Assembly: GCF_003443535.1 (NCBI RefSeq)
Contig: NZ_CP031946.1
Span: 3,486,001 to 3,550,000, forward strand
DNA: 64,000 bases
Direction: 5' to 3'
DNA from: Ruegeria sp. AD91A
GTDB taxonomy: Bacteria; Pseudomonadota; Alphaproteobacteria; Rhodobacterales; Rhodobacteraceae
Of this stretch, positions 1-64,000 are shown one piece after another. Position 1 is the first letter of the stretch, and every line of letters starts with the position of its first letter. The notes beneath the pieces are model-generated. The model had not been told where the DNA came from, searched no databases, and saw only the letters and a list, made by a program, of their open reading frames with translations. Made by a program: the position numbers and the translations under genes.

Positions 1-60
1 TTCACCCTTGATCCGGCCTTTGTGCATCTTGCGGAATTTAGTACGCTTTGGTTGAAGCAT
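1..60 (-). CDS. rplP: 50S ribosomal protein L16, N-terminal fragment
   Basis: The first 20 codons of rplP run off the left edge of the window. The reading frame begins with ATG at position 60 on the minus strand and gives MLQPKRTKFRKMHKGRIKGE, the standard start of bacterial L16, a large-subunit protein near the peptidyl-transferase centre and A-site. It follows rpsC after 12 bases, the usual S10-operon order rpsC-rplP. Only the start is visible, so nothing can be said of the rest. Confidence 0.93.
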   Translation of the reverse strand, partial: MLQPKRTKFRKMHKGRIKGE

Positions 61-72
61 ATCTTTCCCTCC

Positions 73-783
73 TTAGCGACGACCGCCACCAGCACCACGA
101 GGTGCAGGGCCGTCCTGGAGTTCCTGTGCTTTACGGTCACGTGCCTGCGGATCGTGCTCCATGATCTCACCTTTGAAGATCCAGACCTTGATCCCGATGA
201 TCCCGTAGGGGGTCATCGCTTCGGCATGTGCGTAATCGATGTCGGCACGCAGGGTGTGCAGAGGCACGCGGCCTTCGCGGTACCACTCGGTCCGTGCGAT
301 TTCAGCACCGCCCAGACGGCCAGCGACGTTCACCCGGATACCCAGGGCGCCCATACGCATGGCGTTCTGAACCGAGCGCTTCATTGCGCGACGGAACGAA
401 ACACGACGCTCCAGCTGCTGAGCGATGGACTCGGCAACCAGCTGCGCGTCAAGCTCGGGCTTGCGCACTTCGACGATGTTCAGGTGCAGTTCGCTGTCGG
501 TCATACCAGCAAGCTTCTTGCGCAGAACTTCGATGTCCGCACCTTTCTTGCCGATGATGACGCCCGGACGTGCGGTGTGGATCGTGACGCGGCACTTCTT
601 GTGCGGACGTTCGATGATCACACGTGCAACACCGGCTTGTTTGCACTCTTTCTGAATGAACTCACGGATCTTGATGTCTTCCAGCAGAAGATCACCGTAA
701 TCCTTGGTGTCAGCGTACCAGCGACTGTCCCAGGTGCGGTTGACCTGAAGGCGCATGCCGATCGGATTGACTTTATGTCCCAT
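73..783 (-). CDS. rpsC: 30S ribosomal protein S3
   Basis: A 236-residue S3, a small-subunit head protein at the mRNA entry channel. The start [16 protein letters not shown] is typical. A KH domain is visible around residues 60-90 with the [11 protein letters not shown] loop, followed by the C-terminal S3 domain and a lysine/glycine-rich tail ending in GGGRR. The ATG overlaps the stop codon of rplV by one base, as expected for coupled translation inside the S10 operon. Length is normal for alphaproteobacteria. Confidence 0.97.
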
Positions 784-1163
784 TAGGCTTGCTCCTCAAC
801 TTGACGCACCTTGATGGTGATCTCCGAGAACGGCTTCATGATTTTGCCGAAACGGCCACGGGCACGCGGACGACCGCGCTTCATGACCAGGTTTTTGCCA
901 ACCCATGCTTCGGCGACGATCAACTCGTCAACGTCCAGGTTGTGGTTGTTCTCGGCGTTCGCGATTGCGGACTGCAGGCACTTCTTGACGTCCTGCGCGA
1001 CACGCTTGTTCGAGAAAGTCAGGTCGGTCAGAGCCTTCTCGACTTTCTTGCCGCGGATCATTTGCGCAACCAGGTTCAGTTTCTGCGGGCTGGTGCGAAG
1101 CATGCGCGTTTTCGCCATTGCTTCGTTTTCAGCCACGCGGCGGGGGTTCTTTTCCTTGCCCAT
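783..1163 (-). CDS. rplV: 50S ribosomal protein L22
   Basis: A 126-residue L22, which lines the peptide exit tunnel and binds several 23S rRNA domains. The core shows the [23 protein letters not shown] segment in pieces and the tunnel beta-hairpin with [13 protein letters not shown] near the C-terminus. The N-terminus carries a short alphaproteobacterial extension ([15 protein letters not shown]). It sits between rpsS (3-base gap) and rpsC (one-base overlap) in the S10 operon order. Confidence 0.96.
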
Positions 1164-1166
1164 GAC

Positions 1167-1445
1167 TTACTTCCGCTTCGCTTTTTTGTCAGCGGCGTGA
1201 CCGTAATAGGTACGAGTTGGCGAATACTCACCGAACTTCTGACCAATCATGTCTTCCGAGACGTTGACGGGAATGTGCTTATGGCCGTTGTACACACCAA
1301 AGGTCAGACCCACGAACTGGGGCAGAATGGTGGAACGACGCGACCAGATCTTGATGACTTCGTTGCGGCCCGACTCGCGCGCTGCTTCGGCTTTTTTAAG
1401 CACGTAAGCATCGACGAAAGGACCCTTCCAAACAGAGCGAGACAT
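1167..1445 (-). CDS. rpsS: 30S ribosomal protein S19
   Basis: A 92-residue S19, a small-subunit head protein that contacts S13 and the A-site region. The start [15 protein letters not shown] and the internal [21 protein letters not shown] segment are diagnostic, as is GHKLGEF-like [16 protein letters not shown] near the end. It lies three bases downstream of rplB and three bases upstream of rplV, so it is co-transcribed. Confidence 0.97.
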
Positions 1446-1448
1446 AGA

Positions 1449-2291
1449 TTAACGTCCCTTCTTCTTGGCGTGCCGCGAGCGGATGATCAGCTTCTGGGAC
1501 GCTTTGTTCTTGTTGCGGGTACGCTTACCCTTGGTGTCCTTACCCCATGGAGTAACCGGTGTACGGCCACCCGAGGTACGACCTTCACCACCACCGTGCG
1601 GGTGATCGATCGGGTTCATTGCAACACCACGAACCGACGGGCGCACGCCTTTGTGGCGCATACGACCGGCTTTACCGAGGTTTTGGTTGCTGTTGTCGGG
1701 GTTGGACACGGCACCGACGGTGGCCATGCATTCCTGACGGACCATGCGCAGCTCGCCCGAGCTCAGACGGATCTGAGCGTAGCCGCCATCGCGACCAACG
1801 AACTGAGCGTAAGTACCGGCCGCACGTGCGATCTGACCGCCCTTACCAGGCTTCATCTCGATGTTGTGGACGATGGTACCAATGGGCATGCCCGAGAACG
1901 GCATTGCGTTGCCCGGCTTGATGTCGGCCTTGGCGGATGCCACGACTTTGTCACCAACAGCCAGACGCTGCGGAGCCAGGATATACGCCTGCTCGCCGTC
2001 TTCGTATTTTACCAGTGCGATGAATGCGGTCCGGTTCGGGTCATATTCGATCCGTTCAACGGTTGCCGCGACATCAAATTTGTTCCGTTTGAAGTCAACG
2101 ATCCGGTAGAGACGCTTTGCGCCACCGCCGCGGCGGCGTGAAGTGATCCGTCCGGTGTTGTTCCGGCCGCCCGATTTGGTCAAACCCTCAGTGAGAGACT
2201 TGACCGGACGTCCTTTCCAAAGCTCCGAACGGTCGATCAGCACCAGCCCGCGCTGGCCCGGCGTCGTCGGCTTGTACGACTTGAGTGCCAT
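1449..2291 (-). CDS. rplB: 50S ribosomal protein L2
   Basis: L2 of 280 residues, needed for subunit joining and peptidyl-transfer. I start it at the ATG at 2291 ([15 protein letters not shown]), the conserved N-terminus; an upstream in-frame extension to 2426 has no L2 similarity. The functionally critical loop with [17 protein letters not shown] lies near residues 215-232. It is the first gene of this transcription unit in the window. In most bacteria rplW lies directly upstream, but here no ribosomal gene is present for at least 3 kb upstream, which suggests its own promoter. Confidence 0.97.
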
Positions 2292-2435
2292 GCTTTCTGT
2301 CTTCCGTTTAGCAAGTGCGGGGGTTTCCCCGCTATGTGATAGGCCCCCGTAGGTGCCAAGGGTATAGGGCCCCGAAGGTCCCCGGTTCAAAATATCTAAG
2401 GCCCCGGAACGAATCCGAGGCCGCAAGATTGGGTG

Positions 2436-2464
2436 CGTTTAGCAGTGTTGGGGCCGGGTGACAA
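2436..2464 (-). promoter_or_regulatory. Candidate promoter for rplB-rpsS-rplV-rpsC-rplP
   Basis: On the minus strand a TTGTCA box (2459-2464) and a TAAACG box (2436-2441) are separated by 17 bases. This is a reasonable sigma-70 type arrangement about 145 bases upstream of the rplB start, where a new promoter is needed because the usual upstream S10-operon genes are absent. The leader between it and rplB holds several CCGGGG/GGGGCC blocks and a GCGGGGAAACCCCCGC hairpin (about 2318-2333). The assignment rests on pattern only. Confidence 0.35.
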
Positions 2465-3044
2465 GTGAGAGTATCAAACTTCTTCTGTAGCCGTGAAAAC
2501 CACACCCTGGCCAAACGCGGTGTGGTTTACGGCCTGGTTTCTAAACCCAGTAATGCACGAGCTGTCGCTGGAACTCAGAGAGCGGGAACAGGACCTGACA
2601 GAAGAGGTTGAACCCGATTCCTGTGGACTTTGGTGCAGTGAGCCCCGATCAGAAAGCTCGGTGACCGGGCTTATTGGGTCGGGTCGGAAGGTTTCGCGGA
2701 AACCGATCTGGCAAAGTGCTGCCCCGACAATCAGTCCGATGTATTTTATGTTGAGCCGCTGCTTCTTGGCGGTCGCATTCATGAGCCGGCCGGGGAAACA
2801 CTCTACCGATTGGCCGTATTCGTCGATCCATCGTGATATTCGCGCAGGCCGGGTTGATCCGGAGTGGAGTGGTGTGGTCACCGATGGCACGTTCGGAGAG
2901 CCGTAGGATGGGGTTTCACCCCATCATTTGAGAGGTTGAAGTTAGGAAGTGGTTTGGTGCGCGGGAACAGATCGTGCGGGTGTTCGGGTAGGGTCGTTGA
3001 GTGAGTGATGGGGTGAAACCCCATCCTACGCTTGCTTACTTCTA
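2465..3044. other. Gene-poor junction upstream of the ribosomal block
   Basis: This 580-base stretch holds no gene that I can support. Open frames of about 138 codons exist on both strands at 2474-2906, but neither shows a recognisable domain, a convincing ribosome-binding site or a sensible composition (serine/arginine-rich, frame-shadow style). The only clear structure is the paired palindromic repeat at 2902-3030. The region lies between the broken gene at 3.0-4.1 kb and the promoter of the ribosomal block. Confidence 0.5.
2902..3030. repeat. REPIN-like pair of inverted 25-base palindromic units
   Basis: CGTAGGATGGGGTTTCACCCCATCA at 2902-2926 (shown in part: GATGGGGTTTCACCCCATC) reappears as its exact reverse complement at 3006-3030. 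Each unit is itself a hairpin (GATGGGGT / ACCCCATC), and the two are separated by 79 bases. Two inverted REP-type units with a short spacer is the REPIN architecture, which is usually spread in trans by a RAYT (TnpA-REP) transposase. No RAYT gene is present in the window. The transcript can fold into one long hairpin or two small ones. Confidence 0.75.
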
Positions 3045-4072
3045 TCAAAGTGAGCCAAAAAATCGACTTACGGAGTTGGGAGGAAGAGAAATCCTCAACT
3101 CTAGGTCACCTTTGTTACGAATACCTTCGAACAAGCCACTTTGCGAAAGTCGCCTAACTTTTGAGATCTCATTTTGGGAAAGGCTGTCTCGCCACTTTTC
3201 GTTAAAAAAGACGTTCTCTGAATGAGCCAAGCAGGCGGTTAATATTGTTTCGCCAAGATTTGGTTCTCGGGGGTCAACGAAGGGAATAAACTTGTCAATC
3301 CTATGTTTTGAATATCTCTGAAACCCTGAAAAAACGGCGTAAAACTTCTCATGAATATTACCACAGAATGCAAATACCGGGTTCCACTTCGTTTTCATAG
3401 GATCACAAGAATACAAGAAATTTCCGCGGAAATCCTATTCAGGTTCAAATGCTCCCGTGCATGCGAATGGGTATGGGTTTTCGAATTGAACCATCCGATA
3501 GTGGAAAGTGGATGGAACTTCTTTATGCCAACATCGAAACAGTCTTTTTAGAGTATCTGTATTTGCCTTTTCTGCAGCGATAGCACCTCTACGAATAAGC
3601 CTTGCGACTTCAATTTTTTCTGGTTTTCGCTTCTGTTCTAGGTAGCGGATTGTCTCATTTTGAGTGGCGATCATAAAGGTCTTCCGATACAATTCCAACG
3701 CTATGGCGCGGATAGCGAAGACGATAGCCGAACTTTTGTCCAAAGATAGGTTCTTTGTTTCAAAGCAGAGAAAACCTCAGAGTCGTGTTGTTCGCAAAAT
3801 CCAGGAAATCTCGAGGCTTTCTTGACTCCTGTTCTTTCAAATAGAAGTCTAGCCTCCATCGGTCGAGCCTTTAAGCTAGGTCCTACTTTGACAACGTGAT
3901 TGCTTTCAGCAATTGAGGCGAGTGGGCCGTTTTTCTGTAAAGAGTGCGATTGAATGGCAAGCGACTTACATCTCTTGCCATCCCTGTCAAAATACATGCA
4001 TCTGGTATTTGTTACAGCGTTCGCTCCAGAGATTATTCTGTGAATATCGCCGACATAGCTCTTATCCTTCAC
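3045..4072 (-). pseudogene. Broken gene of an uncharacterised family (SHS...FPGFCxxHD), translationally coupled to ettA
   Basis: Three minus-strand pieces line up as one protein of roughly 340 residues. The start is probably GTG at 4072, overlapping the ettA stop (GTGA). The first piece has RCMYFDRDGKRCKS, SHSLQKNGPLASIAES and FPGFCEQHDSEVFS. Near 3740 the frame shifts: after KQRTYL the sense continues in another frame as SLDKSSAIVFAIRAIALELY. That frame then meets an in-frame TAG at about 3432-3434 (GAFEPE, stop, DFRGNFLYSCDP) and runs on to 3045. I recognise the Cys/His pattern as a recurring hypothetical family but know no function. Its AT content is visibly higher than its neighbours, suggesting acquisition followed by decay. 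Confidence 0.7.
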
Positions 4073-5724
4073 CGTGCAAACTTCTTGTGCTTCAACCGTT
4101 TGGGCTCCAACGCATCTGGCCCAAGCCTCCGCTTTTTGTCCTCTTCGTAATCCTCGAAGTTGCCCTCGAACCATTCCACGTGGGCGTCACCCTCGAAGGC
4201 CAGAATATGCGTACAAATCCGGTCGAGGAAGAAGCGGTCGTGGGAGATGACGACGGCGCAGCCAGCGAAATCGACCAGCGCGTCTTCCAGTGCGCGCAGG
4301 GTTTCGACGTCGAGGTCGTTGGTGGGTTCGTCGAGCAGCAGGACGTTGCCGCCCTCTTTCAGCAGGCGGGCCATGTGGACGCGGTTGCGCTCACCGCCGG
4401 AGAGCAGCGAGACCTTTTTCTGCTGGTCGCCACCCTTGAAGTTGAAGGACGAGCAATAGGCGCGGGAATTGACCTGTGCGTCGCCCAGCTGAATGATCTC
4501 GGCACCGCCGGTGATCGCCTCCCACACGGTGTCGTTGTCTTTCAGGTCGTCGCGGGACTGGTCGACATAGGACAGCTCGACCGTGTCGCCCAGCGTGATG
4601 GTGCCGCTGTCTGGCTGCTCCTGACCGGTGAGCATCTTGAACAGCGTCGATTTACCGGCGCCGTTGGGGCCGATGACGCCGACAATGCCGCCGGGGGGCA
4701 GGGCAAAGTCCAGCCCTTCGATCAGTTGCTTGTCGCCCATGTGTTTCGACAGGCCCTCGACCTCGATCACCTTGCCGCCAAGGCGCTGGCCATTGGGGAT
4801 GACGATCTGGGCGCGGGTCAGCTTTTCGCGTTCGGACTGATCGGCCAGCTCGTTATAGGCGTTGATCCGGGCCTTGGATTTGGCCTGACGGGCTTTTTGG
4901 CCCTGACGCATCCATTCCAGTTCGCGCTGCAGGGTCTTCTGTTTGGACTTGTCTTCGCGGGCTTCCTGTTCCAGCCGTTTGGCTTTTTGTTCCAGCCATG
5001 CGGAATAGTTGCCCTCGTAAGGAATGCCGCGACCGCGGTCGAGTTCGAGGATCCAGCCGGTGATGCTGTCCAGGAAATAGCGGTCGTGGGTGACAATCAG
5101 GATGGTGCCCTTGTAGTCGATCAGGTGCTGTTGCAGCCAGGCGATGGTCTCGGCGTCCAAGTGGTTGGTCGGTTCATCAAGCAGCAGCATATCGGGCGCT
5201 TCGAGCAGCAGCTTGCAGAGCGCCACGCGGCGTTTCTCACCGCCCGAGAGGTTGGCGATGTTGGCGTCGTCCGGGGGGCAGCGCAGCGCCTCCATGCTGA
5301 CGTCGATCTGGCTGTCGAGGTCCCACAGGTTCTGGCTGTCGATCTCGTCCTGGAGCTTGGCCATCTCATCGGCGGTTTCGTCCGAATAGTTCATGGCCAG
5401 TTCGTTGTACCGGTCGAGGATTGCCTTCTTTTCGGCTACACCCAACATCACGTTTTCGCGGACATTGAGGGTTTCGTCCAGTTTCGGTTCCTGCGGCAGA
5501 TAGCCGACCTTGGCACCTTCGGCTGCCCAGGCCTCGCCAGTGAAGTCCTTGTCGAGCCCCGCCATGATCTTCATCAGCGTCGATTTACCAGCGCCGTTTA
5601 CGCCGACGACACCGATTTTTACGCCGGGCAGAAAGCTCAGGTGGATGTTTTCAAAGCACTTCTTGCCACCGGGATAGGTCTTGGAGACACCCTGCATGTG
5701 GTAGACATATTGATAGGCGGCCAT
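4069..5724 (-). CDS. ettA: Energy-dependent translational throttle protein EttA (ABC-F ATPase)
   Basis: A 551-residue ABC-F protein with two ATPase cassettes and no membrane domain. Walker A motifs GVNGAGKST (residues 41-49) and GPNGAGKST (second half), signatures LSGGEKRRVALCKLLLE and LSGGERNRVHMARLLKE, and two LLLDEPTN Walker B motifs are all present. The charged linker (residues about 240-300, EQKAKRLEQEAREDKSKQK) fits the P-site tRNA interaction motif. EttA binds the ribosomal E site and gates entry into elongation according to ATP/ADP. Monocistronic except for the coupled broken gene downstream; it diverges from the MOSC gene. Confidence 0.93.
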   Translation of the reverse strand: MAAYQYVYHMQGVSKTYPGGKKCFENIHLSFLPGVKIGVVGVNGAGKSTLMKIMAGLDKDFTGEAWAAEGAKVGYLPQEPKLDETLNVRENVMLGVAEKKAILDRYNELAMNYSDETADEMAKLQDEIDSQNLWDLDSQIDVSMEALRCPPDDANIANLSGGEKRRVALCKLLLEAPDMLLLDEPTNHLDAETIAWLQQHLIDYKGTILIVTHDRYFLDSITGWILELDRGRGIPYEGNYSAWLEQKAKRLEQEAREDKSKQKTLQRELEWMRQGQKARQAKSKARINAYNELADQSEREKLTRAQIVIPNGQRLGGKVIEVEGLSKHMGDKQLIEGLDFALPPGGIVGVIGPNGAGKSTLFKMLTGQEQPDSGTITLGDTVELSYVDQSRDDLKDNDTVWEAITGGAEIIQLGDAQVNSRAYCSSFNFKGGDQQKKVSLLSGGERNRVHMARLLKEGGNVLLLDEPTNDLDVETLRALEDALVDFAGCAVVISHDRFFLDRICTHILAFEGDAHVEWFEGNFEDYEEDKKRRLGPDALEPKRLKHKKFAR

Positions 5725-5861
5725 GTCGCGTCCTCTGGGTCGGGGAAATTTGGTTGAAACGCTGGATATCCGAGCGGGACGGGCTGGGCAAGCTGGTGGT
5801 ATTGTGAATTTCGTCTTTGGGTCGGACGGCGTAGTCAGGTTGCATTGAAAATGGAGGCGTT

Positions 5862-6332
5862 GTGTCGGAACTGGCGGATTTGATTGCAGGTTGGGCGCAG
5901 CCCGGTTGCGTTACGTGGATCGGGGCGCGACCAGAGCGCCGAGTCGAGATTACAGCGCTAGAGGAGGTCGTGATTACTGAGGCCGGTCTGGACAGTGACC
6001 GCGCCCGCGCGGGCAAGCGGGCGGTGACTTTGATCCAGCAGGAGCATTTATCGGCGATTGGCTCTTATCTGGGGCGCGGACCGGTTGCGCCGGGTGTTCT
6101 GCGGCGAAACTTGGTGGTGTCGGGGATCAATCTGGCGGCGCTCAAGGGACGTCAGGTGCAAGTAGGAGAGGCCATCCTGCGGTTCACAGTAATATGTGCG
6201 CCGTGCAGCCGGATGGAAGAATCGCTTGGTAAAGGCGGCTATTCCGCAGTGCGGGGGCACGGAGGATGGTGCGCGGAAGTCGTGCGACCCGGGCGGGTTC
6301 GGCTTGGCGATTTGGCGCAACCTGTTGATTGA
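5862..6332 (+). CDS. MOSC-domain protein
   Basis: A 156-residue stand-alone MOSC domain (molybdenum cofactor sulfurase C-terminal type, related to YiiM). I use the GTG at 5862 because GGAGG lies five bases upstream. The conserved features seen are [18 protein letters not shown] near residues 45-65, [14 protein letters not shown], and the cysteine motif [12 protein letters not shown] near residues 111-123. MOSC proteins bind sulfur or molybdopterin-type cofactors; the exact substrate cannot be read from sequence. The stop overlaps the nadD start, so the two are probably co-transcribed. Confidence 0.85.
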
Positions 6333-6985
6333 CAACACCTCGCAGTTCTGAACATCAGCAGGGTATGGAGCGGTACGGCATACCATATGCGCGACCTGGG
6401 CAGGTCGTCGGTTTGTTCGGCGGGTCGTTTGATCCACCGCATCAGGGCCATGTACATGTCACGCTTGAGGCGATGAAGGCGTTCGGGTTGGATCGGGTTT
6501 GGTGGCTGGTATCGCCGGGCAACCCGCTAAAAGAACGCGGGCCGGCACCCATGGGCAGGCGAATGGCGGTAGCACGAAATGTGATGCAGCATCCGAAAGT
6601 TGACGTGACGAATATCGAGGCGCTGACGGGGACACGGGCGACGGCGGATACGCTGGCGGCGTTGCAGAAGCTTTTTCCGCATGTCAGGTTTGTCTGGCTG
6701 ATGGGCGCGGACAATCTGGCCCAGTTTCATCACTGGAAAGACTGGCGGGTGATCATGGACAGAGTGCCTGTTGGTGTGGTGGCGCGGCCGGGCGACCGGA
6801 TATCCGCCCGGATGTCTCCGGCGGCGCGGGTCTATGCCAAATACCGAATCGATGGGCAGGCGCGGCATCTTTTGGGACGGGCGCAGGCTCCGGCCTGGTG
6901 TTTCGTGAATGTGCCGATGGTCGATGTCAGTTCCACAGAGATACGGACGCGCGGCGAATGGCGCGCGGAAGTGTTGCCGGAATAG
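6329..6985 (+). CDS. nadD: Nicotinate-nucleotide adenylyltransferase
   Basis: NadD converts nicotinate mononucleotide and ATP to deamido-NAD, the penultimate step of NAD synthesis. The nucleotidyl-transferase motif [14 protein letters not shown] is near residues 28-41, [16 protein letters not shown] in the middle and VDVSSTEIR near the end. The frame opens with TTG at 6329 overlapping the MOSC stop; an ATG at 6365 ([12 protein letters not shown]) is an alternative and perhaps better start. Length of 206-218 residues is normal. The usual partners rsfS and rlmH are not adjacent here. Confidence 0.93.
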
Positions 6986-7051
6986 CCGCAGTGGGCGCAT
7001 AATCTCAGGTAGCTGTTGCGCGCATTTGATCTGTGGGATTTTATTTCACCT

Positions 7052-8530
7052 ATGACTGGTCGTTTTTCACGTCGTTTGTTTCTGGGAGGATTGGGGGCGT
7101 CTCTGATCCCGGTAGCTGGTCTGGCGCAGGCGCCGCTGGTTTCGCTCAGGCCGCGTGCGCGTGGTGTGCTGTTGAGCGGCACCGAGCGTTTGGTCGCAGC
7201 CGCAGGATTGAAAGGCGAAGTTGTGTTCGCCGTTGCGGATGTGGCGACCGGGGCGCCACTGGAGAATTTTGGCGAGGGTGCGGGTTTGCCACCGGCCAGC
7301 GTTGGCAAGGCAATGACCGCGCTTTACGCGCTGGACGTTCTGGGGCCTGACCATCGCTTCGAAACCCGTTTGATCGCAGATGGGCCAATTGAAAACGGAA
7401 TTTTGCATGGCGATCTGATTCTGGCAGGGGGTGGAGACCCGCTGCTGGACACGGATGCGCTGGCTACGATGGCGGCCAACCTGCGCAAGGCCGGAATTAC
7501 CGAGGTTCGCGGAGCCTTCAAGGTTTATGACGGGGCTCTGCCCTTCGTATTCAGCATTGATCCGGGGCAGCCGGATCATGTGGGGTACAGCCCGGCGATC
7601 AGTGGAATATCGTTGAATTTCAATCGGGTTCACTTTGAGTGGAAGCGTGCCGGTAAAGGCTATGATGTGACCATGGACGCCCGCAGCGCGCGTTACGTGC
7701 CGGCAGTGGATGTGGCGACCATGCGGGTCGAAAGCCGAAGCCTGCCGATCTATACCTATCAGCCAAGCCCACGGCAGGATCGGTGGACCGTGGCCAAGGG
7801 CGCGCTGGGCAATGGCGGGGCGCGCTGGTTGCCTGTGCGCAAACCGGCCTTATACGCTGGAGATGTATTCCGCACATTGGCCCGATCCAATGGGATCGTT
7901 TTGAATCGGGTGCAGGTGACGCGAGAGTCGCCGAAGGGCGTCGACCTTGTCCTGCATCGCAGCGATCCATTGGACAGTATTTTGCGCGGGATGTTGAAAT
8001 ACTCAACCAACCTGACGGCCGAGATGGTCGGATTGGCCGCGACCAAAGCGCGTGGCGTTGACCCACGGAACCTGGCAGAGTCGGCGGCCGAGATGAACCG
8101 TTGGGCGTCTCAGAGTTTTGGCGTGAGCGGAATTGCGATGGTTGATCATTCCGGTCTGGGCGATGCCTCGCGTATGGTGCCGGCGGATCTGGTCGCTGCC
8201 CTTGTCGCGGCCCGGAAAATGGGGGCGTTGCGCCCCTTGATGAAGCCTTTTGCCTTAACTGATCGAAATGGGCGGCCGGTCAAGAACCATCCGATCAAGG
8301 TCGATGCCAAGACAGGGACATTGAACTTCGTATCCGGGCTGGGCGGTTTCCTGACAACGGCGGACGGGGTCGATCTGGCCTTTGCAATTTTTACCGCGGA
8401 CGTGGCCCATCGCGCCAAAATTCCACGTGCACAACGTGAACGCCCAGAAGGCGCGCGCAGCTGGAACCGCAGGTCGCGAAAACTGCAGCGGGCCTTGCTG
8501 GAGCGCTGGGGCTCGCTTTACGGAAGCTAG
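7052..8530 (+). CDS. dacB: D-alanyl-D-alanine carboxypeptidase/endopeptidase, PBP4 type (class C PBP)
   Basis: A 492-residue periplasmic penicillin-binding protein that trims or cleaves peptidoglycan peptides. The chosen ATG at 7052 gives MTGRFSRRLFLGGLGASL, a twin-arginine-like signal (SRRLFL) ending at GLAQA. The three active-site motifs are SVGK (near residue 83), STN in YSTNLTAEMVG, and KTG in DAKTGTLNF. The middle part carries the extra domains typical of PBP4. It follows nadD after 66 bases. A longer start at TTG 7016 is possible but would mask the signal peptide. Confidence 0.9.
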   Translation: MTGRFSRRLFLGGLGASLIPVAGLAQAPLVSLRPRARGVLLSGTERLVAAAGLKGEVVFAVADVATGAPLENFGEGAGLPPASVGKAMTALYALDVLGPDHRFETRLIADGPIENGILHGDLILAGGGDPLLDTDALATMAANLRKAGITEVRGAFKVYDGALPFVFSIDPGQPDHVGYSPAISGISLNFNRVHFEWKRAGKGYDVTMDARSARYVPAVDVATMRVESRSLPIYTYQPSPRQDRWTVAKGALGNGGARWLPVRKPALYAGDVFRTLARSNGIVLNRVQVTRESPKGVDLVLHRSDPLDSILRGMLKYSTNLTAEMVGLAATKARGVDPRNLAESAAEMNRWASQSFGVSGIAMVDHSGLGDASRMVPADLVAALVAARKMGALRPLMKPFALTDRNGRPVKNHPIKVDAKTGTLNFVSGLGGFLTTADGVDLAFAIFTADVAHRAKIPRAQRERPEGARSWNRRSRKLQRALLERWGSLYGS

Positions 8531-8548
8531 ATTATCGGGATCAGAGGA

Positions 8549-8971
8549 TCAGACCGTATGGCGCGCGCGTGCCCCGCGTTCGATGGCTGCGGCATGCAAT
8601 CGGTCGATATTCAGTTCGTACCGGATTTCTTCCAGCAGGCGCAGTTCCGTTTCGGCCAGCGCTCCGTCGGCGGCCGCAACATCGCAAGCCAGCGCATAGG
8701 CCGTTTCGTTCAGACGCTCGGGCAGGTTTTCACGGATCAGGCCAAACAGCGCATCCAGCCCGTCTTCCTGTTCGAACAGGTCAAAAACGATTTGTGATAC
8801 GCGACGGGTCCGATCAATGTCGTATCCTGCAAAGACCGGCAGCATGTTCACGGCAACTTCGATCTTGACCAGCTCGGCGGTTCGGATGTTTTCGTCAGAG
8901 GCCGAGACTGCAACCATGATCGCCACAAGGCAATCCTGCGGAGACATCGGGTGGGGCACTTGCTCGGTCAT
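8549..8971 (-). CDS. TerB-like (tellurite-resistance family) protein
   Basis: A 140-residue all-helical protein. I start at ATG 8971 (MTEQVPHPMSPQDCLVAIM) rather than the upstream ATG at 9046, whose extension is unordered. Acidic/hydrophobic repeats SASDENIRTAELVKIE and AAADGALAETELRLLEEI are the two metal-binding-like helical pairs of the TerB/DjlA-N fold. The role is unknown; such stand-alone proteins are common in alphaproteobacteria and need not confer tellurite resistance. It faces dacB tail to tail. Confidence 0.75.
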   Translation of the reverse strand: MTEQVPHPMSPQDCLVAIMVAVSASDENIRTAELVKIEVAVNMLPVFAGYDIDRTRRVSQIVFDLFEQEDGLDALFGLIRENLPERLNETAYALACDVAAADGALAETELRLLEEIRYELNIDRLHAAAIERGARARHTV

Positions 8972-9059
8972 GGGATGGTCCTGATTGGGGTTGTTCGAAG
9001 ACGCACGATATGAGCGCAGCGGGTCAGGTTCAACACCTTGTTTCATCCACCTAGCGTGA

Positions 9060-9434
9060 TCAGGTGTTCATGACCATCATTCCCGAAATCAAAAGCGCAG
9101 CCCCCAACCAGTAGCGCAGCCCAAGTGTTTCGCCGAAGAAGACGTGTGAGGCCAGTGGCACAAGAACGAAACTGAGGGCCATGAAGGGGTAGGCCTGGGA
9201 CAGTGTCAGATACCGCAGGACATACACCCAAAGCACCGTTGCCGAGCCATAGATGGCAAAGGCTGTCAGAAGGAACGGATCGAATAGCGTTTGGATGAGC
9301 CCCGCAAATCCGGTGACTTCGCGCCCATCAATCCGGTTTCCTGCAAGTTTGAACAAGATTTGCCCGGCTGAGATCATAACTGGTGTGCACAGCAAACCAG
9401 CCCAGACCAGTGTCGTAGGGGTGGGCGGGGTCAT
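9060..9434 (-). CDS. Small four-helix EamA/SMR-type membrane protein
   Basis: A 124-residue protein with four predicted membrane segments, similar in layout to SMR exporters and to the ArnE/ArnF lipid-linked sugar flippases. Visible features are PVMISAGQILFKLAG near the N-terminus and YLTLSQAYPFMALSFV with the SQAYP motif, then FFGETLGLRYWLGAALLI. Its ATG overlaps the stop of the upstream methyltransferase (ATGA), so the two are co-translated. The pair suggests modification and export of an envelope component, but no substrate can be assigned. Confidence 0.75.
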   Translation of the reverse strand: MTPPTPTTLVWAGLLCTPVMISAGQILFKLAGNRIDGREVTGFAGLIQTLFDPFLLTAFAIYGSATVLWVYVLRYLTLSQAYPFMALSFVLVPLASHVFFGETLGLRYWLGAALLISGMMVMNT

Positions 9435-10156
9435 CCTTGTTGCTCGGGTTCTGGTTTTTCCTCGGAGCGGTCTTCACAGTAATAGATGTCGCGCCCCAGA
9501 TCCTCGCAGATATGGATGTCCGGGCTGGGATACACGGCACGCAGAAAGCTGTGTGTGTAGGGGAAAAAGTTGAAATGTGGATTGAAGGTGAACCTGCTTT
9601 CGCGTTCACGCGGGACGACGATAATGACGCGTTTTCGCGCGACACGACGCAGTTCAGCGATCGCTTGCCGGTAGTCCAGAAGATGCTCAATCACATGGGT
9701 GCAGATGACGGTGTCAAAGCTGTTGTCTTCAAACGGCAGCTCTTCGATCCGGGCAGCGACATAGTCGATATTGTCGATGGCATCCGCATCATCGACCACG
9801 AAATCCACTCCTGTCAGCTGCGTGATATCCGGTCTGGCGGCTTTTATGCGTTGCAAAAGAACTCCGGTGCCGCAGCCAATATCGCAGATGCTTTGCCCAA
9901 CGATATCCTCGGCTATCCGTTTGATACAGGTCTCGGAATTGTCGGTGCCTTGATGCACACGCGGATGATCGCGGTAGAGTTTTTCGTACTCGTCATCCGT
10001 CAGGTAGGTTGCGCGTTCGCGGAATTCTGCAAGACGCGTGATGTGTTCGCCCCAAACCCTGCAGGCTAGCCAATGAAAGGCGGCGCTGTCACGCAGGATA
10101 GGCGGCAGGATATCTTCGAGTACAAAGCGTATACGGTTGGTGGTTTCGCGTCGCAT
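9431..10156 (-). CDS. Class I SAM-dependent methyltransferase
   Basis: A 241-residue methyltransferase of the Methyltransf_11/25 type. The SAM motif I ICDIGCGTGVLLQRI is near residues 90-104, an acidic motif II TGVDFVVDDAD follows, and FDTVICTHVIEHL with the post-motif helix is near residue 150. The C-terminus is acidic and not conserved-looking. Upstream partner of the four-helix membrane protein with a four-base overlap. The acceptor molecule is unknown; a small molecule or lipid-linked head group is plausible. Confidence 0.85.
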   Translation of the reverse strand: MRRETTNRIRFVLEDILPPILRDSAAFHWLACRVWGEHITRLAEFRERATYLTDDEYEKLYRDHPRVHQGTDNSETCIKRIAEDIVGQSICDIGCGTGVLLQRIKAARPDITQLTGVDFVVDDADAIDNIDYVAARIEELPFEDNSFDTVICTHVIEHLLDYRQAIAELRRVARKRVIIVVPRERESRFTFNPHFNFFPYTHSFLRAVYPSPDIHICEDLGRDIYYCEDRSEEKPEPEQQG

Positions 10157-10519
10157 CCCGTTTCCTCTGGTTCGGGGAAACCCCCGTGTCGCCTTTGTTT
10201 AACATTGCCGGGTAAGCGTGCGAAATAAGCAGGTCAAGTTGGCGCGCCGCCCGTGTCTTTTTTGTTTCGCGGGAACAATCGTCCCACCATTGTGGCTTGA
10301 GTAAGGCTGGTAAGTGAAAAAGCGGCGCAGATATCACGTACAGAGTGTCTGCGGGCCAAAAAACAGTTTTGCAGCAGGCCCGATGGCGGCTGTTTTTTAA
10401 CTGGGTGTGCCGCGAATTGCGCCACTGCTTTATTGACTCATGCTGCACTGGCACAATAGGAGGGGTCGGTCCGGTTGCATGGGGTGGCCGTGACACTTTC
10501 CCCGATGGAGCACATTGAA
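10157..10519. other. Divergent intergenic region upstream of lysK
   Basis: This region separates the methyltransferase operon from lysK. It includes inverted motifs such as GGGCC...GGCCC at about 10355-10381 and a possible lysK promoter, TTGACT at 10433-10438 followed after about 17 bases by ATAGGA. No gene is visible; the minus-strand frame overlapping the lysK start is a shadow. Confidence 0.4.
10433..10461 (+). promoter_or_regulatory. Candidate lysK promoter
   Basis: TTGACT at 10433-10438 is a good -35 hexamer; a weak ATAGGA lies 17 bases further on. The position about 60 bases before the chosen lysK start is suitable. Pattern-based only. Confidence 0.35.
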
Positions 10520-12094
10520 ATGTCTGAACTGCGTGAAACCGCGATGTCGTCCAAGGCCTGGCCTTTTGAAGAGGCGCGCCGGTTGCTCAAACGCTATCAG
10601 AAAGGTGCTCCGGAAAAGGGGTATGTGCTGTTCGAAACCGGTTACGGCCCGTCGGGCCTGCCCCACATCGGCACGTTTGGTGAGGTCGCGCGGACCACGA
10701 TGGTCAAGCGCGCGTTCGAGGCGCTTTCGGATATCCCGACCAAGCTGATCTGTTTTTCGGACGATCTGGACGGGATGCGCAAAGTGCCCAGCAATGTGCC
10801 AAATCCCGAGGCGCTTGAGGAACATTTGCAGCGCCCGCTGACTTCGGTTCCCGATCCGTTTGGCGAATACCCCAGCTTTGGCGAATACAACAACGCCATG
10901 CTGCGTCGGTTCCTTGATACGTTCGGGTTCGACTATGAGTTCTATTCGGCACGCGATTTTTATCGTTCAGGCCAGTTCGACGAGATCCTGAAGCGCGCGG
11001 TCGACAAGTACGATGACGTCATGGCCATCATGCTCAAAAGCTTGCGTGAAGAACGCCAGCAGACTTATTCAATCTTCCTGCCGATCCATCCCGAAACCGG
11101 TCGGGTTTTGTATGTTCCGATGAAGAAGGTCTGCGCTGAGACCTATACCGTCACCTTCGATGACGAAGATGGCAGAGAATGGACCCTGCCCGTCACTGGC
11201 GGCAACGTGAAGCTGCAATGGAAGCCAGATTTCGGGGCGCGCTGGGCGGCGCTTGGCGTTGATTTCGAGATGTACGGCAAGGAACACGCGACTAACGAAA
11301 AGATCTATGATGCGATCTGCCGTGCGCTTGGTGGCCGGGCGCCCGAGCATTTCTCGTACGAGCTGTTTCTGGACGAGAATGGCCAGAAGATTTCCAAGTC
11401 GTCCGGCAATGGCGTGTCGATTGACGAGTGGCTGACCTATGCACCGACCGAAAGCCTGGCGTATTTCATGTACCAAAAGCCCAAAACGGCCAAGCGGATG
11501 CATTTTGATGTTATTCCGAAGGCTTATGATGAATATCATCAACAGTTGCGCGCCTATCCGGGGCAGGACCTGAAAGCTCAGTTGAACAATCCGGTTTGGC
11601 ATATTCACGGTGGCGACGTTCCTGAATCGACCCTGATCGTACCGTTTGCGATGCTGCTGAACCTGGCGTCGGTCTCTGGCGCGGAAGACAAGGAGGCGCT
11701 GTGGGGCTTTATCCGCCGCTATGCGCCGGAAGCAACAGCATTGAGCCATCCCGATCTGGACCTGGCCGCGGGCTTTGCGGTTCGCTACTTCAACGATTTC
11801 GTTAAACCAACGCGTAAACATCGTGCACCGACCGACCAGGAGCGTGAGGCGCTCGAAGCGCTGAAAGCCGCGCTTGAGGCTTATGATGGCCCGGCCGAGG
11901 ATGAGGCGCTGCAATCGGTGGTCTACTCCATCGGGCGTGAGAGGTTCGACCCCATGCGCGGTTGGTTCACGGCGTTGTACGAAGTGCTTCTGGGTGCATC
12001 GCAGGGTCCGCGCTTTGGCGGCTTCATCGCTCTGTACGGTGTGCCAGAGACAATCGCCCTGATCGAAAAGGCGCTGGCCGGAGAGCTGGCCTGA
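10520..12094 (+). CDS. lysK: Lysyl-tRNA synthetase, class I
   Basis: A 524-residue class I LysRS, the archaeal-type enzyme that alphaproteobacteria use in place of class II LysS. It charges tRNA-Lys. The HIGH-like motif is [10 protein letters not shown], and the KMSKS-like motif is GQKISKSSG. The start [16 protein letters not shown] at 10520 has GGAG ten bases upstream; the longer frame from 10475 is less likely. The C-terminal helical anticodon-binding part is complete. No second lysS is visible in the window. Confidence 0.95.
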
Positions 12095-12142
12095 TTTGAC
12101 CTGATCCAGTAAGGGGCTACACTTTTTGCAGGAGGTGGCCCC

Positions 12143-12544
12143 ATGCGTCGATTTTTGCTTGCTGTATCCCTGAGTGCCGGGTTGGGTTCAGGCGCATTTG
12201 CGCAAAACGCAGAGATCGAAGCAAACATTTCGGCGCAGATACAAGCCTTCAAGGCGGATGATTTTGCCACGGCCTTTACCTTTGCCAGTCCCAGCATTCA
12301 GCGCCTTTTTCAAAATCCCGACAATTTCGGAGCAATGGTACGCAATGGGTATCCAATGGTCTGGCGTCCTTCTGACGTGCGCTTTCTGGAATTGCGTGAG
12401 GTGGCGGGGGCTTTGTGGCAGAAAGTGTTGATCACTGACGGAAATGGGCGCGTGCATATATTGGACTATCAGATGATCCCTCTGGAGGGCGGTTGGAAAA
12501 TCAACGGGGTCCAATTGTTGGGTAACGCGGATCCTGCGGCCTGA
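12143..12544 (+). CDS. Secreted DUF4864 protein
   Basis: A 133-residue protein with a signal peptide (MRRFLLAVSLSAGLGSGAFA) and a small SnoaL-like alpha/beta domain of the DUF4864 type: IQAFKADDFATAFTFASPSIQ, a central MVRNGYPMVWRP and a C-terminal LDYQMIPLEGGWKINGVQL. It is common in Rhodobacterales and has no known function. GGAGG is found before the ATG. It follows lysK by 48 bases and may share its transcript. Confidence 0.8.
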   Translation: MRRFLLAVSLSAGLGSGAFAQNAEIEANISAQIQAFKADDFATAFTFASPSIQRLFQNPDNFGAMVRNGYPMVWRPSDVRFLELREVAGALWQKVLITDGNGRVHILDYQMIPLEGGWKINGVQLLGNADPAA

Positions 12545-12682
12545 GGCAACACCACCGTCACGGTGAGATGAACCGCGGTTAACTCCCTTTCGGTATCCAG
12601 ACTGACGCGTTCGGGGCGGACCTGGACACAGGGTTTGGACGCGTCGCCAGATTTGCGCGGCGCGATTGAGAAAGGGTTTTCA

Positions 12683-14971
12683 ATGAACAAGGCAATCACT
12701 GACGGCATCGTTTTCATGCCGCCTCAATTCGCGAATGGCCTGACCGTATGGTCTGCGGGGGACGGAACGCCGGGCTCACCCACATATGGTGGATCCGGCA
12801 CCGGGGTTTTCGTGCCTGCGGATGCCAATTTTGGTGGCTGCCTGGAGATTCTGAAAATCCAAACCACCCAACAGCTTCGATACATGGGCCAGACACCGAT
12901 TTTGCCCGGTTGCTATTTGCAGATCAAGGCGCGGGTCAAGGCGATCAGCGGACCATTGCCGTCGGTGCGTATTGCGGCCTGGGCTGGGGGTGCGGGCGAC
13001 GCGCATGTGGCGGGTGTCGTGGAGCAGGGGCCTGCAACACAGTTGTCGGGCTATGGGGCCGTGCATGAAGTAACGGCGATTGTCGGAACCGGCCAGCGCC
13101 CGGGCGTGGACATGCCTTGGGGGCTTGCCGCCCTGTATGGCCATTTTGGTCTGGATATTGAGGGCTTGAACGGAGCGCTGGTGCGCGTCGACGACCTGGA
13201 GATCACGGATGTCACCGGTGTCTTCCTGCGCGAAATGATCAGTGTTGTGGATGTACGGGATTATGGTGCCATCGGCGACGGTGTGACGGACGACTCGGCT
13301 GCGTTTGAAGCGGCCGATCAGGCGGCGGGTGGCCGACGGGTTTACGTTCCGCAAGGGACCTATCATCTGGCTGAAAACACCAGTATGACGTCCGAGATGG
13401 ACTTTGAAGGAACAGTCACCATGCCGGATGACAAGATGTTGTTGCTGACAAAGGATTTCCATCTGCCTGCTTACATTTCGGCCTTCGGAGACGAAGAATT
13501 GGCGTTCAAAAAAGCGTTTCAGGCTCTTTTGAACAATTCGGATCATGACTCACTCGATTTGGGCGGGCGTAAGATTTCTGTCACCGCTCCGATCGACATG
13601 GCGACAGCGGTTCCCAACAAGCAGAGCGGGTTTTCGACCCGTCGTGTGATCCGGAACGGTCAGTTTGACGTCAAAAGCAGTTCAGCGTGGGATACTGAAA
13701 CGTTCACATCAACTGCGACTTACGATCCGTCGGACAATACGCGTCTGACCAATGTTGCAAATGTCGCCAACATTCCTGTTGGGTCCTACGTTGCGGGCAG
13801 CGGCGTCGGGCGTGAGATCTATGTGCGGTCAAAGAATGTCGGGGCTGGTGAAATCACACTGAGCGCGCCTCTTGTGGGGGCGTCGGGGACCCAGTCTTTC
13901 ACATTCTACTCATTCAAGTACCTGCTGGATTTCAGCGGCTTCAGCAAACTTCGGAAGTTCGGAATGGAGCAGATCGAGTTTCAGTGCAACAGCCGATGTA
14001 GCGGAATTCGTCTGGCGGCCGCTGGCAGCACCTTTTCGTTGAAAGACTGTCATGTCAGTCGCCCGAAAGACCGGGGGATGACGTCGACCGGAACGGGGTG
14101 CAAGGGCATGCTGATCGACAATTGTCAGTTCCTTTCGGCAGAAGAATCTTTTGTTGTAACGGATCGATATTCCATCGGATTGAACACCAATTCAAACGAT
14201 GTGAAGCTGCGCCACAACCGCGCGGTGCGTTTCAGGCATTTCGCTGTTCTGGGCGGCGACAACAATATGGTTCTGGGCAACCATGTCTTTCAGGGCGATA
14301 GCATCCCGCAAGGTGTGCGTACTGCCGGGCTGATCATGATCGGCACCTACAATAGTTCCACCATCGCGGAGAATTATGTCGACAACTGTTTCATCGAATG
14401 GACGAATGAACGAGACCCGTCGCCGACATACACCAGTGGCTTTTCTTTCAGTGCAATGAGCATTACGGACAATATATTTTATTCCAGTCAAGCGCCGTCC
14501 TGGTTCAGTTTCATCGTTATTCGCCCTTATGGGCCCGGGCATTTTCTCAATGGCCTGGTGGTGACCGGTAACAAGTTTCGTGCCACGAGCGGTGACATTT
14601 TTCGAGCGGAACAGGTGGATACATCCCTCGCCGACTTGAACAAAGACAGGCATACGAACGTGACTTTCCAGAATAATACCTACCATGGCGTAACCAGGAA
14701 AACCGCAAACCCATTGAGGGTTCGCCATACGCAAAGCTCGGTGTCCAATCTTTGGCCTGTCTCGGCCAACGGACAGTTGCCTTTCGACGGTAAGGCACGA
14801 AGCTGCGATGGGGTTGCGACAATCGGTGTGCTCTCAGGGGTGTTCAACAACCACGTCTTCAGCGCTCCTCATGTTGAGGTCGAACAGGGGGCGACAGGCG
14901 ACAGTTTTCTGTTGCGTTGGCCAGAGCATGTGAAGGGTACGGCCTCTGTTCTGATGCGCATGGAACGTTAA
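12683..14971 (+). CDS. Large right-handed beta-helix protein (pectate-lyase/GH28-related fold)
   Basis: A 762-residue protein. I start at ATG 12683 (MNKAITDGIVFMPPQF), preceded by AAAGGG. Residues about 1-190 form a beta-rich N-terminal module; then comes VVDVRDYGAIGDGVTDDSAAFEAA, the hallmark of the pectate-lyase-3/phage-tailspike N-capping segment, followed by a long helix region with repeated N/G-rich turns. No signal peptide is seen, so it may be exported by another route or act as a surface or tailspike-like polysaccharide-binding protein. No catalytic residues can be assigned. Confidence 0.75.
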   Translation: MNKAITDGIVFMPPQFANGLTVWSAGDGTPGSPTYGGSGTGVFVPADANFGGCLEILKIQTTQQLRYMGQTPILPGCYLQIKARVKAISGPLPSVRIAAWAGGAGDAHVAGVVEQGPATQLSGYGAVHEVTAIVGTGQRPGVDMPWGLAALYGHFGLDIEGLNGALVRVDDLEITDVTGVFLREMISVVDVRDYGAIGDGVTDDSAAFEAADQAAGGRRVYVPQGTYHLAENTSMTSEMDFEGTVTMPDDKMLLLTKDFHLPAYISAFGDEELAFKKAFQALLNNSDHDSLDLGGRKISVTAPIDMATAVPNKQSGFSTRRVIRNGQFDVKSSSAWDTETFTSTATYDPSDNTRLTNVANVANIPVGSYVAGSGVGREIYVRSKNVGAGEITLSAPLVGASGTQSFTFYSFKYLLDFSGFSKLRKFGMEQIEFQCNSRCSGIRLAAAGSTFSLKDCHVSRPKDRGMTSTGTGCKGMLIDNCQFLSAEESFVVTDRYSIGLNTNSNDVKLRHNRAVRFRHFAVLGGDNNMVLGNHVFQGDSIPQGVRTAGLIMIGTYNSSTIAENYVDNCFIEWTNERDPSPTYTSGFSFSAMSITDNIFYSSQAPSWFSFIVIRPYGPGHFLNGLVVTGNKFRATSGDIFRAEQVDTSLADLNKDRHTNVTFQNNTYHGVTRKTANPLRVRHTQSSVSNLWPVSANGQLPFDGKARSCDGVATIGVLSGVFNNHVFSAPHVEVEQGATGDSFLLRWPEHVKGTASVLMRMER

Positions 14972-14979
14972 GAGACCGG

Positions 14980-15005
14980 ATGGCCACCCCGAGCCGGGTG
15001 GCCAT
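14980..15005 (+). terminator. Stem-loop terminator after the beta-helix gene
   Basis: ATGGCCACCC (14980-14989) pairs perfectly with GGGTGGCCAT (14996-15005) around a six-base loop, eight bases after the stop codon. The following T-run is short (TTTC), so termination may be partial. Confidence 0.6.
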
Positions 15006-15114
15006 TTCACTCTGATTTGACCGGTAATGACAGACCCGGTTTGCGAAGCTTGCAGGAAATAGGCGACGTTTGATTTTGATGTGTTAGGCTTGGGCCAGGA
15101 AGTGGAGAATCCCG

Positions 15115-15441
15115 ATGCTGAAAATTGCCAAAAACGCGAGTGTTCAAACAGTTATCACGACCTTTGAGATGACACCTGGCACGTGTCAGGACCTTTTGGA
15201 GGCCTTGACGGACGCCTATTCCGAGTTCATTTCGAAGCAGCCAGGTTTCGTTTCCGCCGGGCTGCACGTCAATGATGCACAAACCCGGATCGCAAACTAC
15301 TCGCAATGGGAACGCCGCGAAGATTTCCTTGCTATGCTGCGCACACCTGAAATGCGTGATCGCAACCGCAAGATCAACGAGCTATGCAAGAGCTTTGAGC
15401 CGGTCATGTACGATGTCGCTGAAACATTTGGCAGTTCCTGA
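15115..15441 (+). CDS. Antibiotic-biosynthesis-monooxygenase (ABM) domain protein
   Basis: A 108-residue dimeric ferredoxin-like ABM domain: VQTVITTFEMTPGTCQDLLEAL, QPGFVSAGLHVN, IANYSQWERREDFLAML. Proteins of this fold include cofactor-free monooxygenases and heme-degrading enzymes, but single-domain members are mostly of unknown function. GTGGAGAATCCC precedes the ATG. Nothing in the neighbours points to a specific substrate. Confidence 0.75.
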   Translation: MLKIAKNASVQTVITTFEMTPGTCQDLLEALTDAYSEFISKQPGFVSAGLHVNDAQTRIANYSQWERREDFLAMLRTPEMRDRNRKINELCKSFEPVMYDVAETFGSS

Positions 15442-15506
15442 CCTGAATCAAAGCCTGTGCTTCATATCTGTTTCAAAGTGAGCCTGCAAAAATGGAGGCT
15501 CACACT

Positions 15507-15914
15507 ATGTATCACAACATTCTGGTCCCCATCTCGTTCGATGCTGAAAGAGATACGTCCGGGCCCTTGAAGCTTGCCCAGATTCTGGCCACGCCAGACG
15601 CCAAAGTGACATTGTTGCATGTGGTCGAGCATATTCCCAACTATGCGATCTCTTACATGCCGTCCGAATACCTGACAGAAGCACGGAAAGCGATTCAGGC
15701 AGAACTGGATGAACTGGCATCTCAACTGACGAATGCCAAGGGTTTGGTGATTGAAGGACATTCCGGCCGAACCATTCTGGATTGGGCCGAGGCGAACAAA
15801 CCCGATCTGATCATAATGGCGTCGCACCGGCCGGGGATGCAGGATCTGCTGCTGGGCTCAACCGCATCGCATGTCGTGCGTCATGCGGGTTGTGCCGTGC
15901 ATGTGGTTCGCTGA
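15507..15914 (+). CDS. Universal stress protein (UspA family)
   Basis: A 135-residue Usp domain. The ATG at 15507 (MYHNILVPISFD) is chosen because GGAGG lies nine bases upstream; the in-frame ATG at 15492 would be too long. The C-terminal nucleotide-binding stretch IIMASHRPGMQDLLLGSTAS matches the G-(x)-G-(x9)-G-S/T loop only loosely, so ATP binding is likely but not certain. Usp proteins help cells survive stress and stationary phase. Confidence 0.88.
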   Translation: MYHNILVPISFDAERDTSGPLKLAQILATPDAKVTLLHVVEHIPNYAISYMPSEYLTEARKAIQAELDELASQLTNAKGLVIEGHSGRTILDWAEANKPDLIIMASHRPGMQDLLLGSTASHVVRHAGCAVHVVR

Positions 15915-15917
15915 TGG

Positions 15918-16400
15918 CTAGAAATCCTGAGCGGTAAGGCGAAAAGCCTTGCCAAATCCGGCGTTCAAAAGGCCGTCCTGAATGGTAAACCGCACCAGTC
16001 CGAAATCAGCGAAATCTATGTAGAGTTTCGCCTTGGGTCGCTTGGCCAGATACCGGTCTCGCAAGGCGCTATAGCCTGCCATGCCCCGGTGAACAGGCTG
16101 AGCGATCACGTGCAGTGTCAGGCGCGGATGGGTCAGCGGGTCGCCCTTGTCTGCGGGCTCTCCGATCAGAAGGGCGCAATTGGGACAGGCGCTCAACGCA
16201 CGCGTATGTTCCGCAAGGGTGGAGATCAGCGAGACAGGGCAACCTGCTTCATCCGTGGTCAACGCGATCCGGGAGAGTGACGGCAAGCCCGTGTCAGGGC
16301 GCAGAAAGGCTAGCGCGGCAAATGGAGCTTGAAAGAGAAGATCCTGCGCTTGCAAGCGCACCGCTTTGTCGGGCGTCTGATAAGGATTGGATTCAGTCAC
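15918..16400 (-). CDS. Pyridoxamine-5'-phosphate-oxidase-like FMN-binding protein (HugZ type)
   Basis: A 160-residue split-barrel protein. ALAFLRPDTGLPSLSRIALTTDEAGCPVSLISTLAEHTRALSACP in overlapping pieces is the FMN-binding split-barrel pattern of the HugZ/heme-utilisation and PNPOx-like group, and ALLIGEPADKGDPLTHPRLTL follows. It lacks the longer C-terminal domain of true HugZ, so heme degradation is only a possibility. It converges on the usp gene with a three-base gap. Confidence 0.75.
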   Translation of the reverse strand: MTESNPYQTPDKAVRLQAQDLLFQAPFAALAFLRPDTGLPSLSRIALTTDEAGCPVSLISTLAEHTRALSACPNCALLIGEPADKGDPLTHPRLTLHVIAQPVHRGMAGYSALRDRYLAKRPKAKLYIDFADFGLVRFTIQDGLLNAGFGKAFRLTAQDF

Positions 16401-16532
16401 GATGTCGGTCCGGCAGTACAGAATGAACGGGCAGTTGGCGGTTTTTTTATCTTAGGGGCCTGACCTGAACTGCGCCATTTGTTTCGCCTCGTTCAAATTC
16501 AGATTGCCTCGGCTTTGCCACATATCGGCGTT

Positions 16533-16967
16533 ATGGTTCAGGGAATGCTGTTTAAGAAACCCTCGCAGGATATGCCTGATCTGAAGCCACGGTCGTCCAA
16601 ACGACACCGACGCGCAGAGGCAACGCGCAGGCAGGCGCTGTCTCCGGTTCGCATTCTGGTCATGGTTCTGTTGTTGCCGCTGACCACCGTGGTGATTGCC
16701 ACCGGTGTTTTTCTGCGCCTGTCCGAATTTGAGCGGGACGAGGCGGTGATCCACCTGATCGCATTGGCGGGTTGTGATGCAACGCAGTCGCTGGGGGTAG
16801 GGCCATTTTACGAGGGGCAGGCGGGTTATCACAAGCGCAATGACCCGGATGGCGACGGGGTCGCCTGTGGTTCTGCCAGCGTGCCGCGGGCAAGTGCGCC
16901 GCCAGCTCACAACAGTCCTGAACCGCAACAACGGTCTCTTGGAACTGCCAAGTTCGTGCGACCCTGA
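16533..16967 (+). CDS. Membrane-anchored Excalibur calcium-binding domain protein
   Basis: A protein of about 144 residues with a basic N-terminus (KPRSSKRHRRAEATRR), one membrane segment (ILVMVLLLPLTTVVIATGVFL) and an extracytoplasmic Excalibur domain: LAGCDATQSLGVGPFYEGQAGYHKRNDPDGDGVACG read in parts. The DPDGDGVAC loop is the calcium-binding signature. No good ribosome-binding site is visible; starts at 16533, 16545 and 16572 are all possible. Function in this group is unknown. Confidence 0.7.
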   Translation: MVQGMLFKKPSQDMPDLKPRSSKRHRRAEATRRQALSPVRILVMVLLLPLTTVVIATGVFLRLSEFERDEAVIHLIALAGCDATQSLGVGPFYEGQAGYHKRNDPDGDGVACGSASVPRASAPPAHNSPEPQQRSLGTAKFVRP

Positions 16968-17122
16968 CGGCGGCAATTGCGAAGTTCAGAAGATCTGCTC
17001 GGGCCAGGACCAGTTGCCCGTGTCATCCGACTTCGGCCCAGGCGAACGGGCGTCATGTCACAGAGGGATGGCAATGCAGCGGATCAACCCCATCTCATAC
17101 TGATAGCAAGATGGGAGATCGT

Positions 17123-17359
17123 ATGATGCAATGCCCGATTGACGGCACTCAACTGGTCATTACGGACCGAAACGGGGTCGAAATCGACTATTGCCCGCAG
17201 TGCAGAGGCGTTTGGCTGGATCGGGGTGAACTGGACAAGATCATCGAGCGGTCGACAGCGTATTCTCCGCCACAATCCGGCTATGATGACCGGGCGGATC
17301 ACGGCTATCGCAAGAAAAAGAAACGAGGCGGTTTTCTGGAAGATCTGTTCGATTTCTGA
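17123..17359 (+). CDS. TFIIB-type zinc-finger protein
   Basis: A 78-residue protein with one zinc ribbon: MQCPIDGTQLVI...DYCPQCRGVWLDRGELDKII, i.e. C-x4... and CPxC-type cysteines of the zf-TFIIB family. The tail is rich in lysine and ends in GGFLEDLFDF. GGGAG at 17113-17117 precedes the ATGs at 17123 and 17126. Such proteins are widespread in proteobacteria, role unknown. Confidence 0.8.
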   Translation: MMQCPIDGTQLVITDRNGVEIDYCPQCRGVWLDRGELDKIIERSTAYSPPQSGYDDRADHGYRKKKKRGGFLEDLFDF

Positions 17360-17364
17360 CCCGG

Positions 17365-17793
17365 TCAGGACAGCTGGGCCCCGGCACATTCGCGAAAAAT
17401 GCGAACCTGGGGCGCCGCACCGTTCAAGGGAAATTCAGTCACCCTGTCCTGCGTGAACGCATAGGCGGTCAGGTTGTATTCCAGCCCGTCCAGCACGTTT
17501 CCAAATCCGGTATCAGTGACTGTCAACGATGATGCACCGTCAGAAAGGACATGATGCGGAGTGGCGATTTCGATGGGGTTTGGCCCCTCGAACCGCATCG
17601 CGAACCATGGGGTGTTGGTCCAGCCTTCGGTCTTGCGGGTAACGGACAGGGTATAGAGCGGTTGTGCCGGGTCGTAGGTCAGGAGTATCTCTGCCGTGTC
17701 CATCACATGTGACAGGGTGCAGATCTGGCCCACCGTTGCTTCCCACGCGGCGGCTGGTGTGCCGAGGATCAGTGATAACAAGACAACGCGCAT
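17365..17793 (-). CDS. Small secreted protein, unknown function
   Basis: A 142-residue protein starting at ATG 17793 with a signal peptide (MRVVLLSLILGTPAAA). The mature part has two cysteines (QICTLSH and FRECAGAQ near the end), possibly a disulfide, and a beta-rich middle (YTLSVTRKTEGWTNTPWFAMRF, LTVTDTGFGNVLDGLEY). I do not recognise the family. It converges on the zinc-ribbon gene with five bases between stops. Confidence 0.6.
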   Translation of the reverse strand: MRVVLLSLILGTPAAAWEATVGQICTLSHVMDTAEILLTYDPAQPLYTLSVTRKTEGWTNTPWFAMRFEGPNPIEIATPHHVLSDGASSLTVTDTGFGNVLDGLEYNLTAYAFTQDRVTEFPLNGAAPQVRIFRECAGAQLS

Positions 17794-17836
17794 GGTGCGG
17801 ATTCTAGTGGCCGAAAGGTCCATGGCAAGGGTTGCC

Positions 17837-18544
17837 TCAGCCTTTCATTGCATTCAGCAGTTCCAGTAACCCTTTGCGGTCGTCATCATCGGCATAATCG
17901 CCCGCGGCCAACCGTTCAGCGATGCGCAGGCGCAGACGCTCGTGCTGGGTGCGCACCTCTTCGCCTGCGGTTTCCGCCAGCGTCTTCATGATCACGGCCA
18001 CGGCCTGCTGGCGCTTGGTGGTGGGGTTGGCGATATAGTCGACAAGGCTCTGCTGACCGGAATCGAGGATGTTTTCGGCCAGCGCCCGCAACTGATCGCC
18101 ATTGGGCAGCAGCGGGGCGGAGGTGCCTTCGGGCGGCAGGATCTCGGGCGCGCTGCGCGGGGTCTCAGTCAGGGCGTTGGCGCCGTCGACGAAGGCTTCG
18201 GTAATCATTCGGGTGATCTTGATGGCGCGCGGGTCTTTGAACAGGGCCGAGGCGATGGCCACGCCGTAATCCGTATAGACCCACGGATTGACCCGCCGCC
18301 CGCCGCGACCTTTCGGTTTTGAAATCACATTCTGTGATTGCAAATCGGCGACCTCGGCATCGGTCAGCTGAAAGCGGTAGCCCTCGAACAGGTCGGTGTT
18401 GCGCGAGACGGCCTGATTGAAGGCGCTGACGGATTTTCCGTAGAACTGCGCCAGATCCTCGGCCAGCACGACACGGGTGCCGCGCACCCGGTGAATGGCG
18501 CTTTGGACCTCATGCGTGCTGGGCAGGGTGTTCGGGTTCGTCAT
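17837..18544 (-). CDS. ORF6N-domain protein (phage-type regulator)
   Basis: A 235-residue protein whose N-terminal half is an ORF6N domain: VVLAEDLAQFYGKSVSAFNQAVSRN, then YRFQLTDAEV, SQNVIS and GRGGRRVNPWVYTDYGVAIAS. The domain is found in phage antirepressors and chromosomal KilA-N-like regulators and probably binds DNA. The C-terminal half is helical and charged. A 17-base palindrome lies 14 bases upstream of the start and a second copy of the same form lies inside the gene. It diverges from the HNH endonuclease gene, which suggests a shared defence or phage-derived block. Confidence 0.85.
   Translation of the reverse strand: MTNPNTLPSTHEVQSAIHRVRGTRVVLAEDLAQFYGKSVSAFNQAVSRNTDLFEGYRFQLTDAEVADLQSQNVISKPKGRGGRRVNPWVYTDYGVAIASALFKDPRAIKITRMITEAFVDGANALTETPRSAPEILPPEGTSAPLLPNGDQLRALAENILDSGQQSLVDYIANPTTKRQQAVAVIMKTLAETAGEEVRTQHERLRLRIAERLAAGDYADDDDRKGLLELLNAMKG
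18323..18339. promoter_or_regulatory. Intragenic palindrome AATCACA-N3-TGTGATT
   Basis: AATCACATTCTGTGATT is a perfect 7+3+7 inverted repeat inside the ORF6N coding region, encoding part of the QSQNVIS stretch on the minus strand. It has the same arms as the palindrome upstream of the gene at 18558-18574. The coincidence may come from conserved codons, or mark a second operator. Confidence 0.4.
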
Positions 18545-18557
18545 GGCAACCGTTTGG

Positions 18558-18574
18558 AATCACAATTTGTGATT
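18558..18574. promoter_or_regulatory. Palindromic operator candidate between the ORF6N and HNH genes
   Basis: AATCACAATTTGTGATT is a perfect inverted repeat (8+1+8) in the 149-base divergent region, 14 bases before the ORF6N start. It is well placed for autoregulation of the ORF6N gene and perhaps control of the HNH gene. Confidence 0.55.
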
Positions 18575-18693
18575 TCAAACGTGGAGGAGTGCGCGTTGGG
18601 CTGCAAGGGTGGAGTGCAAAGCTTGGAAACTAATCAATGCATACGGATATCACAGCCGCTTGATTGTGTGGCGCTATTTGGTAACTACCCAAC

Positions 18694-19578
18694 ATGGTTA
18701 AGGCTGTATTCATTGCATCGTCGCATTCTCACTACAAAGACCGACCCGGTGAAGTTTACCATTTTCCGAAACGGCAATACATGTCTCGCGTCGCGCAGAC
18801 AGTTGGAGACTGGGTAATATTCTACGCAGGGCGCATGGGCGGGAACCGAGGTTATTACGCTGTCCAACGTGTCGAGAAAGTAGTCGACGATCCTGTAGAT
18901 GCCACGCATGCATACGCCATCCTAGATCGCAGTACTTTATTCGATTTCGAAAACGAAGTGCCGCGCGTCGATCCATTGGGCAATACGTATGAAAGCGGAC
19001 TTCCACCCTCTGGAGGCGTGAATGCCTCAGCGGTCAGACTGATATCAGACGCGGACTTTTCTCGGATAGTGAATGAAGGAATGAGAGAGGTAAGTGACGC
19101 TGAAGCAATTCCTCGTCATGACGGCTTTTCAGATATCCAAACTCCGTTTCATGTTCCAAGTAATTTCTCCGAGGTACGCGAGAGAATTCTAACTTCAAGA
19201 GCCTTTCGGGACGCCAGTTTCGCTAGGCAAGTTAAGCGAGCCTATCAAGCTCGTTGCGCAATGTCCGGGTTGGAATTGCGAAACGGAGGTGGCCGCCCGG
19301 AAGTCGAGGCCGCACACATTGTTCCCGTGAGTGAAAACGGGCCAGACAGTGTTCAAAATGGTATGGCTCTATCGGGAACAATTCATTGGATGTTTGATCG
19401 TGGCTTGGTATCGGTAGATGAAGATCTCTCGATACTAATCGCTAAAGACAGCGTTGCTGCACCAGTGGCCGACAGGTTGTTTACACCTGAACGAAAACTG
19501 ATCGTTCCAGACACATTTACGCTACGTCCGCACGAGAAGTTTTTGAATTGGCATAGAGCCAATCGTTTCAAGGGCTGA
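18694..19578 (+). CDS. Probable EVE-HNH modification-dependent restriction endonuclease (type IV-like)
   Basis: A 294-residue two-domain protein. Residues about 1-130 (PGEVYHFPKRQYMSRV, TVGDWVIFYAGR, GYYAVQRVEKVVDDP) resemble the PUA/EVE-like module that reads modified bases in EVE-HNH enzymes. Residues about 185-260 form an HNH_2 nuclease: CAMSGLELRNGGGRPEVEAAHIVPVSE, NGMALSGTIHWMFDRGLVSV. The AHI, N and H residues are the expected catalytic set. There is no partner methyltransferase, consistent with a modification-dependent enzyme. Codon use is more AT-rich than neighbours, as in acquired defence genes. Target specificity is unknown. Confidence 0.8.
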   Translation: MVKAVFIASSHSHYKDRPGEVYHFPKRQYMSRVAQTVGDWVIFYAGRMGGNRGYYAVQRVEKVVDDPVDATHAYAILDRSTLFDFENEVPRVDPLGNTYESGLPPSGGVNASAVRLISDADFSRIVNEGMREVSDAEAIPRHDGFSDIQTPFHVPSNFSEVRERILTSRAFRDASFARQVKRAYQARCAMSGLELRNGGGRPEVEAAHIVPVSENGPDSVQNGMALSGTIHWMFDRGLVSVDEDLSILIAKDSVAAPVADRLFTPERKLIVPDTFTLRPHEKFLNWHRANRFKG

Positions 19579-19581
19579 GCG

Positions 19582-21768
19582 TCACCTCTTCCTTCTCTTC
19601 ACATTCCCACCCCGTTGCCCCGGCCTGCCAGCCGTTGACCGCCCGCGCGATTTCACCGCGTCTTCTGAGGCTTTCTCGACCGCCCATTGACGCGCCATGG
19701 GGTCGTCGGCGACGGCCAGATCGACGGCTTCCAGACGTTTGATCTCATCCCGGATGTTGGCAGCCTCTTCGAACTCCAAATTCTCGGCGGCTTTGCGCAT
19801 CTTGTCGCGCAGACCATCCAGATGCGCCTCAAGGTTCGCGCCGTGCATCGGTTTGTCGATGGTGGCGGTGACGCGGTTCATGTCGACGTCGCCCTTGTAG
19901 AGACCGGCCAGGACATCCTCGACATTCTTTTGTACGGTCGCGGGGGTGATGCCGTGTTCTTCATTATACGCGACCTGCTTGGCGCGGCGGCGGTTGGTTT
20001 CGCCCAAAGCACGCTCCATCGAGCCGGTGATCTTGTCGGCATACATGATCACCCGGCCATCAGCGTTCCGCGCGGCGCGGCCGATGGTCTGGATCAGGGA
20101 TGTTTCCGAGCGCAGGAAACCCTCTTTGTCGGCATCGAGAATGGCGACCAGACCGCATTCAGGAATGTCGAGCCCTTCGCGCAGCAGGTTGATACCGATC
20201 AGCACGTCGAAGGCGCCCAGCCGCAGGTCGCGCAGGATTTCGATGCGTTCCAGCGTGTCGATGTCGGAATGCATATAGCGGACCTTGATGCCCTGTTCGT
20301 GCAGGTATTCCGTCAGGTCCTCAGCCATGCGTTTGGTCAGCGTGGTGACCAGCGTGCGGTATCCGTCGGCAGCGACCTTGCGCACCTCGTCCAAAAGATC
20401 GTCCACCTGCATGGACACAGGGCGGATTTCGACCTCGGGGTCCAAGAGGCCAGTGGGGCGGATCACCTGTTCGGTGAAGACGCCGCCGGTTTGCTCGATC
20501 TCCCATTTCGCCGGCGTGGCCGAGACGAAGACGGATTGCGGGCGCATGGCGTCCCATTCCTCGAACTTGAGGGGTCGGTTGTCCATGCAGGACGGCAGGC
20601 GGAACCCGTGCTCGGCCAGCGTGAACTTGCGCCGATAGTCGCCGCGATACATGCCACCGATCTGAGGGACACTGACGTGAGATTCGTCGGCGAAGACAAT
20701 GGCGTTGTCGGGGATAAATTCGAACAGGGTCGGGGGCGGTTCACCCGGTGCGCGGCCTGTCAGATAACGCGAGTAGTTTTCGATGCCGTTGCAGACGCCG
20801 GTGGCCTCGAGCATTTCCAGATCGAAATTGGTGCGCTGTTCCAGCCGTTGGGCTTCCAGCAGTTTGCCCTCGCCCACCAGTTGGTCGAGGCGCGTGCGCA
20901 GTTCCTTTTTGATGCCGATGATCGCCTGCTGCATCGTGGGTTTCGGCGTCACGTAGTGGGAATTGGCGTAGACGCGCACCTGCTCCATCGTTGCGGCGCG
21001 TTCGCCGGTCAGCGGGTCGAACTCGGTGATACTTTCAAGCTCCTCTCCGAAGAACGAGAATTTCCAGGCGCGGTCCTCAAGGTGGGCGGGCCAGATTTCC
21101 AGTGAGTCGCCGCGCACCCGGAACGACCCGCGTTGAAACGCCTGATCGTTGCGGCGGTATTGCTGGGCCACCAGATCGGCCATCACCTGCCGCTGGTCGT
21201 ATTCGTTTCCGACCTTCAGATCCTGCGTCATCGCCCCGTAGGTCTCGATCGAGCCGATACCGTAGATGCACGAGACCGAGGCCACGATGATCACGTCGTC
21301 GCGTTCCAGCAGCGCCCGCGTAGCCGAGTGGCGCATCCGGTCGATCTGTTCGTTGATCTGGGATTCTTTCTCGATATACGTATCCGACCGCGCGACATAG
21401 GCCTCGGGCTGGTAGTAGTCGTAGTAGGAGACGAAGTATTCGACCGAGTTTTCCGGGAAAAAACTCTTGAACTCACCATAAAGCTGCGCCGCCAGTGTCT
21501 TGTTGGGTGCGAGGATGATCGCCGGGCGTTGGGTTTCCTCGATCACCTTGGCCATGGTGAAGGTTTTGCCCGTACCGGTCGCCCCCAACAGAACCTGATC
21601 ACGCTCCCCATCCAGAATACCGCCTGCGAGCTCCTTGATCGCGGTTGGCTGGTCTCCAGCGGGGGCGAACTCCGTATGCATGACAAACTGTTTGCCGCCT
21701 TCCAGTTTCAGGCGGGCCCGAACATCTTCGGTTGTCATTTGGGTCTTGTCGGAATGGGCGTATGGCAT
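19582..21768 (-). CDS. uvrB: Excinuclease ABC subunit B
   Basis: A full-length UvrB of 728 residues, the damage-verifying helicase-like subunit of nucleotide excision repair that loads on DNA from UvrA and recruits UvrC. Walker A GATGTGKT is at residues 62-69, the damage-wedge hairpin [11 protein letters not shown] near 115, the DEXX-type [10 protein letters not shown] in the middle, helicase motif [11 protein letters not shown] and a UVR motif ([15 protein letters not shown]) near the C-terminus. A basic glycine tail ends the protein. GGAG lies eight bases before the ATG at 21768. The stop is three bases from the HNH gene's stop. Confidence 0.96.
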
Positions 21769-21782
21769 GGGCAGGCTCCGGA

Positions 21783-22040
21783 TCAGGCTCCTACATTTGT
21801 TCTTATTTTGTCCAACTGCAAGGGTTGATCCGGTACAAATCTCCCAGTTTTGATACTAGGCAGATACGCATCCGGATCGTGATCCGAACCAATCTTACCG
21901 GCCAACGCGGCAAGCTCGCCGTCGAGAGCCTTCGTCATCATCGGTTTGACGGCGATCACGGCATGGGCTTCGGTCGAGGGCATCGCCAAGATGTTCCCGG
22001 GGTTTGCGTCGACGTCCATAGTGCGTTCGCGATGGATCAT
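21783..22040 (-). CDS. Small hypothetical protein
   Basis: A possible 85-residue protein from ATG 22040, preceded by AAGGAT at a good distance. It has [26 protein letters not shown] and ends [12 protein letters not shown], with no signal or membrane segment and no family I recognise. It lies just upstream of uvrB in the same direction. A longer start at 22103 (MPETVIRTNYDLRKI) is possible. It could also be a chance open frame. Confidence 0.35.
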
Positions 22041-22198
22041 CTGTTTTATCCTTCGGCTGATTTTTCGAAGATCATAGTTGGTCCTGATGACAGTTTCTGG
22101 CATTGGCGGGCTTCGGTGATCCGCGACAATTGTTGTCTTGTCCCGGGCTGCGCTCTGACGCATAAACAGGTTCAGCCAAGTGAGTACGGAGAGGCGAC

Positions 22199-22510
22199 AT
22201 GCGCGCACGGATTTACCAGCCTGCAAGAAATGCGATGACCTCGGGGATGGCCAAAACCCGCAAATGGGTTCTGGAATATGCCCCTGCTTCGGCACGTGAG
22301 GTTGATCCGCTGATGGGCTGGACGTCATCCAATGACACGCAAACCCAGATACGTCTGAAATTCGACACCAAGAAAGAGGCGATTGATTACGCTCGTGACA
22401 ATGGTATCGACGCGCAGGTCAGCGAGCCGCACAAGCGCAAAGCCAACCTGCGCGCACGGGGCTACGGGGAAAACTTCGCCACCGACCGGCGTGCGCCCTG
22501 GACACACTGA
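22199..22510 (+). CDS. NADH dehydrogenase (complex I) NDUFS4-like accessory subunit
   Basis: A 103-residue protein of the ETC complex I conserved-region family (NDUFS4/18-kDa type), an accessory subunit of respiratory complex I in alphaproteobacteria and mitochondria. The core reads [53 protein letters not shown] and ends [23 protein letters not shown] precedes the ATG. It is next to a GNAT gene starting at the base after its stop codon. Confidence 0.9.
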
Positions 22511-22987
22511 ATGATCGACATTCGCGAGGCCGACCCGACTTCGGACGTGTTGCGCCCGGTTGTCGAAGCGCATTTCGCCCACAGCGAATCAGCGGGTCCT
22601 GCGGAAAGCAACCACACGATGAGCGCCGAGTCACTGGCCGGACCGGGGATTCGATTCTGTGCGATCTACGACGGCAAGCAGGCTTTGGGCTGCGGCGCTT
22701 TGAAAGCGCTGCCCGATGGTACGGCCGAGGTGAAATCGGTGCATATCCTCGCGCAGGCGCGTGGGCGCGGACTGGCGCGCGTCATGATGATCCATCTGGC
22801 AGAACTGGCGCGTGCTGAAGGTGTCGAAGCCCTGGTTTTGGAAACCGGGGCAGAGCATCTTCCGGAGTATGATGCCGCTCGTAAACTCTACGAAGCGTTG
22901 GGCTATTCCTACTGCGGACCGATCTTTGGGTACAGCGACGATCCGAACAGCGCATTCATGCGCTTGGCTCTTGAACCCCACGCGTAA
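22511..22987 (+). CDS. GNAT-family N-acetyltransferase
   Basis: A 158-residue GCN5-related acetyltransferase. The acetyl-CoA loop is in VHILAQARGRGLARVMMIHL (R/Q-x-x-G-x-G/A pattern ARGRGLA), with the following helix AELARAEGV and the C-terminal YEALGYSYCGPI. The substrate cannot be inferred. The ATG directly follows the stop of the NDUFS4-like gene, so the two are translationally coupled. Confidence 0.88.
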   Translation: MIDIREADPTSDVLRPVVEAHFAHSESAGPAESNHTMSAESLAGPGIRFCAIYDGKQALGCGALKALPDGTAEVKSVHILAQARGRGLARVMMIHLAELARAEGVEALVLETGAEHLPEYDAARKLYEALGYSYCGPIFGYSDDPNSAFMRLALEPHA

Positions 22988-23008
22988 AAACCGCAAGAAG
23001 GGTGCAGC

Positions 23009-23085
23009 GGTCCCTTAGCTCAACTGGATAGAGCAGCTGACTTCTAATCAGCAGGTTGAGGGTTCGAGTCCTTCAGGGATCGCCA
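23009..23085 (+). tRNA. tRNA-Arg (anticodon TCT)
   Basis: The full cloverleaf folds: acceptor GGTCCCT pairs with AGGGATC (one G-U), D stem GCTC/GAGC, anticodon stem GCTGA/TCAGC with loop CTTCTAA, T stem GAGGG/CCTTC with TTCGAGT, discriminator G and encoded CCA (23083-23085). The anticodon TCT (23043-23045) reads AGA. Confidence 0.95.
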
Positions 23086-23404
23086 TTCTCGAACGCCAAT
23101 TTCAATGAAAGCACCGGGCCGTTGGGGCCGCCGCTTTCTTGTGGCTGCTGGGTGGGGGGGGAAGGGCTGGACGAGGGGGTCATGCCAGCCCTTCTTAGGG
23201 GTCACAGAGTGGTAGTGTGTTCCTTAACTAAACATTAACCTGATTCACCGTGTTCCGAAATTGGGGGATTCCCGTAGGGCGGCCAATGCGCGGATTTCAG
23301 CGTGTGGAGTGTTCTGAAGGTTCGGGATCTGGGATCATGTCGCTGCTTTTTCGAGGGGATTTGGGGCTTTGGGAGCAAAAGCTCTGAGGTAGTCAAAAAA
23401 AATA
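23086..23404. other. Intergenic region between tRNA-Arg and the iol locus
   Basis: About 320 bases without a supportable gene. It has a G-rich stretch with a perfect hairpin at 23161-23194 and an A-rich run just before the LacI-type operator at 23405. The short open frames here have no features. Confidence 0.5.
23161..23194 (+). terminator. Perfect hairpin after tRNA-Arg, possible terminator
   Basis: GAAGGGCTGG (23161-23170) pairs perfectly with CCAGCCCTTC (23185-23194) around a 14-base loop. Only TT follows, so it is a weak intrinsic terminator candidate for the tRNA transcript. Confidence 0.4.
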
Positions 23405-23420
23405 TTGCAACCGGTTGCAA
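23405..23420. promoter_or_regulatory. LacI-family operator upstream of iolG
   Basis: TTGCAACCGGTTGCAA is a perfect 16-base palindrome with the central CG step typical of LacI/GalR-family operators, 44 bases before the iolG start. Three more near-identical copies lie in the locus. A second short palindrome, TTGCGCGCAA, follows at 23433-23442. Confidence 0.85.
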
Positions 23421-23464
23421 AGAGAATCATTGTTGCGCGCAATAACAAGATTCGGGAGAGTTGC

Positions 23465-24478
23465 ATGTTGAAGGTCGGATTGTTGGGCGCCGGGCGCATC
23501 GGGCGTGTTCATGCAGAGGCGATTGTATCTCATCCGGGCAGCACGCTCAGTGCCGTTTCCGACGCCTTGCCCGAAGCTGCGGCGAGCCTGGCCAACGATC
23601 ATGGGGTCGATGCGCGCCGCTCTGAAGAGATCCTTGCGGATCCGGAGATTGGCGCGGTTCTGATCGCAACTCCAACCAACACGCATTCTGATCTGATCGA
23701 AGCTGCGACCGGCGCAGGCAAGGCTGTTCTGTGCGAAAAGCCTGTTGATCTGAACCTTCAGCGTGCCACGGATTGCCTGAACACTGTCTCGGGACGAGGC
23801 AAGCCGGTAATGATTGGATTTAATCGGCGATTCGATCCCAATTTCGCGTCCTTGAAGGCGGGGTTGGACGCGGGTGAAATTGGTAAGGCGGAATTGCTTT
23901 CAATCAACTCGTTTGACCCAGCACCACCGCCGGTAAGCTACGTAAAAGTTTCTGGTGGGTTGTTTCGAGACATGATGATTCATGATTTTGATATGGCAAA
24001 CTACCTGATGGGGGAGGTTCCCGATACCATCTCGGCGGTTGGATCTTCGCTTGTGGACGCCGAGATTGGGGCTGCAGGAGATGTGGACACAGCCGTAGTT
24101 ACAATGTCCTACGCGGATGGCAGGATTGCAGTCATCAAGAATTCACGGCGCGCAGCCTATGGCTATGACCAGCGGGTCGAGTTGTTGGGTTCTGAGGGGT
24201 TGCTGCAGGCTCGGAATGTACTGGAAAACACAGTCGTAAAATCAACGGCAGACGGTGTTGTGGGCGCCAAACCAACCTATTTCTTCCTGGAGCGCTACAT
24301 GCCTGCGTACCGCGTGGAATGGGCCGCATTTGTCGAAGCTGTTGAAGGCGGATCCGACGTTCCGGTGACATTGAAAGATGGTGTTGCGGCACTGGCGATG
24401 GCCGAGGCTGCAACCGTGTCAGCGCAGACAGGAAAACCGGTTCGAATGGAAGAAATTTTGAAACCGGTTGCAAAATGA
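23465..24478 (+). CDS. iolG: Inositol 2-dehydrogenase (Gfo/Idh/MocA family)
   Basis: A 337-residue NAD(P)-dependent dehydrogenase that oxidises myo-inositol to 2-keto-inositol, the first step of inositol catabolism. I start at ATG 23465 after GGGAGAG. GLLGAGRIGRVHAEAI is the dinucleotide fold, AVLCEKPVDLNL carries the EKP catalytic lysine, and MMIHDFDMANYLMGEVP has the HDxD active-site motif of IolG. Its last codons overlap the second LacI operator. The transporter genes follow. Confidence 0.9.
   Translation: MLKVGLLGAGRIGRVHAEAIVSHPGSTLSAVSDALPEAAASLANDHGVDARRSEEILADPEIGAVLIATPTNTHSDLIEAATGAGKAVLCEKPVDLNLQRATDCLNTVSGRGKPVMIGFNRRFDPNFASLKAGLDAGEIGKAELLSINSFDPAPPPVSYVKVSGGLFRDMMIHDFDMANYLMGEVPDTISAVGSSLVDAEIGAAGDVDTAVVTMSYADGRIAVIKNSRRAAYGYDQRVELLGSEGLLQARNVLENTVVKSTADGVVGAKPTYFFLERYMPAYRVEWAAFVEAVEGGSDVPVTLKDGVAALAMAEAATVSAQTGKPVRMEEILKPVAK
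24458..24473. promoter_or_regulatory. LacI-family operator at the end of iolG
   Basis: TTGAAACCGGTTGCAA differs by one base from the perfect palindrome at 23405 and overlaps the last codons of iolG, about 130 bases before the transporter operon. It may add an internal promoter for the ABC genes or act as a loop partner with the upstream operator. Confidence 0.65.
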
Positions 24479-24602
24479 TCGAAATTCTTCAAACTTACGC
24501 CAGCTCGGCCCAGCGTCGCAGCCACGGAGATTCGGCACAGCCGGATGATTGGGGCCGGTACCCCAACAGAAGATCAGACTGAACCAATGGGAGGAAACTG
24601 AA

Positions 24603-25523
24603 ATGAAGAAATTCGTTAAAGGCGCGCTTGCTGCGGGGGCATTGGCCTTGGCCACGCCCGCGTTTGCACAGGAAATCGTGGTCGTGTCGCATGGCCAGGC
24701 AAACGACGCATTCTGGAACGTCGTGAAAAACGGTGTCGAGCAGGCCGGTAAAGATGTCGGTGTGAACGTGGAATATCGTGCGCCTGAAACCTTTGACATG
24801 GTGGCCATGTCGCAGCTGATCGACGCCGCCGTGAACCAGGAGCCCGACGGGCTGATCGTTTCGATCCCGGATGCGGACGCGCTTGGCCCCTCGATCGAAC
24901 GCGCGGTTGCCGCCGGTATCCCGGTGATCTCGATCAACTCGGGCGCAGAAGTGGCCAAGGAACTGGGTGCTCTGCTGCACGTAGGTCAGGACGAATACGA
25001 TGCAGGGAAAGCAGCTGGTGAAGAACTGGCGTCGATGGGTGGCTCCAATGCGATCTGTGTCAACCACGAGGTTGGCAACGTGTCACTTGACCTGCGCTGC
25101 GAAGGTTTCACCGAAGGGTTTGGCGGTAAGGTAACCGTTCTGCCGACCTCGAACGATCCGTCCGAGATCGAGTCCAAGGTTTCTGCCGCGCTGGCTTCTG
25201 ACGAAAGCGTCGATACCGTTATGGCTTTGGGCGCAAGCTCGGCCGGCGAGCCATCTGTCGCTGCTGCCAAAGCGTCGGGGCGGGATGTGAATGTTGCCTC
25301 GTTCGACCTGTCGGCCAACTTCTTGCAGTCAATCGTTGATGGCGATGCGGCCTTTGCCATCGACCAGCAGCAGTACCTTCAGGGTTATCTGTCCGTGAAC
25401 TTCATGGGTCTGCACGCCAAGTACGGCCTGATGCCGGGCGGCGACGTGCCGTCGGGTCCGAACCTGATCACTCAGGACAAGGCCGCTCAGGTCATCGAAC
25501 TGTCCGCACAGGGCATCCGCTGA
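24603..25523 (+). CDS. Inositol/sugar ABC transporter, periplasmic binding protein
   Basis: A 306-residue periplasmic binding protein of the ribose type (PBP1). The start at ATG 24603 has GGGAGGAAAC upstream; the signal peptide is MKKFVKGALAAGALALATPAFA. The mature part begins IVVVSHGQANDAFWNVVKNG, the ligand-proximal N-domain motif, with ANQEPDGLIVSIPDAD and later SFDLSANFLQSI. Position between iolG and permease/ATPase genes suggests myo-inositol (compare IbpA of Caulobacter); the specificity is inferred from context. Confidence 0.88.
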   Translation: MKKFVKGALAAGALALATPAFAQEIVVVSHGQANDAFWNVVKNGVEQAGKDVGVNVEYRAPETFDMVAMSQLIDAAVNQEPDGLIVSIPDADALGPSIERAVAAGIPVISINSGAEVAKELGALLHVGQDEYDAGKAAGEELASMGGSNAICVNHEVGNVSLDLRCEGFTEGFGGKVTVLPTSNDPSEIESKVSAALASDESVDTVMALGASSAGEPSVAAAKASGRDVNVASFDLSANFLQSIVDGDAAFAIDQQQYLQGYLSVNFMGLHAKYGLMPGGDVPSGPNLITQDKAAQVIELSAQGIR

Positions 25524-25592
25524 CTTCGGCGCGATCCGGCAATCAACAGGATCGGCGCCAACGCGCCGGTCTCACCGAATTGGGAGGAAACC

Positions 25593-26699
25593 ATGAGTGA
25601 ATCAGCGCCCGTCCTGTCGGACGAAAGGGTCAAGAAAGAACCATTCCTAGCCAAACTAATGAAACGGCCCGAGTTGGGTGCCATTGCCGGTGCTGTTCTG
25701 GTTTTCCTATTCTTTGCGATCACCGCAGATGAATCGATGTTCACCCTTGCTGGTGTTATGAACTTCATGACCCCTGCGGCGCAGTTGGGCATCCTGGCTA
25801 TCGGCGCCGCACTACTGATGATTGGCGGAGAGTTCGACTTGTCAATCGGATCGATGGTTGCGTTCTCGGGGCTGTTTTTCGGCGTCTGTGTCGTGACCTG
25901 GCAATTGCCACTGATCTTCGCCATCCCAATGACATTCGTATTCGCGGCCTGTGTTGGTGCGATCAACGGCAATATCGTGATCCGTTCGGGCCTGCCATCG
26001 TTCATTGTAACGCTGGCGTTTTTGTTCATCCTTCGTGGCCTGTCACTGGTCGGCCTGAAAATGGCAACAGGCGGTTCGACCCAGTTGCGCGGTGTACGCG
26101 ATGCGGTCGAAAACGACTGGCTGGCTCCTTTCTTTTCGGGCGAAGCATTCGGCAGCCTGTTCGCATGGCTGGCCGCCAACGGCATGATAGATACATTCAA
26201 AAGCGGCGCGCCCAAGGTCCCGGGAATTCCCGTCGAAATCCTGTGGTTCATTTTCATTACACTGGCGGCAACCTACGTTCTGTTGCGCACCCCGGTCGGG
26301 AACTGGATTTTCGCCTCGGGTGGTGACAGCACAGCTGCATCCAACTCAGGTGTTCCGGTGAGCCGCGTCAAGGTTTCACTGTTCATGCTGACGGCCTGCT
26401 GTGCCGCTCTGGTGGCCATCATAACCGTCATGGACGCAGGCTCGACCGATGCGCGGCGGGGGTTTCAGAAAGAATTTGAGGCGATTATCGCCGCGGTGAT
26501 CGGCGGCTGCCTGCTGACTGGCGGATATGGCTCGGCCATCGGTGCCTTCTTCGGCTCGATCATCTTTGGCATGGTCGTCATCGGCCTGACCTATACCGAC
26601 TTTGATCAGGATTGGTTCCAGGTTTTCCTGGGCGCCATGCTGTTGATTGCCGTTCTGTTCAACAACGCGATCCGTAAGCGCGTAACCGGGGAGCGCTGA
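25593..26699 (+). CDS. Inositol/sugar ABC transporter, permease
   Basis: A 368-residue RbsC/AraH-like permease with about ten membrane segments. [19 protein letters not shown] is the family motif, and [23 protein letters not shown] near the end is the conserved EAA-like region with the ATPase. GGGAGGAAACC precedes the ATG. It forms the pore of the importer with the binding protein upstream and the ATPase one base downstream. Confidence 0.9.
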
Positions 26700-26700
26700 T

Positions 26701-27522
26701 ATGACCGAAGACACCAAGTTCCACCATGGCGATGCCGTCGGCGATCAGGCGCCCATCGTACAGATGAAAGACATAGAAAAACACTTTGGCAATATCATCG
26801 CGCTCGCTGGTGTCAGCTTTGACGTCAAACCCGGGGAATGCCATTGCCTGCTGGGCGATAACGGTGCGGGAAAGTCCACCTTCATCAAGACCATGTCCGG
26901 GGTACACAAGCCCACCAAGGGCGAGATCATGTTCGAAGGCAAGCCGCTTCACTTCGACACGCCGCGCGATGCCATGGAAGCGGGCATTGCAACCGTGTTC
27001 CAGGATCTTGCGATGATCCCGCTGATGAGCGTGACGCGCAATTTCTTCATGGGGCGTGAACCTACCAAGGGTAAAGGGCTGCTCAAGCGGTTCGATGTGG
27101 ATCATGCAAACGACGTCTGCATGGAAGAGATGCGCAAGATGGGCATCAATCTGCGCGGACCGGATCAGGCTGTCGGTACATTGTCAGGTGGTGAACGTCA
27201 GACTGTCGCCATCGCGCGGGCGGTGTATTTCGGCGCCAAGATCCTGATCCTGGACGAACCGACCTCGGCGCTTGGTGTGCGTCAGACGTCGAATGTTCTT
27301 GCCACAATCGACCGGGTGCGCAGCCAGGGTGTCGGCGTGGTTTTCATCAGCCACAACGTGCGCCATGCGCTGGCGGTGGGCGATCGTTTTACCGTGCTGA
27401 ACCGTGGCAAAACACTGGGTACGGCCACGCGCGGCGAAATCACACCGGAACAGCTGCAGGATCTGATGGCCGGCGGTCAGGAAATGGCCGAGCTTGAGGG
27501 ATCGCTGGGCGGTACTGTTTAA
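26701..27522 (+). CDS. Inositol/sugar ABC transporter, ATP-binding protein (single cassette)
   Basis: A 273-residue ATPase. Walker [10 protein letters not shown], signature [20 protein letters not shown] and Walker [13 protein letters not shown] are intact. It has one cassette, like FrcA, rather than the fused double cassette of RbsA-type proteins, so it must dimerise. ATG follows the permease stop by one base. It powers uptake for the catabolic enzymes encoded downstream. Confidence 0.9.
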
Positions 27523-27671
27523 AACAAAATATCCGGATGTCCCCACGGGGGCATCCATCGGGCGGTGGCACCTGACGTCACTCTGTTTTCAGGCTCTGGT
27601 AAAAGGCCTGACACCTTCGCAAATGAGACAACCCGCGGACCGCCAACAGCGGCTCCGAGTTGAAAGGGATC

Positions 27672-29507
27672 ATGATGAGCAAAACAGTCCGATTGACCGC
27701 GGCGCAGGCTCTGGTGCGCTATCTCGGGGCGCAGATGAACGAGGCCGGAGAGCCTTTTATCGCAGGTGTGTGGGCGATTTTTGGCCATGGCAACGTGGCT
27801 GGTTTGGGTGAGGCACTGCATGGCGTGAGAGACAGTCTTCCGACCTATCGCGGTCACAACGAACAGACCATGGCACATAGCGCGATTGCTTATGCCAAGC
27901 AGCTGGGTCGGCGCCGCGCGATGGCGGTCACGTCGTCAATCGGACCAGGGGCCACCAACATGGTCACTGCGGCTGCTCTGGCCCATGTAAACCGCCTGCC
28001 TGTTTTATTGCTGCCTGGCGATGTGTTTGCGACGCGTGGCCCCGATCCGGTTTTGCAGCAGCCCGAAGTGTTCTCGGATGGAACCATCAGTGCGAATGAC
28101 TGTTTCAGACCGGTCAGCCGGTATTTCGACCGCATCACCCGCCCGGAACATCTGCTGACGGCTCTGCCACGCGCCTTCCGCACGATGACGGACCCGGCGG
28201 ATTGCGGCCCGGCGACGCTGGCCTTTTGTCAGGATGTGCAGGCCGAAGCTTATGACTATCCCGAAAGCTTCTTTGAGCCACGCGTCTGGTATCAGCGCCG
28301 CATTCGCCCGGATGAGGGTGAACTGGCCCGTGCCGTTGCCGCGATCAAGGCCGCCAAGCGTCCCGTTATCGTTGCAGGCGGAGGTGTGCATTATTCGGAC
28401 GCAACCGCCGCGTTGCAGCGCTTTGCCGAAGCACACAATGTCCCGGTGGCCGAGACACAGGCCGGCAAGTCCGCATTGGCCTGGGATCATCCGCTCAACC
28501 TTGGGCCTGTTGGTGTAACCGGGGGCGAACCCGCCAATGACATCTGTGCAAAGGCGGATCTTGTGCTGGGCGTCGGCACCCGGTTTCAGGATTTCACCAC
28601 CGGGTCATGGGGTTTGTTCGCGAACCCCCAGCGTGAGTTGATCAGCCTGAACACCGCCGCCTATGACGCCGAAAAGCACGGAGCGATGCCGTTGCAGGCC
28701 GACGCTCGGGTTGGTCTGGGTGAACTCAGCGAAGCGTTGGCAGACCATCGCGCGCCGGATCTGCCCGCGATATTGAAATCTGATTGGTTCGGTAAAGTTG
28801 ATGCGCTGACGGATGCCCCCACCGACAGCAATGCACTGCCCACGGATATGCAGGTGATCGGCGCAGTGCAGCGGGCTGCCAATGAAAACACTGTTGCGAT
28901 GTGTGCCGCCGGCACGATGCCGGGTGAGTTGCACAAGCTGTGGAAAGCGCCGCGCCCCGGTGCCTATCACATGGAATATGGTTTCAGCTGTATGGGGTAT
29001 GAGATCGCCGGTGCCATGGGCATTAAGATGGCCCAGCCGGACCGCGACGTGATCTGCTTTACCGGTGACGGTACTTATATGATGGCCAACTCGGAAATGG
29101 CGACGGCGGCGATGATGGGGATCTCGTTCACCGTTGTCGTCACGGACAACCGGGGGTTTGGTTGCATCAACCGTCTGCAAATGGGGACAGGCGGGGCCGA
29201 GTTTAACAACCTTCTCGACCACACCGTACACGAAACAGCATCGGCCATTGATTTTGCCGCCCATGCGGCAGCGATGGGGGCTACCTCGGTCAAGGTCCGT
29301 TCAATTGCCGAGCTTGAAGACGCGCTGGCCAAACGCGGTGAGGTCAAAGGCCCCTATGTCGTGGTGATCGACACCGATCCCTACCCATCGACCGAATATG
29401 GCGGAACGTGGTGGGAAGTGGCGGTGCCCGAGGTCAGCGTCCGCCCTGAAGTGAATGAAAAACGTGCGGCCTATGAAACCGCCATCAAGGAAAGAAACAC
29501 GAAATGA
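27672..29507 (+). CDS. iolD: 3D-(3,5/4)-trihydroxycyclohexane-1,2-dione hydrolase
   Basis: A 611-residue thiamine-diphosphate enzyme that opens the ring of the dione in inositol catabolism to 5-deoxy-glucuronate. ThDP-binding motif is in CFTGDGTYMMANSEMATAA followed by VVTDNRGFGCINRL, and the N-terminal glutamate region is in YRGHNEQTMAHSAIAYA. Starts at 27672 and 27675 are both ATG with AAAGGG just upstream. A leader hairpin (GGATGTCCCC/GGGGGCATCC, about 27535-27556) lies before it. The stop overlaps the iolE start. Confidence 0.93.
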   Translation: MMSKTVRLTAAQALVRYLGAQMNEAGEPFIAGVWAIFGHGNVAGLGEALHGVRDSLPTYRGHNEQTMAHSAIAYAKQLGRRRAMAVTSSIGPGATNMVTAAALAHVNRLPVLLLPGDVFATRGPDPVLQQPEVFSDGTISANDCFRPVSRYFDRITRPEHLLTALPRAFRTMTDPADCGPATLAFCQDVQAEAYDYPESFFEPRVWYQRRIRPDEGELARAVAAIKAAKRPVIVAGGGVHYSDATAALQRFAEAHNVPVAETQAGKSALAWDHPLNLGPVGVTGGEPANDICAKADLVLGVGTRFQDFTTGSWGLFANPQRELISLNTAAYDAEKHGAMPLQADARVGLGELSEALADHRAPDLPAILKSDWFGKVDALTDAPTDSNALPTDMQVIGAVQRAANENTVAMCAAGTMPGELHKLWKAPRPGAYHMEYGFSCMGYEIAGAMGIKMAQPDRDVICFTGDGTYMMANSEMATAAMMGISFTVVVTDNRGFGCINRLQMGTGGAEFNNLLDHTVHETASAIDFAAHAAAMGATSVKVRSIAELEDALAKRGEVKGPYVVVIDTDPYPSTEYGGTWWEVAVPEVSVRPEVNEKRAAYETAIKERNTK

Positions 29508-30403
29508 GCGTGAAGATCGGTATCTCTCCGATTGCCTGGCAGAATGACGACCTGCCGGACCTGACCGCAGCCTACACGATGGAGCAGGCGCTGAAAGAAG
29601 CGCGCGAGATCGGTTTCACAGGTGTCGAACGCGGCCAGAGGATGCCCGCCGACACCGAAGGGCTGCGCGCGTATCTGGATGCCAACAACATAGCGTTGTG
29701 TGGTGGTTGGTGCTCGGGCAGCACTCTGGTCAATGACCTTGACGCCGAGATCGGCGTCGTGCGCGAACAGGTCGAACAATTCGTCGCGCTGAACAGCCCA
29801 TGTATCGTTTACGCCGAGTGTTCCAATACCGTTCAGGGGCAGATCGGAACGCCTGTCAATGATCGCCCCAAACTGTCGCAGGATGAGGTACTGGCCTATG
29901 CGGGCAAGCTGACCGAACTTGCCAAGTGGATGGCAGATCAGGGCATGCCGATGGCCTATCACCATCATATGGGCACGGTCATCGAAAGCGAAGATGAAGT
30001 GAACTGGCTGATGGAGGGTTCCGGCCCCGAATTGAAGCTGTGCTTCGATACGGGCCATCTGCTGTTTGGCGGCGGCGATGTGATGGCCACACTGAACCGT
30101 TGGGGCGACCGGGTTCATCACGTACATTTCAAGGATATCCGACCCGAAATCGTACAGGACACACGCGAGAACAATCGAAGTTTCCTGGATGCGGTGATCG
30201 CAGGTGCGTTTACAGTGCCGGGTGATGGTTGCATCGACTTTCAGGCCGTGGCCAATGCATTGAAAGCAATGGATTACAACGGCTGGATTGTGGTCGAGGC
30301 AGAGCAGGACCCCGCCAAGGCGCCGCCATGTGAGTACTCCAAAATGGGCTTTGACCACATTGTCAAGGTTTGTGGCAACGCAGGGTTGGAAATCACCGCT
30401 TAA
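29504..30403 (+). CDS. iolE: myo-Inosose-2 dehydratase
   Basis: A 299-residue TIM-barrel metal enzyme of the xylose-isomerase-like superfamily that dehydrates 2-keto-inositol to the trihydroxycyclohexane dione used by IolD. Motifs seen: GISPIAWQNDDLPDL at the start, FTGVERGQ, AYHHHMGTVIES with the metal-region histidines, LCFDTGHLLFGG and VHHVHFKDIRPE. It overlaps iolD by four bases (ATGA), so order and stoichiometry are coupled. Confidence 0.93.
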   Translation: MSVKIGISPIAWQNDDLPDLTAAYTMEQALKEAREIGFTGVERGQRMPADTEGLRAYLDANNIALCGGWCSGSTLVNDLDAEIGVVREQVEQFVALNSPCIVYAECSNTVQGQIGTPVNDRPKLSQDEVLAYAGKLTELAKWMADQGMPMAYHHHMGTVIESEDEVNWLMEGSGPELKLCFDTGHLLFGGGDVMATLNRWGDRVHHVHFKDIRPEIVQDTRENNRSFLDAVIAGAFTVPGDGCIDFQAVANALKAMDYNGWIVVEAEQDPAKAPPCEYSKMGFDHIVKVCGNAGLEITA

Positions 30404-30451
30404 ATCACCGCCTTACGGGGCAACACCGAAGCCATGAGAGAGGAGCACGTC

Positions 30452-31633
30452 ATGGTACATCAGGACCTTGGATATGTCGGCTATTTTGACCGGGAATCCT
30501 GTGATCTGGACGAATTCAAGGTGTTGACCTCTCAGAGCCTTTCGACCGAGACGGTACCTTTTGCCGTCTCCGTCGAAAAGAACTTGCCCGTCTATGATAT
30601 GCAGGCACTGCGTTCCGGTTTGGAACAGCCTGATACGCGTAGGGCCTTGCTGGCGGAATGGGGCCGGGTGCTGGGCAAATCCGCCGGTGTGATCGCCCTG
30701 AAAGGGGCGTATCCGGACACGTCGATCATTGATCGGGCGACGGAAGTATTTCGTGAAATTATCGAAGAAGAACGGCAGGGTAGCGCGGGTGAGGGCGATC
30801 ACTTTGCCGCCTCGGGCGCGAATGACCGGGTGTGGAACGCGCTGCAAAAGCAATGCCTGCGCGACCCCGAGGGCTTTGCGCTCTATTTCGGGAACACGGC
30901 GATTGCTGCGGCATGTGAAGCATGGCTTGGGCCGAACTATCAGGTGACCGCTCAGATCAATCAGGTGCGCCCCGGTGGCAAGGCGCAACAGGCGCATCGG
31001 GACTACCACCTTGGGTTCCAAAGCGCCGAAAGCGCGGCCCGGTATCCGGCCCATGCACATCTGGTGACGGCCTCGCTGACCTTGCAAGGGGCGGTTGCGC
31101 ATTGTGACATGCCGGTGAAAAGCGGCCCGACCAAGTTGTTGCCGTTCTCGCAGCTCTACCCATCGGGCTATCTGGCGTTCCACGATGAAGCGCACCGTGC
31201 GTATTTCGAAGACAGCTGTATCCAGTTGCCTCTGGAAAAGGGTGACGCGGTGTTCTTTAATCCGGCCCTGTTCCATGCAGCGGGCGAGAACAGCAGCACC
31301 GACATCAATCGCATGGCAAACCTGCTGCAAATCTCATCCCCCTTCGGTCGTGCGATGGAGATGGTCGATCGGCATTCCATGTCGCAGGCTGTGTTCCCGT
31401 CGCTTGTCGCCCTGAAACACCGTGGGGCTTTGACTTCGGGGGACCTTGATGCAGCGATTGCTGCTACCGCTGAAGGTTATCCGTTCCCGACCAATCTGGA
31501 TACTGATCCACCGATTGGAGGCAACGCGCCCGACAGCCAGGCTGACATCCTTAGACGGGCCGTTTTCGAAGGATGGAAGAAGGAACAGCTATCCGTGGCT
31601 CTTTCTGCCCTGCGGGCAAGGCAAGCTGCTTGA
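30452..31633 (+). CDS. Phytanoyl-CoA dioxygenase (PhyH)-like Fe(II)/2-oxoglutarate oxygenase
   Basis: A 393-residue protein of the PhyH family. The start at ATG 30452 has AGAGGAG upstream. The iron-binding HxD is in QQAHRDYHLGFQ and a distal histidine in ALFHAAGENSSTDINRMANLLQ with the 2-oxoglutarate arginine. It sits between iolE and iolB in the same direction, so it is probably part of inositol-type metabolism. PhyH relatives hydroxylate or dealkylate diverse small molecules; oxidation of a methylated or otherwise substituted inositol is a hypothesis only. Confidence 0.78.
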   Translation: MVHQDLGYVGYFDRESCDLDEFKVLTSQSLSTETVPFAVSVEKNLPVYDMQALRSGLEQPDTRRALLAEWGRVLGKSAGVIALKGAYPDTSIIDRATEVFREIIEEERQGSAGEGDHFAASGANDRVWNALQKQCLRDPEGFALYFGNTAIAAACEAWLGPNYQVTAQINQVRPGGKAQQAHRDYHLGFQSAESAARYPAHAHLVTASLTLQGAVAHCDMPVKSGPTKLLPFSQLYPSGYLAFHDEAHRAYFEDSCIQLPLEKGDAVFFNPALFHAAGENSSTDINRMANLLQISSPFGRAMEMVDRHSMSQAVFPSLVALKHRGALTSGDLDAAIAATAEGYPFPTNLDTDPPIGGNAPDSQADILRRAVFEGWKKEQLSVALSALRARQAA

Positions 31634-31681
31634 ATACAATTCAGGCGGACCCTGTGGGCCCGCCCAATAAGGAGAACAAGA

Positions 31682-32488
31682 ATGGCAGACCTGCTGAAGA
31701 AACCGTTTGGAACCCGTGGCAAGGTACATGACATCACTCCGGCCAGCGCGGGATGGCGATATGTGGGCTTTGGCCTTTATCATCTAAAAGCAGGCGACAG
31801 GGCGGCCGAGGCAACCGGGGGTCGTGAGGTCATTCTGGTGATGGTCGAAGGCAAGGCAAAGATCACCGGGGCAGGCCAGGACTGGGGCATTTTGGGCGAC
31901 CGGATGAACGTGTTCGAAAAGACGCCGCCGCATTGCCTGTATCTGCCCAACGGAACCGAGTGGGAGGCCATGGCGGAAACCGACTGCGTTGTGGCCATCT
32001 GTTCGGCGCCGGGTAAGGGCGGTCATACGGCGCGTCGGATTGGACCTGATGGCATAACCCTGACCGAACGCGGCAAAGGGGTAAATACGCGATACATCAA
32101 CAATATCGCCATGGAGAATGAGGACTACGCAGACAGCCTGCTGGTGACCGAGGTGTTCACTCCAAATGGCCATTGGTCGTCCTATCCCAGTCACCGTCAC
32201 GACGAGGATGATTATCCTCGCATCACATATCTGGAGGAGACCTACTACCACCGGCTCAACCCTTCCAATGGGTTCGGAATTCAGCGGGTCTATACAGATG
32301 ATGGTCACCTGGATGAGACAATGGCCCTTTCCGATGGCGATGTTGTTACTGTTCCGCGCGGCCATCACCCTTGTGGCGCGCCCTATGGATTTGAGATGTA
32401 CTATCTTAACGTCATGGCCGGGCCGCTGCGAAAATGGCGGTTTAAACCAGCCCCAGAGGTTGAATGGATCATGGAGCGTGACGGATGA
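31682..32488 (+). CDS. iolB: 5-Deoxy-glucuronate isomerase
   Basis: A 268-residue IolB, a cupin-like metal isomerase converting 5-deoxy-glucuronate to 5-dehydro-2-deoxygluconate. Metal region SYPSHRHDEDDYP and YLEETYYHRLNP, then GDVVTVPRGHHPCGAPYGFEMYYLNVMAGP are classic IolB motifs. AAGGAG precedes the ATG. This is the canonical copy; a much more divergent IolB-like gene lies at 34902-35738. It overlaps the SDR start by four bases. Confidence 0.93.
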   Translation: MADLLKKPFGTRGKVHDITPASAGWRYVGFGLYHLKAGDRAAEATGGREVILVMVEGKAKITGAGQDWGILGDRMNVFEKTPPHCLYLPNGTEWEAMAETDCVVAICSAPGKGGHTARRIGPDGITLTERGKGVNTRYINNIAMENEDYADSLLVTEVFTPNGHWSSYPSHRHDEDDYPRITYLEETYYHRLNPSNGFGIQRVYTDDGHLDETMALSDGDVVTVPRGHHPCGAPYGFEMYYLNVMAGPLRKWRFKPAPEVEWIMERDG

Positions 32489-33243
32489 ACAGAGATTTTG
32501 CCAATTACCCAAGCCTTGCGGGAAAAACGGTTATTGTCACGGGCGGGGCTGGAGGAATTGGCGCTGAAACCGTTCGAGCCTTTGCCGACCAAGGGGCAAA
32601 GGTCGGCATTCTGGATCTGGATGCCGACTCCGGACTCGCGCTGCTGTCTGGCCTGGACGGTGAACACACTTTTGTGCAGTGCGACTTGCGCGATATCGAA
32701 GCTATGCAAGAGGCGTTGGGGCAACTGGTCGAGGAGCTGGGCGCCGCGGACGTGCTGGTCAACAACGCCGCCCAGGATGATCGTCATGACTGGCGCGAAG
32801 TGACGCCGGACTACTGGGATGAGCGCATGGCGACCAATATCCGTCACATGTTCTTTGCCATTCAGGCAGTGGCGCCCGGCATGATAGCCAGGGGTGCGGG
32901 TTCGATCGTCAATATCGGCTCGAATTCGTGGTGGGAGGCAGGTGCGGGTTTTCCGGCCTATGCCACCGCCAAATCCGCAGTCCATGGATTGACCCGCACC
33001 ATGGCGCGTGAACTGGGCGATCATCGTATTCGCGTGAACACGGTGGTGCCGGGCTGGATCATGACCGACCGCCAGAAAGACCTGTGGGTCACGCCCGAGG
33101 CGCTGGCCAAGCAGGTGGATCGTCAATGTCTGCCGGACCCGATTGAGCCGGTCTATGTGGCGCGCATGGTCCTGTTTCTGGCCTCGGATGACGCGGCCAT
33201 GTGCAGTGCGGGGAATTTCATGGTCGAAGGTGGCTCGATCTGA
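32485..33243 (+). CDS. Short-chain dehydrogenase/reductase
   Basis: A 252-residue classical SDR. TGGAGGIG is the nucleotide loop, NNAAQD the stabilising NNAG-like motif, SIVNIGSNSWWEAG carries the catalytic serine region and YATAK the Tyr-x3-Lys pair. The C-terminus ends with SAGNFMVEGGSI, common in sugar-alcohol dehydrogenases. It overlaps iolB and precedes a TIM-barrel isomerase, so it probably oxidises a polyol or keto-sugar intermediate. Confidence 0.85.
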   Translation: MNRDFANYPSLAGKTVIVTGGAGGIGAETVRAFADQGAKVGILDLDADSGLALLSGLDGEHTFVQCDLRDIEAMQEALGQLVEELGAADVLVNNAAQDDRHDWREVTPDYWDERMATNIRHMFFAIQAVAPGMIARGAGSIVNIGSNSWWEAGAGFPAYATAKSAVHGLTRTMARELGDHRIRVNTVVPGWIMTDRQKDLWVTPEALAKQVDRQCLPDPIEPVYVARMVLFLASDDAAMCSAGNFMVEGGSI

Positions 33244-33270
33244 ACCAATCTGGACAATTGGAGAGCTGAC

Positions 33271-34050
33271 ATGCCTCAACCTTTTCAACTTGCGGCATGT
33301 GCTGAAATGCTGTGGCTCGACAAACCCATGGAGTGGCGTGCCGCGCGGCTGACCGAGATGGGGTTTGGTGTTGGCCTATGGAACTGGCCGGCCTGGGATA
33401 CGGTGAAACTTGAACGCGTTGGCGCGAACTATACGATCATGAATGGTTATCTTCAGGGCCGTCTTGCGGATGATTTAGGGGCTGACATGCTCCTGACATC
33501 CGCGCGTGAGACGGTACAGATTGGCAAGCGTCTTGGTGTGGATCGTCTGAACCTGCACGGCACCGGTTTGGGCGATGGTGGAATACCGCTCTGGCAGCAC
33601 GATGTTGTGACCGGCGATATGTGGCTGAAAGTGCGGGACACGTTGCGCCGCATTTGTGATCTGGCGGAAGAACAGGATGTCGTTTTCACGCTGGAGAACC
33701 TGAATCTGCTGGATCATCCCGGTTGTCCTTTTGGTTCGACCAAGGATGTTCTGGCGTTGGTTTCGTCTGTGAACCACCAGAGCCTGCGCATAAATCTGGA
33801 CCTCTATCACACGCAGATCGGGGAAGGCGATCTGATCCGTTGGTGCGAGAATTGCCTGCCTTGGATCGGAGAGATACAAGTGGCCGACAATCCCGGGCGG
33901 TGCCAGCCGGGAACCGGTGAGATCAACTATGCCGCCGTGGCGCGGGCGCTCAATGACAGGGGGTACCGTGGACCTGTCAGCCTCGAGGCATTTGCTGCGG
34001 GCGACCCAGAAACGGCGCTTGAGGCGTTCCGGGCAGCCTTTACGATTTAA
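33271..34050 (+). CDS. Hydroxypyruvate-isomerase-like TIM-barrel protein
   Basis: A 259-residue sugar-phosphate isomerase/epimerase-type TIM barrel (Hyi-like, AP-endonuclease 2 superfamily). It has LAACAEMLWLDKPMEWR, a metal glutamate in FTLENLNLLDHPGC, LRINLDLYHTQIGEGD and IGEIQVADNPGRCQPGTGEINY, the Hyi pattern HxQ...G(T/R)xEP-like. It is the last gene of the plus-strand run and converges on the aldolase. The substrate is unknown; context suggests a keto-sugar. Confidence 0.82.
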   Translation: MPQPFQLAACAEMLWLDKPMEWRAARLTEMGFGVGLWNWPAWDTVKLERVGANYTIMNGYLQGRLADDLGADMLLTSARETVQIGKRLGVDRLNLHGTGLGDGGIPLWQHDVVTGDMWLKVRDTLRRICDLAEEQDVVFTLENLNLLDHPGCPFGSTKDVLALVSSVNHQSLRINLDLYHTQIGEGDLIRWCENCLPWIGEIQVADNPGRCQPGTGEINYAAVARALNDRGYRGPVSLEAFAAGDPETALEAFRAAFTI

Positions 34051-34065
34051 GAAAGATTGGGCATC

Positions 34066-34905
34066 TTACCTTTGCGGCGGGGCGCCAAAGGCACGGATCA
34101 CGGTGCGGGCAGCGGCCTCAACCGGGTCGTGCGTTTCCTTCAGGATCGTGACGCGGTCAAAACGTTCAGGATCACGATTGACGGCTTCACGCATGGCATT
34201 TCCGAATGCCATACGCAGCTCGGTTCCTATGTTGAACTTGCAGATCGAGGTCTCGCGCGCCAGCTTCATTCGCTGCTCTACCGGCACACCGGACCCGCCA
34301 TGAATGACCAAAGGCACTTTGGCCACGGCATCGATTTCGGCGACACGCGCCTCATCCAGGCCACCTTCTTTGTTTTGCTGCAAGTGAACATTGCCAACCG
34401 AAATCGCCATCGCGTCGACACCGCTTTCGCGTGCAAACTTCGCGGCTTCTTCGGGGTCGGTGCCGTTTGATCCTTCACCACCGGAATACCCCACAAAGCC
34501 GATCTCTCCCTCGCATGAAATCCCGGCTGAGTGGGCCATCTCAGCGATCGCGGCGGTTTCATCGATGTTCTGCTGCAAGGGCTTGCGTGATCCGTCAAAC
34601 ATCAGCGACGTAAAACCACTGTCGAGGGCGACCTTGCAGTCCTCGAAAGTGTAGCCGTGATCCAGATGGGCAACGACCGGAACCGAGGCGTTTTCGGCGA
34701 GATACCGGAACATCTTGCCCAGAACGGGCAGCGGTGTGTGCTCACGACAGCTGGGACCGGCTTGCAAAATAACCGGTGCATTTTCCGCCTCGGCCGCGGC
34801 CACATAGGCGCGCATGTCTTCCCAGCCCAGCGTCACGAGCCCGCCCACGGCATAGCCTTGTTCATAAGCGGGTTGCAGGACGTCTTTCAGTGTGACGAGG
34901 GTCAT
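34066..34905 (-). CDS. iolJ: Class II fructose-bisphosphate-aldolase-family enzyme (IolJ-type)
   Basis: A 279-residue zinc aldolase. PVVAHLDHGYTFEDCKVALDSG holds the zinc histidines and catalytic Asp, SCEGEIGFVGYSGG the glutamate loop, and PLVIHGGSGVP with NIGTELRMAF the phosphate-binding ends. In iol loci IolJ cleaves 2-deoxy-5-keto-gluconate-6-phosphate to dihydroxyacetone phosphate and malonate semialdehyde. It is co-transcribed after the IolB-like and kinase genes, with a four-base overlap to the former. Confidence 0.85.
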   Translation of the reverse strand: MTLVTLKDVLQPAYEQGYAVGGLVTLGWEDMRAYVAAAEAENAPVILQAGPSCREHTPLPVLGKMFRYLAENASVPVVAHLDHGYTFEDCKVALDSGFTSLMFDGSRKPLQQNIDETAAIAEMAHSAGISCEGEIGFVGYSGGEGSNGTDPEEAAKFARESGVDAMAISVGNVHLQQNKEGGLDEARVAEIDAVAKVPLVIHGGSGVPVEQRMKLARETSICKFNIGTELRMAFGNAMREAVNRDPERFDRVTILKETHDPVEAAARTVIRAFGAPPQR

Positions 34906-35738
34906 TTGAACTTCGCGATCATGTCTTTGATGCCCGGAATGGTCTCGATCTGATAGGCATGGGTGGGTTGGAAATACTGCACCAGCGACCGCTGGGTCAG
35001 CCCGCCGAGGATGGTGAAGTAATACATCTCGTATCCCGGCAGCACGCAGCAGGGGTGATAGCCCTTGTCGATGCAGATCGTGGAGCCGTCGACGATATGG
35101 TAGGCATCGCCCGGTTCGTTGTCCTCGCGCTGCAACATCTGCAGGCCCGAGCCCCAGTTGGGCTTGAAACGGAAATTGTAGGTTTCGTCATGCCGGGTCT
35201 CGTCCGGCAGGCGGTTGGTGTCATGCTTGTGACTGGGAAAGCCCGACCAGCCGCCCTGACCCACGGTAAACAGCTCGCTGACCAGCAGGCAGCCGACCTT
35301 GTCATGCTGTTTCTGGCCGAGGATGTGCTTGATCTTGCGATGCGTCTTGGTGTCATCGCTGCCATATTGCACCAGGTCGTGTTCGCGCACATCGAACGGG
35401 TCCAGCACCTTGTCGTATTTGGAGCCGGCCACGAACACCTCGGCCGTCTCCGAGACGCAGACCATCAGCGCCCTGGCCCCCGACGGCACATAGGCGCCTT
35501 CGGGCTCGCCATCCCATACGTCCTCGCCCCGGTTGCCCAGAAGGGCAAAGCGCACGCCCTCGACATCCACGTCGACGCTGCCGGTGGCAGGCACGATGCA
35601 GGTCTCATAGCCCGGGACCTTGTATTCGAAGGCCTCGCCCTTTTTCAGTTTTACGATGTTGAAATAGTTCAGTGGGACAGTTGGATCATCTGCGTCGACG
35701 ATCGGTTTGTTCTGGTTATCGTAGGGCGCGATATGCAT
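34902..35738 (-). CDS. Divergent IolB-like isomerase (second copy)
   Basis: A 278-residue bicupin related to IolB. It keeps the metal-binding pattern SHKHDTNRLP...HDETYNFRF and GYHPCCVLPGYEMYYFTILGG, but much of the sequence differs from the canonical iolB at 31682-32488. It lies between the PfkB kinase and the aldolase in one operon. A distinct stereoisomer or a different uronate as substrate is likely, but this is inferred only from paralogy and context. Confidence 0.8.
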   Translation of the reverse strand: MHIAPYDNQNKPIVDADDPTVPLNYFNIVKLKKGEAFEYKVPGYETCIVPATGSVDVDVEGVRFALLGNRGEDVWDGEPEGAYVPSGARALMVCVSETAEVFVAGSKYDKVLDPFDVREHDLVQYGSDDTKTHRKIKHILGQKQHDKVGCLLVSELFTVGQGGWSGFPSHKHDTNRLPDETRHDETYNFRFKPNWGSGLQMLQREDNEPGDAYHIVDGSTICIDKGYHPCCVLPGYEMYYFTILGGLTQRSLVQYFQPTHAYQIETIPGIKDMIAKFK

Positions 35739-35747
35739 GGAGTTCTC

Positions 35748-36728
35748 CTATGTGGCCGGGCCGGGATGAGAAGCGAGGAACGCGTCCAGTTCCGGGGTCG
35801 TCGGCATGGCGGGCGCGCAACCGGGATGCGACACCACGATCGACGCGCAGGCCGAACCGCGCATGACGGCGTCTTTCAGATCGTGCCCTGCGGCGATCGA
35901 AGCCAACAGACCCGCCATGAAACTGTCGCCAGCCCCGTTGGGTTTGACAGCAGTGACCGGGTAAATACCGGTTCGAAGTTCTTGCCCGTCCACCAAGGTG
36001 ACAGCGCCTTTTTCACCCATCTTGTAGATGATGATCCGACCGGGTTTTTCAGCAAGTTCCCGGGCCTTGGCAAAACCCTTTTCGATGCCGCCGGCCATGA
36101 ACCCGAACTCTTCGTCGTTGCCGACGATCAGGTCGCTGGCGTCACCAGCCCGCGACAGAACTTCGGCAGCCACCACGGGTGAGGGCCAGCTGTAGGGGCG
36201 GTAATCGATATCGAAGATGATCGGCAGGCCTGCGTTCCGGGCGTTCTCAAAGGCCCGGAATGTAGCGCTGCGCGACGGTTCGGACGCAAAGACCGTCCCA
36301 GCCGAGATGATCGCCGAGAATGATGAATAATCGACCCTGTCCATATCCTCTTCGGTGACTTGGAAATCAACGGCCCCATTACGATAGATCACATTCTGAA
36401 AGTTCTCGATCCGGCTTTCGTACACGGCCAGAGACATGCGGTATTCGCCGCCCAGAACGCGGATATAGGATGTGTCCACACCGTAATGCCGCAACCGGTT
36501 CAGACAGAACCGTCCGATCGCATCATCCGAGACGGACGTGATCAGCGACGCCTCACTGCCCAACTTGACCAACCCGGCACAAATATTCGCGGAAGACCCC
36601 CCAAGGTCGGCATGAAACGTGTCGGCATCCTCGCTTCTGACGCCGATCGGGTCGGCGTACAGGTCCATACCTGCGCGACCCAGAACGGCGAAGCGGTTTC
36701 CTTTGATACCATCCATCAAAGCGCTCAA
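35748..36728 (-). CDS. iolC: PfkB-family kinase, 5-dehydro-2-deoxygluconokinase type
   Basis: A 326-residue ribokinase-fold kinase. A TTG at 36728 has GGAGG seven bases upstream and is the best start; an internal ATG at 36716 lacks this spacing. Features: GRAGMDLYADP, LGGSSANICAGLVKLG, and the C-terminal NGAGDSFMAGLLASI anion hole with catalytic Asp. It phosphorylates the IolB product in inositol catabolism. It is first in the minus-strand operon kinase/IolB-like/aldolase and diverges from a dehydrogenase gene across an operator. Confidence 0.85.
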   Translation of the reverse strand: MSALMDGIKGNRFAVLGRAGMDLYADPIGVRSEDADTFHADLGGSSANICAGLVKLGSEASLITSVSDDAIGRFCLNRLRHYGVDTSYIRVLGGEYRMSLAVYESRIENFQNVIYRNGAVDFQVTEEDMDRVDYSSFSAIISAGTVFASEPSRSATFRAFENARNAGLPIIFDIDYRPYSWPSPVVAAEVLSRAGDASDLIVGNDEEFGFMAGGIEKGFAKARELAEKPGRIIIYKMGEKGAVTLVDGQELRTGIYPVTAVKPNGAGDSFMAGLLASIAAGHDLKDAVMRGSACASIVVSHPGCAPAMPTTPELDAFLASHPGPAT

Positions 36729-36800
36729 GTTTTGTCCTCCGGCAGAGTGGGGTCGGCAAAGTTTGGACCTTGCGTTGAATCGATTCACACGATACTGATT

Positions 36801-36816
36801 TTGCAACCGGTTGCAA
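36801..36816. promoter_or_regulatory. LacI-family operator between iolC and a dehydrogenase gene
   Basis: TTGCAACCGGTTGCAA, identical to the site upstream of iolG, is centred in the 112-base divergent region and can control both directions. Confidence 0.85.
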
Positions 36817-36840
36817 ATGATATGTTCGGAGCCGTTGCAG

Positions 36841-37944
36841 ATGCCTGAAATCGGAATTGGAATCGTCGGCGGCGGCTATATGGGCAAGGCCCATTCCGTA
36901 GCCATGTCTGCGGTCGGTGCAGTGTTCAACACGGCATTGAGACCCCGACTGGAGGTCATTTGTTCGTCCAGCCCCGATAGCGCTGAACGATACAGGACAG
37001 CCTACGGGTACAAACGCGCGACTCACGATTGGCGTGTATTGGTTGAGGACCCACAGGTCGAGGCAATCGTCATCGCCTCGCCTCAATCCACGCATCGTCA
37101 GATTGCCGAAGCGGCTTTTGCACTGGGCAAACCGGTTCTGTGTGAAAAGCCATTGGGCGCGTCGCTTGCGGACAGTCAGGCTATGGCTGCTGCTGCCGAG
37201 GCTTCGGGTGCGGTCAACATGGTGGGGTTCAACTATATTCGCACGCCCGCGAGCCAATTCGCCCGCCAGCTGATCGCCGACGGAGAGATTGGGGATGTCA
37301 CTTGGTTCCGGGGGGAGCACACCGAAGATTTCTATGCCGACCCGCGAGCTCCGGCGACCTGGCGCACGACGGGCATGGCCAATGGCACAATCGGAGATCT
37401 GGCACCGCACATGGTCAACGGTGCGTTGGCACTTGTTGGACCCATCGCACAGGTGATGGCAGATGTTGAAACGGTTCACAAAACCCGACCTGGTGGTGAG
37501 GTGACAAACGACGACCACGCCCAGATGATGTGCCGGTTCGAAAACGGGGTTATGGGCAACCTGTATTTCAGCCGCGTCGCGACGGGGCGGAAAATGGGCT
37601 ATGCTTATGAAATATCTGGAACAAAGGGCGCTATCCGGTTCGATCAGGAAGACCAGAACGCGCTGTGGCTGTATAAGCGGGAAGGGCCCGAAGCCACGCG
37701 CGGGTTTGCCAAGATCCTGACTGGCCCGGCGCATCCGGATTACGAGCCTTTCTGCCAGGGTCCGGGCCACGGAACAGGTTATCAGGACCAGATCATTATC
37801 GAGGCCAAAGATTTTCTGCAGGCCATCCATACCGGAAAAGCCACTTGGCCCTCTTTTCGCGACGGGCATGAGGTCAACCGTGTGCTTGCTGCCGCGTTGG
37901 CGTCGTCAGATCAGCGGCAGTGGAAAGACATCTGCGATTTCTGA
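36841..37944 (+). CDS. Gfo/Idh/MocA-family dehydrogenase
   Basis: A 367-residue NAD(P)-dependent sugar/polyol dehydrogenase. GIVGGGYMGKAHSVA is the nucleotide loop, VLCEKPLGASL the EKP motif and GDLAPHMVNGALALVG the His region. ATG 36841 has GGAG nine bases upstream; frames beginning inside the operator are excluded. It is a second member of the family in this locus, probably handling another inositol isomer or keto-sugar. Exact substrate unknown. Confidence 0.85.
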   Translation: MPEIGIGIVGGGYMGKAHSVAMSAVGAVFNTALRPRLEVICSSSPDSAERYRTAYGYKRATHDWRVLVEDPQVEAIVIASPQSTHRQIAEAAFALGKPVLCEKPLGASLADSQAMAAAAEASGAVNMVGFNYIRTPASQFARQLIADGEIGDVTWFRGEHTEDFYADPRAPATWRTTGMANGTIGDLAPHMVNGALALVGPIAQVMADVETVHKTRPGGEVTNDDHAQMMCRFENGVMGNLYFSRVATGRKMGYAYEISGTKGAIRFDQEDQNALWLYKREGPEATRGFAKILTGPAHPDYEPFCQGPGHGTGYQDQIIIEAKDFLQAIHTGKATWPSFRDGHEVNRVLAAALASSDQRQWKDICDF

Positions 37945-37981
37945 TCGCTCAACCTAAAAGTTTTAATGAGAGACAATGACC

Positions 37982-39115
37982 ATGGTTAAGTTGAGATGGG
38001 GCATGATCGGTGGTGGTGAAGGCAGCCAGATTGGTCCCGCGCACCGCTTGGGGGCACAGGCTGACGGGCTGTTTGAATTCGCCGCTGGCGCGCTGGATCA
38101 CCGGCCCGAAGCCGGCCGGGAATACGCGCAGCGATTGGGTGTTGCCGCCGATCGCGCCTATGGAGACTGGCAAGAGATGCTGGCAAGCGAGAAAGACCGT
38201 GAAGACCGGGTTGACCTGGTGACCATCGCCACACCCAACTCGACCCATTTCGAGATTGCCAAGGCGTATCTTGAAGCAGGCTTCAATGTCCTCTGTGAAA
38301 AGCCGATGACCATGACCGTGGAAGAGGGTGAGGAAATAGTCCGCGTTGCCGAAGCATCGGGAAAGATCTGCGCGGTGAACTACTGCTATTCCGCCTATCC
38401 CATGGTACGTCAGGCCCGCGCGATGGTGCGCGCGGGCGAAATCGGACAGGTGCGTCTTGTGGTGACCAATTTCAGCCATGGCCACCACGGGGATGCCACC
38501 GATGCCGACAATCCGCGTGTGCGGTGGCGCTATGACCCTGCGATGGCAGGCGTTTCCGGGCAGTTTGCCGATTGCGGTATTCACGCACTGCATATGGCCA
38601 GTTTTATCTGCGATGATGAGGTGAAGACGCTTTCGGCCGATATGGCCTCAACGATCGCAAGCCGGGAACTGGAAGACGATGCAATGATCAACTTTCGTAT
38701 GGAAGGCGGCACAGTCGGGCGTCTTTGGACATCCTCTGTGGCGATCGGGCGCCAGCATGGCTTTGACATACAGGTCTTTGGCGAAACCGGCGGGCTGCGC
38801 TGGGCGTCTGAGCAGCCCAACCAATTGATCTATACTCCCGTCGGTGGGCGTACACAGATCATAGAAAAGGGCGAGGGCGGTCTGCATGGCGAAGCTCAGC
38901 GCCTGTCACGGGTCGCCATCGCGCACCCCGAGGGGTTCCCGCTGGCCGTCGCCAATATCTATTGCGATCTGGCGGATGCAATCCGCGGTGAAAGCCGGGA
39001 TGGGCTGCCCGATGCTGCTGATGGTGTGCGATCGATCGCCGCCGTTCACGCGGCTGTTGCTTCGGGCAAAGCAGATGGCGCTTGGCATGATGCCCGCCCG
39101 CCAATGTTTCGTTGA
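37982..39115 (+). CDS. Gfo/Idh/MocA-family dehydrogenase
   Basis: A 377-residue protein, third of this family here. It has MIGGGEGSQIGPAHRLG, the longer loop seen in the IolX/scyllo-inositol or YrbE-like clade, NVLCEKPMTMTVEEG and QFADCGIHALHMASFI. ATG 37982 with GAGAGA eight bases upstream is preferred to 37976. Downstream of the preceding dehydrogenase by 38 bases in the same unit, converging with lacI by a single base. Stereochemistry of its substrate cannot be told. Confidence 0.85.
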   Translation: MVKLRWGMIGGGEGSQIGPAHRLGAQADGLFEFAAGALDHRPEAGREYAQRLGVAADRAYGDWQEMLASEKDREDRVDLVTIATPNSTHFEIAKAYLEAGFNVLCEKPMTMTVEEGEEIVRVAEASGKICAVNYCYSAYPMVRQARAMVRAGEIGQVRLVVTNFSHGHHGDATDADNPRVRWRYDPAMAGVSGQFADCGIHALHMASFICDDEVKTLSADMASTIASRELEDDAMINFRMEGGTVGRLWTSSVAIGRQHGFDIQVFGETGGLRWASEQPNQLIYTPVGGRTQIIEKGEGGLHGEAQRLSRVAIAHPEGFPLAVANIYCDLADAIRGESRDGLPDAADGVRSIAAVHAAVASGKADGAWHDARPPMFR

Positions 39116-40114
39116 TCAGACGCGGGGCCGTAGAGTGCCCCGCTCAATCACCCGGCAGGGGAAAATTCGGGCTTCGGGATAACGCTGAGGCTCTTTCAAC
39201 ATCTCGACGACCAGATCCACGGACGAAGTGATGATCTGCTTGATCGGCTGATGGATGGTGGTCAGGTTGATATATTCCCAGCGCGACATCTCCATGTCGT
39301 TCAGGCCGATGATTCCGATATCGTTGCCCGGTTTCAGCCCGTGATCGGCCAGCGCTGACAGCGCCCCGATCGACAGGATGTCATCGCCGCAGAAATAGGC
39401 CTGCGCCGGATCACCGGCCAGCAGGCGCAGCATCTCGGCCCGCCCCGCTTCGAAGGAATAGGCCCCGGCGAAGGAGTGGCTGACCGGAATCTGCGGATGG
39501 CCGGCCATTTCTTCAATTAAGCCCCGTTGCCGGTCCAGGGACGAGGTTGCATCCTGTGGCCCGCCCAGATAGCCCACACTGGCATAGCCCCGCGCGACCA
39601 GCTCGCGCGCAGCCATGCGTCCGCATTCCACGTTGTCGATCCCGACCACATGGACTTCGGGCGAGGTGGCAGACCGGCCGAACGTGTGCACCACTGGTAC
39701 ACCCGCATCATGAAAGGCCTTTGCAAAACTGGGCGGTAACGTCGAGGATGCCACGATAGCTGCATCAACCGAGTATTGGCGCAGCATTCGGACAGAGTTG
39801 GCAGGTTCGGTTTCGTCCGTCAGGTTCACGATCAGCGGGCGCAGGCCGCGTTCCTGCAGGGCGCGTGTAAACTGATCGAAGACTTCCAGGAAAATCGGGT
39901 TGTGAAAGTTGTTCGAAATCAATCCGATCAGTTTGGTGCGACCGGTCGTCAGAGACGAAGCCAGGGCATTGGGACTATAGCCCAGCTCACGGGCCGCCTT
40001 TTCAACCTTGCTGCGCGTTTTTGCAGAAACCGAGGCACCTTCGGTAAAGGTGCGCGACACGGCGGATCGTGAAACGCCGGCCAAAGCGGCCACGTCTTTC
40101 AGAGTTACACTCAC
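39116..40114 (-). CDS. LacI-family transcriptional regulator of the iol locus
   Basis: A 332-residue LacI/GalR regulator. The HTH LKDVAALAGVSRSAVSR is at residues 5-21 and the hinge helix follows (YSPNALASSLTTGRTKLIGL). A periplasmic-binding-like effector domain runs to the C-terminus. Its own promoter region carries a fourth copy of the operator (40196-40211). It most likely represses the transport and catabolic genes until an inositol derivative binds. Confidence 0.9.
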   Translation of the reverse strand: MSVTLKDVAALAGVSRSAVSRTFTEGASVSAKTRSKVEKAARELGYSPNALASSLTTGRTKLIGLISNNFHNPIFLEVFDQFTRALQERGLRPLIVNLTDETEPANSVRMLRQYSVDAAIVASSTLPPSFAKAFHDAGVPVVHTFGRSATSPEVHVVGIDNVECGRMAARELVARGYASVGYLGGPQDATSSLDRQRGLIEEMAGHPQIPVSHSFAGAYSFEAGRAEMLRLLAGDPAQAYFCGDDILSIGALSALADHGLKPGNDIGIIGLNDMEMSRWEYINLTTIHQPIKQIITSSVDLVVEMLKEPQRYPEARIFPCRVIERGTLRPRV

Positions 40115-40195
40115 GCCGGGGAACTCCGATAGTAGTGGGGCAGGGAAACAGATAAGTGTGGCATTGCTGGTGCATTATGCATCATCGATCTCGAC

Positions 40196-40211
40196 TTGCA
40201 ATCGGTTGCAA
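40196..40211. promoter_or_regulatory. LacI-family operator upstream of lacI (autoregulatory)
   Basis: TTGCAATCGGTTGCAA differs in one base from the perfect sites. It is 82 bases before the lacI start on the minus strand, as expected for autorepression. Confidence 0.7.
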
Positions 40212-40259
40212 CTGCGCCTCGGCATTTCGATATTGTTTGAATGCTGGTGCTTTGACGGG

Positions 40260-40320
<61 letters not shown>

Positions 40321-40657
40321 TCCTAATCCGCACGTGCAACAAGGTGCTGTTTTCCACTGCCGCAACCAGCACTATCTTGGAGAGATGTCTAGTGTTGTCA
40401 GTGGCTTGAAGGTTGCACAATCTTCTGGACGTATCAAGATCTTATGACATCTTTCTTAGATCAGGTCTGTCGCTGATCGAACTGAAACAAAGAGTTGGTG
40501 CAGCGGTGGCGCAGCGCTGCATGCACCGCCGCAGGGGCTATGGGGGCAATTGTCCCTCTGTGATCCCTAGATAGGGGCTCCAAAAAGTGTGTTGCAAATC
40601 CTTGTCGGCCCGCACTTGGTGTGTAGTGGAAAAGCAGTCCAAGTATTCGCAACGTAA
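40321..40657. other. Island end without genes
   Basis: This 337-base end of the island holds no supportable gene. It includes GCAACAAGGTGCT (40336-40348) and GTGCAGCGGTGGCGCAGCG (40498-40516), each of which has a near-copy in the opposite end beside the other att site. Confidence 0.5.
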
Positions 40658-41689
40658 CTATACACCGAGGCGGAACTTGGTCGGTGTCATTCCGGTTTGC
40701 CCTCGGAAAAAGCGAGTGAAATGGGACTTGTCGGAATAGCCGAGCATCAGACCAATCTCCGCAATTGTCATCTGGTCTTCTTTGAGGTGCTCTTTGGCGA
40801 CATCGACACGCAGCCGTTTTATTTCGCGGGGTAGCGTTGTGCCTTGTTGCTGAAGCGCTTTCAGAAACCTCTCCTGCTGTATTCCCAGCAATCCCGCCAC
40901 CACATTTGGCCCCAAATCGGTTTCATCCAGTTTGTCGCGTAAGACAGAGCGCAAAGCTGCCACCACGGTTACTTCTTCCTCTTGTTTAGGTGAGGCTATG
41001 GGCTTGGCAGAGCCCTCAGAGACATGGTGCAAAAACAACCACCCCACAGGAAAACTAATTTGCATTCCGGGATCGGTTCCCAGGCCAACTTCGATCCCTT
41101 TGTAGTCGATAGGCAAACCATTGATGTATCTGCTTTCCCACCGCACACGCGAAGAGTCCCAGGAATCGCCGACGACGGTCTGCAATAGGCGTACATAGAT
41201 TGCGGCACCAAAACCGGTCACCTGAATGGGCGGGACAGTAGGTTCCTGTTGCCTCTCGATACGATAAGTCGCTTTGTCTGCTTCAATGACGAGGCTGTGC
41301 CGCACAGAATTGGACTCCTGCGGTACGAGCTCAACAAAGCGAGTGAAAAACTCGAATAGCGTTTTTGTAGATTGCAAGGCTTGAGCGAAGGGCGGCCATC
41401 CTTGTAGGTCAAACGCTTCCCCTACATTCAGTCCTAGGTATCGATCCCCTGATACTTCTGAGAAGGCATTCACTAAACCGTAGACCAGCTCTGAGTGAAC
41501 GAACACAGATGGGTCAGACAACAGTTCAGCTTTCAAGCCGACCTGATCCAATGCTGGTTGCGGATTGATTTTACGTCCGGTGAGATATTGCAGAAACGGA
41601 GCTGCTAAGGAGAGGCGAATAAAGCCCTCGCTATGCTCTTGAGAGGTGGAGTTGAAAGGCAAGCTCGTCACCCTAGTGATGATTAGCAA
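40658..41689 (-). CDS. AraC-family transcriptional regulator
   Basis: A regulator of about 343 residues: an N-terminal arabinose-binding-like domain of the OruR/ArgR type and a C-terminal HTH_18 domain, with MTIAEIGLMLGYSDKSHFTRFFRGQ in pieces and TPTKFRLGV at the end. The frame opens at TTG 41689; a GTG at 41671 is an alternative and no clear ribosome-binding site is visible. It is transcribed away from the amidohydrolase gene, so it probably controls the island cargo. Confidence 0.85.
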   Translation of the reverse strand: MLIITRVTSLPFNSTSQEHSEGFIRLSLAAPFLQYLTGRKINPQPALDQVGLKAELLSDPSVFVHSELVYGLVNAFSEVSGDRYLGLNVGEAFDLQGWPPFAQALQSTKTLFEFFTRFVELVPQESNSVRHSLVIEADKATYRIERQQEPTVPPIQVTGFGAAIYVRLLQTVVGDSWDSSRVRWESRYINGLPIDYKGIEVGLGTDPGMQISFPVGWLFLHHVSEGSAKPIASPKQEEEVTVVAALRSVLRDKLDETDLGPNVVAGLLGIQQERFLKALQQQGTTLPREIKRLRVDVAKEHLKEDQMTIAEIGLMLGYSDKSHFTRFFRGQTGMTPTKFRLGV

Positions 41690-41804
41690 TTTTATTCAGT
41701 GGCCATTTTTACAATCACATTCGAACATTTTAATTCAGAAGTGGCAACCGAGACAAAACTTTCCGGACTACAGTTGGCAAAACATGAATATGAAGGGAGT
41801 GCTT

Positions 41805-43211
41805 ATGTCCGGCTTGAAAGTATCGACTGTCGCAGCAGCTTTTGTTGCGGCTTCCTTATCCTTTACGACGCCGTCGCAGGCTCAGGAACAGACGCCTCGG
41901 CAGGTTCTATTTAGTAACGTGAACATCTTCAACGGCGTAGACGGAGAACTCGTCGAAAACGGTTCGGTGCTGGTTGAAGGCAATCTGATAAAGGCCGTTT
42001 CTGCGGACCCAATCGAAGCTCCCGATGCTTTTGTGGTTGATGGAGAAGGCCGCACCTTGATGCCCGGCTTGATCGACATGCATTCGCACCTTTGCTTGCG
42101 CGACGGTATTCCTTGGGCTCGCACCGACTACGACCAGATGCTTGCGGGTGCCTATACGTCTCTTGTCTTAATCGACTACCTCGATCAGGGTTTTACAACG
42201 ACACGCGACACTGGATGCAATGTGCTTGGCGTCGCTAAGGGTGTAAACAATGGCGTTATTCCCGGCCCTCGCATTTATCCTAGTGGTGGCGTCATCAGTC
42301 AAACCGGTGGGCATGGTGACATCGGCTTTTTCAATGACTTGCCGGGCACGGTGGATGACCTTGAAAAACACGGTTGGTCTTACATCGCGGATGGTGTGAC
42401 CGAGGCGCGACGCGCGGCGCGGCACAATTTTCGAGGCGGTGCCACGCAGATTAAGGTGATGGCCGGGGGCGGTGTCGCCAGTGAGTTCGATCCACTTCAT
42501 ATGACGCAAATGTCCGTGGAAGAAATGGAAGCCATCGTTGAAGTCGCGCGAGACTACGGCAGCTATGTGACTGTTCATGCTTATCACGACCGTTCCGTCA
42601 ACCGGGCCATCGATGCCGGAGTACGGACAATCGAACACAATTTTCTTGTGTCCGAGGAAACCATAATTCGAATGGCGAATGAGGGTGTTGCTTTGTCGGC
42701 TCAAGCGGTCATGTCGTTGGAGGCTTTCGCAGACCCAGAAAGTATCACCTTCTTTTCTGCTGATCAGAAAAACAAAGCGCGTGCTGTGAATGCTGGCGCG
42801 AAGCAAATGTTTGAATGGGCGTTGAAGCATAATGTGCTTATCGTCACAGGCGGCGACATGTTTGGTCCTGATGTTGGCCGTCAGGCAGAAAACCTAATTT
42901 GGTTCAATAAAATCGCCAACAACAACCTGCTTACGTTGCAAACGGCCACTTCAAATGCAGCTGAAGTTCTTAGCTGGAGTGGTGAGATGAGCAAACATAA
43001 GGACGGTCCGCTGGGCGTAATCCAAGAAGGCGCTTACGCTGACATTATCCTGGTGAATGGCAATCCGCTGGAAGATCTTGACGCGGTTCTGCGAGATAAC
43101 GTCGACTTCGTTATGAAGGATGGTCTCGTTTATAAGAACTGGCTGCCGACCGAAAACGCACCCGAGTTCCAGCCAATCAATCCGAATCGAAACGCCTATT
43201 TGTCCCGATAG
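41805..43211 (+). CDS. Secreted amidohydrolase (imidazolonepropionase/prolidase-like)
   Basis: A 468-residue periplasmic metal hydrolase. ATG 41805 with GGGAG six bases before gives a signal peptide (MSGLKVSTVAAAFVAASL, cut after SQA). Metal motifs: DMHSHLCLRD (HxH), TQIKVMAGGGVAS (carbamylated Lys), VHAYHDRS, RTIEHNFLVS and VTGGDMFGPD (Asp). This subfamily includes Xaa-Pro dipeptidases and ochratoxin-type amidases. First gene of the island cargo; the substrate is probably an amide or peptide, not identified. Confidence 0.87.
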   Translation: MSGLKVSTVAAAFVAASLSFTTPSQAQEQTPRQVLFSNVNIFNGVDGELVENGSVLVEGNLIKAVSADPIEAPDAFVVDGEGRTLMPGLIDMHSHLCLRDGIPWARTDYDQMLAGAYTSLVLIDYLDQGFTTTRDTGCNVLGVAKGVNNGVIPGPRIYPSGGVISQTGGHGDIGFFNDLPGTVDDLEKHGWSYIADGVTEARRAARHNFRGGATQIKVMAGGGVASEFDPLHMTQMSVEEMEAIVEVARDYGSYVTVHAYHDRSVNRAIDAGVRTIEHNFLVSEETIIRMANEGVALSAQAVMSLEAFADPESITFFSADQKNKARAVNAGAKQMFEWALKHNVLIVTGGDMFGPDVGRQAENLIWFNKIANNNLLTLQTATSNAAEVLSWSGEMSKHKDGPLGVIQEGAYADIILVNGNPLEDLDAVLRDNVDFVMKDGLVYKNWLPTENAPEFQPINPNRNAYLSR

Positions 43212-43285
43212 CAGACTAACGTAACGATGGACGTGCGTGTCATCAGAGCTTTCGCGCGTCTATTTCATTTATTCAGGATGGAACG

Positions 43286-44035
43286 ATGAGAATATTGATT
43301 GCGGCTATTGCGTTGATATGGGTTGCTGGAACGGTTGATGCGGGAGCCAATCTCGATTGGGCTGATTTGCCAGATCCATCCGTGCAGGTCTTTGAAGACC
43401 CCTATCGCGATCTCAAACCTGAACAGTTCGACGATGTCCTCTACGCCGTAAGACTACGCGGCAGGTTGCAGCAGGACGGTGGCAGCGAAGAAGAGAGACA
43501 AAAATGGCAAGCGCGTTTGACCGAGACTGAGGATGCCTTGGCAGCTGATGGAATTGATGTCGACTGGCTACTCGATCAGCGAGAGGTTGTGACGGAACGT
43601 CGAAGAGAGGCTGGGACGAACGGAAATCGACAATTCGACGGTCAAACAATCACACTCGCAGGCTTTGCCATTCCTGCTCCGAGTGACCCGGACGGTCGGC
43701 CTGTGGCGTATTTGGTGCCAGAAAGAGGGATGTGCAGTCACATGCCTCCACCTCCGCCCAACCAGATGATACGTGTGCGGTTGAATGGGGACTGGACGCC
43801 CAGCTATTTCCACGAACCCGTTCGGCTGACCGGCAAGCTGACTATCGATCCTTCTGTTCAGAATATGATGGTTGTGGATGGCCTCATGCCGATGAACGCG
43901 ACATTCCAGTTGGAGACGGAACGTGTCGAATCTCTGGAAACCGAAGCAGACAGGCTGGAATGGAAGCAGCGTGCCGCTGATCGCATCCGGGCGGCGGGAG
44001 ATCGCAAGGCAGGCGGGGCAATGGCGTCTGAATGA
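43286..44035 (+). CDS. Secreted DUF3299 protein
   Basis: A 249-residue protein with a signal peptide (MRILIAAIALIWVAGTVDA) and a C-terminal DUF3299 domain: ITLAGFAIPAPSDPDG, YLVPERGMCSHMPPPPPNQMI and VRLTGKLTIDP. The GxCxHxPPPPPNQ motif is typical and may bind a metal. Found in many marine proteobacteria near transporters; function not known. Its stop overlaps the porin start (ATGA), so the two are coupled. Confidence 0.78.
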   Translation: MRILIAAIALIWVAGTVDAGANLDWADLPDPSVQVFEDPYRDLKPEQFDDVLYAVRLRGRLQQDGGSEEERQKWQARLTETEDALAADGIDVDWLLDQREVVTERRREAGTNGNRQFDGQTITLAGFAIPAPSDPDGRPVAYLVPERGMCSHMPPPPPNQMIRVRLNGDWTPSYFHEPVRLTGKLTIDPSVQNMMVVDGLMPMNATFQLETERVESLETEADRLEWKQRAADRIRAAGDRKAGGAMASE

Positions 44036-45210
44036 TAAAACTTCTGGTTGCCGCATCGAGCATTGCCTTCGCTGGCGCAGCGTCGGCTCAGGGACTATCC
44101 GGGCCATCTTCGGTCGAGGCTGATCTAGAGCCCGGAGATGGGCTGACCGACCCACAATATCGTTCCGATTTTCCTCGCAATATCGCACCGGGTTGGTTTC
44201 AGTGGAAAGACCGGCTGGCCGAGGAAGGATTTCGCTTCAATATTGACTACTTGGCATTGGGCCAATCCACGAATGCTGATCTGGGAACCGGCGAGGCGGC
44301 CAGCGGAATTGCGCGTTTCTACGGCAGTTGGCAGGCAACTGAACGCGGCTCTTTGACATTCAAGATCGAAGACCGGCACAGTTACACCGATGTTGCCCCA
44401 CAGTTTCTTGGGCTGGATGGCGGAGCACTTTCGATCACTGGGACAGCCTTCAACGATAATGGTTTGCTGCTGACCAACCTGTTCTGGACCCAAAGGGCCG
44501 AGAACGGCGCGTGGACGCTGCAAGTTGGGCAGATTGATGTAACGGACTTTGTGGATATCTATGGGTTGGTCAGCCCTTACAGTGGTTTCCAAAACCTGTC
44601 TTTCAATACCAACCCGACAATTAACACGCCCAACCAAGGTCTTGGTATTGCCGGTGGGGTAAAGCTGAGCGAGAACCTCTACGCCGTTGCGAGCGTGTCA
44701 GACGCAAACGCCGACCCGTCCGATCCAAACTTTGATGTGTTTAGCGACGGCAATCTCTTCAAGTCACTCGAGCTAGGTTACACTTCCGGCTTTGATCGCA
44801 TCTACTTCGACAATATCCATCTGACCCTCTGGCATGCGGATGCGGCTGACGATGGCAGTCGAGCGGAGGATTACGGCGCTGCGTTCTCTGCCGCATGGTT
44901 TGTTGACAATAAATGGATGCCGTTCTTTCGGGCTGGGGCCTCAAAGGGGACCGCAGCGCTTTATGACCGGTCCGTATCTGCAGGTCTGGGCTACTATGGT
45001 CGCAATACCGATTTGGCCGGGTTGGGCCTGAACTGGGCCGAGGCAAGAGGCATAGACGGTGACCAATTCACGCTCGAAGCATTCTACCGGTTTTCAATCT
45101 CGCCCGGACTGCAGATCACGCCATCACTGCAGTTCATTTCTGATCCGCTGCTGAACCCCACTCAGGATAGCATTACGCTGTTCGGTCTAAGAACCCGGAT
45201 CGTTTTCTGA
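44032..45210 (+). CDS. Outer-membrane porin, OprB-like
   Basis: A 392-residue beta-barrel with a signal peptide ending ASA. It shows FRFNIDYLALGQSTNAD, a long series of alternating hydrophobic strands such as GSLTFKIEDRHSYTD, an AYxxYGLVSPYSGFQNLSF-type region and the final phenylalanine (LRTRIVF) needed for outer-membrane insertion. OprB proteins pass carbohydrates; here the neighbours suggest uptake of an amide or peptide-like nutrient. Confidence 0.85.
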   Translation: MIKLLVAASSIAFAGAASAQGLSGPSSVEADLEPGDGLTDPQYRSDFPRNIAPGWFQWKDRLAEEGFRFNIDYLALGQSTNADLGTGEAASGIARFYGSWQATERGSLTFKIEDRHSYTDVAPQFLGLDGGALSITGTAFNDNGLLLTNLFWTQRAENGAWTLQVGQIDVTDFVDIYGLVSPYSGFQNLSFNTNPTINTPNQGLGIAGGVKLSENLYAVASVSDANADPSDPNFDVFSDGNLFKSLELGYTSGFDRIYFDNIHLTLWHADAADDGSRAEDYGAAFSAAWFVDNKWMPFFRAGASKGTAALYDRSVSAGLGYYGRNTDLAGLGLNWAEARGIDGDQFTLEAFYRFSISPGLQITPSLQFISDPLLNPTQDSITLFGLRTRIVF

Positions 45211-45260
45211 GGTGGATCGGAAGTGGCAGCTAAGATCAAAACATTTAGGGAGGTTCTGTC

Positions 45261-46502
45261 ATGAAGACCCTGTTGGCCGCATGCGCCATAGCGATCAATT
45301 TTGGTGGCGCACTACACGCCGGCGAGGAAAGCAAGACTTGGGATGGGTCAGAAGAGGCGAAGCAATTCGTGCAAGACACAATCGTCCTCGGCATGTTGGC
45401 CAGCCCCTACGGCACTGGTTGGACCGACTACGACCAGCTTCATATCTACTTCGCGCGGGCTCGGGACAACGGCATTACGGGACACGAGATGACGCTGGCA
45501 GCTGCGGATATGTCGTTTGAAACCCTGCTAGAGCAGCACTATCACTTTCGCTCAGCCATGGCGCAACAACCGGAAAACTACCTGATCGTCAATGAAACCC
45601 GAGATATCGAAGCCGCCCACATCCAAGGCAAGACAGCCGTCATCTGGAACAGCCAAACTGCCACAATCCTGAATGGCGATCTTAAGAAAATGGCATTGCT
45701 AAAGGATATGGGGATCAAAAGTATGATCCTGGCATACAATGATTTTTTTCGAACCGGATCGGGGCAGTTGGCGGCCTATAACGGGCGCGACATTGGTCTT
45801 ACGCCTTGGGGGAAGTCGGTCATCGATGAAATGGTGCGGTTCGGCATCCTGCTAGACCTAAGCCACACGGGCTCCAAAACGGCCAACGACGCCATGGACT
45901 ACATGGATGAAAACTATCCCGGCGTGCCATATGTCTATACGCACTCTGTCCCAGCTGGGCTTTATGCGAACGAACCCAATGCCACGACACGCGGTTGTTA
46001 TCGGGCCATTCCCGACGACGAGGCGCTGCGTGCAGCCAAATCGGGCGGCTATATTTCTCCGACCTTCACCGAATGGATGATGGACGGTGTTTGGCCCGAG
46101 GATATCTCACCCGAGCAAGCTGCTGATATGATCGACTACTATGTCCAACTTGTGGGGGTCGACCATGTTGGGATCGCGACAGACGACATGTTCTCGACTG
46201 AACTAGTCGTACAGTTCGCAACTGCAAACGCAAGCATGTACGACGACGGCGGCTACATGATCGATGCGTTCAACAAAGGGGCCACTGGCAACGGTGAACT
46301 TGCCAAAATCCTTGCGGCGATTACCGATGACCTTTGGGCGAGGGGTTATTCCAATGAGGACCTTGCGAAGATTTATGGCGGTAACAAGATGCGAGTTTAT
46401 GCGCAAGTTTGGGAGGGCAAACCGACCGAACTATTTCTGAAAGAGTACCCCGAGCGTCTGCGCCTAAGGCAAGAGCTTCGTGATGGGTTCTATTCGCGTT
46501 AG
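45261..46502 (+). CDS. Secreted membrane-dipeptidase-like (M19) hydrolase
   Basis: A 413-residue protein with a signal peptide ([20 protein letters not shown]) and an M19 renal-dipeptidase domain: [30 protein letters not shown] and [14 protein letters not shown]. The usual N-terminal HxD zinc pair of M19 (in DGHNDL) is not apparent; residues near 40-60 read [17 protein letters not shown] instead. The metal site may therefore differ. GGGAGG precedes the ATG. Last gene of the cargo operon, probably acting on a dipeptide or D-amino-acid amide. Confidence 0.85.
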
Positions 46503-46554
46503 ATTATTGGGGGCTTACCGAAAGAAGACAGATTACTTCCCGCACGGGCGAGGC

Positions 46555-47034
46555 TTACGCCCCGCCCTTTGCTAGGTTGTCCCGCTTCCAAAGAGGTTGC
46601 AGGTTGCTGTAGTGGCAAAGTTCGATGAGGTGTTCCAAAGACCGTGCAGCTGAGAGAGGGGTAATATGGTCCACCTCCCATTTACCATACCGATCCCATG
46701 TCATGCCGTCTGTGAAGCGTGCCTCTATGTACCGCTTTAAGGCCGCATGCGAGCAACCGACTGCCCGAGACGGGCTGGCCTCGCCCCTCAATATCTGACC
46801 TGACCGGTTCTGTACTGACCTGAACATACGGTAAGATGGATCGATTGCTCGACACCTCCGATCCCGCTCGACCGTGTTCTCAGCGTTGCACTGAACGCAC
46901 TGGCGATTGCTGACGTAGCGCTCAGCCAGGTGCCCAAACTTGCACGGACGAACCGTCCAGAAACGAGAAAGGCCGCGCAGGGCGGCCTCCTTACGAGTGA
47001 GGAACGTCGGTTCCGATGCTATGTCAAACGGCAT
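46555..47034 (-). CDS. Phage-type HNH endonuclease
   Basis: A 159-residue protein with an N-terminal zinc-like CKFGH...CVQC pair and a C-terminal HNH motif: TWDRYGKWEVDHITPLSAARS, then HYSNLQPLWKRDNLAKGG. This arrangement is common in HNH proteins of phages and satellites. Its ATG overlaps the stop of the ATPase gene (TAATG), so they are translated together. The role could be homing, packaging-related nicking or recombination. Confidence 0.82.
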   Translation of the reverse strand: MPFDIASEPTFLTRKEAALRGLSRFWTVRPCKFGHLAERYVSNRQCVQCNAENTVERDRRCRAIDPSYRMFRSVQNRSGQILRGEASPSRAVGCSHAALKRYIEARFTDGMTWDRYGKWEVDHITPLSAARSLEHLIELCHYSNLQPLWKRDNLAKGGA

Positions 47035-48545
47035 TATGCTGCTGCCGCCACCTGACGACCCTCCAACCGGGAAAGCAACTCATTCTGCCTATGCCCTTTG
47101 GCACAAACCTGTCCACTATTGACCTCACCGGATAGCAGCCAGTTCAGCAGTAGGTTCCGCATTCTCTGAGATGGCATGTAGAGCGTTACACGATGCCTTG
47201 GCGTGTAGGCGCGCCCCGCACCGTTAAGGCCTCCGACACGTATTGCGGATCGGAACAGCCACTGCACCAGTTCGGTCAACGCATAGGCGTCAGAGAACCT
47301 TTGAGCTTCGTTGCTGTCGCGTTTCATGCCAAGGAACGTGAGAAGTTGTGGATTGGGGTTTTGGTCATATAGGTACACCGCTGTGGTGCACCCTATGTGG
47401 GCATTGGTCCCACGTGTGGTGTTGGGTACGAAGCTAACACCGTCTGTGGTCCACATTGCATCAAAGACCTCAGTGTCCTTGTTGTACACCTCTTCTTTCA
47501 AGGCGCGCCCGAACATGCGCGTATGCCTTGAGAGCCTACCTGCCTTTGGCTTTTGTCCGGTCTCAGCGTCATGCCACAGGCGGCGTGCACACGTCAGCAT
47601 GACCGTTTTGGGGTCTACGCCATACAGTTCTCTTGCTTTGAACTTGCGTAGCTTGTGACCAATCGAGGAGCACTGCGAGTGCGTTTTGATCGTCTTTAGC
47701 TGAGCGCAGTGTGTCCACTTTTGGTTCTTTAGTTCCGGTATGGGTAATACCGTCAGCGCGTTAGCAACATCTTCTCGCCACGCTGCCTCGACTTCTTTAT
47801 CCAGACGCTGCACATCCAAAGTGAAGGAGCCGGGATGCTCTTTCTGCAGTTTTTGCAGGTACTGCAGCAGCACCGATCCTTCCGAAAGGTACGTGTAAAT
47901 CGTCACGGACTTGGGCTTGAGCAAGAGTTCTTTGGGAATGGCGAGGACGAACAGCTTCTCGCTTATGCGATACAGTGCACCCGACTTGGCTTTGTCATAG
48001 AGGGATCGGTCAAAAGTCTTGTTCCCTTTTCGGTATAGTTCATCCCACATTTCCGTTGGAACAATTCGACCGTCAGGCTCCTCTTTTGCCATGCCAAGGC
48101 CTAGGTAAGCTGTGTCAAAGTCAACCTTTCGGACTGTTTGGTCCACCTCGAAGGGATTTACGACCTCGTCGATGATGAGGTTGTATCCACTAAGTAAGTG
48201 ATCGACTTCGATGGTTGGTTTGCCGTCGCTGTCGAACTCAGTACATCTCGCAACGCCGGTACTCTGGGTCGCCAGAGTTCCGAGCCGGTAGAATAGTTGA
48301 TGAGTACAAGCAATTGACTTACCCGCCCGGATCAACTTTTCGCAGTGATCGCGTTTGTTGCCGCCGTTGCAAATAGGCTGTGTCAGAATGAAATCGGAAC
48401 CCGTTCGGGCACCATTGATGAACCGTTCCACCTCACTTAGATACGGAACAACGGCTATGTATTTTTCCGGCTTCTTGAAGTTGCGGTTGATTTCTGTGGA
48501 TTTGCCATACCCACAAGGTTTGTCGACAATAGTGATGTGGGGCAT
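47034..48545 (-). CDS. P-loop ATPase, helicase-like protein of phage type
   Basis: A 503-residue protein. The N-terminus has a Walker A-like DKPCGYGKST and, near residue 125, LIIDEVVNP as Walker B, as in SF2/DEAD-like phage ATPases. The rest, with YSGEVNSGQVCAKGHRQ near the end, matches no family I can name. AGGAGG precedes the ATG, and a 15-base palindrome overlaps its leader. Next to an origin-like repeat block and upstream of the HNH gene, it probably drives element replication. This is inference. Confidence 0.65.
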   Translation of the reverse strand: MPHITIVDKPCGYGKSTEINRNFKKPEKYIAVVPYLSEVERFINGARTGSDFILTQPICNGGNKRDHCEKLIRAGKSIACTHQLFYRLGTLATQSTGVARCTEFDSDGKPTIEVDHLLSGYNLIIDEVVNPFEVDQTVRKVDFDTAYLGLGMAKEEPDGRIVPTEMWDELYRKGNKTFDRSLYDKAKSGALYRISEKLFVLAIPKELLLKPKSVTIYTYLSEGSVLLQYLQKLQKEHPGSFTLDVQRLDKEVEAAWREDVANALTVLPIPELKNQKWTHCAQLKTIKTHSQCSSIGHKLRKFKARELYGVDPKTVMLTCARRLWHDAETGQKPKAGRLSRHTRMFGRALKEEVYNKDTEVFDAMWTTDGVSFVPNTTRGTNAHIGCTTAVYLYDQNPNPQLLTFLGMKRDSNEAQRFSDAYALTELVQWLFRSAIRVGGLNGAGRAYTPRHRVTLYMPSQRMRNLLLNWLLSGEVNSGQVCAKGHRQNELLSRLEGRQVAAAA

Positions 48546-48561
48546 TCAAACCTCCTGTGTT

Positions 48562-48576
48562 TGGTCCATTGGACCA
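48562..48576. promoter_or_regulatory. Palindromic operator candidate before the ATPase gene
   Basis: TGGTCCATTGGACCA is a perfect 7+1+7 inverted repeat 17 bases upstream of the ATPase start, overlapping its leader. It has the size of a phage-repressor operator. No repressor gene is obvious in the island. Confidence 0.5.
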
Positions 48577-48671
48577 GTTTGGGGAATGTGCTCTGTTGGA
48601 TACCGAGCAAATGGAATTGCCCCGTTGGGGCGACTGGGAGGAAATCCCGGTGAACACGCAATGGATAAACT

Positions 48672-48695
48672 AGAGGGATCAAAAGCCCTCTTTTT
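48672..48695 (+). terminator. Intrinsic terminator on the plus strand
   Basis: AGAGGG (48672-48677) pairs with CCCTCT (48686-48691) around an eight-base loop and is followed by TTTT. It would stop a short plus-strand transcript starting near the operator. Confidence 0.65.
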
Positions 48696-48834
48696 AGTAC
48701 CTTTGCTTACAGGTCATCGTGATTTAGTGTTTATTTACTTATGCTTACTTGCTACTTACTCCACTCGCATTGGAGTAAAGGAAGGCCAAGTCGTCTAAGT
48801 GACCCGATCAACAATGACCAAGCGAAACCTGTAT

Positions 48835-48941
48835 GCTCAACTGAGGGAGGGGTTTTGCTCGAATGAGGCAGTGGTAACGCTTGTTAGTTCACAAAACGGA
48901 GGGTTAGCGCCTGTGTGTTCACAAGAGGAAGGGTTAATGCC
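48835..48941. repeat. Four iteron-like 25-base repeats
   Basis: Units begin at 48835, 48857, 48887 and 48917. The last two match at 20 of 25 positions (GTTCACAAAACGGAGGGTTA type), and the earlier two are more divergent (16 of 25 each). Units 2-4 are spaced at exactly 30 bases. All share the core GAGG-AGGGTTA. An AT-rich stretch and a hairpin lie just upstream, a layout of replication origins. Confidence 0.5.
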
Positions 48942-49084
48942 ATTTCCAAATGTGTGCGGGACAGAAAGCCAGCCACGGACAGCCAAAAAGATCGGGGAGC
49001 GGCGTTGTCGCTTGATATGGAGTAGGGTGGTCAAAAACTGACGCATCGAGAGACTACGACCACCCTGCACAGCATCACGCCGAT

Positions 49085-50092
49085 TTACGCATGTTCGACG
49101 GCTGCCAACTTTGCCACGATGTCATTGGTCTGCAGGTGGGTGTAACGCATCAGCATCCGCAAATCCCGATGTCCGCTGATCATTTGGACTTGCGCCAACG
49201 ATAATCCGCTTTCCACAAAGCGGGACACCGCCTCGTGTCGAATGTCATGAAATGTAAGGTCTACCACGCCTGCCCGGTGCCTGAGGCGCTCAAAGGCTAA
49301 TCGCACAGAATTACCAGACAGGGGCAAACACCGGTCGTTCCCGCGTGGCAGGTCCATCAAAACGGCAACGGCATTCGGGCTGAGAGGCACTGTACGGGCG
49401 CGACCGTTTTTGGTTTGGGGCAAGAACACTGTCCGACGCTCAAGGTCTACATGCTTCCATTGTATCGACAGCAATTCCCCTCGGCGCATCCCGGTCGCCA
49501 AAGCAAGCGTCAGCAATGGCCTCATCAGCGGAGACCGAGCTTGGTTCACTGCACCCAACAAAGCCTGCCATTCTCCTTCATGCAATCGCCTCTCGCGGCG
49601 GTTATCAATCTTTGGTCTTCGGACAGGCTTGACCGGGTTTCCTTGTGGCAGGTTCTGCCCCCAATCCTCACAGGCGACATCAAGGGCGTGCTGCAACCAA
49701 CCCAGTTCCCTCACCACAGTCGCCGCCTTCATGGATTTAATGCGCTGGTCACGATAGTGGGTAAAGTCAGCGGATCGCAGCTTGCCGACCTTCCTGCTGG
49801 CTAACTTGGAGCATTTACGCAGGAACCCGTTGATTGCATAACTTTCATTGTCCGCGCACCGTTTCTCGCTCGTGATGTAATCTCGGTATTTTCGCAACAC
49901 TTCACCAAGTGTCATCTCGGATGCGTTCACACTGAGGTCTGGGGTTAGCAATCCCCTGTCGGCGCTCAACTCCGTCTCACGAGCCCACTTAGTCGCATCA
50001 GCACGCTTTAGAAATGACTTGGATCGGGATTGCCCGTCCTTCCGAACCGTCGCCTGCCACTTTCCACTAGGCCGTTTTACGATTGTTGGCAT
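49085..50092 (-). CDS. Tyrosine-type site-specific integrase
   Basis: A 335-residue tyrosine recombinase that inserts the island at tRNA-Val. The start is ATG 50092 (MPTIVKRPSGKWQATV) with AGGAG upstream. The N-terminal arm domain and SAM-like core precede the catalytic set: TGMRRGELLSIQW (Arg), HDIRHEAVSRF (His, Arg), ISGHRDLRMLMRYTH (His, Tyr). It lies 127 bases from the repeat and the intact tRNA, the usual position for such integrases. The leader AACACAGGAG is shared with that of the ATPase gene. Confidence 0.93.
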   Translation of the reverse strand: MPTIVKRPSGKWQATVRKDGQSRSKSFLKRADATKWARETELSADRGLLTPDLSVNASEMTLGEVLRKYRDYITSEKRCADNESYAINGFLRKCSKLASRKVGKLRSADFTHYRDQRIKSMKAATVVRELGWLQHALDVACEDWGQNLPQGNPVKPVRRPKIDNRRERRLHEGEWQALLGAVNQARSPLMRPLLTLALATGMRRGELLSIQWKHVDLERRTVFLPQTKNGRARTVPLSPNAVAVLMDLPRGNDRCLPLSGNSVRLAFERLRHRAGVVDLTFHDIRHEAVSRFVESGLSLAQVQMISGHRDLRMLMRYTHLQTNDIVAKLAAVEHA

Positions 50093-50218
50093 GGCCCATA
50101 TCTCCTGTGTTGGAGACATCTTTTCTGTCTAAGTGCAGCGGAGGCGCAGCGGACACAGTTTCATGCGCAGCACAGCAAAAGGTGCTAGTCGCGTAAGACC
50201 TTGATACAATGTGGGGAA

Positions 50219-50298
<80 letters not shown>

Positions 50299-50592
50299 GT
50301 GACGCTGCATTTAGCCAAGCCTGCGGGCGGGCGCAAGAGGGTCTGGAAGATTTTCTTGTATTCCTTGATCAGCAGCCGACCAACGTTGCATCGTATGAGC
50401 GGTCGACTGAACATACGTGTACTCAGGACCCCCCTCAGGTCAAGGAGTGTGCAACCCAATTCCAGGCAGATCGACAGCAAATGTCGCGCTGAACTTTCGA
50501 CCCATCATGTTTAAATGGCCAAAGGCGCTTGCGCGCCACCTGTGGCGTCCGATATTCCCGGAGAAACTGAAACGATCCGGTCGGGAATATAC
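50299..50592. other. Intergenic region between tRNA-Val and modA
   Basis: No gene is visible. It is the chromosomal side of the junction and carries the inverted repeat before modA. Small open frames here lack any support. Confidence 0.5.
50552..50590. promoter_or_regulatory. Inverted repeat before modA
   Basis: ATATTCCCG (50552-50560) and CGGGAATAT (50582-50590) form a perfect 9-base inverted repeat with a 21-base spacer, ending two bases before the modA start. It could be a regulator site or a hairpin hiding the translation start. It does not match the classical ModE box. Confidence 0.4.
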
Positions 50593-51372
50593 ATGACCCT
50601 ATCCTTCGGCCGCCGATTTTGGATGGTGGCACTGGTCTTTGGCATATTGGCGCTGGCCCCAATCAGGGCCGGTGCCGAAGGCATTCTGGTTTTTGCAGCG
50701 GCCAGCCTCAAGACCGCTTTGGATGAAATTGTGGTGGGGTATGAAAACCAGACCGGCCAGAGAGTTACTGTTTCTTATGCGGCCTCGTCGGTTCTGGCGC
50801 GGCAGATTCAGCAGGGCGCACCTGCGGATATGTTTGTCTCGGCCAACACGGATTGGATGGATGTGTTGGAGCAGGATGGTCTAATTCGGGCAGATTCTCG
50901 AGTGGATTTACTGGGCAACGGTCTGGTTCTGATCGGGTCTGATGATCGTGTCGAAATGGGCGAAATCCAACCGGGCTATGACCTCAGGGCGGAATTGAAA
51001 GATGGCTATCTGGCCATGGCACTGGTTGATGCGGTGCCTGCCGGGATTTATGGCAAAGCGGCTTTGCAGAGTCTGAACCAGTGGGAAGCTGTGCGGAATC
51101 AGGTGGCGCAGGCCGACAATGTTCGCGCTGCGCTGGCTCTGGTGGCAGCAGGGGCCGCGCCATTGGGGATCGTGTACCAATCAGATGCCAAGGTGGAGGA
51201 AAGGGTCCAGGTCGTTGCGACTTTCCGCGCCGACCTGCATCCACCGATAATTTACCCTGCGGCACTGACCCTCAATGCAAAAGAAGGAGCACACGCTTTC
51301 CTTGAACACCTGAAGACGGATGCTGTCACGGCTGTATTTCTGGAGCAGGGATTTACCCTGCCGGGCAGGTGA
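50593..51372 (+). CDS. modA: Molybdate ABC transporter, periplasmic binding protein
   Basis: A 259-residue molybdate/tungstate-binding protein starting at ATG 50593 with a signal peptide ending AGA. The mature part begins GILVFAAASLKTALDEIV, the ModA anion-binding start, with SYAASSVLARQIQQGAPADMFVSAN and GIYGKAAL. It delivers molybdate to ModB. The stop overlaps the modB start (GTGA). Confidence 0.94.
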   Translation: MTLSFGRRFWMVALVFGILALAPIRAGAEGILVFAAASLKTALDEIVVGYENQTGQRVTVSYAASSVLARQIQQGAPADMFVSANTDWMDVLEQDGLIRADSRVDLLGNGLVLIGSDDRVEMGEIQPGYDLRAELKDGYLAMALVDAVPAGIYGKAALQSLNQWEAVRNQVAQADNVRAALALVAAGAAPLGIVYQSDAKVEERVQVVATFRADLHPPIIYPAALTLNAKEGAHAFLEHLKTDAVTAVFLEQGFTLPGR

Positions 51373-52070
51373 TTGCCTTGGATTGGTTAGGGCCTGCAGA
51401 AGTTGAAGCCTTGAAACTTTCACTGCGCGTGTCCTTTTGGGCGACGCTGGCGACTTTGCCGTTTGGGATATTTGTCGCTTACGCTCTGGCCCGCTGGCGG
51501 TTTCCCGGGCGACAGGTTTTGAATGGTCTGGTGCATTTGCCGCTGATCCTGCCGCCGGTTGTCACCGGATACCTGTTGTTGCTGACCTTCGGCATTCAAG
51601 GGCCACTGGGGCGGATCTTGGCCGAGTTCGGGATCGTAGTGGCCTTTCGCTGGACAGGTGCAGCCCTTGCCGCCGGAATCATGGCCTTCCCTTTGATGGT
51701 CCGGGCGATACGTTTGTCGATCGAAGCGGTGGACCCGAAGCTGGAGCAGGCAGGAGCAACACTGGGCGCGTCGCGCCCGATGGTGTTTTTTACTGTGACC
51801 TTACCGATGATTCTACCAGGGGTCATAGCCGGGTCTATTTTGGCTTTCGCTAAGGCCATGGGTGAATTCGGTGCGACGATCACTTTCGTGTCCAATATTC
51901 CGGGTCAGACGCAGACATTGCCTTCGGCTGTTTACGCCTTTTTGCAGGTTCCAGGCGGCGAGGCCGCTGCGACGCGGCTGGTTCTGATCTCGATCGTCAT
52001 CGCGATGAGCGCGTTGTTGCTTTCAGAATATGTGGGACGCCGCGCCGCCGCGCGGGTGGCCGGATCATGA
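51369..52070 (+). CDS. modB: Molybdate ABC transporter, permease
   Basis: A 233-residue inner-membrane permease with about five segments, starting at a GTG that overlaps the modA stop. The EAA-loop motif is in GASRPMVFFTVTLPMILPGVIAG, followed by FAKAMGEFGATITFVSNIPGQT, typical of ModB. It couples the binding protein to ModC and overlaps modC by four bases. Confidence 0.95.
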   Translation: MIALDWLGPAEVEALKLSLRVSFWATLATLPFGIFVAYALARWRFPGRQVLNGLVHLPLILPPVVTGYLLLLTFGIQGPLGRILAEFGIVVAFRWTGAALAAGIMAFPLMVRAIRLSIEAVDPKLEQAGATLGASRPMVFFTVTLPMILPGVIAGSILAFAKAMGEFGATITFVSNIPGQTQTLPSAVYAFLQVPGGEAAATRLVLISIVIAMSALLLSEYVGRRAAARVAGS

Positions 52071-53167
52071 GCCTGTCTGTTCGGTTGCACCACCATCTGT
52101 CAGGGATAGATCTGGACGTCAGTTTTGATGCACCCCCCGGCGTAACAGTGCTTTTTGGGCGCTCCGGATCGGGCAAGACCACCATTGTCAACGCAGTCGC
52201 AGGGTTGCTGCGGCCCGAGGCGGGACGTGTGTCTGTGGATGGCTGGGTTCTGTTCGACACGGAAAAGGGACTCTGGCTGCCGCCGCATCGGCGTCGATTG
52301 GGATATATTTTTCAGGAAGGGCGGTTGTTCCCTCATCTGACCGTGCGTCAGAACCTTGCTTATGGGCGATGGTTCGCGCCGAAGAATACACGACGCGAAG
52401 ACCCCGACAGGGTCATCGACATGCTGGGCATCGATCATCTTCTGGACCGCAGACCTGCCGGGTTGTCAGGCGGTGAGAAACAACGTGTTGCCATCGGGCG
52501 GGCCTTGTTGGCAAGCCCGCGATTGATCCTGGCAGATGAACCTCTGGCGGCACTGGATGATGGGCGAAAAGCGGAAATCCTGCCCTATTTCGAGCGTCTC
52601 AGGGATGAGGTTTCGGTTCCGATCCTCTATGTGACGCACTCGGCTGCTGAAGTGGCCCGATTGGCAACGTCCGTCGTTGCGTTGCAGGATGGCAAGGCCG
52701 TTCGTCATGGGCCCGCATCCGAAGTTCTTGCCGACCCGTCTGTGGCCCCTACGGGTGTCCGTGCCGTCGGGGCCGTGTTGCAGGTTCAGGTTGCAAAGCA
52801 TCATTCCGATGGGCTGACGGAATTGAATGCCAATGGCGCACGGTTGTTTCTGCCTCGCATTGCGCATGAGATCGGAGCTAACTTGCGTATTCGTATTCCT
52901 GCGCAGGAAGTGATCCTGTCGAACAAAAAACCCGAGGGGCTTTCGGCGCTGAATGTGCTCAGCGGCACTGTCGAAGAGATCCGGTCGGGCGAGGGACCTG
53001 GTGCGATCGTGTCCGTAAGGACCCCGGCGGGCAATGTGCTGGCGCGGGTCACGCGTCGATCTGTTGCGGCCCTTAACCTGCAACCGGGCAGCACATGTCA
53101 TGCGGTGATCAAGACGGTTGCATTGGCCCCGCAGGATGTCGGCGGACATATTGTGGCCGGTAGTTAG
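52067..53167 (+). CDS. modC: Molybdate ABC transporter, ATP-binding protein
   Basis: A 366-residue ATPase. Walker A GRSGSGKT, signature LSGGEKQRVAIGRALL, Walker B LILADEPLAALD and the switch histidine (VTHSAAEV) are intact. The C-terminus carries a Mop/TOBE domain (NVLSGTVEEIRSGEG and following) that binds molybdate and senses supply. The stop overlaps that of the Hint-domain gene by three bases in a convergent arrangement. Confidence 0.95.
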   Translation: MSLSVRLHHHLSGIDLDVSFDAPPGVTVLFGRSGSGKTTIVNAVAGLLRPEAGRVSVDGWVLFDTEKGLWLPPHRRRLGYIFQEGRLFPHLTVRQNLAYGRWFAPKNTRREDPDRVIDMLGIDHLLDRRPAGLSGGEKQRVAIGRALLASPRLILADEPLAALDDGRKAEILPYFERLRDEVSVPILYVTHSAAEVARLATSVVALQDGKAVRHGPASEVLADPSVAPTGVRAVGAVLQVQVAKHHSDGLTELNANGARLFLPRIAHEIGANLRIRIPAQEVILSNKKPEGLSALNVLSGTVEEIRSGEGPGAIVSVRTPAGNVLARVTRRSVAALNLQPGSTCHAVIKTVALAPQDVGGHIVAGS

Positions 53168-54096
53168 TCTCGGGCGAGGGCGCGGGCTTCGTGTTCGCGC
53201 AGTATCAGACGAGCCGCGCGCCCGAACCCGGTATGACCCGGGGTCGGCCTGTCCGGGAATATTGCGGCCAGCTCCCGCAACGCGTCAGAGGACAAGGTAT
53301 ACAGCGCCTCTTCCCCCAGAAACAGGCTTTCGGCCAGCGCTCCGTTGGCGCTCAGGATTTCGTGTCGGTCCAGCAGGACGTGGAGATATTCGATGGCTTC
53401 AACAGATGTATCGATGCCAATGCCGGGCCATCCGCACAGGTGTTTGGCGGCAACCAGGGCTTCGGATGCGCTGAAAAGCAACTCGACCTTCGGGCCCTTT
53501 ACCAGAATTCTGTGCTGTTGCGACACGAGAAGGTCGCGAGAGGGTTCGTTCGGCCCCAGACTGCCCGCCGAGATACGAACGGGGCGCATAACAGGTTCAT
53601 CGCATAATCGTTCGCGTGGAATCGTACTGCTTTCGATCCAGCGGATGGGTTGCAGACCGTTATCCTCGGTAGCCACCTTGTGACCTACCTCCAGCGTTTC
53701 AATCGCAGTTGGGCCGTTTTCAGTCTCAATCAGAGTTCCGGCTGCAAAACAGACGCCTTCAATCCTGATGACCACTTCCACCGGGTCCGGTGTGCCGGTG
53801 AATGGAAGGGTGAATGGGCCGACTTGCGTTGTACCCGAGACGCTGATGAAGAAAGAATCGAAGACAACTTCGCCTTTGTCGAGACCATCGAAAAATGTCG
53901 GGTCGACGGTATAGGTCCACTCTCCTGTGTTCGGGTCGATCGAGGCGGTTCCGTTGGCGGGCTGTGCCGCTATCGTCCAGGTTTGTGTGACCGGATTGAA
54001 GTTTCCATTGTCCAACGTGGGTTGTCCCGTCTCCACGTTGGGCGGGAAACCAGTCACATCCCCGGTCAGTTCGCCTGTGATCGGAACTGAAACCAA
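53164..54096 (-). CDS. Hint-domain protein with a VCBS-like N-terminal module
   Basis: A 310-residue protein. Residues 1-105 hold a cadherin/VCBS-like repeat (NGTASIDPNTGEWTYTVDP). Residues about 113-250 form a Hint (hedgehog/intein-like) domain of the Hint_2 type: VCFAAGTLIETENGPTAIETL, with Cys as nucleophile, and LLVSQQHRILVKG. Such proteins are frequent in Rhodobacterales and thought to be secreted and self-processed. TTG 54096 directly follows the HlyC-type gene's stop (TAATTG), so expression is coupled. Confidence 0.85.
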   Translation of the reverse strand: MVSVPITGELTGDVTGFPPNVETGQPTLDNGNFNPVTQTWTIAAQPANGTASIDPNTGEWTYTVDPTFFDGLDKGEVVFDSFFISVSGTTQVGPFTLPFTGTPDPVEVVIRIEGVCFAAGTLIETENGPTAIETLEVGHKVATEDNGLQPIRWIESSTIPRERLCDEPVMRPVRISAGSLGPNEPSRDLLVSQQHRILVKGPKVELLFSASEALVAAKHLCGWPGIGIDTSVEAIEYLHVLLDRHEILSANGALAESLFLGEEALYTLSSDALRELAAIFPDRPTPGHTGFGRAARLILREHEARALARD

Positions 54097-54639
54097 TTAA
54101 CCCTCGCCTTGCTGCAACACGCGTTCAAATTCCTTCTTTCGATACAGGCGCATGTGAACTTCGCCTGCTTCATCCCGCGTCCATTCGACAATCCGATTGC
54201 GTGTCATGTCACTGTCCATCCGGTTGGTGCGCACACGCTGGTGCGGGATCTCCTGCTTGAGGATATCAACAATTTGGCTGGTCTGTCCAAACGGGGCCAC
54301 CAGATCGATGATCCAGAAAGAGGGTCCGCTGGTGAAATCCGCGTCTGTGAGGGGTTTTCCTTTTACTGCATAGCGGTGCTCGACCTCGGGGCTGAGCCCG
54401 GCGAACGTGACAAAGCCTCGGGGGAATCCGCTCTGTCGGAAGATATGGTACTGGCCCAGGCGAAACGGGGTTTCGAACGCATACAAAACCTGTGCCAGAC
54501 TGCGTTTCTGATGTGTTGTCGTCAGCCCTGCCAGATAGAACATTGCGCCCAGATCCGAGTATTTCTCAGGCGGGAAATCAAACCAGTCTTTTGGAAACGT
54601 CTTGCTCAAAGAAATGCCCAACAGTGTAACGGGACCCAA
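54097..54639 (-). CDS. HlyC-type toxin-activating lysine acyltransferase
   Basis: A 180-residue acyltransferase of the RTX-toxin-activating family. Histidine 43 (in TTTHQKRSLAQV) and Asp 112 (in WIIDLVAPFG) lie 69 residues apart, the same spacing as His23 and Asp92 of HlyC, and FRLGQYHIFRQSGFPRGFVTF lies between. These enzymes transfer a fatty acyl group from acyl-ACP to lysines of pro-toxins. There is no RTX toxin nearby; the coupled partner is the Hint-domain protein. The start is a TTG at 54639 without a clear ribosome-binding site. Confidence 0.82.
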   Translation of the reverse strand: MGPVTLLGISLSKTFPKDWFDFPPEKYSDLGAMFYLAGLTTTHQKRSLAQVLYAFETPFRLGQYHIFRQSGFPRGFVTFAGLSPEVEHRYAVKGKPLTDADFTSGPSFWIIDLVAPFGQTSQIVDILKQEIPHQRVRTNRMDSDMTRNRIVEWTRDEAGEVHMRLYRKKEFERVLQQGEG

Positions 54640-54794
54640 AAGTTTACAGAGAGTGTAATGCTTTCCTGCAATTTGAGTAGAATTAATTCGCTGTTGTGGT
54701 CAGTGTTACAGGTTCGTTGGCATGTCCCGCTTTACTCGCAGGTCGTCCCGGCTATGTTATTGGTATCGGCCCCTTGTTTCGGGATATCTGGATT

Positions 54795-55202
54795 ATGCGT
54801 TTAGTAAAGTCTTTCGCTGCTGCTGCACTTTTGTTGATACCTGCAATGGCCGAGGCTGTTGGGTTCGGTCTGTCCGTTCGACCGCAATTTCGCACGGAAA
54901 TCACTCCGATGCCGGACGGTGTCTATGAGGTCAAGGCCATCGGATCGTCGGCGCCCGTGAACTATTGGTGTGGGATCGGGGACTATGCGATCCGCTCGCT
55001 GGGCGTGCCAAACAACCAGCGGATCTATATCTGGCGCGCCTATGAACCCGGTGTCCGGACCGTGCAATTCTCGCTGACCCCGCCGCCGGGGGCGGATACC
55101 AAGCCCGGGTATTCCATCACCGTCAGGAAAGTTGGGGCAAATATGTCGGCGTCGTCGGCGCAGAACTACTGCTATGACAATTTCATCATGGACACGTTCT
55201 AA
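54795..55202 (+). CDS. Small secreted protein, unknown function
   Basis: A 135-residue protein from ATG 54795 with a signal peptide (MRLVKSFAAAALLLIPAMAEA). The mature part is beta-rich with three cysteines: CGIGDYAIRSLGVPNNQRIYIWRA in pieces and QNYCYDNFIMDTF at the end. Similar proteins are common as hypotheticals in Rhodobacterales. It diverges from the HlyC-type gene and converges on hemF. Confidence 0.65.
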   Translation: MRLVKSFAAAALLLIPAMAEAVGFGLSVRPQFRTEITPMPDGVYEVKAIGSSAPVNYWCGIGDYAIRSLGVPNNQRIYIWRAYEPGVRTVQFSLTPPPGADTKPGYSITVRKVGANMSASSAQNYCYDNFIMDTF

Positions 55203-55205
55203 GCG

Positions 55206-56090
55206 TCAGACCCATTTCGCCAACGGCGGCAGGCTCATCAGAACCGCGTCCGGGTCATGTCCGGTTTCCAGTCCGAACTTAGTGCCGCGGTCATAGACCA
55301 GATTGTATTCCGCATAAAGACCGCGATGCACCAACTGAGTGTCTTTGTCGGAGTCCGAGAAACCCTGTACACGCCGTTTTTCAACCAATGGCAGGAAAGC
55401 CGGCAGGAATGCCCGACCGATATCCTGCGCCAGGGCGAAATCCGCCTGCCAGTCTCCGGTGCAATAATCATCCATGAAAATACCGCCCACGCCGCGTGCG
55501 CGTTTGCGGTGGGGGATATAGAAATACTCGTCTGCCCACTCCTTCAGACGTGGATAATGTCCGGGGCCATGCGGGTCCAGATGAGCCTTTTGGGTCGCGT
55601 GGAAATGCGCCGTGTCTTCATCATACTCGATGCAGGGGTTCAGATCTGATCCGCCACCAAACCACCAGGCGTGCGGGGTCCAGAACATCCGAGTGTTCAT
55701 ATGCACCGCTGGAACATGCGGGTTCTGAATATGCGCCACGAGGCTGATCCCCGAGGCCCAGAAACGCGGGTCTTCGGTCATCCCGGGAATGCCTTTGCGT
55801 GCTGCCATTGCCTGTTGTGCACGCTCGCCCAGGGTCCCGTAAACTGTCGAGACATTGACCCCGACCTTTTCAAACACACGCCCGCCGCGCATCACGGACA
55901 TCAGACCGCCGCCTGCGTCAGAGCCGTCCTCGGACTGGCGTTTGGTTTCCTTCACTTCAAACCGGCCGGGTTTCATGTCGGAAAACGGGCCGGCATCGTG
56001 GCTGTCCTCCAACGCCTCGAACGCGGCAACAATGTCGTCGCGCAATTGGCGGAACCAGGCAGAGGCGGTGGATTTTTCTTTTTCGAACAT
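55206..56090 (-). CDS. hemF: Oxygen-dependent coproporphyrinogen III oxidase
   Basis: A 294-residue HemF, which decarboxylates two propionates of coproporphyrinogen III with oxygen to form protoporphyrinogen IX. Motifs: GGGLMSVMRGGRVFEKVGVN split, HMNTRMFW, WWFGGGSDLNPC, HFHATQKAHLD and GVGGIFMDDYCTGDW. Complete length. It is four bases downstream of an SDR gene in the same direction. Confidence 0.96.
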   Translation of the reverse strand: MFEKEKSTASAWFRQLRDDIVAAFEALEDSHDAGPFSDMKPGRFEVKETKRQSEDGSDAGGGLMSVMRGGRVFEKVGVNVSTVYGTLGERAQQAMAARKGIPGMTEDPRFWASGISLVAHIQNPHVPAVHMNTRMFWTPHAWWFGGGSDLNPCIEYDEDTAHFHATQKAHLDPHGPGHYPRLKEWADEYFYIPHRKRARGVGGIFMDDYCTGDWQADFALAQDIGRAFLPAFLPLVEKRRVQGFSDSDKDTQLVHRGLYAEYNLVYDRGTKFGLETGHDPDAVLMSLPPLAKWV

Positions 56091-56095
56091 GGGTC

Positions 56096-56896
56096 TTAAT
56101 GCGCGGGTGCGGCAACAGGGTCAAGCAATGTGCGGCCGCCGTCGATTGTCAGGATCTGGCCGGTGATGAATCCGGCTGCATCCGATGCCAGGTACTGCGC
56201 GGTTTCCGTCAATTCGGTGGCCGACGCGATGCGGGCAAGCGGTGTGTGCTTTTCGATATCGTCGCGGAAGTCTCGGTTCTCTTTCAGCGTCGATTGCAGG
56301 GATGCGCTCATGACCGAGCCGAGCGCAATCGAATTGACCCGGATGCGGTTCGGCGCCAGCGCCACGGCCAGTGAACGTGTCAACTGATCCAACGCGGCGG
56401 TCGACACGGAATAGGCCATCAGGTCCGGATGCGTGCGCCGGGCTGCGATTGAAGACAGGTTGATGATCGATCCTGCCGGGCTTTCATCGTCATCCCCGGA
56501 CTGTTTGATCATACGCTTTGCGACCAGTTGGCTGAGCCGCAGGGCAGGCATCAGGTTCTGGTTCAGCAAGGTGCGCATCGAGTCATCATCAGGGTCCAGC
56601 GGATCAGACTGGATCACTTGGCGCGCCCCGTTGATCAGAATATCCACCTGATCAAACGCATCCAGTGTTGCCGACAGTAAATTGGCAATGGTCAGCTTTT
56701 CGCGCAGATCGCCTGCGAAGTAGCGAATATTGCCGTCCTCTGCCTGTTCCCCAACCTCATCGACCAGGCTTTTTTCATCTATATCGGCGAACATGACGTT
56801 TGCGCCCGCATCTGCGAAATGCCGTCCTATGGCCAGTCCGATGCCATTGGCCCCGCCTGTAACGATTGCTGTCTTGCCTGCGATGGAAAAGGACAT
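56096..56896 (-). CDS. SDR-fold protein with altered catalytic motif
   Basis: A 266-residue short-chain dehydrogenase-fold protein. TGGANGIG binds the nucleotide, but the catalytic Tyr-x3-Lys motif reads YSVST (Lys replaced by Thr) and the NNAG-like motif reads NGAR. The C-terminus SDAAGFITGQILTIDGG is normal. It may be inactive or use another residue. Next to hemF; role unknown. Confidence 0.85.
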   Translation of the reverse strand: MSFSIAGKTAIVTGGANGIGLAIGRHFADAGANVMFADIDEKSLVDEVGEQAEDGNIRYFAGDLREKLTIANLLSATLDAFDQVDILINGARQVIQSDPLDPDDDSMRTLLNQNLMPALRLSQLVAKRMIKQSGDDDESPAGSIINLSSIAARRTHPDLMAYSVSTAALDQLTRSLAVALAPNRIRVNSIALGSVMSASLQSTLKENRDFRDDIEKHTPLARIASATELTETAQYLASDAAGFITGQILTIDGGRTLLDPVAAPAH

Positions 56897-56932
56897 ACGA
56901 ATCCTCCTGAATTGGGGGCAGGTTAGCGAGCC

Positions 56933-57898
56933 TTAGCGTCGAGGGCGAGTGGCCTGAAACACCTTGAACCGGTTGTTGCCGGCGACTTCATTGACCTGAG
57001 TGAATTGTTCGTTCAGCGTTGTCTCGTATGGAAGGTGGCGATTTGCCACCATCCATAGGGTCCCGTTGCGGGTCAGATTTCGCGCGGCAGCGATGATGAA
57101 CCCCTGACCCAGCGTTGGATCCGCGCTGCGTGAGGTGTGAAACGGAGGGTTCATCACCACCGTGTCTATAGGCTCTGGCGCAGTCCAGGTGACGGCGTCG
57201 GCCCAATAAAACCGGGCCTTCGGGTCAGATGCGTTGATACGCGCGCAGTTGAGGGCCAGGTTGTCTGCTTCGACAAGGTGCACGGATTTCACAGTGTCGC
57301 GCTCCAGGATCTCTGCGGTCAGATACCCCCATCCTGCACCCAGATCCGCCACGTGAGGCCCCAGCTTGGCGGGCAAGGCGTTCAGCAACATGGCCGAAGC
57401 GGGATCAATCCCGTCGGCTGAAAACACACCTGGTGCCGTGTGGTATCCATCGACCATCTGCGTCTTTGGCGCGGCCCAATCTGCGAAGGTCTGTGTGTCA
57501 GCCTGAAACCAGAAAATTTTACCGTGGGCTTTGGATAGAGGCCCTTCGACCGAGGTCCTTTTGCGTACATCTTTCAGAATGCTGTCCACACCGTCGGTCT
57601 TTGCGCCATCGATCACGACAACGCCTCGGGCTCGTGAACTGGCCAGATGGATCATCGCCCGCGCCAGCGCCTTGGCGCGCGGCAAAAACACAATGGCATC
57701 CTGACAGGGGCCGTCTGTTTCTGGCACCGTGTCAAAGCCCTGCGCAGCAAAATGGTCGTGAAAAGGTTTGAACGGTTGCACCACCTGCGCCCCCTGGGGA
57801 AGCACTGACAAATCATGGCCTGGCACGGGGCAGATCACGCTAAGAGGCAGCGACAGCGACAGGCCGTTTTGCAATGCAAGTTCCAGGCGAGGGGACAT
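56933..57898 (-). CDS. rsmC: rRNA (guanine-N2) methyltransferase, RsmC/RlmG type
   Basis: A 321-residue two-domain methyltransferase. The C-terminal domain has VADLGAGWGYLTAEIL (SAM motif I) and VVMNPPFHTSRSADP, the NPPF motif of N2-guanine methylases. The N-terminal domain is a degenerate copy, as in RsmC, which modifies G1207 of 16S rRNA. GAAAC precedes the frame. It is upstream of the SDR gene with a 36-base gap. Confidence 0.88.
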   Translation of the reverse strand: MSPRLELALQNGLSLSLPLSVICPVPGHDLSVLPQGAQVVQPFKPFHDHFAAQGFDTVPETDGPCQDAIVFLPRAKALARAMIHLASSRARGVVVIDGAKTDGVDSILKDVRKRTSVEGPLSKAHGKIFWFQADTQTFADWAAPKTQMVDGYHTAPGVFSADGIDPASAMLLNALPAKLGPHVADLGAGWGYLTAEILERDTVKSVHLVEADNLALNCARINASDPKARFYWADAVTWTAPEPIDTVVMNPPFHTSRSADPTLGQGFIIAAARNLTRNGTLWMVANRHLPYETTLNEQFTQVNEVAGNNRFKVFQATRPRR

Positions 57899-57941
57899 GG
57901 GCTATTCCGGCAGAAAGTGGGTGAGCGTCAGGCGAAAAGCC

Positions 57942-58265
57942 TTATTCTTCGCGTTCCATGGTGCATTGCAGCGGGTGCTGGTGCCTGCGGGCAAAATCCA
58001 TCACCTGGCCAACTTTGGTCTCGGCAATCTCATGACTGAAGACGCCGACGACGGCTACACCTTTTTTATGCACGGTCAGCATGATCTCGAACGCTTCCGC
58101 ATGGGTCATGCCAAAGAAACGTTCCAGCACATGAACCACGAACTCCATCGGCGTGTAATCGTCGTTCAGTAACAGCACCTTGTACAAAGGCGGACGCTTG
58201 GTTTTAGGGCGCGTCTGCAGCAGGACGGACGCGTCGCTGTCGTCGTCCGGTTCGTCAGACATCAT
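57942..58265 (-). CDS. clpS: ATP-dependent Clp protease adaptor ClpS
   Basis: A 107-residue ClpS that brings N-degron substrates to Clp[26 protein letters not shown] is the typical start of the fold in parts, and [27 protein letters not shown] the C-terminal end. The start at ATG 58265 ([11 protein letters not shown]) is preferred because GGAAAAG is upstream; frames from 58292 or 58283 are longer alternatives. No clpA is visible in the window. Confidence 0.95.
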
Positions 58266-58376
58266 CCAGGTCTTTTCCAGCATCGTAGGCAACGGTCCGA
58301 TTCAGGCTTGGGGTTTATCTCCGCGCTTATATAACGTGGGGATGGCCGGTGAAAAGAGCAAGCGGACGTAAACAAG

Positions 58377-59078
58377 ATGACTGACAGGCTGACGACAATC
58401 GGTTTCGATGCGGATGATACCCTTTGGCACAACGAGCGGTTTTTTCAGCTGACGCAGGCGCATTTTGCTGAATTGCTGGCCGAGCATGCCGACCGGGACC
58501 ATCTGATGGAGCGGCTTCTGGCGGCCGAAAAGCGCAACATTCGACATTACGGTTATGGTATCAAGGGCTTTGTCCTATCGATGATCGAAACTGCTATCGA
58601 GGTCACTGACGACCGTGTTCCGGCCTCGGTCATTCGCCAATTGATCGAAGCCGGCCAAGAAATGCTGGCCTATCCGATCGAGCTGTTGCCCCATGCCCGC
58701 GAAGCCGTGGAAGGCATGACCGACTTGTGCCGGGTTGTCTTGATCACCAAAGGGGATCTGATCGATCAAGAGCGCAAACTGGCTCAGTCGGGTCTGGGCG
58801 ATCTGTTCGATGCGGTGGAGATCGTGTCTGAAAAAACCCCTGACACATACCGGTCCATATTTGACCAACACGGTGACGGCCCGGCGAGTGCGATGATGGT
58901 TGGCAATTCCCTGCGATCTGACGTTGTGGCTCCGATTCAGGCTGGAAGCTGGGGGGTTCATGTCCCGCACGGCCTTGTCTGGCAGGTGGAGCATGCTGAA
59001 GCCCCGGTCGACAGTCCCCGATTCCGGGAGTTGAGGGATTTGGGCGATCTGGTCGATCTGGTGCGCGGCCTGAAGTGA
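58377..59078 (+). CDS. HAD-family hydrolase
   Basis: A 233-residue HAD phosphatase. Motif I IGFDADDTLWHNERFF (nucleophile Asp), motif II VVLITKGDLIDQE, motif III near KTPDTYRSIF and motif IV MVGNSLRSDVVAPIQAG are present, with a helical cap between. Substrate unknown; a phosphoglycolate or nucleotide-type phosphatase is plausible. It faces away from clpS. Confidence 0.88.
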   Translation: MTDRLTTIGFDADDTLWHNERFFQLTQAHFAELLAEHADRDHLMERLLAAEKRNIRHYGYGIKGFVLSMIETAIEVTDDRVPASVIRQLIEAGQEMLAYPIELLPHAREAVEGMTDLCRVVLITKGDLIDQERKLAQSGLGDLFDAVEIVSEKTPDTYRSIFDQHGDGPASAMMVGNSLRSDVVAPIQAGSWGVHVPHGLVWQVEHAEAPVDSPRFRELRDLGDLVDLVRGLK

Positions 59079-59327
59079 TGTTGCCTTTTGGCCGCAGTTC
59101 CACAAAAACCCTGCCGGGTGTTGACCCAGTTCTGCCTCAATCGCGCATCTGGTGTGCTTTGGGCAGTATCTGTCTAGATATAGCCCTGTTCGGGCGGCGT
59201 AACGAAACCGCGAAATGTTCAGCTTTCGGTTTATTTCACTAGGTCTCTGTGATAGTCTGAACGATAATAAAACAAAATTTGCTGACCGGGAAAACCCGGC
59301 GGCGCGAGGCAGACAGAGGCAAATACC

Positions 59328-60752
59328 GTGCAGATTCGGCGGACAGTTCCGGCCCGAATGGGCTTATTCCTTATAGCGTTGCTAAGTGTGCTGGCGTTTG
59401 CGCCGCTCAAATCCATGGCGGCACCCTACGCTGCGATGGTGATCGATGCCCGAACCGGAGAGGTTCTGCATTCGCGTAACGCTGACACTCGGTTGCATCC
59501 GGCGTCGCTGACCAAAATGATGACGCTTTATGTTGCGTTCGAAGCCGTGCGAAACGGTGAAATCACGTTGGATACCCAAGTTCGGATCACCAAGAAGGCA
59601 GCGGCCGAGCCGCCGTCGAAGCTGGGCCTGCGCTCGGGTCAGACGATTGCATTCCGGTATCTGATCCGTGCGGCAGCCGTAAAATCGGCCAATGATGCGG
59701 CCACCGCCATCGGGATTGCCATCAGCGGGTCCGAGGCGGCCTTTGCGCGGCGCATGACCCGGACCGCGAAAGCAATGGGTATGGGCCGCACGACCTTCAA
59801 GAACGCCCATGGTCTGACCGAGTCGGGGCACCTGTCCACCGCGCGCGACATGACCACGCTGGGGCGGCATCTGCTGTATGATTACCCGCAGTATTACAAC
59901 CTGTTCTCGCGGCAATCGACGCATGCTGGGATTAAGACCGTTCCCAACACCAATCGCCGCTTGCTGGCCGCCTACAAAGGGGCTGACGGTATCAAGACCG
60001 GGTATACCCGTGCGGCGGGCTTCAATCTGGTGGCGTCGGCGAAACGCAAGGACGAGCGCATCATCGCAACCGTCTTTGGTGGAAAATCCGGTGCCTCGCG
60101 CAACGCCAAGGTTGCAGAGCTTCTGGATATGGGTTTCCGTCGTGCCCCGTCGCGCGCACCCATTCGCAAACCGGCACGCCCCGCTTATGCGGGCAATACC
60201 GGGCTGGGTGGCAATACGCAGGTGGCAAGTGTGAGCGGCGCGCCAAAATCCAGCCTGCGCCCGATTGTACGGCCAACTGCGGCAACGCAGGTGGCAAGTG
60301 CTGTTGCGGCGGCAGCCGATCAGAACAGCGATCGCATCACCAGCGGTATTGCGGCGGCCATTGCCGAAGCGGATATCGCGCCTACTGCCCCGCCTGTCGA
60401 AACCTCTGATACCCGTCCGGCATTGCGTCCGGACAATCTGGTGCTGGCGTCGACCGAAACCTCCAAACAGCCAGAGCCCGAGCAGGAGGTCGTCACCCGC
60501 CTGTCCTCGTCCGGTGGTCACCTGTGGGGCGTCAATGTGGGTCGCTACACCACGCGGTACGAGGCCGAGAAGGTTTTGCTGAAGACTGCATTGTCGGAAA
60601 TGACCACGCTGGAAGGCACGCTGCGCAAGGTAAACCAAAACTCGCGTGGTTTCGATGCAACCTTTCAGGGCATGACCCGCGAACAGGCTGATCTGGCCTG
60701 TCGTCGTCTGCAGGCCCGCAACGTCACCTGTTTCATGATCGGGCCGTCATAA
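59328..60752 (+). CDS. dacA: D-alanyl-D-alanine carboxypeptidase (PBP5/6 type) with SPOR-like tail
   Basis: A 474-residue serine carboxypeptidase. The GTG at 59328 has AGAGG upstream; signal peptide MQIRRTVPARMGLFLIALLSVLAF is given in part. Active-site motifs are SLTK (residues near 60), SAN (SANDAATAIG) and KTGYTR. A long proline/alanine-rich linker leads to a C-terminal SPOR-like region (GVNVGRYTTRYEAEKVLL, ACRRLQARNVTCFMI) that would bind denuded glycan at the septum. A strong terminator follows. Confidence 0.9.
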   Translation: MQIRRTVPARMGLFLIALLSVLAFAPLKSMAAPYAAMVIDARTGEVLHSRNADTRLHPASLTKMMTLYVAFEAVRNGEITLDTQVRITKKAAAEPPSKLGLRSGQTIAFRYLIRAAAVKSANDAATAIGIAISGSEAAFARRMTRTAKAMGMGRTTFKNAHGLTESGHLSTARDMTTLGRHLLYDYPQYYNLFSRQSTHAGIKTVPNTNRRLLAAYKGADGIKTGYTRAAGFNLVASAKRKDERIIATVFGGKSGASRNAKVAELLDMGFRRAPSRAPIRKPARPAYAGNTGLGGNTQVASVSGAPKSSLRPIVRPTAATQVASAVAAAADQNSDRITSGIAAAIAEADIAPTAPPVETSDTRPALRPDNLVLASTETSKQPEPEQEVVTRLSSSGGHLWGVNVGRYTTRYEAEKVLLKTALSEMTTLEGTLRKVNQNSRGFDATFQGMTREQADLACRRLQARNVTCFMIGPS

Positions 60753-60783
60753 GGTTCGGCATATTCTCTCCTGAACGGGTCTG

Positions 60784-60810
60784 GGCTGCGGTGTTCCGCA
60801 GCCTTTTTTT
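60784..60810 (+). terminator. Intrinsic terminator after dacA
   Basis: GGCTGCGG (60784-60791) pairs perfectly with CCGCAGCC (60796-60803) around TGTT and is followed by seven T (60804-60810). A strong plus-strand terminator. Confidence 0.92.
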
Positions 60811-62057
60811 CAGTCGAATACGTGACCGTGCTGGTATTGTTCATCCTGTCCGGCGGCAGCCGTCAGGGCGGCGACGTTGTCCTTGGTGAAGAACCCGTCG
60901 TATTTGTGACACCGCTCGATATACTCGGTAATCAGCAGGGTGTGCTTCGAGTGTTTCGAGAAGATCTGTTTCAGGTTCGGGTCATCTTTGCACTCACCCA
61001 CCACATGGGCTAGAAACGGCACGCCCTTGTCCTTCAGGGTGTTCACCACGAAATCGACGTTCTTTTCCCCGGCGCCGTGATCGCCATCCTGAATCTCTAC
61101 GGCCATGTGGTGTAGACGGCGGCCAAAATTGCGCACGAAATCTTCGGTCGGCATTGGCAGTTTGGCGAAGGAATTGACGAAAGATGGCGTGTTGTTTGCG
61201 GTGAAAACCTTTGCCGGAGACTTTTTGTCATCGTCCACGTTGCCGCTGCGGTTCACGTTGGTCGATGAGTTCATGTCGAATATGTTGTAAGCACCCCAGA
61301 AATAGTAGGGCACCATGGTCAGGAATTCGAGGATCGCATCCTCGCGCTCACCCGCCAGCACCCGGGTCGCAAGATGGTCGATTCCCAGCATCAGCGGGGC
61401 GATCCTGCTTTCGGTTCCGAAGGCGGCGGCCCGTTCCAGACGGGCCTGTTCCGTATTGCTCAGCAACACGCGATCCCCAAGGCCCAGACTGTCGGTGTCG
61501 TTAAAGTCGTGGGGCGAATACCCAACCCGGTTGCAGGTAAAGTCCGACGGCGTGGTGAATCGGAATCCGTCTGATGTGTAGAACGGGTTCTCGGTGTCGC
61601 CGGAATACTCGAAGCGTATGTTCTGATCCTCAAGTGCTCCGGTCAGCGCGTCCAGATCACTGGCAGCGAAAACCTCACCTACATAACGCGTCTGAGGCAT
61701 GTTGCGCGCCAGCGGGTACATGCGGTTGATGCGGGGGATGAAATCTTCAAATCCGGGGCTGAGCGGGGCCATCAGGATAAGCGCGGGATAGTCGGGATGC
61801 GAATGCAGAACCGAAAATCTGTGGGTCTGCCCCAGATAGCTGGCGGTGTGCCGATAAGGCGTCATCACGTAAAGCTCGACCATTGTGTCGAACAGCGCAC
61901 CGGGTTCGACCTGAATGATAATGGCTTTCATTGCGCCAACCTGATCCGTGACGCCCGAGCTTGTCCGGCGTTGATATATCTTCGGAAGGTATTCATTGAA
62001 GAAGTCCGAGTTCTTCTTGTCGCCTCGGGGCTGATAAGACATCAGATCAAATGACAT
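60810..62057 (-). CDS. VOC-fold (HPPD-like) protein, unknown function
   Basis: A 415-residue protein starting at ATG 62057 after AAGGAGG. Two vicinal-oxygen-chelate type halves can be seen: LGIDHLATRVLAGEREDAILEF and RLHHMAVEIQDGDHGAGEKN with FLITEYIERCHKYDGFF near the end. The layout resembles 4-hydroxyphenylpyruvate dioxygenase relatives but not the true enzyme. No neighbouring aromatic pathway is seen, so the substrate is unknown. Confidence 0.6.
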   Translation of the reverse strand: MSFDLMSYQPRGDKKNSDFFNEYLPKIYQRRTSSGVTDQVGAMKAIIIQVEPGALFDTMVELYVMTPYRHTASYLGQTHRFSVLHSHPDYPALILMAPLSPGFEDFIPRINRMYPLARNMPQTRYVGEVFAASDLDALTGALEDQNIRFEYSGDTENPFYTSDGFRFTTPSDFTCNRVGYSPHDFNDTDSLGLGDRVLLSNTEQARLERAAAFGTESRIAPLMLGIDHLATRVLAGEREDAILEFLTMVPYYFWGAYNIFDMNSSTNVNRSGNVDDDKKSPAKVFTANNTPSFVNSFAKLPMPTEDFVRNFGRRLHHMAVEIQDGDHGAGEKNVDFVVNTLKDKGVPFLAHVVGECKDDPNLKQIFSKHSKHTLLITEYIERCHKYDGFFTKDNVAALTAAAGQDEQYQHGHVFD

Positions 62058-62206
62058 TCCACGACCTCCTTGCACGTGCCCGCTGTGGGTCAATGCATTG
62101 TTTGCAATTATGGTATTCAGAATATGCGTTTGCCCGTCATGCTAAGCGCTGAGACCTGCACGGGCAACAGTCGTAAAATTGGGCTGCTGGTGTTAACGCA
62201 TGATGT

Positions 62207-62974
62207 TCAGCGGGTGAATTTCGTCACCTCTACACCGCCCCCGATCAGGCTTTCACGAACTGAGCGGGCAATCTGAACGGCAGTCGGTCCGTCCCCGTGA
62301 AGGCAAATCGTGTCGATGGATGTCTCCAGCCGCTTGCCGCTTTCGGTAATGATGGCGCCTTCACGCACCATGTTCAGGATGCGTGGTCCTGCGACATCCG
62401 CGTCGTGGATCACGGCTCCGGGCAGGCTGCGGTCAACCAATGTTCCGTCGTCATTGTAGGCGCGGTCGGCAAAGATCTCGCCCACCCAATTGCAGCCCAG
62501 CTCGCGCACGGCGTCTTCCTGTTTCGTCACGGCAAGAACCATCACGATGATGTCAGGGTCGACGTCCAGCGCGCCCTGATAGCAGGCCCGCGCCATATCA
62601 ATATCAACCGAACACATATTGGCCAGTGCTCCGTGCAATTTCAGGTGCCGTACTTTAGTGCCGACCGCTCTGGCCACGCCCATCGCCGCACCCAATTGAT
62701 ACCGCACCAGATTGCACAGGTTGCCTTGGGACAGCTTCATGTTCCGGCGACCAAAACCTTGCAGATCGGGAAACCCGGGATGCGCGCCGATGCCGACACC
62801 ATTCTCGGCCGCCAGCTTCATTGTAGATGCCATTACATCCGGATCACCTGCATGAAAGCCGCAGGCAATATTGGCGGAGGTGATGATTTTCAGAAGGCTT
62901 TCGTCATCGCCCATTTTCCATGGGCCAAAGCTTTCCCCCATATCGGCATTCAGATCGACGCTTGGCATCGGCAC
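62207..62974 (-). CDS. pxpA: 5-Oxoprolinase subunit A (LamB/YcsF family)
   Basis: A 255-residue PxpA, part of the ATP-dependent prokaryotic 5-oxoprolinase that converts 5-oxoproline to glutamate. VDLNADMGESFGPWKMGDDE with the metal Asp and His is typical, as are IACGFHAGDPDVM, IGAHPGFPDLQGFGRR and ICLHGDGPTAV. It follows pxpC after six bases in the operon. Confidence 0.93.
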   Translation of the reverse strand: MPMPSVDLNADMGESFGPWKMGDDESLLKIITSANIACGFHAGDPDVMASTMKLAAENGVGIGAHPGFPDLQGFGRRNMKLSQGNLCNLVRYQLGAAMGVARAVGTKVRHLKLHGALANMCSVDIDMARACYQGALDVDPDIIVMVLAVTKQEDAVRELGCNWVGEIFADRAYNDDGTLVDRSLPGAVIHDADVAGPRILNMVREGAIITESGKRLETSIDTICLHGDGPTAVQIARSVRESLIGGGVEVTKFTR

Positions 62975-62980
62975 ATCTCC

Positions 62981-63979
62981 TCAGTCGGTGGCAGAGATCA
63001 CTCCGCTGATCAATTGGTAGGACAACAGGTCCGGGATGTCATGCGGGTCACGCACCAGCGCCTCGACTTTTGAGGGCAGGCGGGCAAGATCCGCCAGGAA
63101 TGCCGAGTGCAAATCGGTGGCCTGATCCAAGCTCACAAATTCGAACGTGATCGCTCCGCCAGCGGGCGTCTGCGCTGCGCGGGGCATGTCGCAGGGCAAA
63201 ACGGTCGCGATGCGAGGGTACCCTCCTGTGGTCTGGCATTCAGGCAACAGGATGAACGGGTCTCCGGTTCCGGTCATCTGGATGTCGCCCGGGGTGATCA
63301 CCTCGGACAAGATGTTCAGTTGGCCAGTGGCCGCGAACCCGTCTCCGTCACTGTCCACTTGCATTCCCATACGGTTGGCGCGGGCGCCACGATGGAATGA
63401 GGTGTGGACAAATCGATCAAGCGTTGCGTCATCAAACAAGGACGTCTGAAAACTGGCTACGACGCGTAACACGCCACCCGAGAAGCGCTCGGAAGGGGTC
63501 AGTTTCAAACCTGCGTCGCCTGCATCCGGACCACATGTCAGCCTGTCGCCTGGCTGCACTGCTCGCCCGATCCGTGCCGTCAGGTGCGCTGATCTAGATC
63601 CAAGAAAAACCTCTGAATCGATACCGCCCCCCAAGTGAAGATAGCCGTAATTGCCTTGCAGGGCCGCACCGATGATCAGCCGTTGTCCGGGCTCCAAGCG
63701 ATGCGAGGCGTTCCAGGCCACGGGGCTGCCATCAATACTGGCCTGCATCCGCGCACCAGTCAAAGCGATGCGCATGTTCTGTGTGGCCTCAAACTCGCCA
63801 CCCATTCCGGCCATTTCCAGCGCGGCGAGTTCCGGGCTCTGTCCCAGCAATGCGGCCCCTTCACGAAGGGCCAGTGTGTCGGCAGCACCAGACCGGGACA
63901 GGCCCTGGTCCAGATAACCAATGCGCCCCTGGTCCTGGATGGTGCAAGTCGGGCCGATCTGGTGGACGATCAGGCTCAT
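62981..63979 (-). CDS. pxpC: 5-Oxoprolinase subunit C (biotin-dependent-carboxylase-like)
   Basis: A 332-residue PxpC (AHS2 fold). Motifs: GPTCTIQDQGRIGYLDQGLSRSGAAD in pieces at the N-terminus, YLHLGGGIDSEVFLGSRSA, RMGMQVDSDG and LPECQTTGGYPRIATV. It works with PxpA and PxpB. Its ATG overlaps the stop of the upstream pxpB fragment (ATGA). Confidence 0.92.
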   Translation of the reverse strand: MSLIVHQIGPTCTIQDQGRIGYLDQGLSRSGAADTLALREGAALLGQSPELAALEMAGMGGEFEATQNMRIALTGARMQASIDGSPVAWNASHRLEPGQRLIIGAALQGNYGYLHLGGGIDSEVFLGSRSAHLTARIGRAVQPGDRLTCGPDAGDAGLKLTPSERFSGGVLRVVASFQTSLFDDATLDRFVHTSFHRGARANRMGMQVDSDGDGFAATGQLNILSEVITPGDIQMTGTGDPFILLPECQTTGGYPRIATVLPCDMPRAAQTPAGGAITFEFVSLDQATDLHSAFLADLARLPSKVEALVRDPHDIPDLLSYQLISGVISATD

Positions 63980-64000
63980 GGCGCAATCGCCTCGCAGGTT
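63976..64000 (-). CDS. pxpB: Probable 5-oxoprolinase subunit B, 3' end
   Basis: The last eight codons of a gene reading TCEAIAP and TGA at 63976-63978, overlapping the pxpC start. Operon order and the four-base overlap point to pxpB, but too little of the protein is visible to prove it. Confidence 0.45.

Follow-up and report, generated by a model that had tools for sequence, protein, structure and literature searches.

An integrative element at tRNA-Val(tac) of Ruegeria sp. AD91A with a helicase-like ATPase and a separable metabolic operon

The element and its insertion site

The integrase, ATPase and HNH endonuclease module of Ruegeria sp. AD91A is the backbone of an integrative element at tRNA-Val(tac). 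The window that was analysed is a 64,000-nt stretch of NZ_CP031946.1; all coordinates are positions in it, and L and G numbers denote loci and genomes, respectively. The insertion comprises 9,959 bp, with borders at 40260-50279, and is bounded by a perfect 61-bp direct repeat (61/61 bases identical). One att copy (50219..50279) overlaps tRNA-Val(tac) (50223-50298, minus strand), and the identical distal copy (40260..40320) is the left border of the element. An empty insertion site was found in two genomes of the genus (L190 and L193), to which the joined flanks of the AD91A element align across the junction. The element thus has both a repeat of part of the tRNA gene at its two ends and an empty site elsewhere, as is characteristic of tRNA-integrated elements. 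The repeat that sets these borders had no place in the argument of the first-pass annotation.

No capsid, terminase or relaxase family match was found by Pfam in the eight ORFs taken as genes between the att copies, or by PHROGs for the ATPase, the HNH protein and the integrase. Pfam gave no such match either for six small ORFs, of which four lie in the origin gap or over its ATPase edge and two at the distal att copy or close to it. The lack of capsid and conjugation genes that had been claimed for this module holds among the ORFs scanned. Similarly, nothing matching AlpA or a primase was found in either set of ORFs (Pfam, with PHROGs for the backbone trio). As structural gene matches are absent between the att copies, a full prophage was rejected for the AD91A element. 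The trio also recurs at other loci outside prophages, rather than always inside full ones.

The origin-like region and the ATPase–HNH pair

The layout described in the first-pass annotation was borne out by Pfam, PHROGs and repeat statistics. The tyrosine integrase (49085..50119, minus strand, 344 aa; PF00589, Phage_integrase, E 1.4e-31) is 93-96% identical in L002, L003, L004 and L006. Just downstream of its stop lies an inverted repeat (49010..49080) with 23-nt arms (49010-49032 and 49058-49080, 74% complementary), a hairpin that is possibly the integrase terminator. The gap between the integrase and the ATPase is occupied by four tandem iteron-like repeats spaced by 22-30 bp (about 48827..48938, minus strand), with an adjoining origin-like AT-rich 40-mer (48719..48758, 72.5% AT; 65% AT in L004). 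The best self-match of the repeats in AD91A is 39/60 at a 30-nt lag, and it was reached by none of 300 shuffles (mean 27, maximum 31); the same 0/300 was obtained in L002, L003, L004 and L006, making five loci in all, and L006 has five repeat units, one more than the AD91A element. In the regions upstream of the ATPase at 25 distant loci, tandem repeats did not rise above the locus's own control maximum, the closest cases being L008 (3.2 vs 3.5) and L045 (2.6 vs 2.8), and iterons were rejected as a family-wide trait, a result that we count against our overall reading of the element. Downstream windows exceeded the control maximum in six distant loci (L011, L013, L019, L024, L029 and L042).

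The ATPase (47034..48545, minus strand, 503 aa) belongs to the phrog_2467 family (PHROGs, E 2.9e-30), relatives of which carry PF27199. Two RecA-like domains, Walker A and B motifs and a C-terminal arginine motif, the features expected of an SF2 helicase, were recognized in it; the residues invariant in alignment A1 are G14 and K15, D126 and E127, and Q428, R432 and R436, which we take to be Walker A, Walker B and the arginine motif, respectively. Fold searches, in which CasDinG was the top row, show that the ATPase has an SF2-helicase fold, the same as that of DinG and XPD, with room for families outside those listed in the searches, and no solved structure is related to it by sequence. Thus, the structural and remote-homology comparison that had been proposed gave a helicase fold, and the protein therefore did not prove to be a non-replicative enzyme, the outcome that had been named as contradicting the initial claim. 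Phages and plasmids, including a plasmid with phage genes, encode homologues; those phage homologues that cover most of the ATPase are 21-26% identical to it and have no assigned function.

The HNH endonuclease (46555..47034, minus strand) is endonuclease VII-like (phrog_1035, E 9.5e-11). Its gene shares one nucleotide with the ATPase gene at the stop/start, and the same overlap occurs in L002, L003, L004, L006 and L014, being kept in the last even though the ATPase is truncated there. This HNH protein was found by blastp in 6 of 28 loci, in Ruegeria and Roseovarius, and the remaining 22 have the ATPase without it; the packaging-related role first suggested for this gene is unsupported by the results. 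Could the two genes instead be an anti-phage defence module, with the integrase alone as mobility machinery? The pairing of a helicase-like protein with an HNH nuclease in a single operon of a small island would fit, as would the CasDinG row and the presence of defence-type genes in L002 and in half of the related distant islands described below. However, neither the ATPase nor the HNH protein matched any PADLOC family at E 0.01, ATPase homologues reside on phages and plasmids, this HNH is missing from most of the ATPase loci, and iteron-like repeats lie upstream of the ATPase, all of which makes a defence module quite improbable in our judgement.

Cargo, transfer and decay

A conserved tail past the HNH stop (46521..46554, minus strand), common to AD91A, L002, L003, L004 and L006, is the end of the backbone, and the cargo diverges beyond it. 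In AD91A, this cargo consists of genes for an M19 membrane dipeptidase (45261..46502; PF01244, E 8.2e-45), an OprB-type porin (44032..45210; PF04966, E 3.7e-18), a DUF3299 protein (43286..44035; PF11736, E 1.7e-15) and an amidohydrolase (41754..43211, in an ORF that opens at 41646; PF01979, E 5.4e-36), all on the plus strand, and for an AraC-type regulator (40658..41689, minus strand; PF12833, E 3.4e-16). The metabolic operon is not intrinsic to the backbone, because OprB, which alone stands for the operon in this count, is present at at least 85% identity in 35 of the 54 genomes of the genus, with no ATPase match in 27 of the 35, and because L002 and L183 have the operon as a unit of its own between att copies. 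In AD91A, it is fused to the backbone by a junction common to L003 and L006, and L003 has a split M19 gene. Different cargo accompanies the backbone in L002 and L004, the former with defence-type genes, so that the predicted recurrence of the trio with different cargo was indeed found. Of the proposed satellite family with metabolic cargo, the union of operon and backbone stands for this element, but the operon is common without the backbone. The operon may have started as an att-flanked unit next to the backbone at this tRNA gene, and would have turned into cargo on loss of the att copy that separated them.

Between species, dS of the backbone is 0.08-0.52 vs 1.08-3.23 for flanking core genes (the M19 gene of L003, being split, and the amidohydrolase were excluded from the table), and the backbone has therefore moved horizontally, being transferred between species of the genus. 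It is also under purifying selection: wherever dN/dS could be computed for its three genes, the value was 0.09-0.24 (the integrase comparison with L014 was not computable). OprB dS is equally low at loci without the ATPase (0.40 in L183 and 0.51 in L182), and the operon therefore also spreads without the backbone, while the fused backbone and operon may have moved as one since the fusion. Degraded copies were found in L018, with the integrase and ATPase partly deleted, in L182 and G447, with integrase remnants, and in L192, with a split integrase. They would suit the view that the integrase and ATPase of AD91A are immobile leftovers beside a resident metabolic operon. We regard this as highly improbable, as all three AD91A backbone genes are open and constrained, the two att copies match perfectly and dS indicates transfer. 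In G420, the integrase is present (96%) and the ATPase absent, and a capsid-encoding element occupies the same tRNA site. The low OprB dS without the ATPase, the split M19 gene and the integrase of G420 without an ATPase were also counted against our overall reading.

Mode of transfer and distant relatives

We consider it probable, though well short of certain, that this horizontally transferred integrative element is excised as a circle by its integrase, with the ATPase acting at the repeats and the AT-rich stretch to drive circle replication and the HNH nuclease resolving branched or concatemeric DNA. A helper, most likely a phage, would then bring the DNA to new cells, by analogy with minimalist satellites. 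The identity of the element as a satellite is plausible. Of the phage-satellite layout initially proposed, the self-contained integrating module, the origin-like region and the helicase-like ATPase stood, but the element gave no Pfam or PHROGs match to a gene for packaging or capsid remodelling (terS, sid or ppi) or to a capsid gene of its own, and no packaging gene was conserved across related loci. A TerS-like match in L019 (E 0.0022), to which no small ORF of 15 other loci is related, and a scaffold-like match in L029 (E 1.7e-5) are each single and weak, and a dedicated packaging gene was rejected. The search of viral sequences that had been called for yielded no ATPase relative of at least 40% identity among the 80 of 134 IMG/VR matches kept, and the ATPase, HNH and integrase gave no close IMG/VR relative except an integrase match, L205, which is the provirus locus of G420 again. 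The missing packaging gene and the distance of the IMG/VR relatives were counted against the phage-helped reading. In the own genome of AD91A, searched for a resident helper by Phage_portal and Terminase_6N only, one match to each lies side by side at ~674-677 kb, far from the element; these single matches were likewise counted against it.

Alternatively, the element could be an integrative mobilizable element (IME), excising and replicating but transferred by a conjugative helper via an unrecognised oriT. The lack of a conserved packaging gene would agree with this, as would the integrase-less att-flanked units in tandem at L002, L183, L186 and L188, which resemble those of IME/CIME accretion islands, described as att-flanked units in tandem at one gene, some without an integrase (PMC5704250). 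Nevertheless, no relaxase family match was found among the ORFs scanned (Pfam, PHROGs), phages and a plasmid with phage genes encode ATPase homologues, and a capsid-encoding element shares the tRNA site in G420, and we hold conjugative mobilization to be rather unlikely.

Among the closest counterparts of the AD91A element are the phage-inducible chromosomal minimalist islands (PICMIs) of marine Vibrionaceae (prototype, 6,110 bp), which have few excision and replication genes, defence cargo and no homologues of terS, sid or ppi (PMC10803314); packaging genes are therefore not obligatory for satellites. The AD91A element is likewise marine, small and devoid of these genes. However, the PICMI model needs int, alpA and a primase, with fis as the hallmark site (PMC10803314), whereas the AD91A element, at tRNA-Val(tac), has int with an SF2-fold ATPase and HNH in place of AlpA and primase matches. 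By description, it also fits tycheposons, cargo elements of 4-200 kb that occupy tRNA genes, encode a tyrosine recombinase and carry nutrient genes, but an ATPase/iteron backbone is not among the features given for them in the description used (PMC10872708). The islands I23, I44 and I55 share with it a tyrosine integrase, direct repeats, defence cargo (in L002 and in distant relatives) and no recognised autonomous-transfer genes; AlpA and the tmRNA site are theirs, transfer of I55 was demonstrated experimentally and one of the three is transduced by a jumbo phage (PMC12595487).

Ten distant ATPase homologues (24-68% identity) lie within tRNA-repeat pairs in Alphaproteobacteria and Bacillota, and five of these islands carry defence-type genes. 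By our own profiles, which had no background control and whose seeds were picked by eye (9/10 integrase and 7/7 recombinase seeds being drawn from the same 49 loci), a tyrosine integrase was assigned to 36 of 49 loci and a serine recombinase to 15. Two pooled protein sets were scanned against PHROGs. The first comprised 73 proteins from 12 tRNA-site elements, reached from 91 ORFs by leaving out the 12 ATPases, six serine recombinases and two small ORFs of L031 and by adding two small ORFs; the second comprised 72 of the 122 ORFs at seven loci that lack a tRNA repeat. No structural family was among the best 25 of 82 and 25 of 125 PHROG families, respectively. We tentatively propose, as a possibility somewhat short of an even chance, a family of small replicons integrated at tRNA genes, spanning phyla and not yet described, that would be phage satellites or similar hitchers and would be defined by one SF2 helicase (phrog_2467/PF27199) also found in phages, phage-plasmids and small plasmids. 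Its cargo would be exchangeable and often defensive, and in Ruegeria a nutrient-use operon would have been captured and spread by the same machinery. No earlier description of such an element was found in openly licensed literature.

The conserved helicase would make it possible to search for a class of small islands, ranging across bacteria as distant as Ruegeria and Paenibacillus, that perhaps escapes definitions relying on AlpA, a primase, terS or capsid genes. Additionally, the AD91A element offers a concrete example of a nutrient-use operon united, at a tRNA gene, with machinery for mobility, and its origin/helicase pair is open to direct testing.

Borders and origin-like region of the element

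The module reported by the first-pass annotation is enclosed in an integrated element, the ends of which are formed by a perfect 61-bp direct repeat (40260-40320 and 50219-50279), with the right copy included in the tRNA-Val(tac) gene (50223-50298, minus strand). The insertion is 9,959 bp long. In an empty-site test, the two flanks were fused at the repeat (620 + 821 bases) and aligned to L190 and L193, two genomes of the window's own genus. Both alignments spanned the junction (82.7% over 699 columns and 78.3% over 701 columns, respectively), extended 75-79 bases beyond it, and then resumed further on in unchanged order. Starting at the tRNA, the gene order is integrase, origin-like region, ATPase, HNH, M19 dipeptidase, OprB porin, DUF3299, amidohydrolase and AraC.

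The gap between integrase and ATPase contains an AT-rich 40-mer and four tandem repeats with 22-30 bp spacing (the related element L006 has five). The observed self-match was reached by 0 of 300 dinucleotide shuffles at each of the five loci tested, and the repeats are as would be expected of iterons. As the same test upstream of 25 distant ATPases revealed nothing above each locus's own control maximum, these tandem, putatively iteron-type repeats are established for Ruegeria elements only. Downstream, in 700 bases beginning 1,210 bases past the ATPase start, self-similar stretches above the locus control maximum were seen in six loci (L011, L013, L019, L024, L029 and L042); they may represent repeats in another arrangement or coding sequence.

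Transfer of the backbone and of the metabolic operon

The backbone dS between the window and its relatives at tRNA-Val (L002, L003, L004, L006) was 0.08-0.52, as compared with 1.08-3.23 for the core genes ModB, ModC and, in L004, L182 and L183, LacI, where values above about 1 are saturated. This difference indicates that the backbone crossed between species later than the species split. Backbone dN/dS, where computable, was 0.09-0.24.

OprB was found at an identity of at least 85% in 35 of 54 genus genomes (37 of 54 at E 1e-40). In L183 the metabolic operon occurs by itself, flanked by tRNA-Val and LacI, and its distal att (repeat copy) is decayed; in L002, L186/L187, L188 and L192 it is set off from the tRNA-adjacent element by an att copy, and in the genome of L004 it lies on a different contig. 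The accretion of an integrase-less, att-flanked unit is described for CIMEs (PMC5704250). In the window, L003 (in which the M19 gene is split) and L006, the HNH tail meets the M19 stop at an identical position, which suggests that operon and backbone were joined by one fusion. Operon dS was 0.20-0.56 in the fused L003 and L006, near backbone values, and 0.70-2.27 in L002, where the operon is a separate unit. Since it was also low in the ATPase-less L182 (0.24-0.51) and L183 (0.40), the operon spreads also without the backbone, and joint travel of the two is possible. The window amidohydrolase is 95-97% identical to those of L002 and L182, and 38-44% identical to those of L003, L006, L015, L018, L183, L186, L188 and L192; the gene has thus been exchanged.

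At this tRNA site, remnants of an integrase are also adjoined by a further operon (L192 7568-11510, L194 4139-7349), whose genes look by eye like ATP-grasp/alpha-E/transglutaminase/proteasome-type protease genes. On contig C1 of genome G435, the best att copy lies 2.3 Mb from OprB, partial att copies and LacI (the two places being at ~413 kb and 2.705-2.711 Mb), as might result from a large inversion through the att site.

Islands around distant homologues and their cargo

A tRNA repeat pair surrounds the ATPase in 10 of 28 loci examined (L005, L008, L009, L010, L015, L019, L026, L029, L031, L036), with copies ~6.7-15.5 kb apart; in L026 the repeat corresponds to the 5' portion of the tRNA. 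The other 18 loci had no such pair around the ATPase, 10 of them for lack of any detected tRNA. Repeats of at least 17 nt were obtained for 11/18 tRNA genes (L031 counted twice) versus 87/8,400 random segments. In L031 (Wenxinia, 1-11343), near-identical tRNA-Leu copies lie at the contig start and end, 11,254 bp apart; these borders could be an assembly effect, or the contig may represent the element alone, either in excised form or collapsed during assembly. All ten islands encode a tyrosine integrase, as detected with our own profile, nine seeds of which were hand-picked by eye from these ten.

In the islands other than L005, L009 and L029, cargo was examined by Pfam or PADLOC. The tRNA-Gly island of Litoreibacter (L010) carries a type I-C retron RT-Toprim (14293-16083, PADLOC E 6.9e-220), and further islands carry SIR2 with NB-ARC/TPR (L019), a methylase and a specificity gene of type I-like character (L031), Old-like and GmrSD (L036), or a BamHI-like endonuclease with a methylase (L008). 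L015 differs in carrying DUF1254/DUF1214, and two L026 proteins gave nothing clear. At the tRNA-Val site, the cargo is CHAT and HARE-HTH in L002, and IrrE-like and HTH in L004. Two helicase islands each contain a single possible packaging gene, TerS-like in L019 (13341-13589, E 0.0022) and head-scaffold-like in L029 (13107-13682, E 1.7e-5).

Distribution of the ATPase and a possible link to phages

Relatives of the ATPase occurred in 55 of 50,697 phage records, 28 of 72,556 plasmids and at 49 loci of genome contigs; matches were found in 10/54 genomes of the own genus, 6/394 of the family sample and, by profile search, 14/390 of the order sample. Two peptide patterns retrieved 134 relatives from IMG/VR, and none of the 80 retained out of these 134 reached 40% identity. 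The plasmids with a helicase homologue include two circular ones from Macrococcoides (NZ_CP046366.1, NZ_CP079982.1; 10.5 and 11.9 kb); both were typed non-mobilizable, with no replicon type given in their records. They encode an HTH protein for which phrog_1835 is the match (E 2.5e-39, 2.9e-37), with weak further matches to replication-initiation families. Also among the plasmids is one from Acinetobacter that carries capsid and portal genes of phages; its match covers 56% of the ATPase query. The sole Phage_portal and sole Terminase_6N matches of the own genome are adjacent (C1:674249-677618), perhaps in a gene transfer agent cluster.

The tRNA-Val site of genome G420 is occupied by a capsid-encoding element of ~17-18 kb (L184 8130-18001 and L185 1-7887), with TerL, a Terminase_4 TerS and a protease-capsid fusion by Pfam, and a 541-aa integrase identified by eye. 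Its features are reminiscent of a capsid-forming PICI or of a small prophage, and the element at the same site in genome G403 (L189, 2260 onward) looks alike by eye.

The element is not a PICMI as these are defined: no AlpA or primase was found, and the insertion is not at fis. Under a loose description it would also count as a tycheposon. Plausibly, its mode of life is like that of a minimalist satellite or hitcher. As its helicase is common to phages and to a plasmid with phage genes, and as a capsid-encoding element occupies the same tRNA site, transfer by phage is the explanation that we favour.
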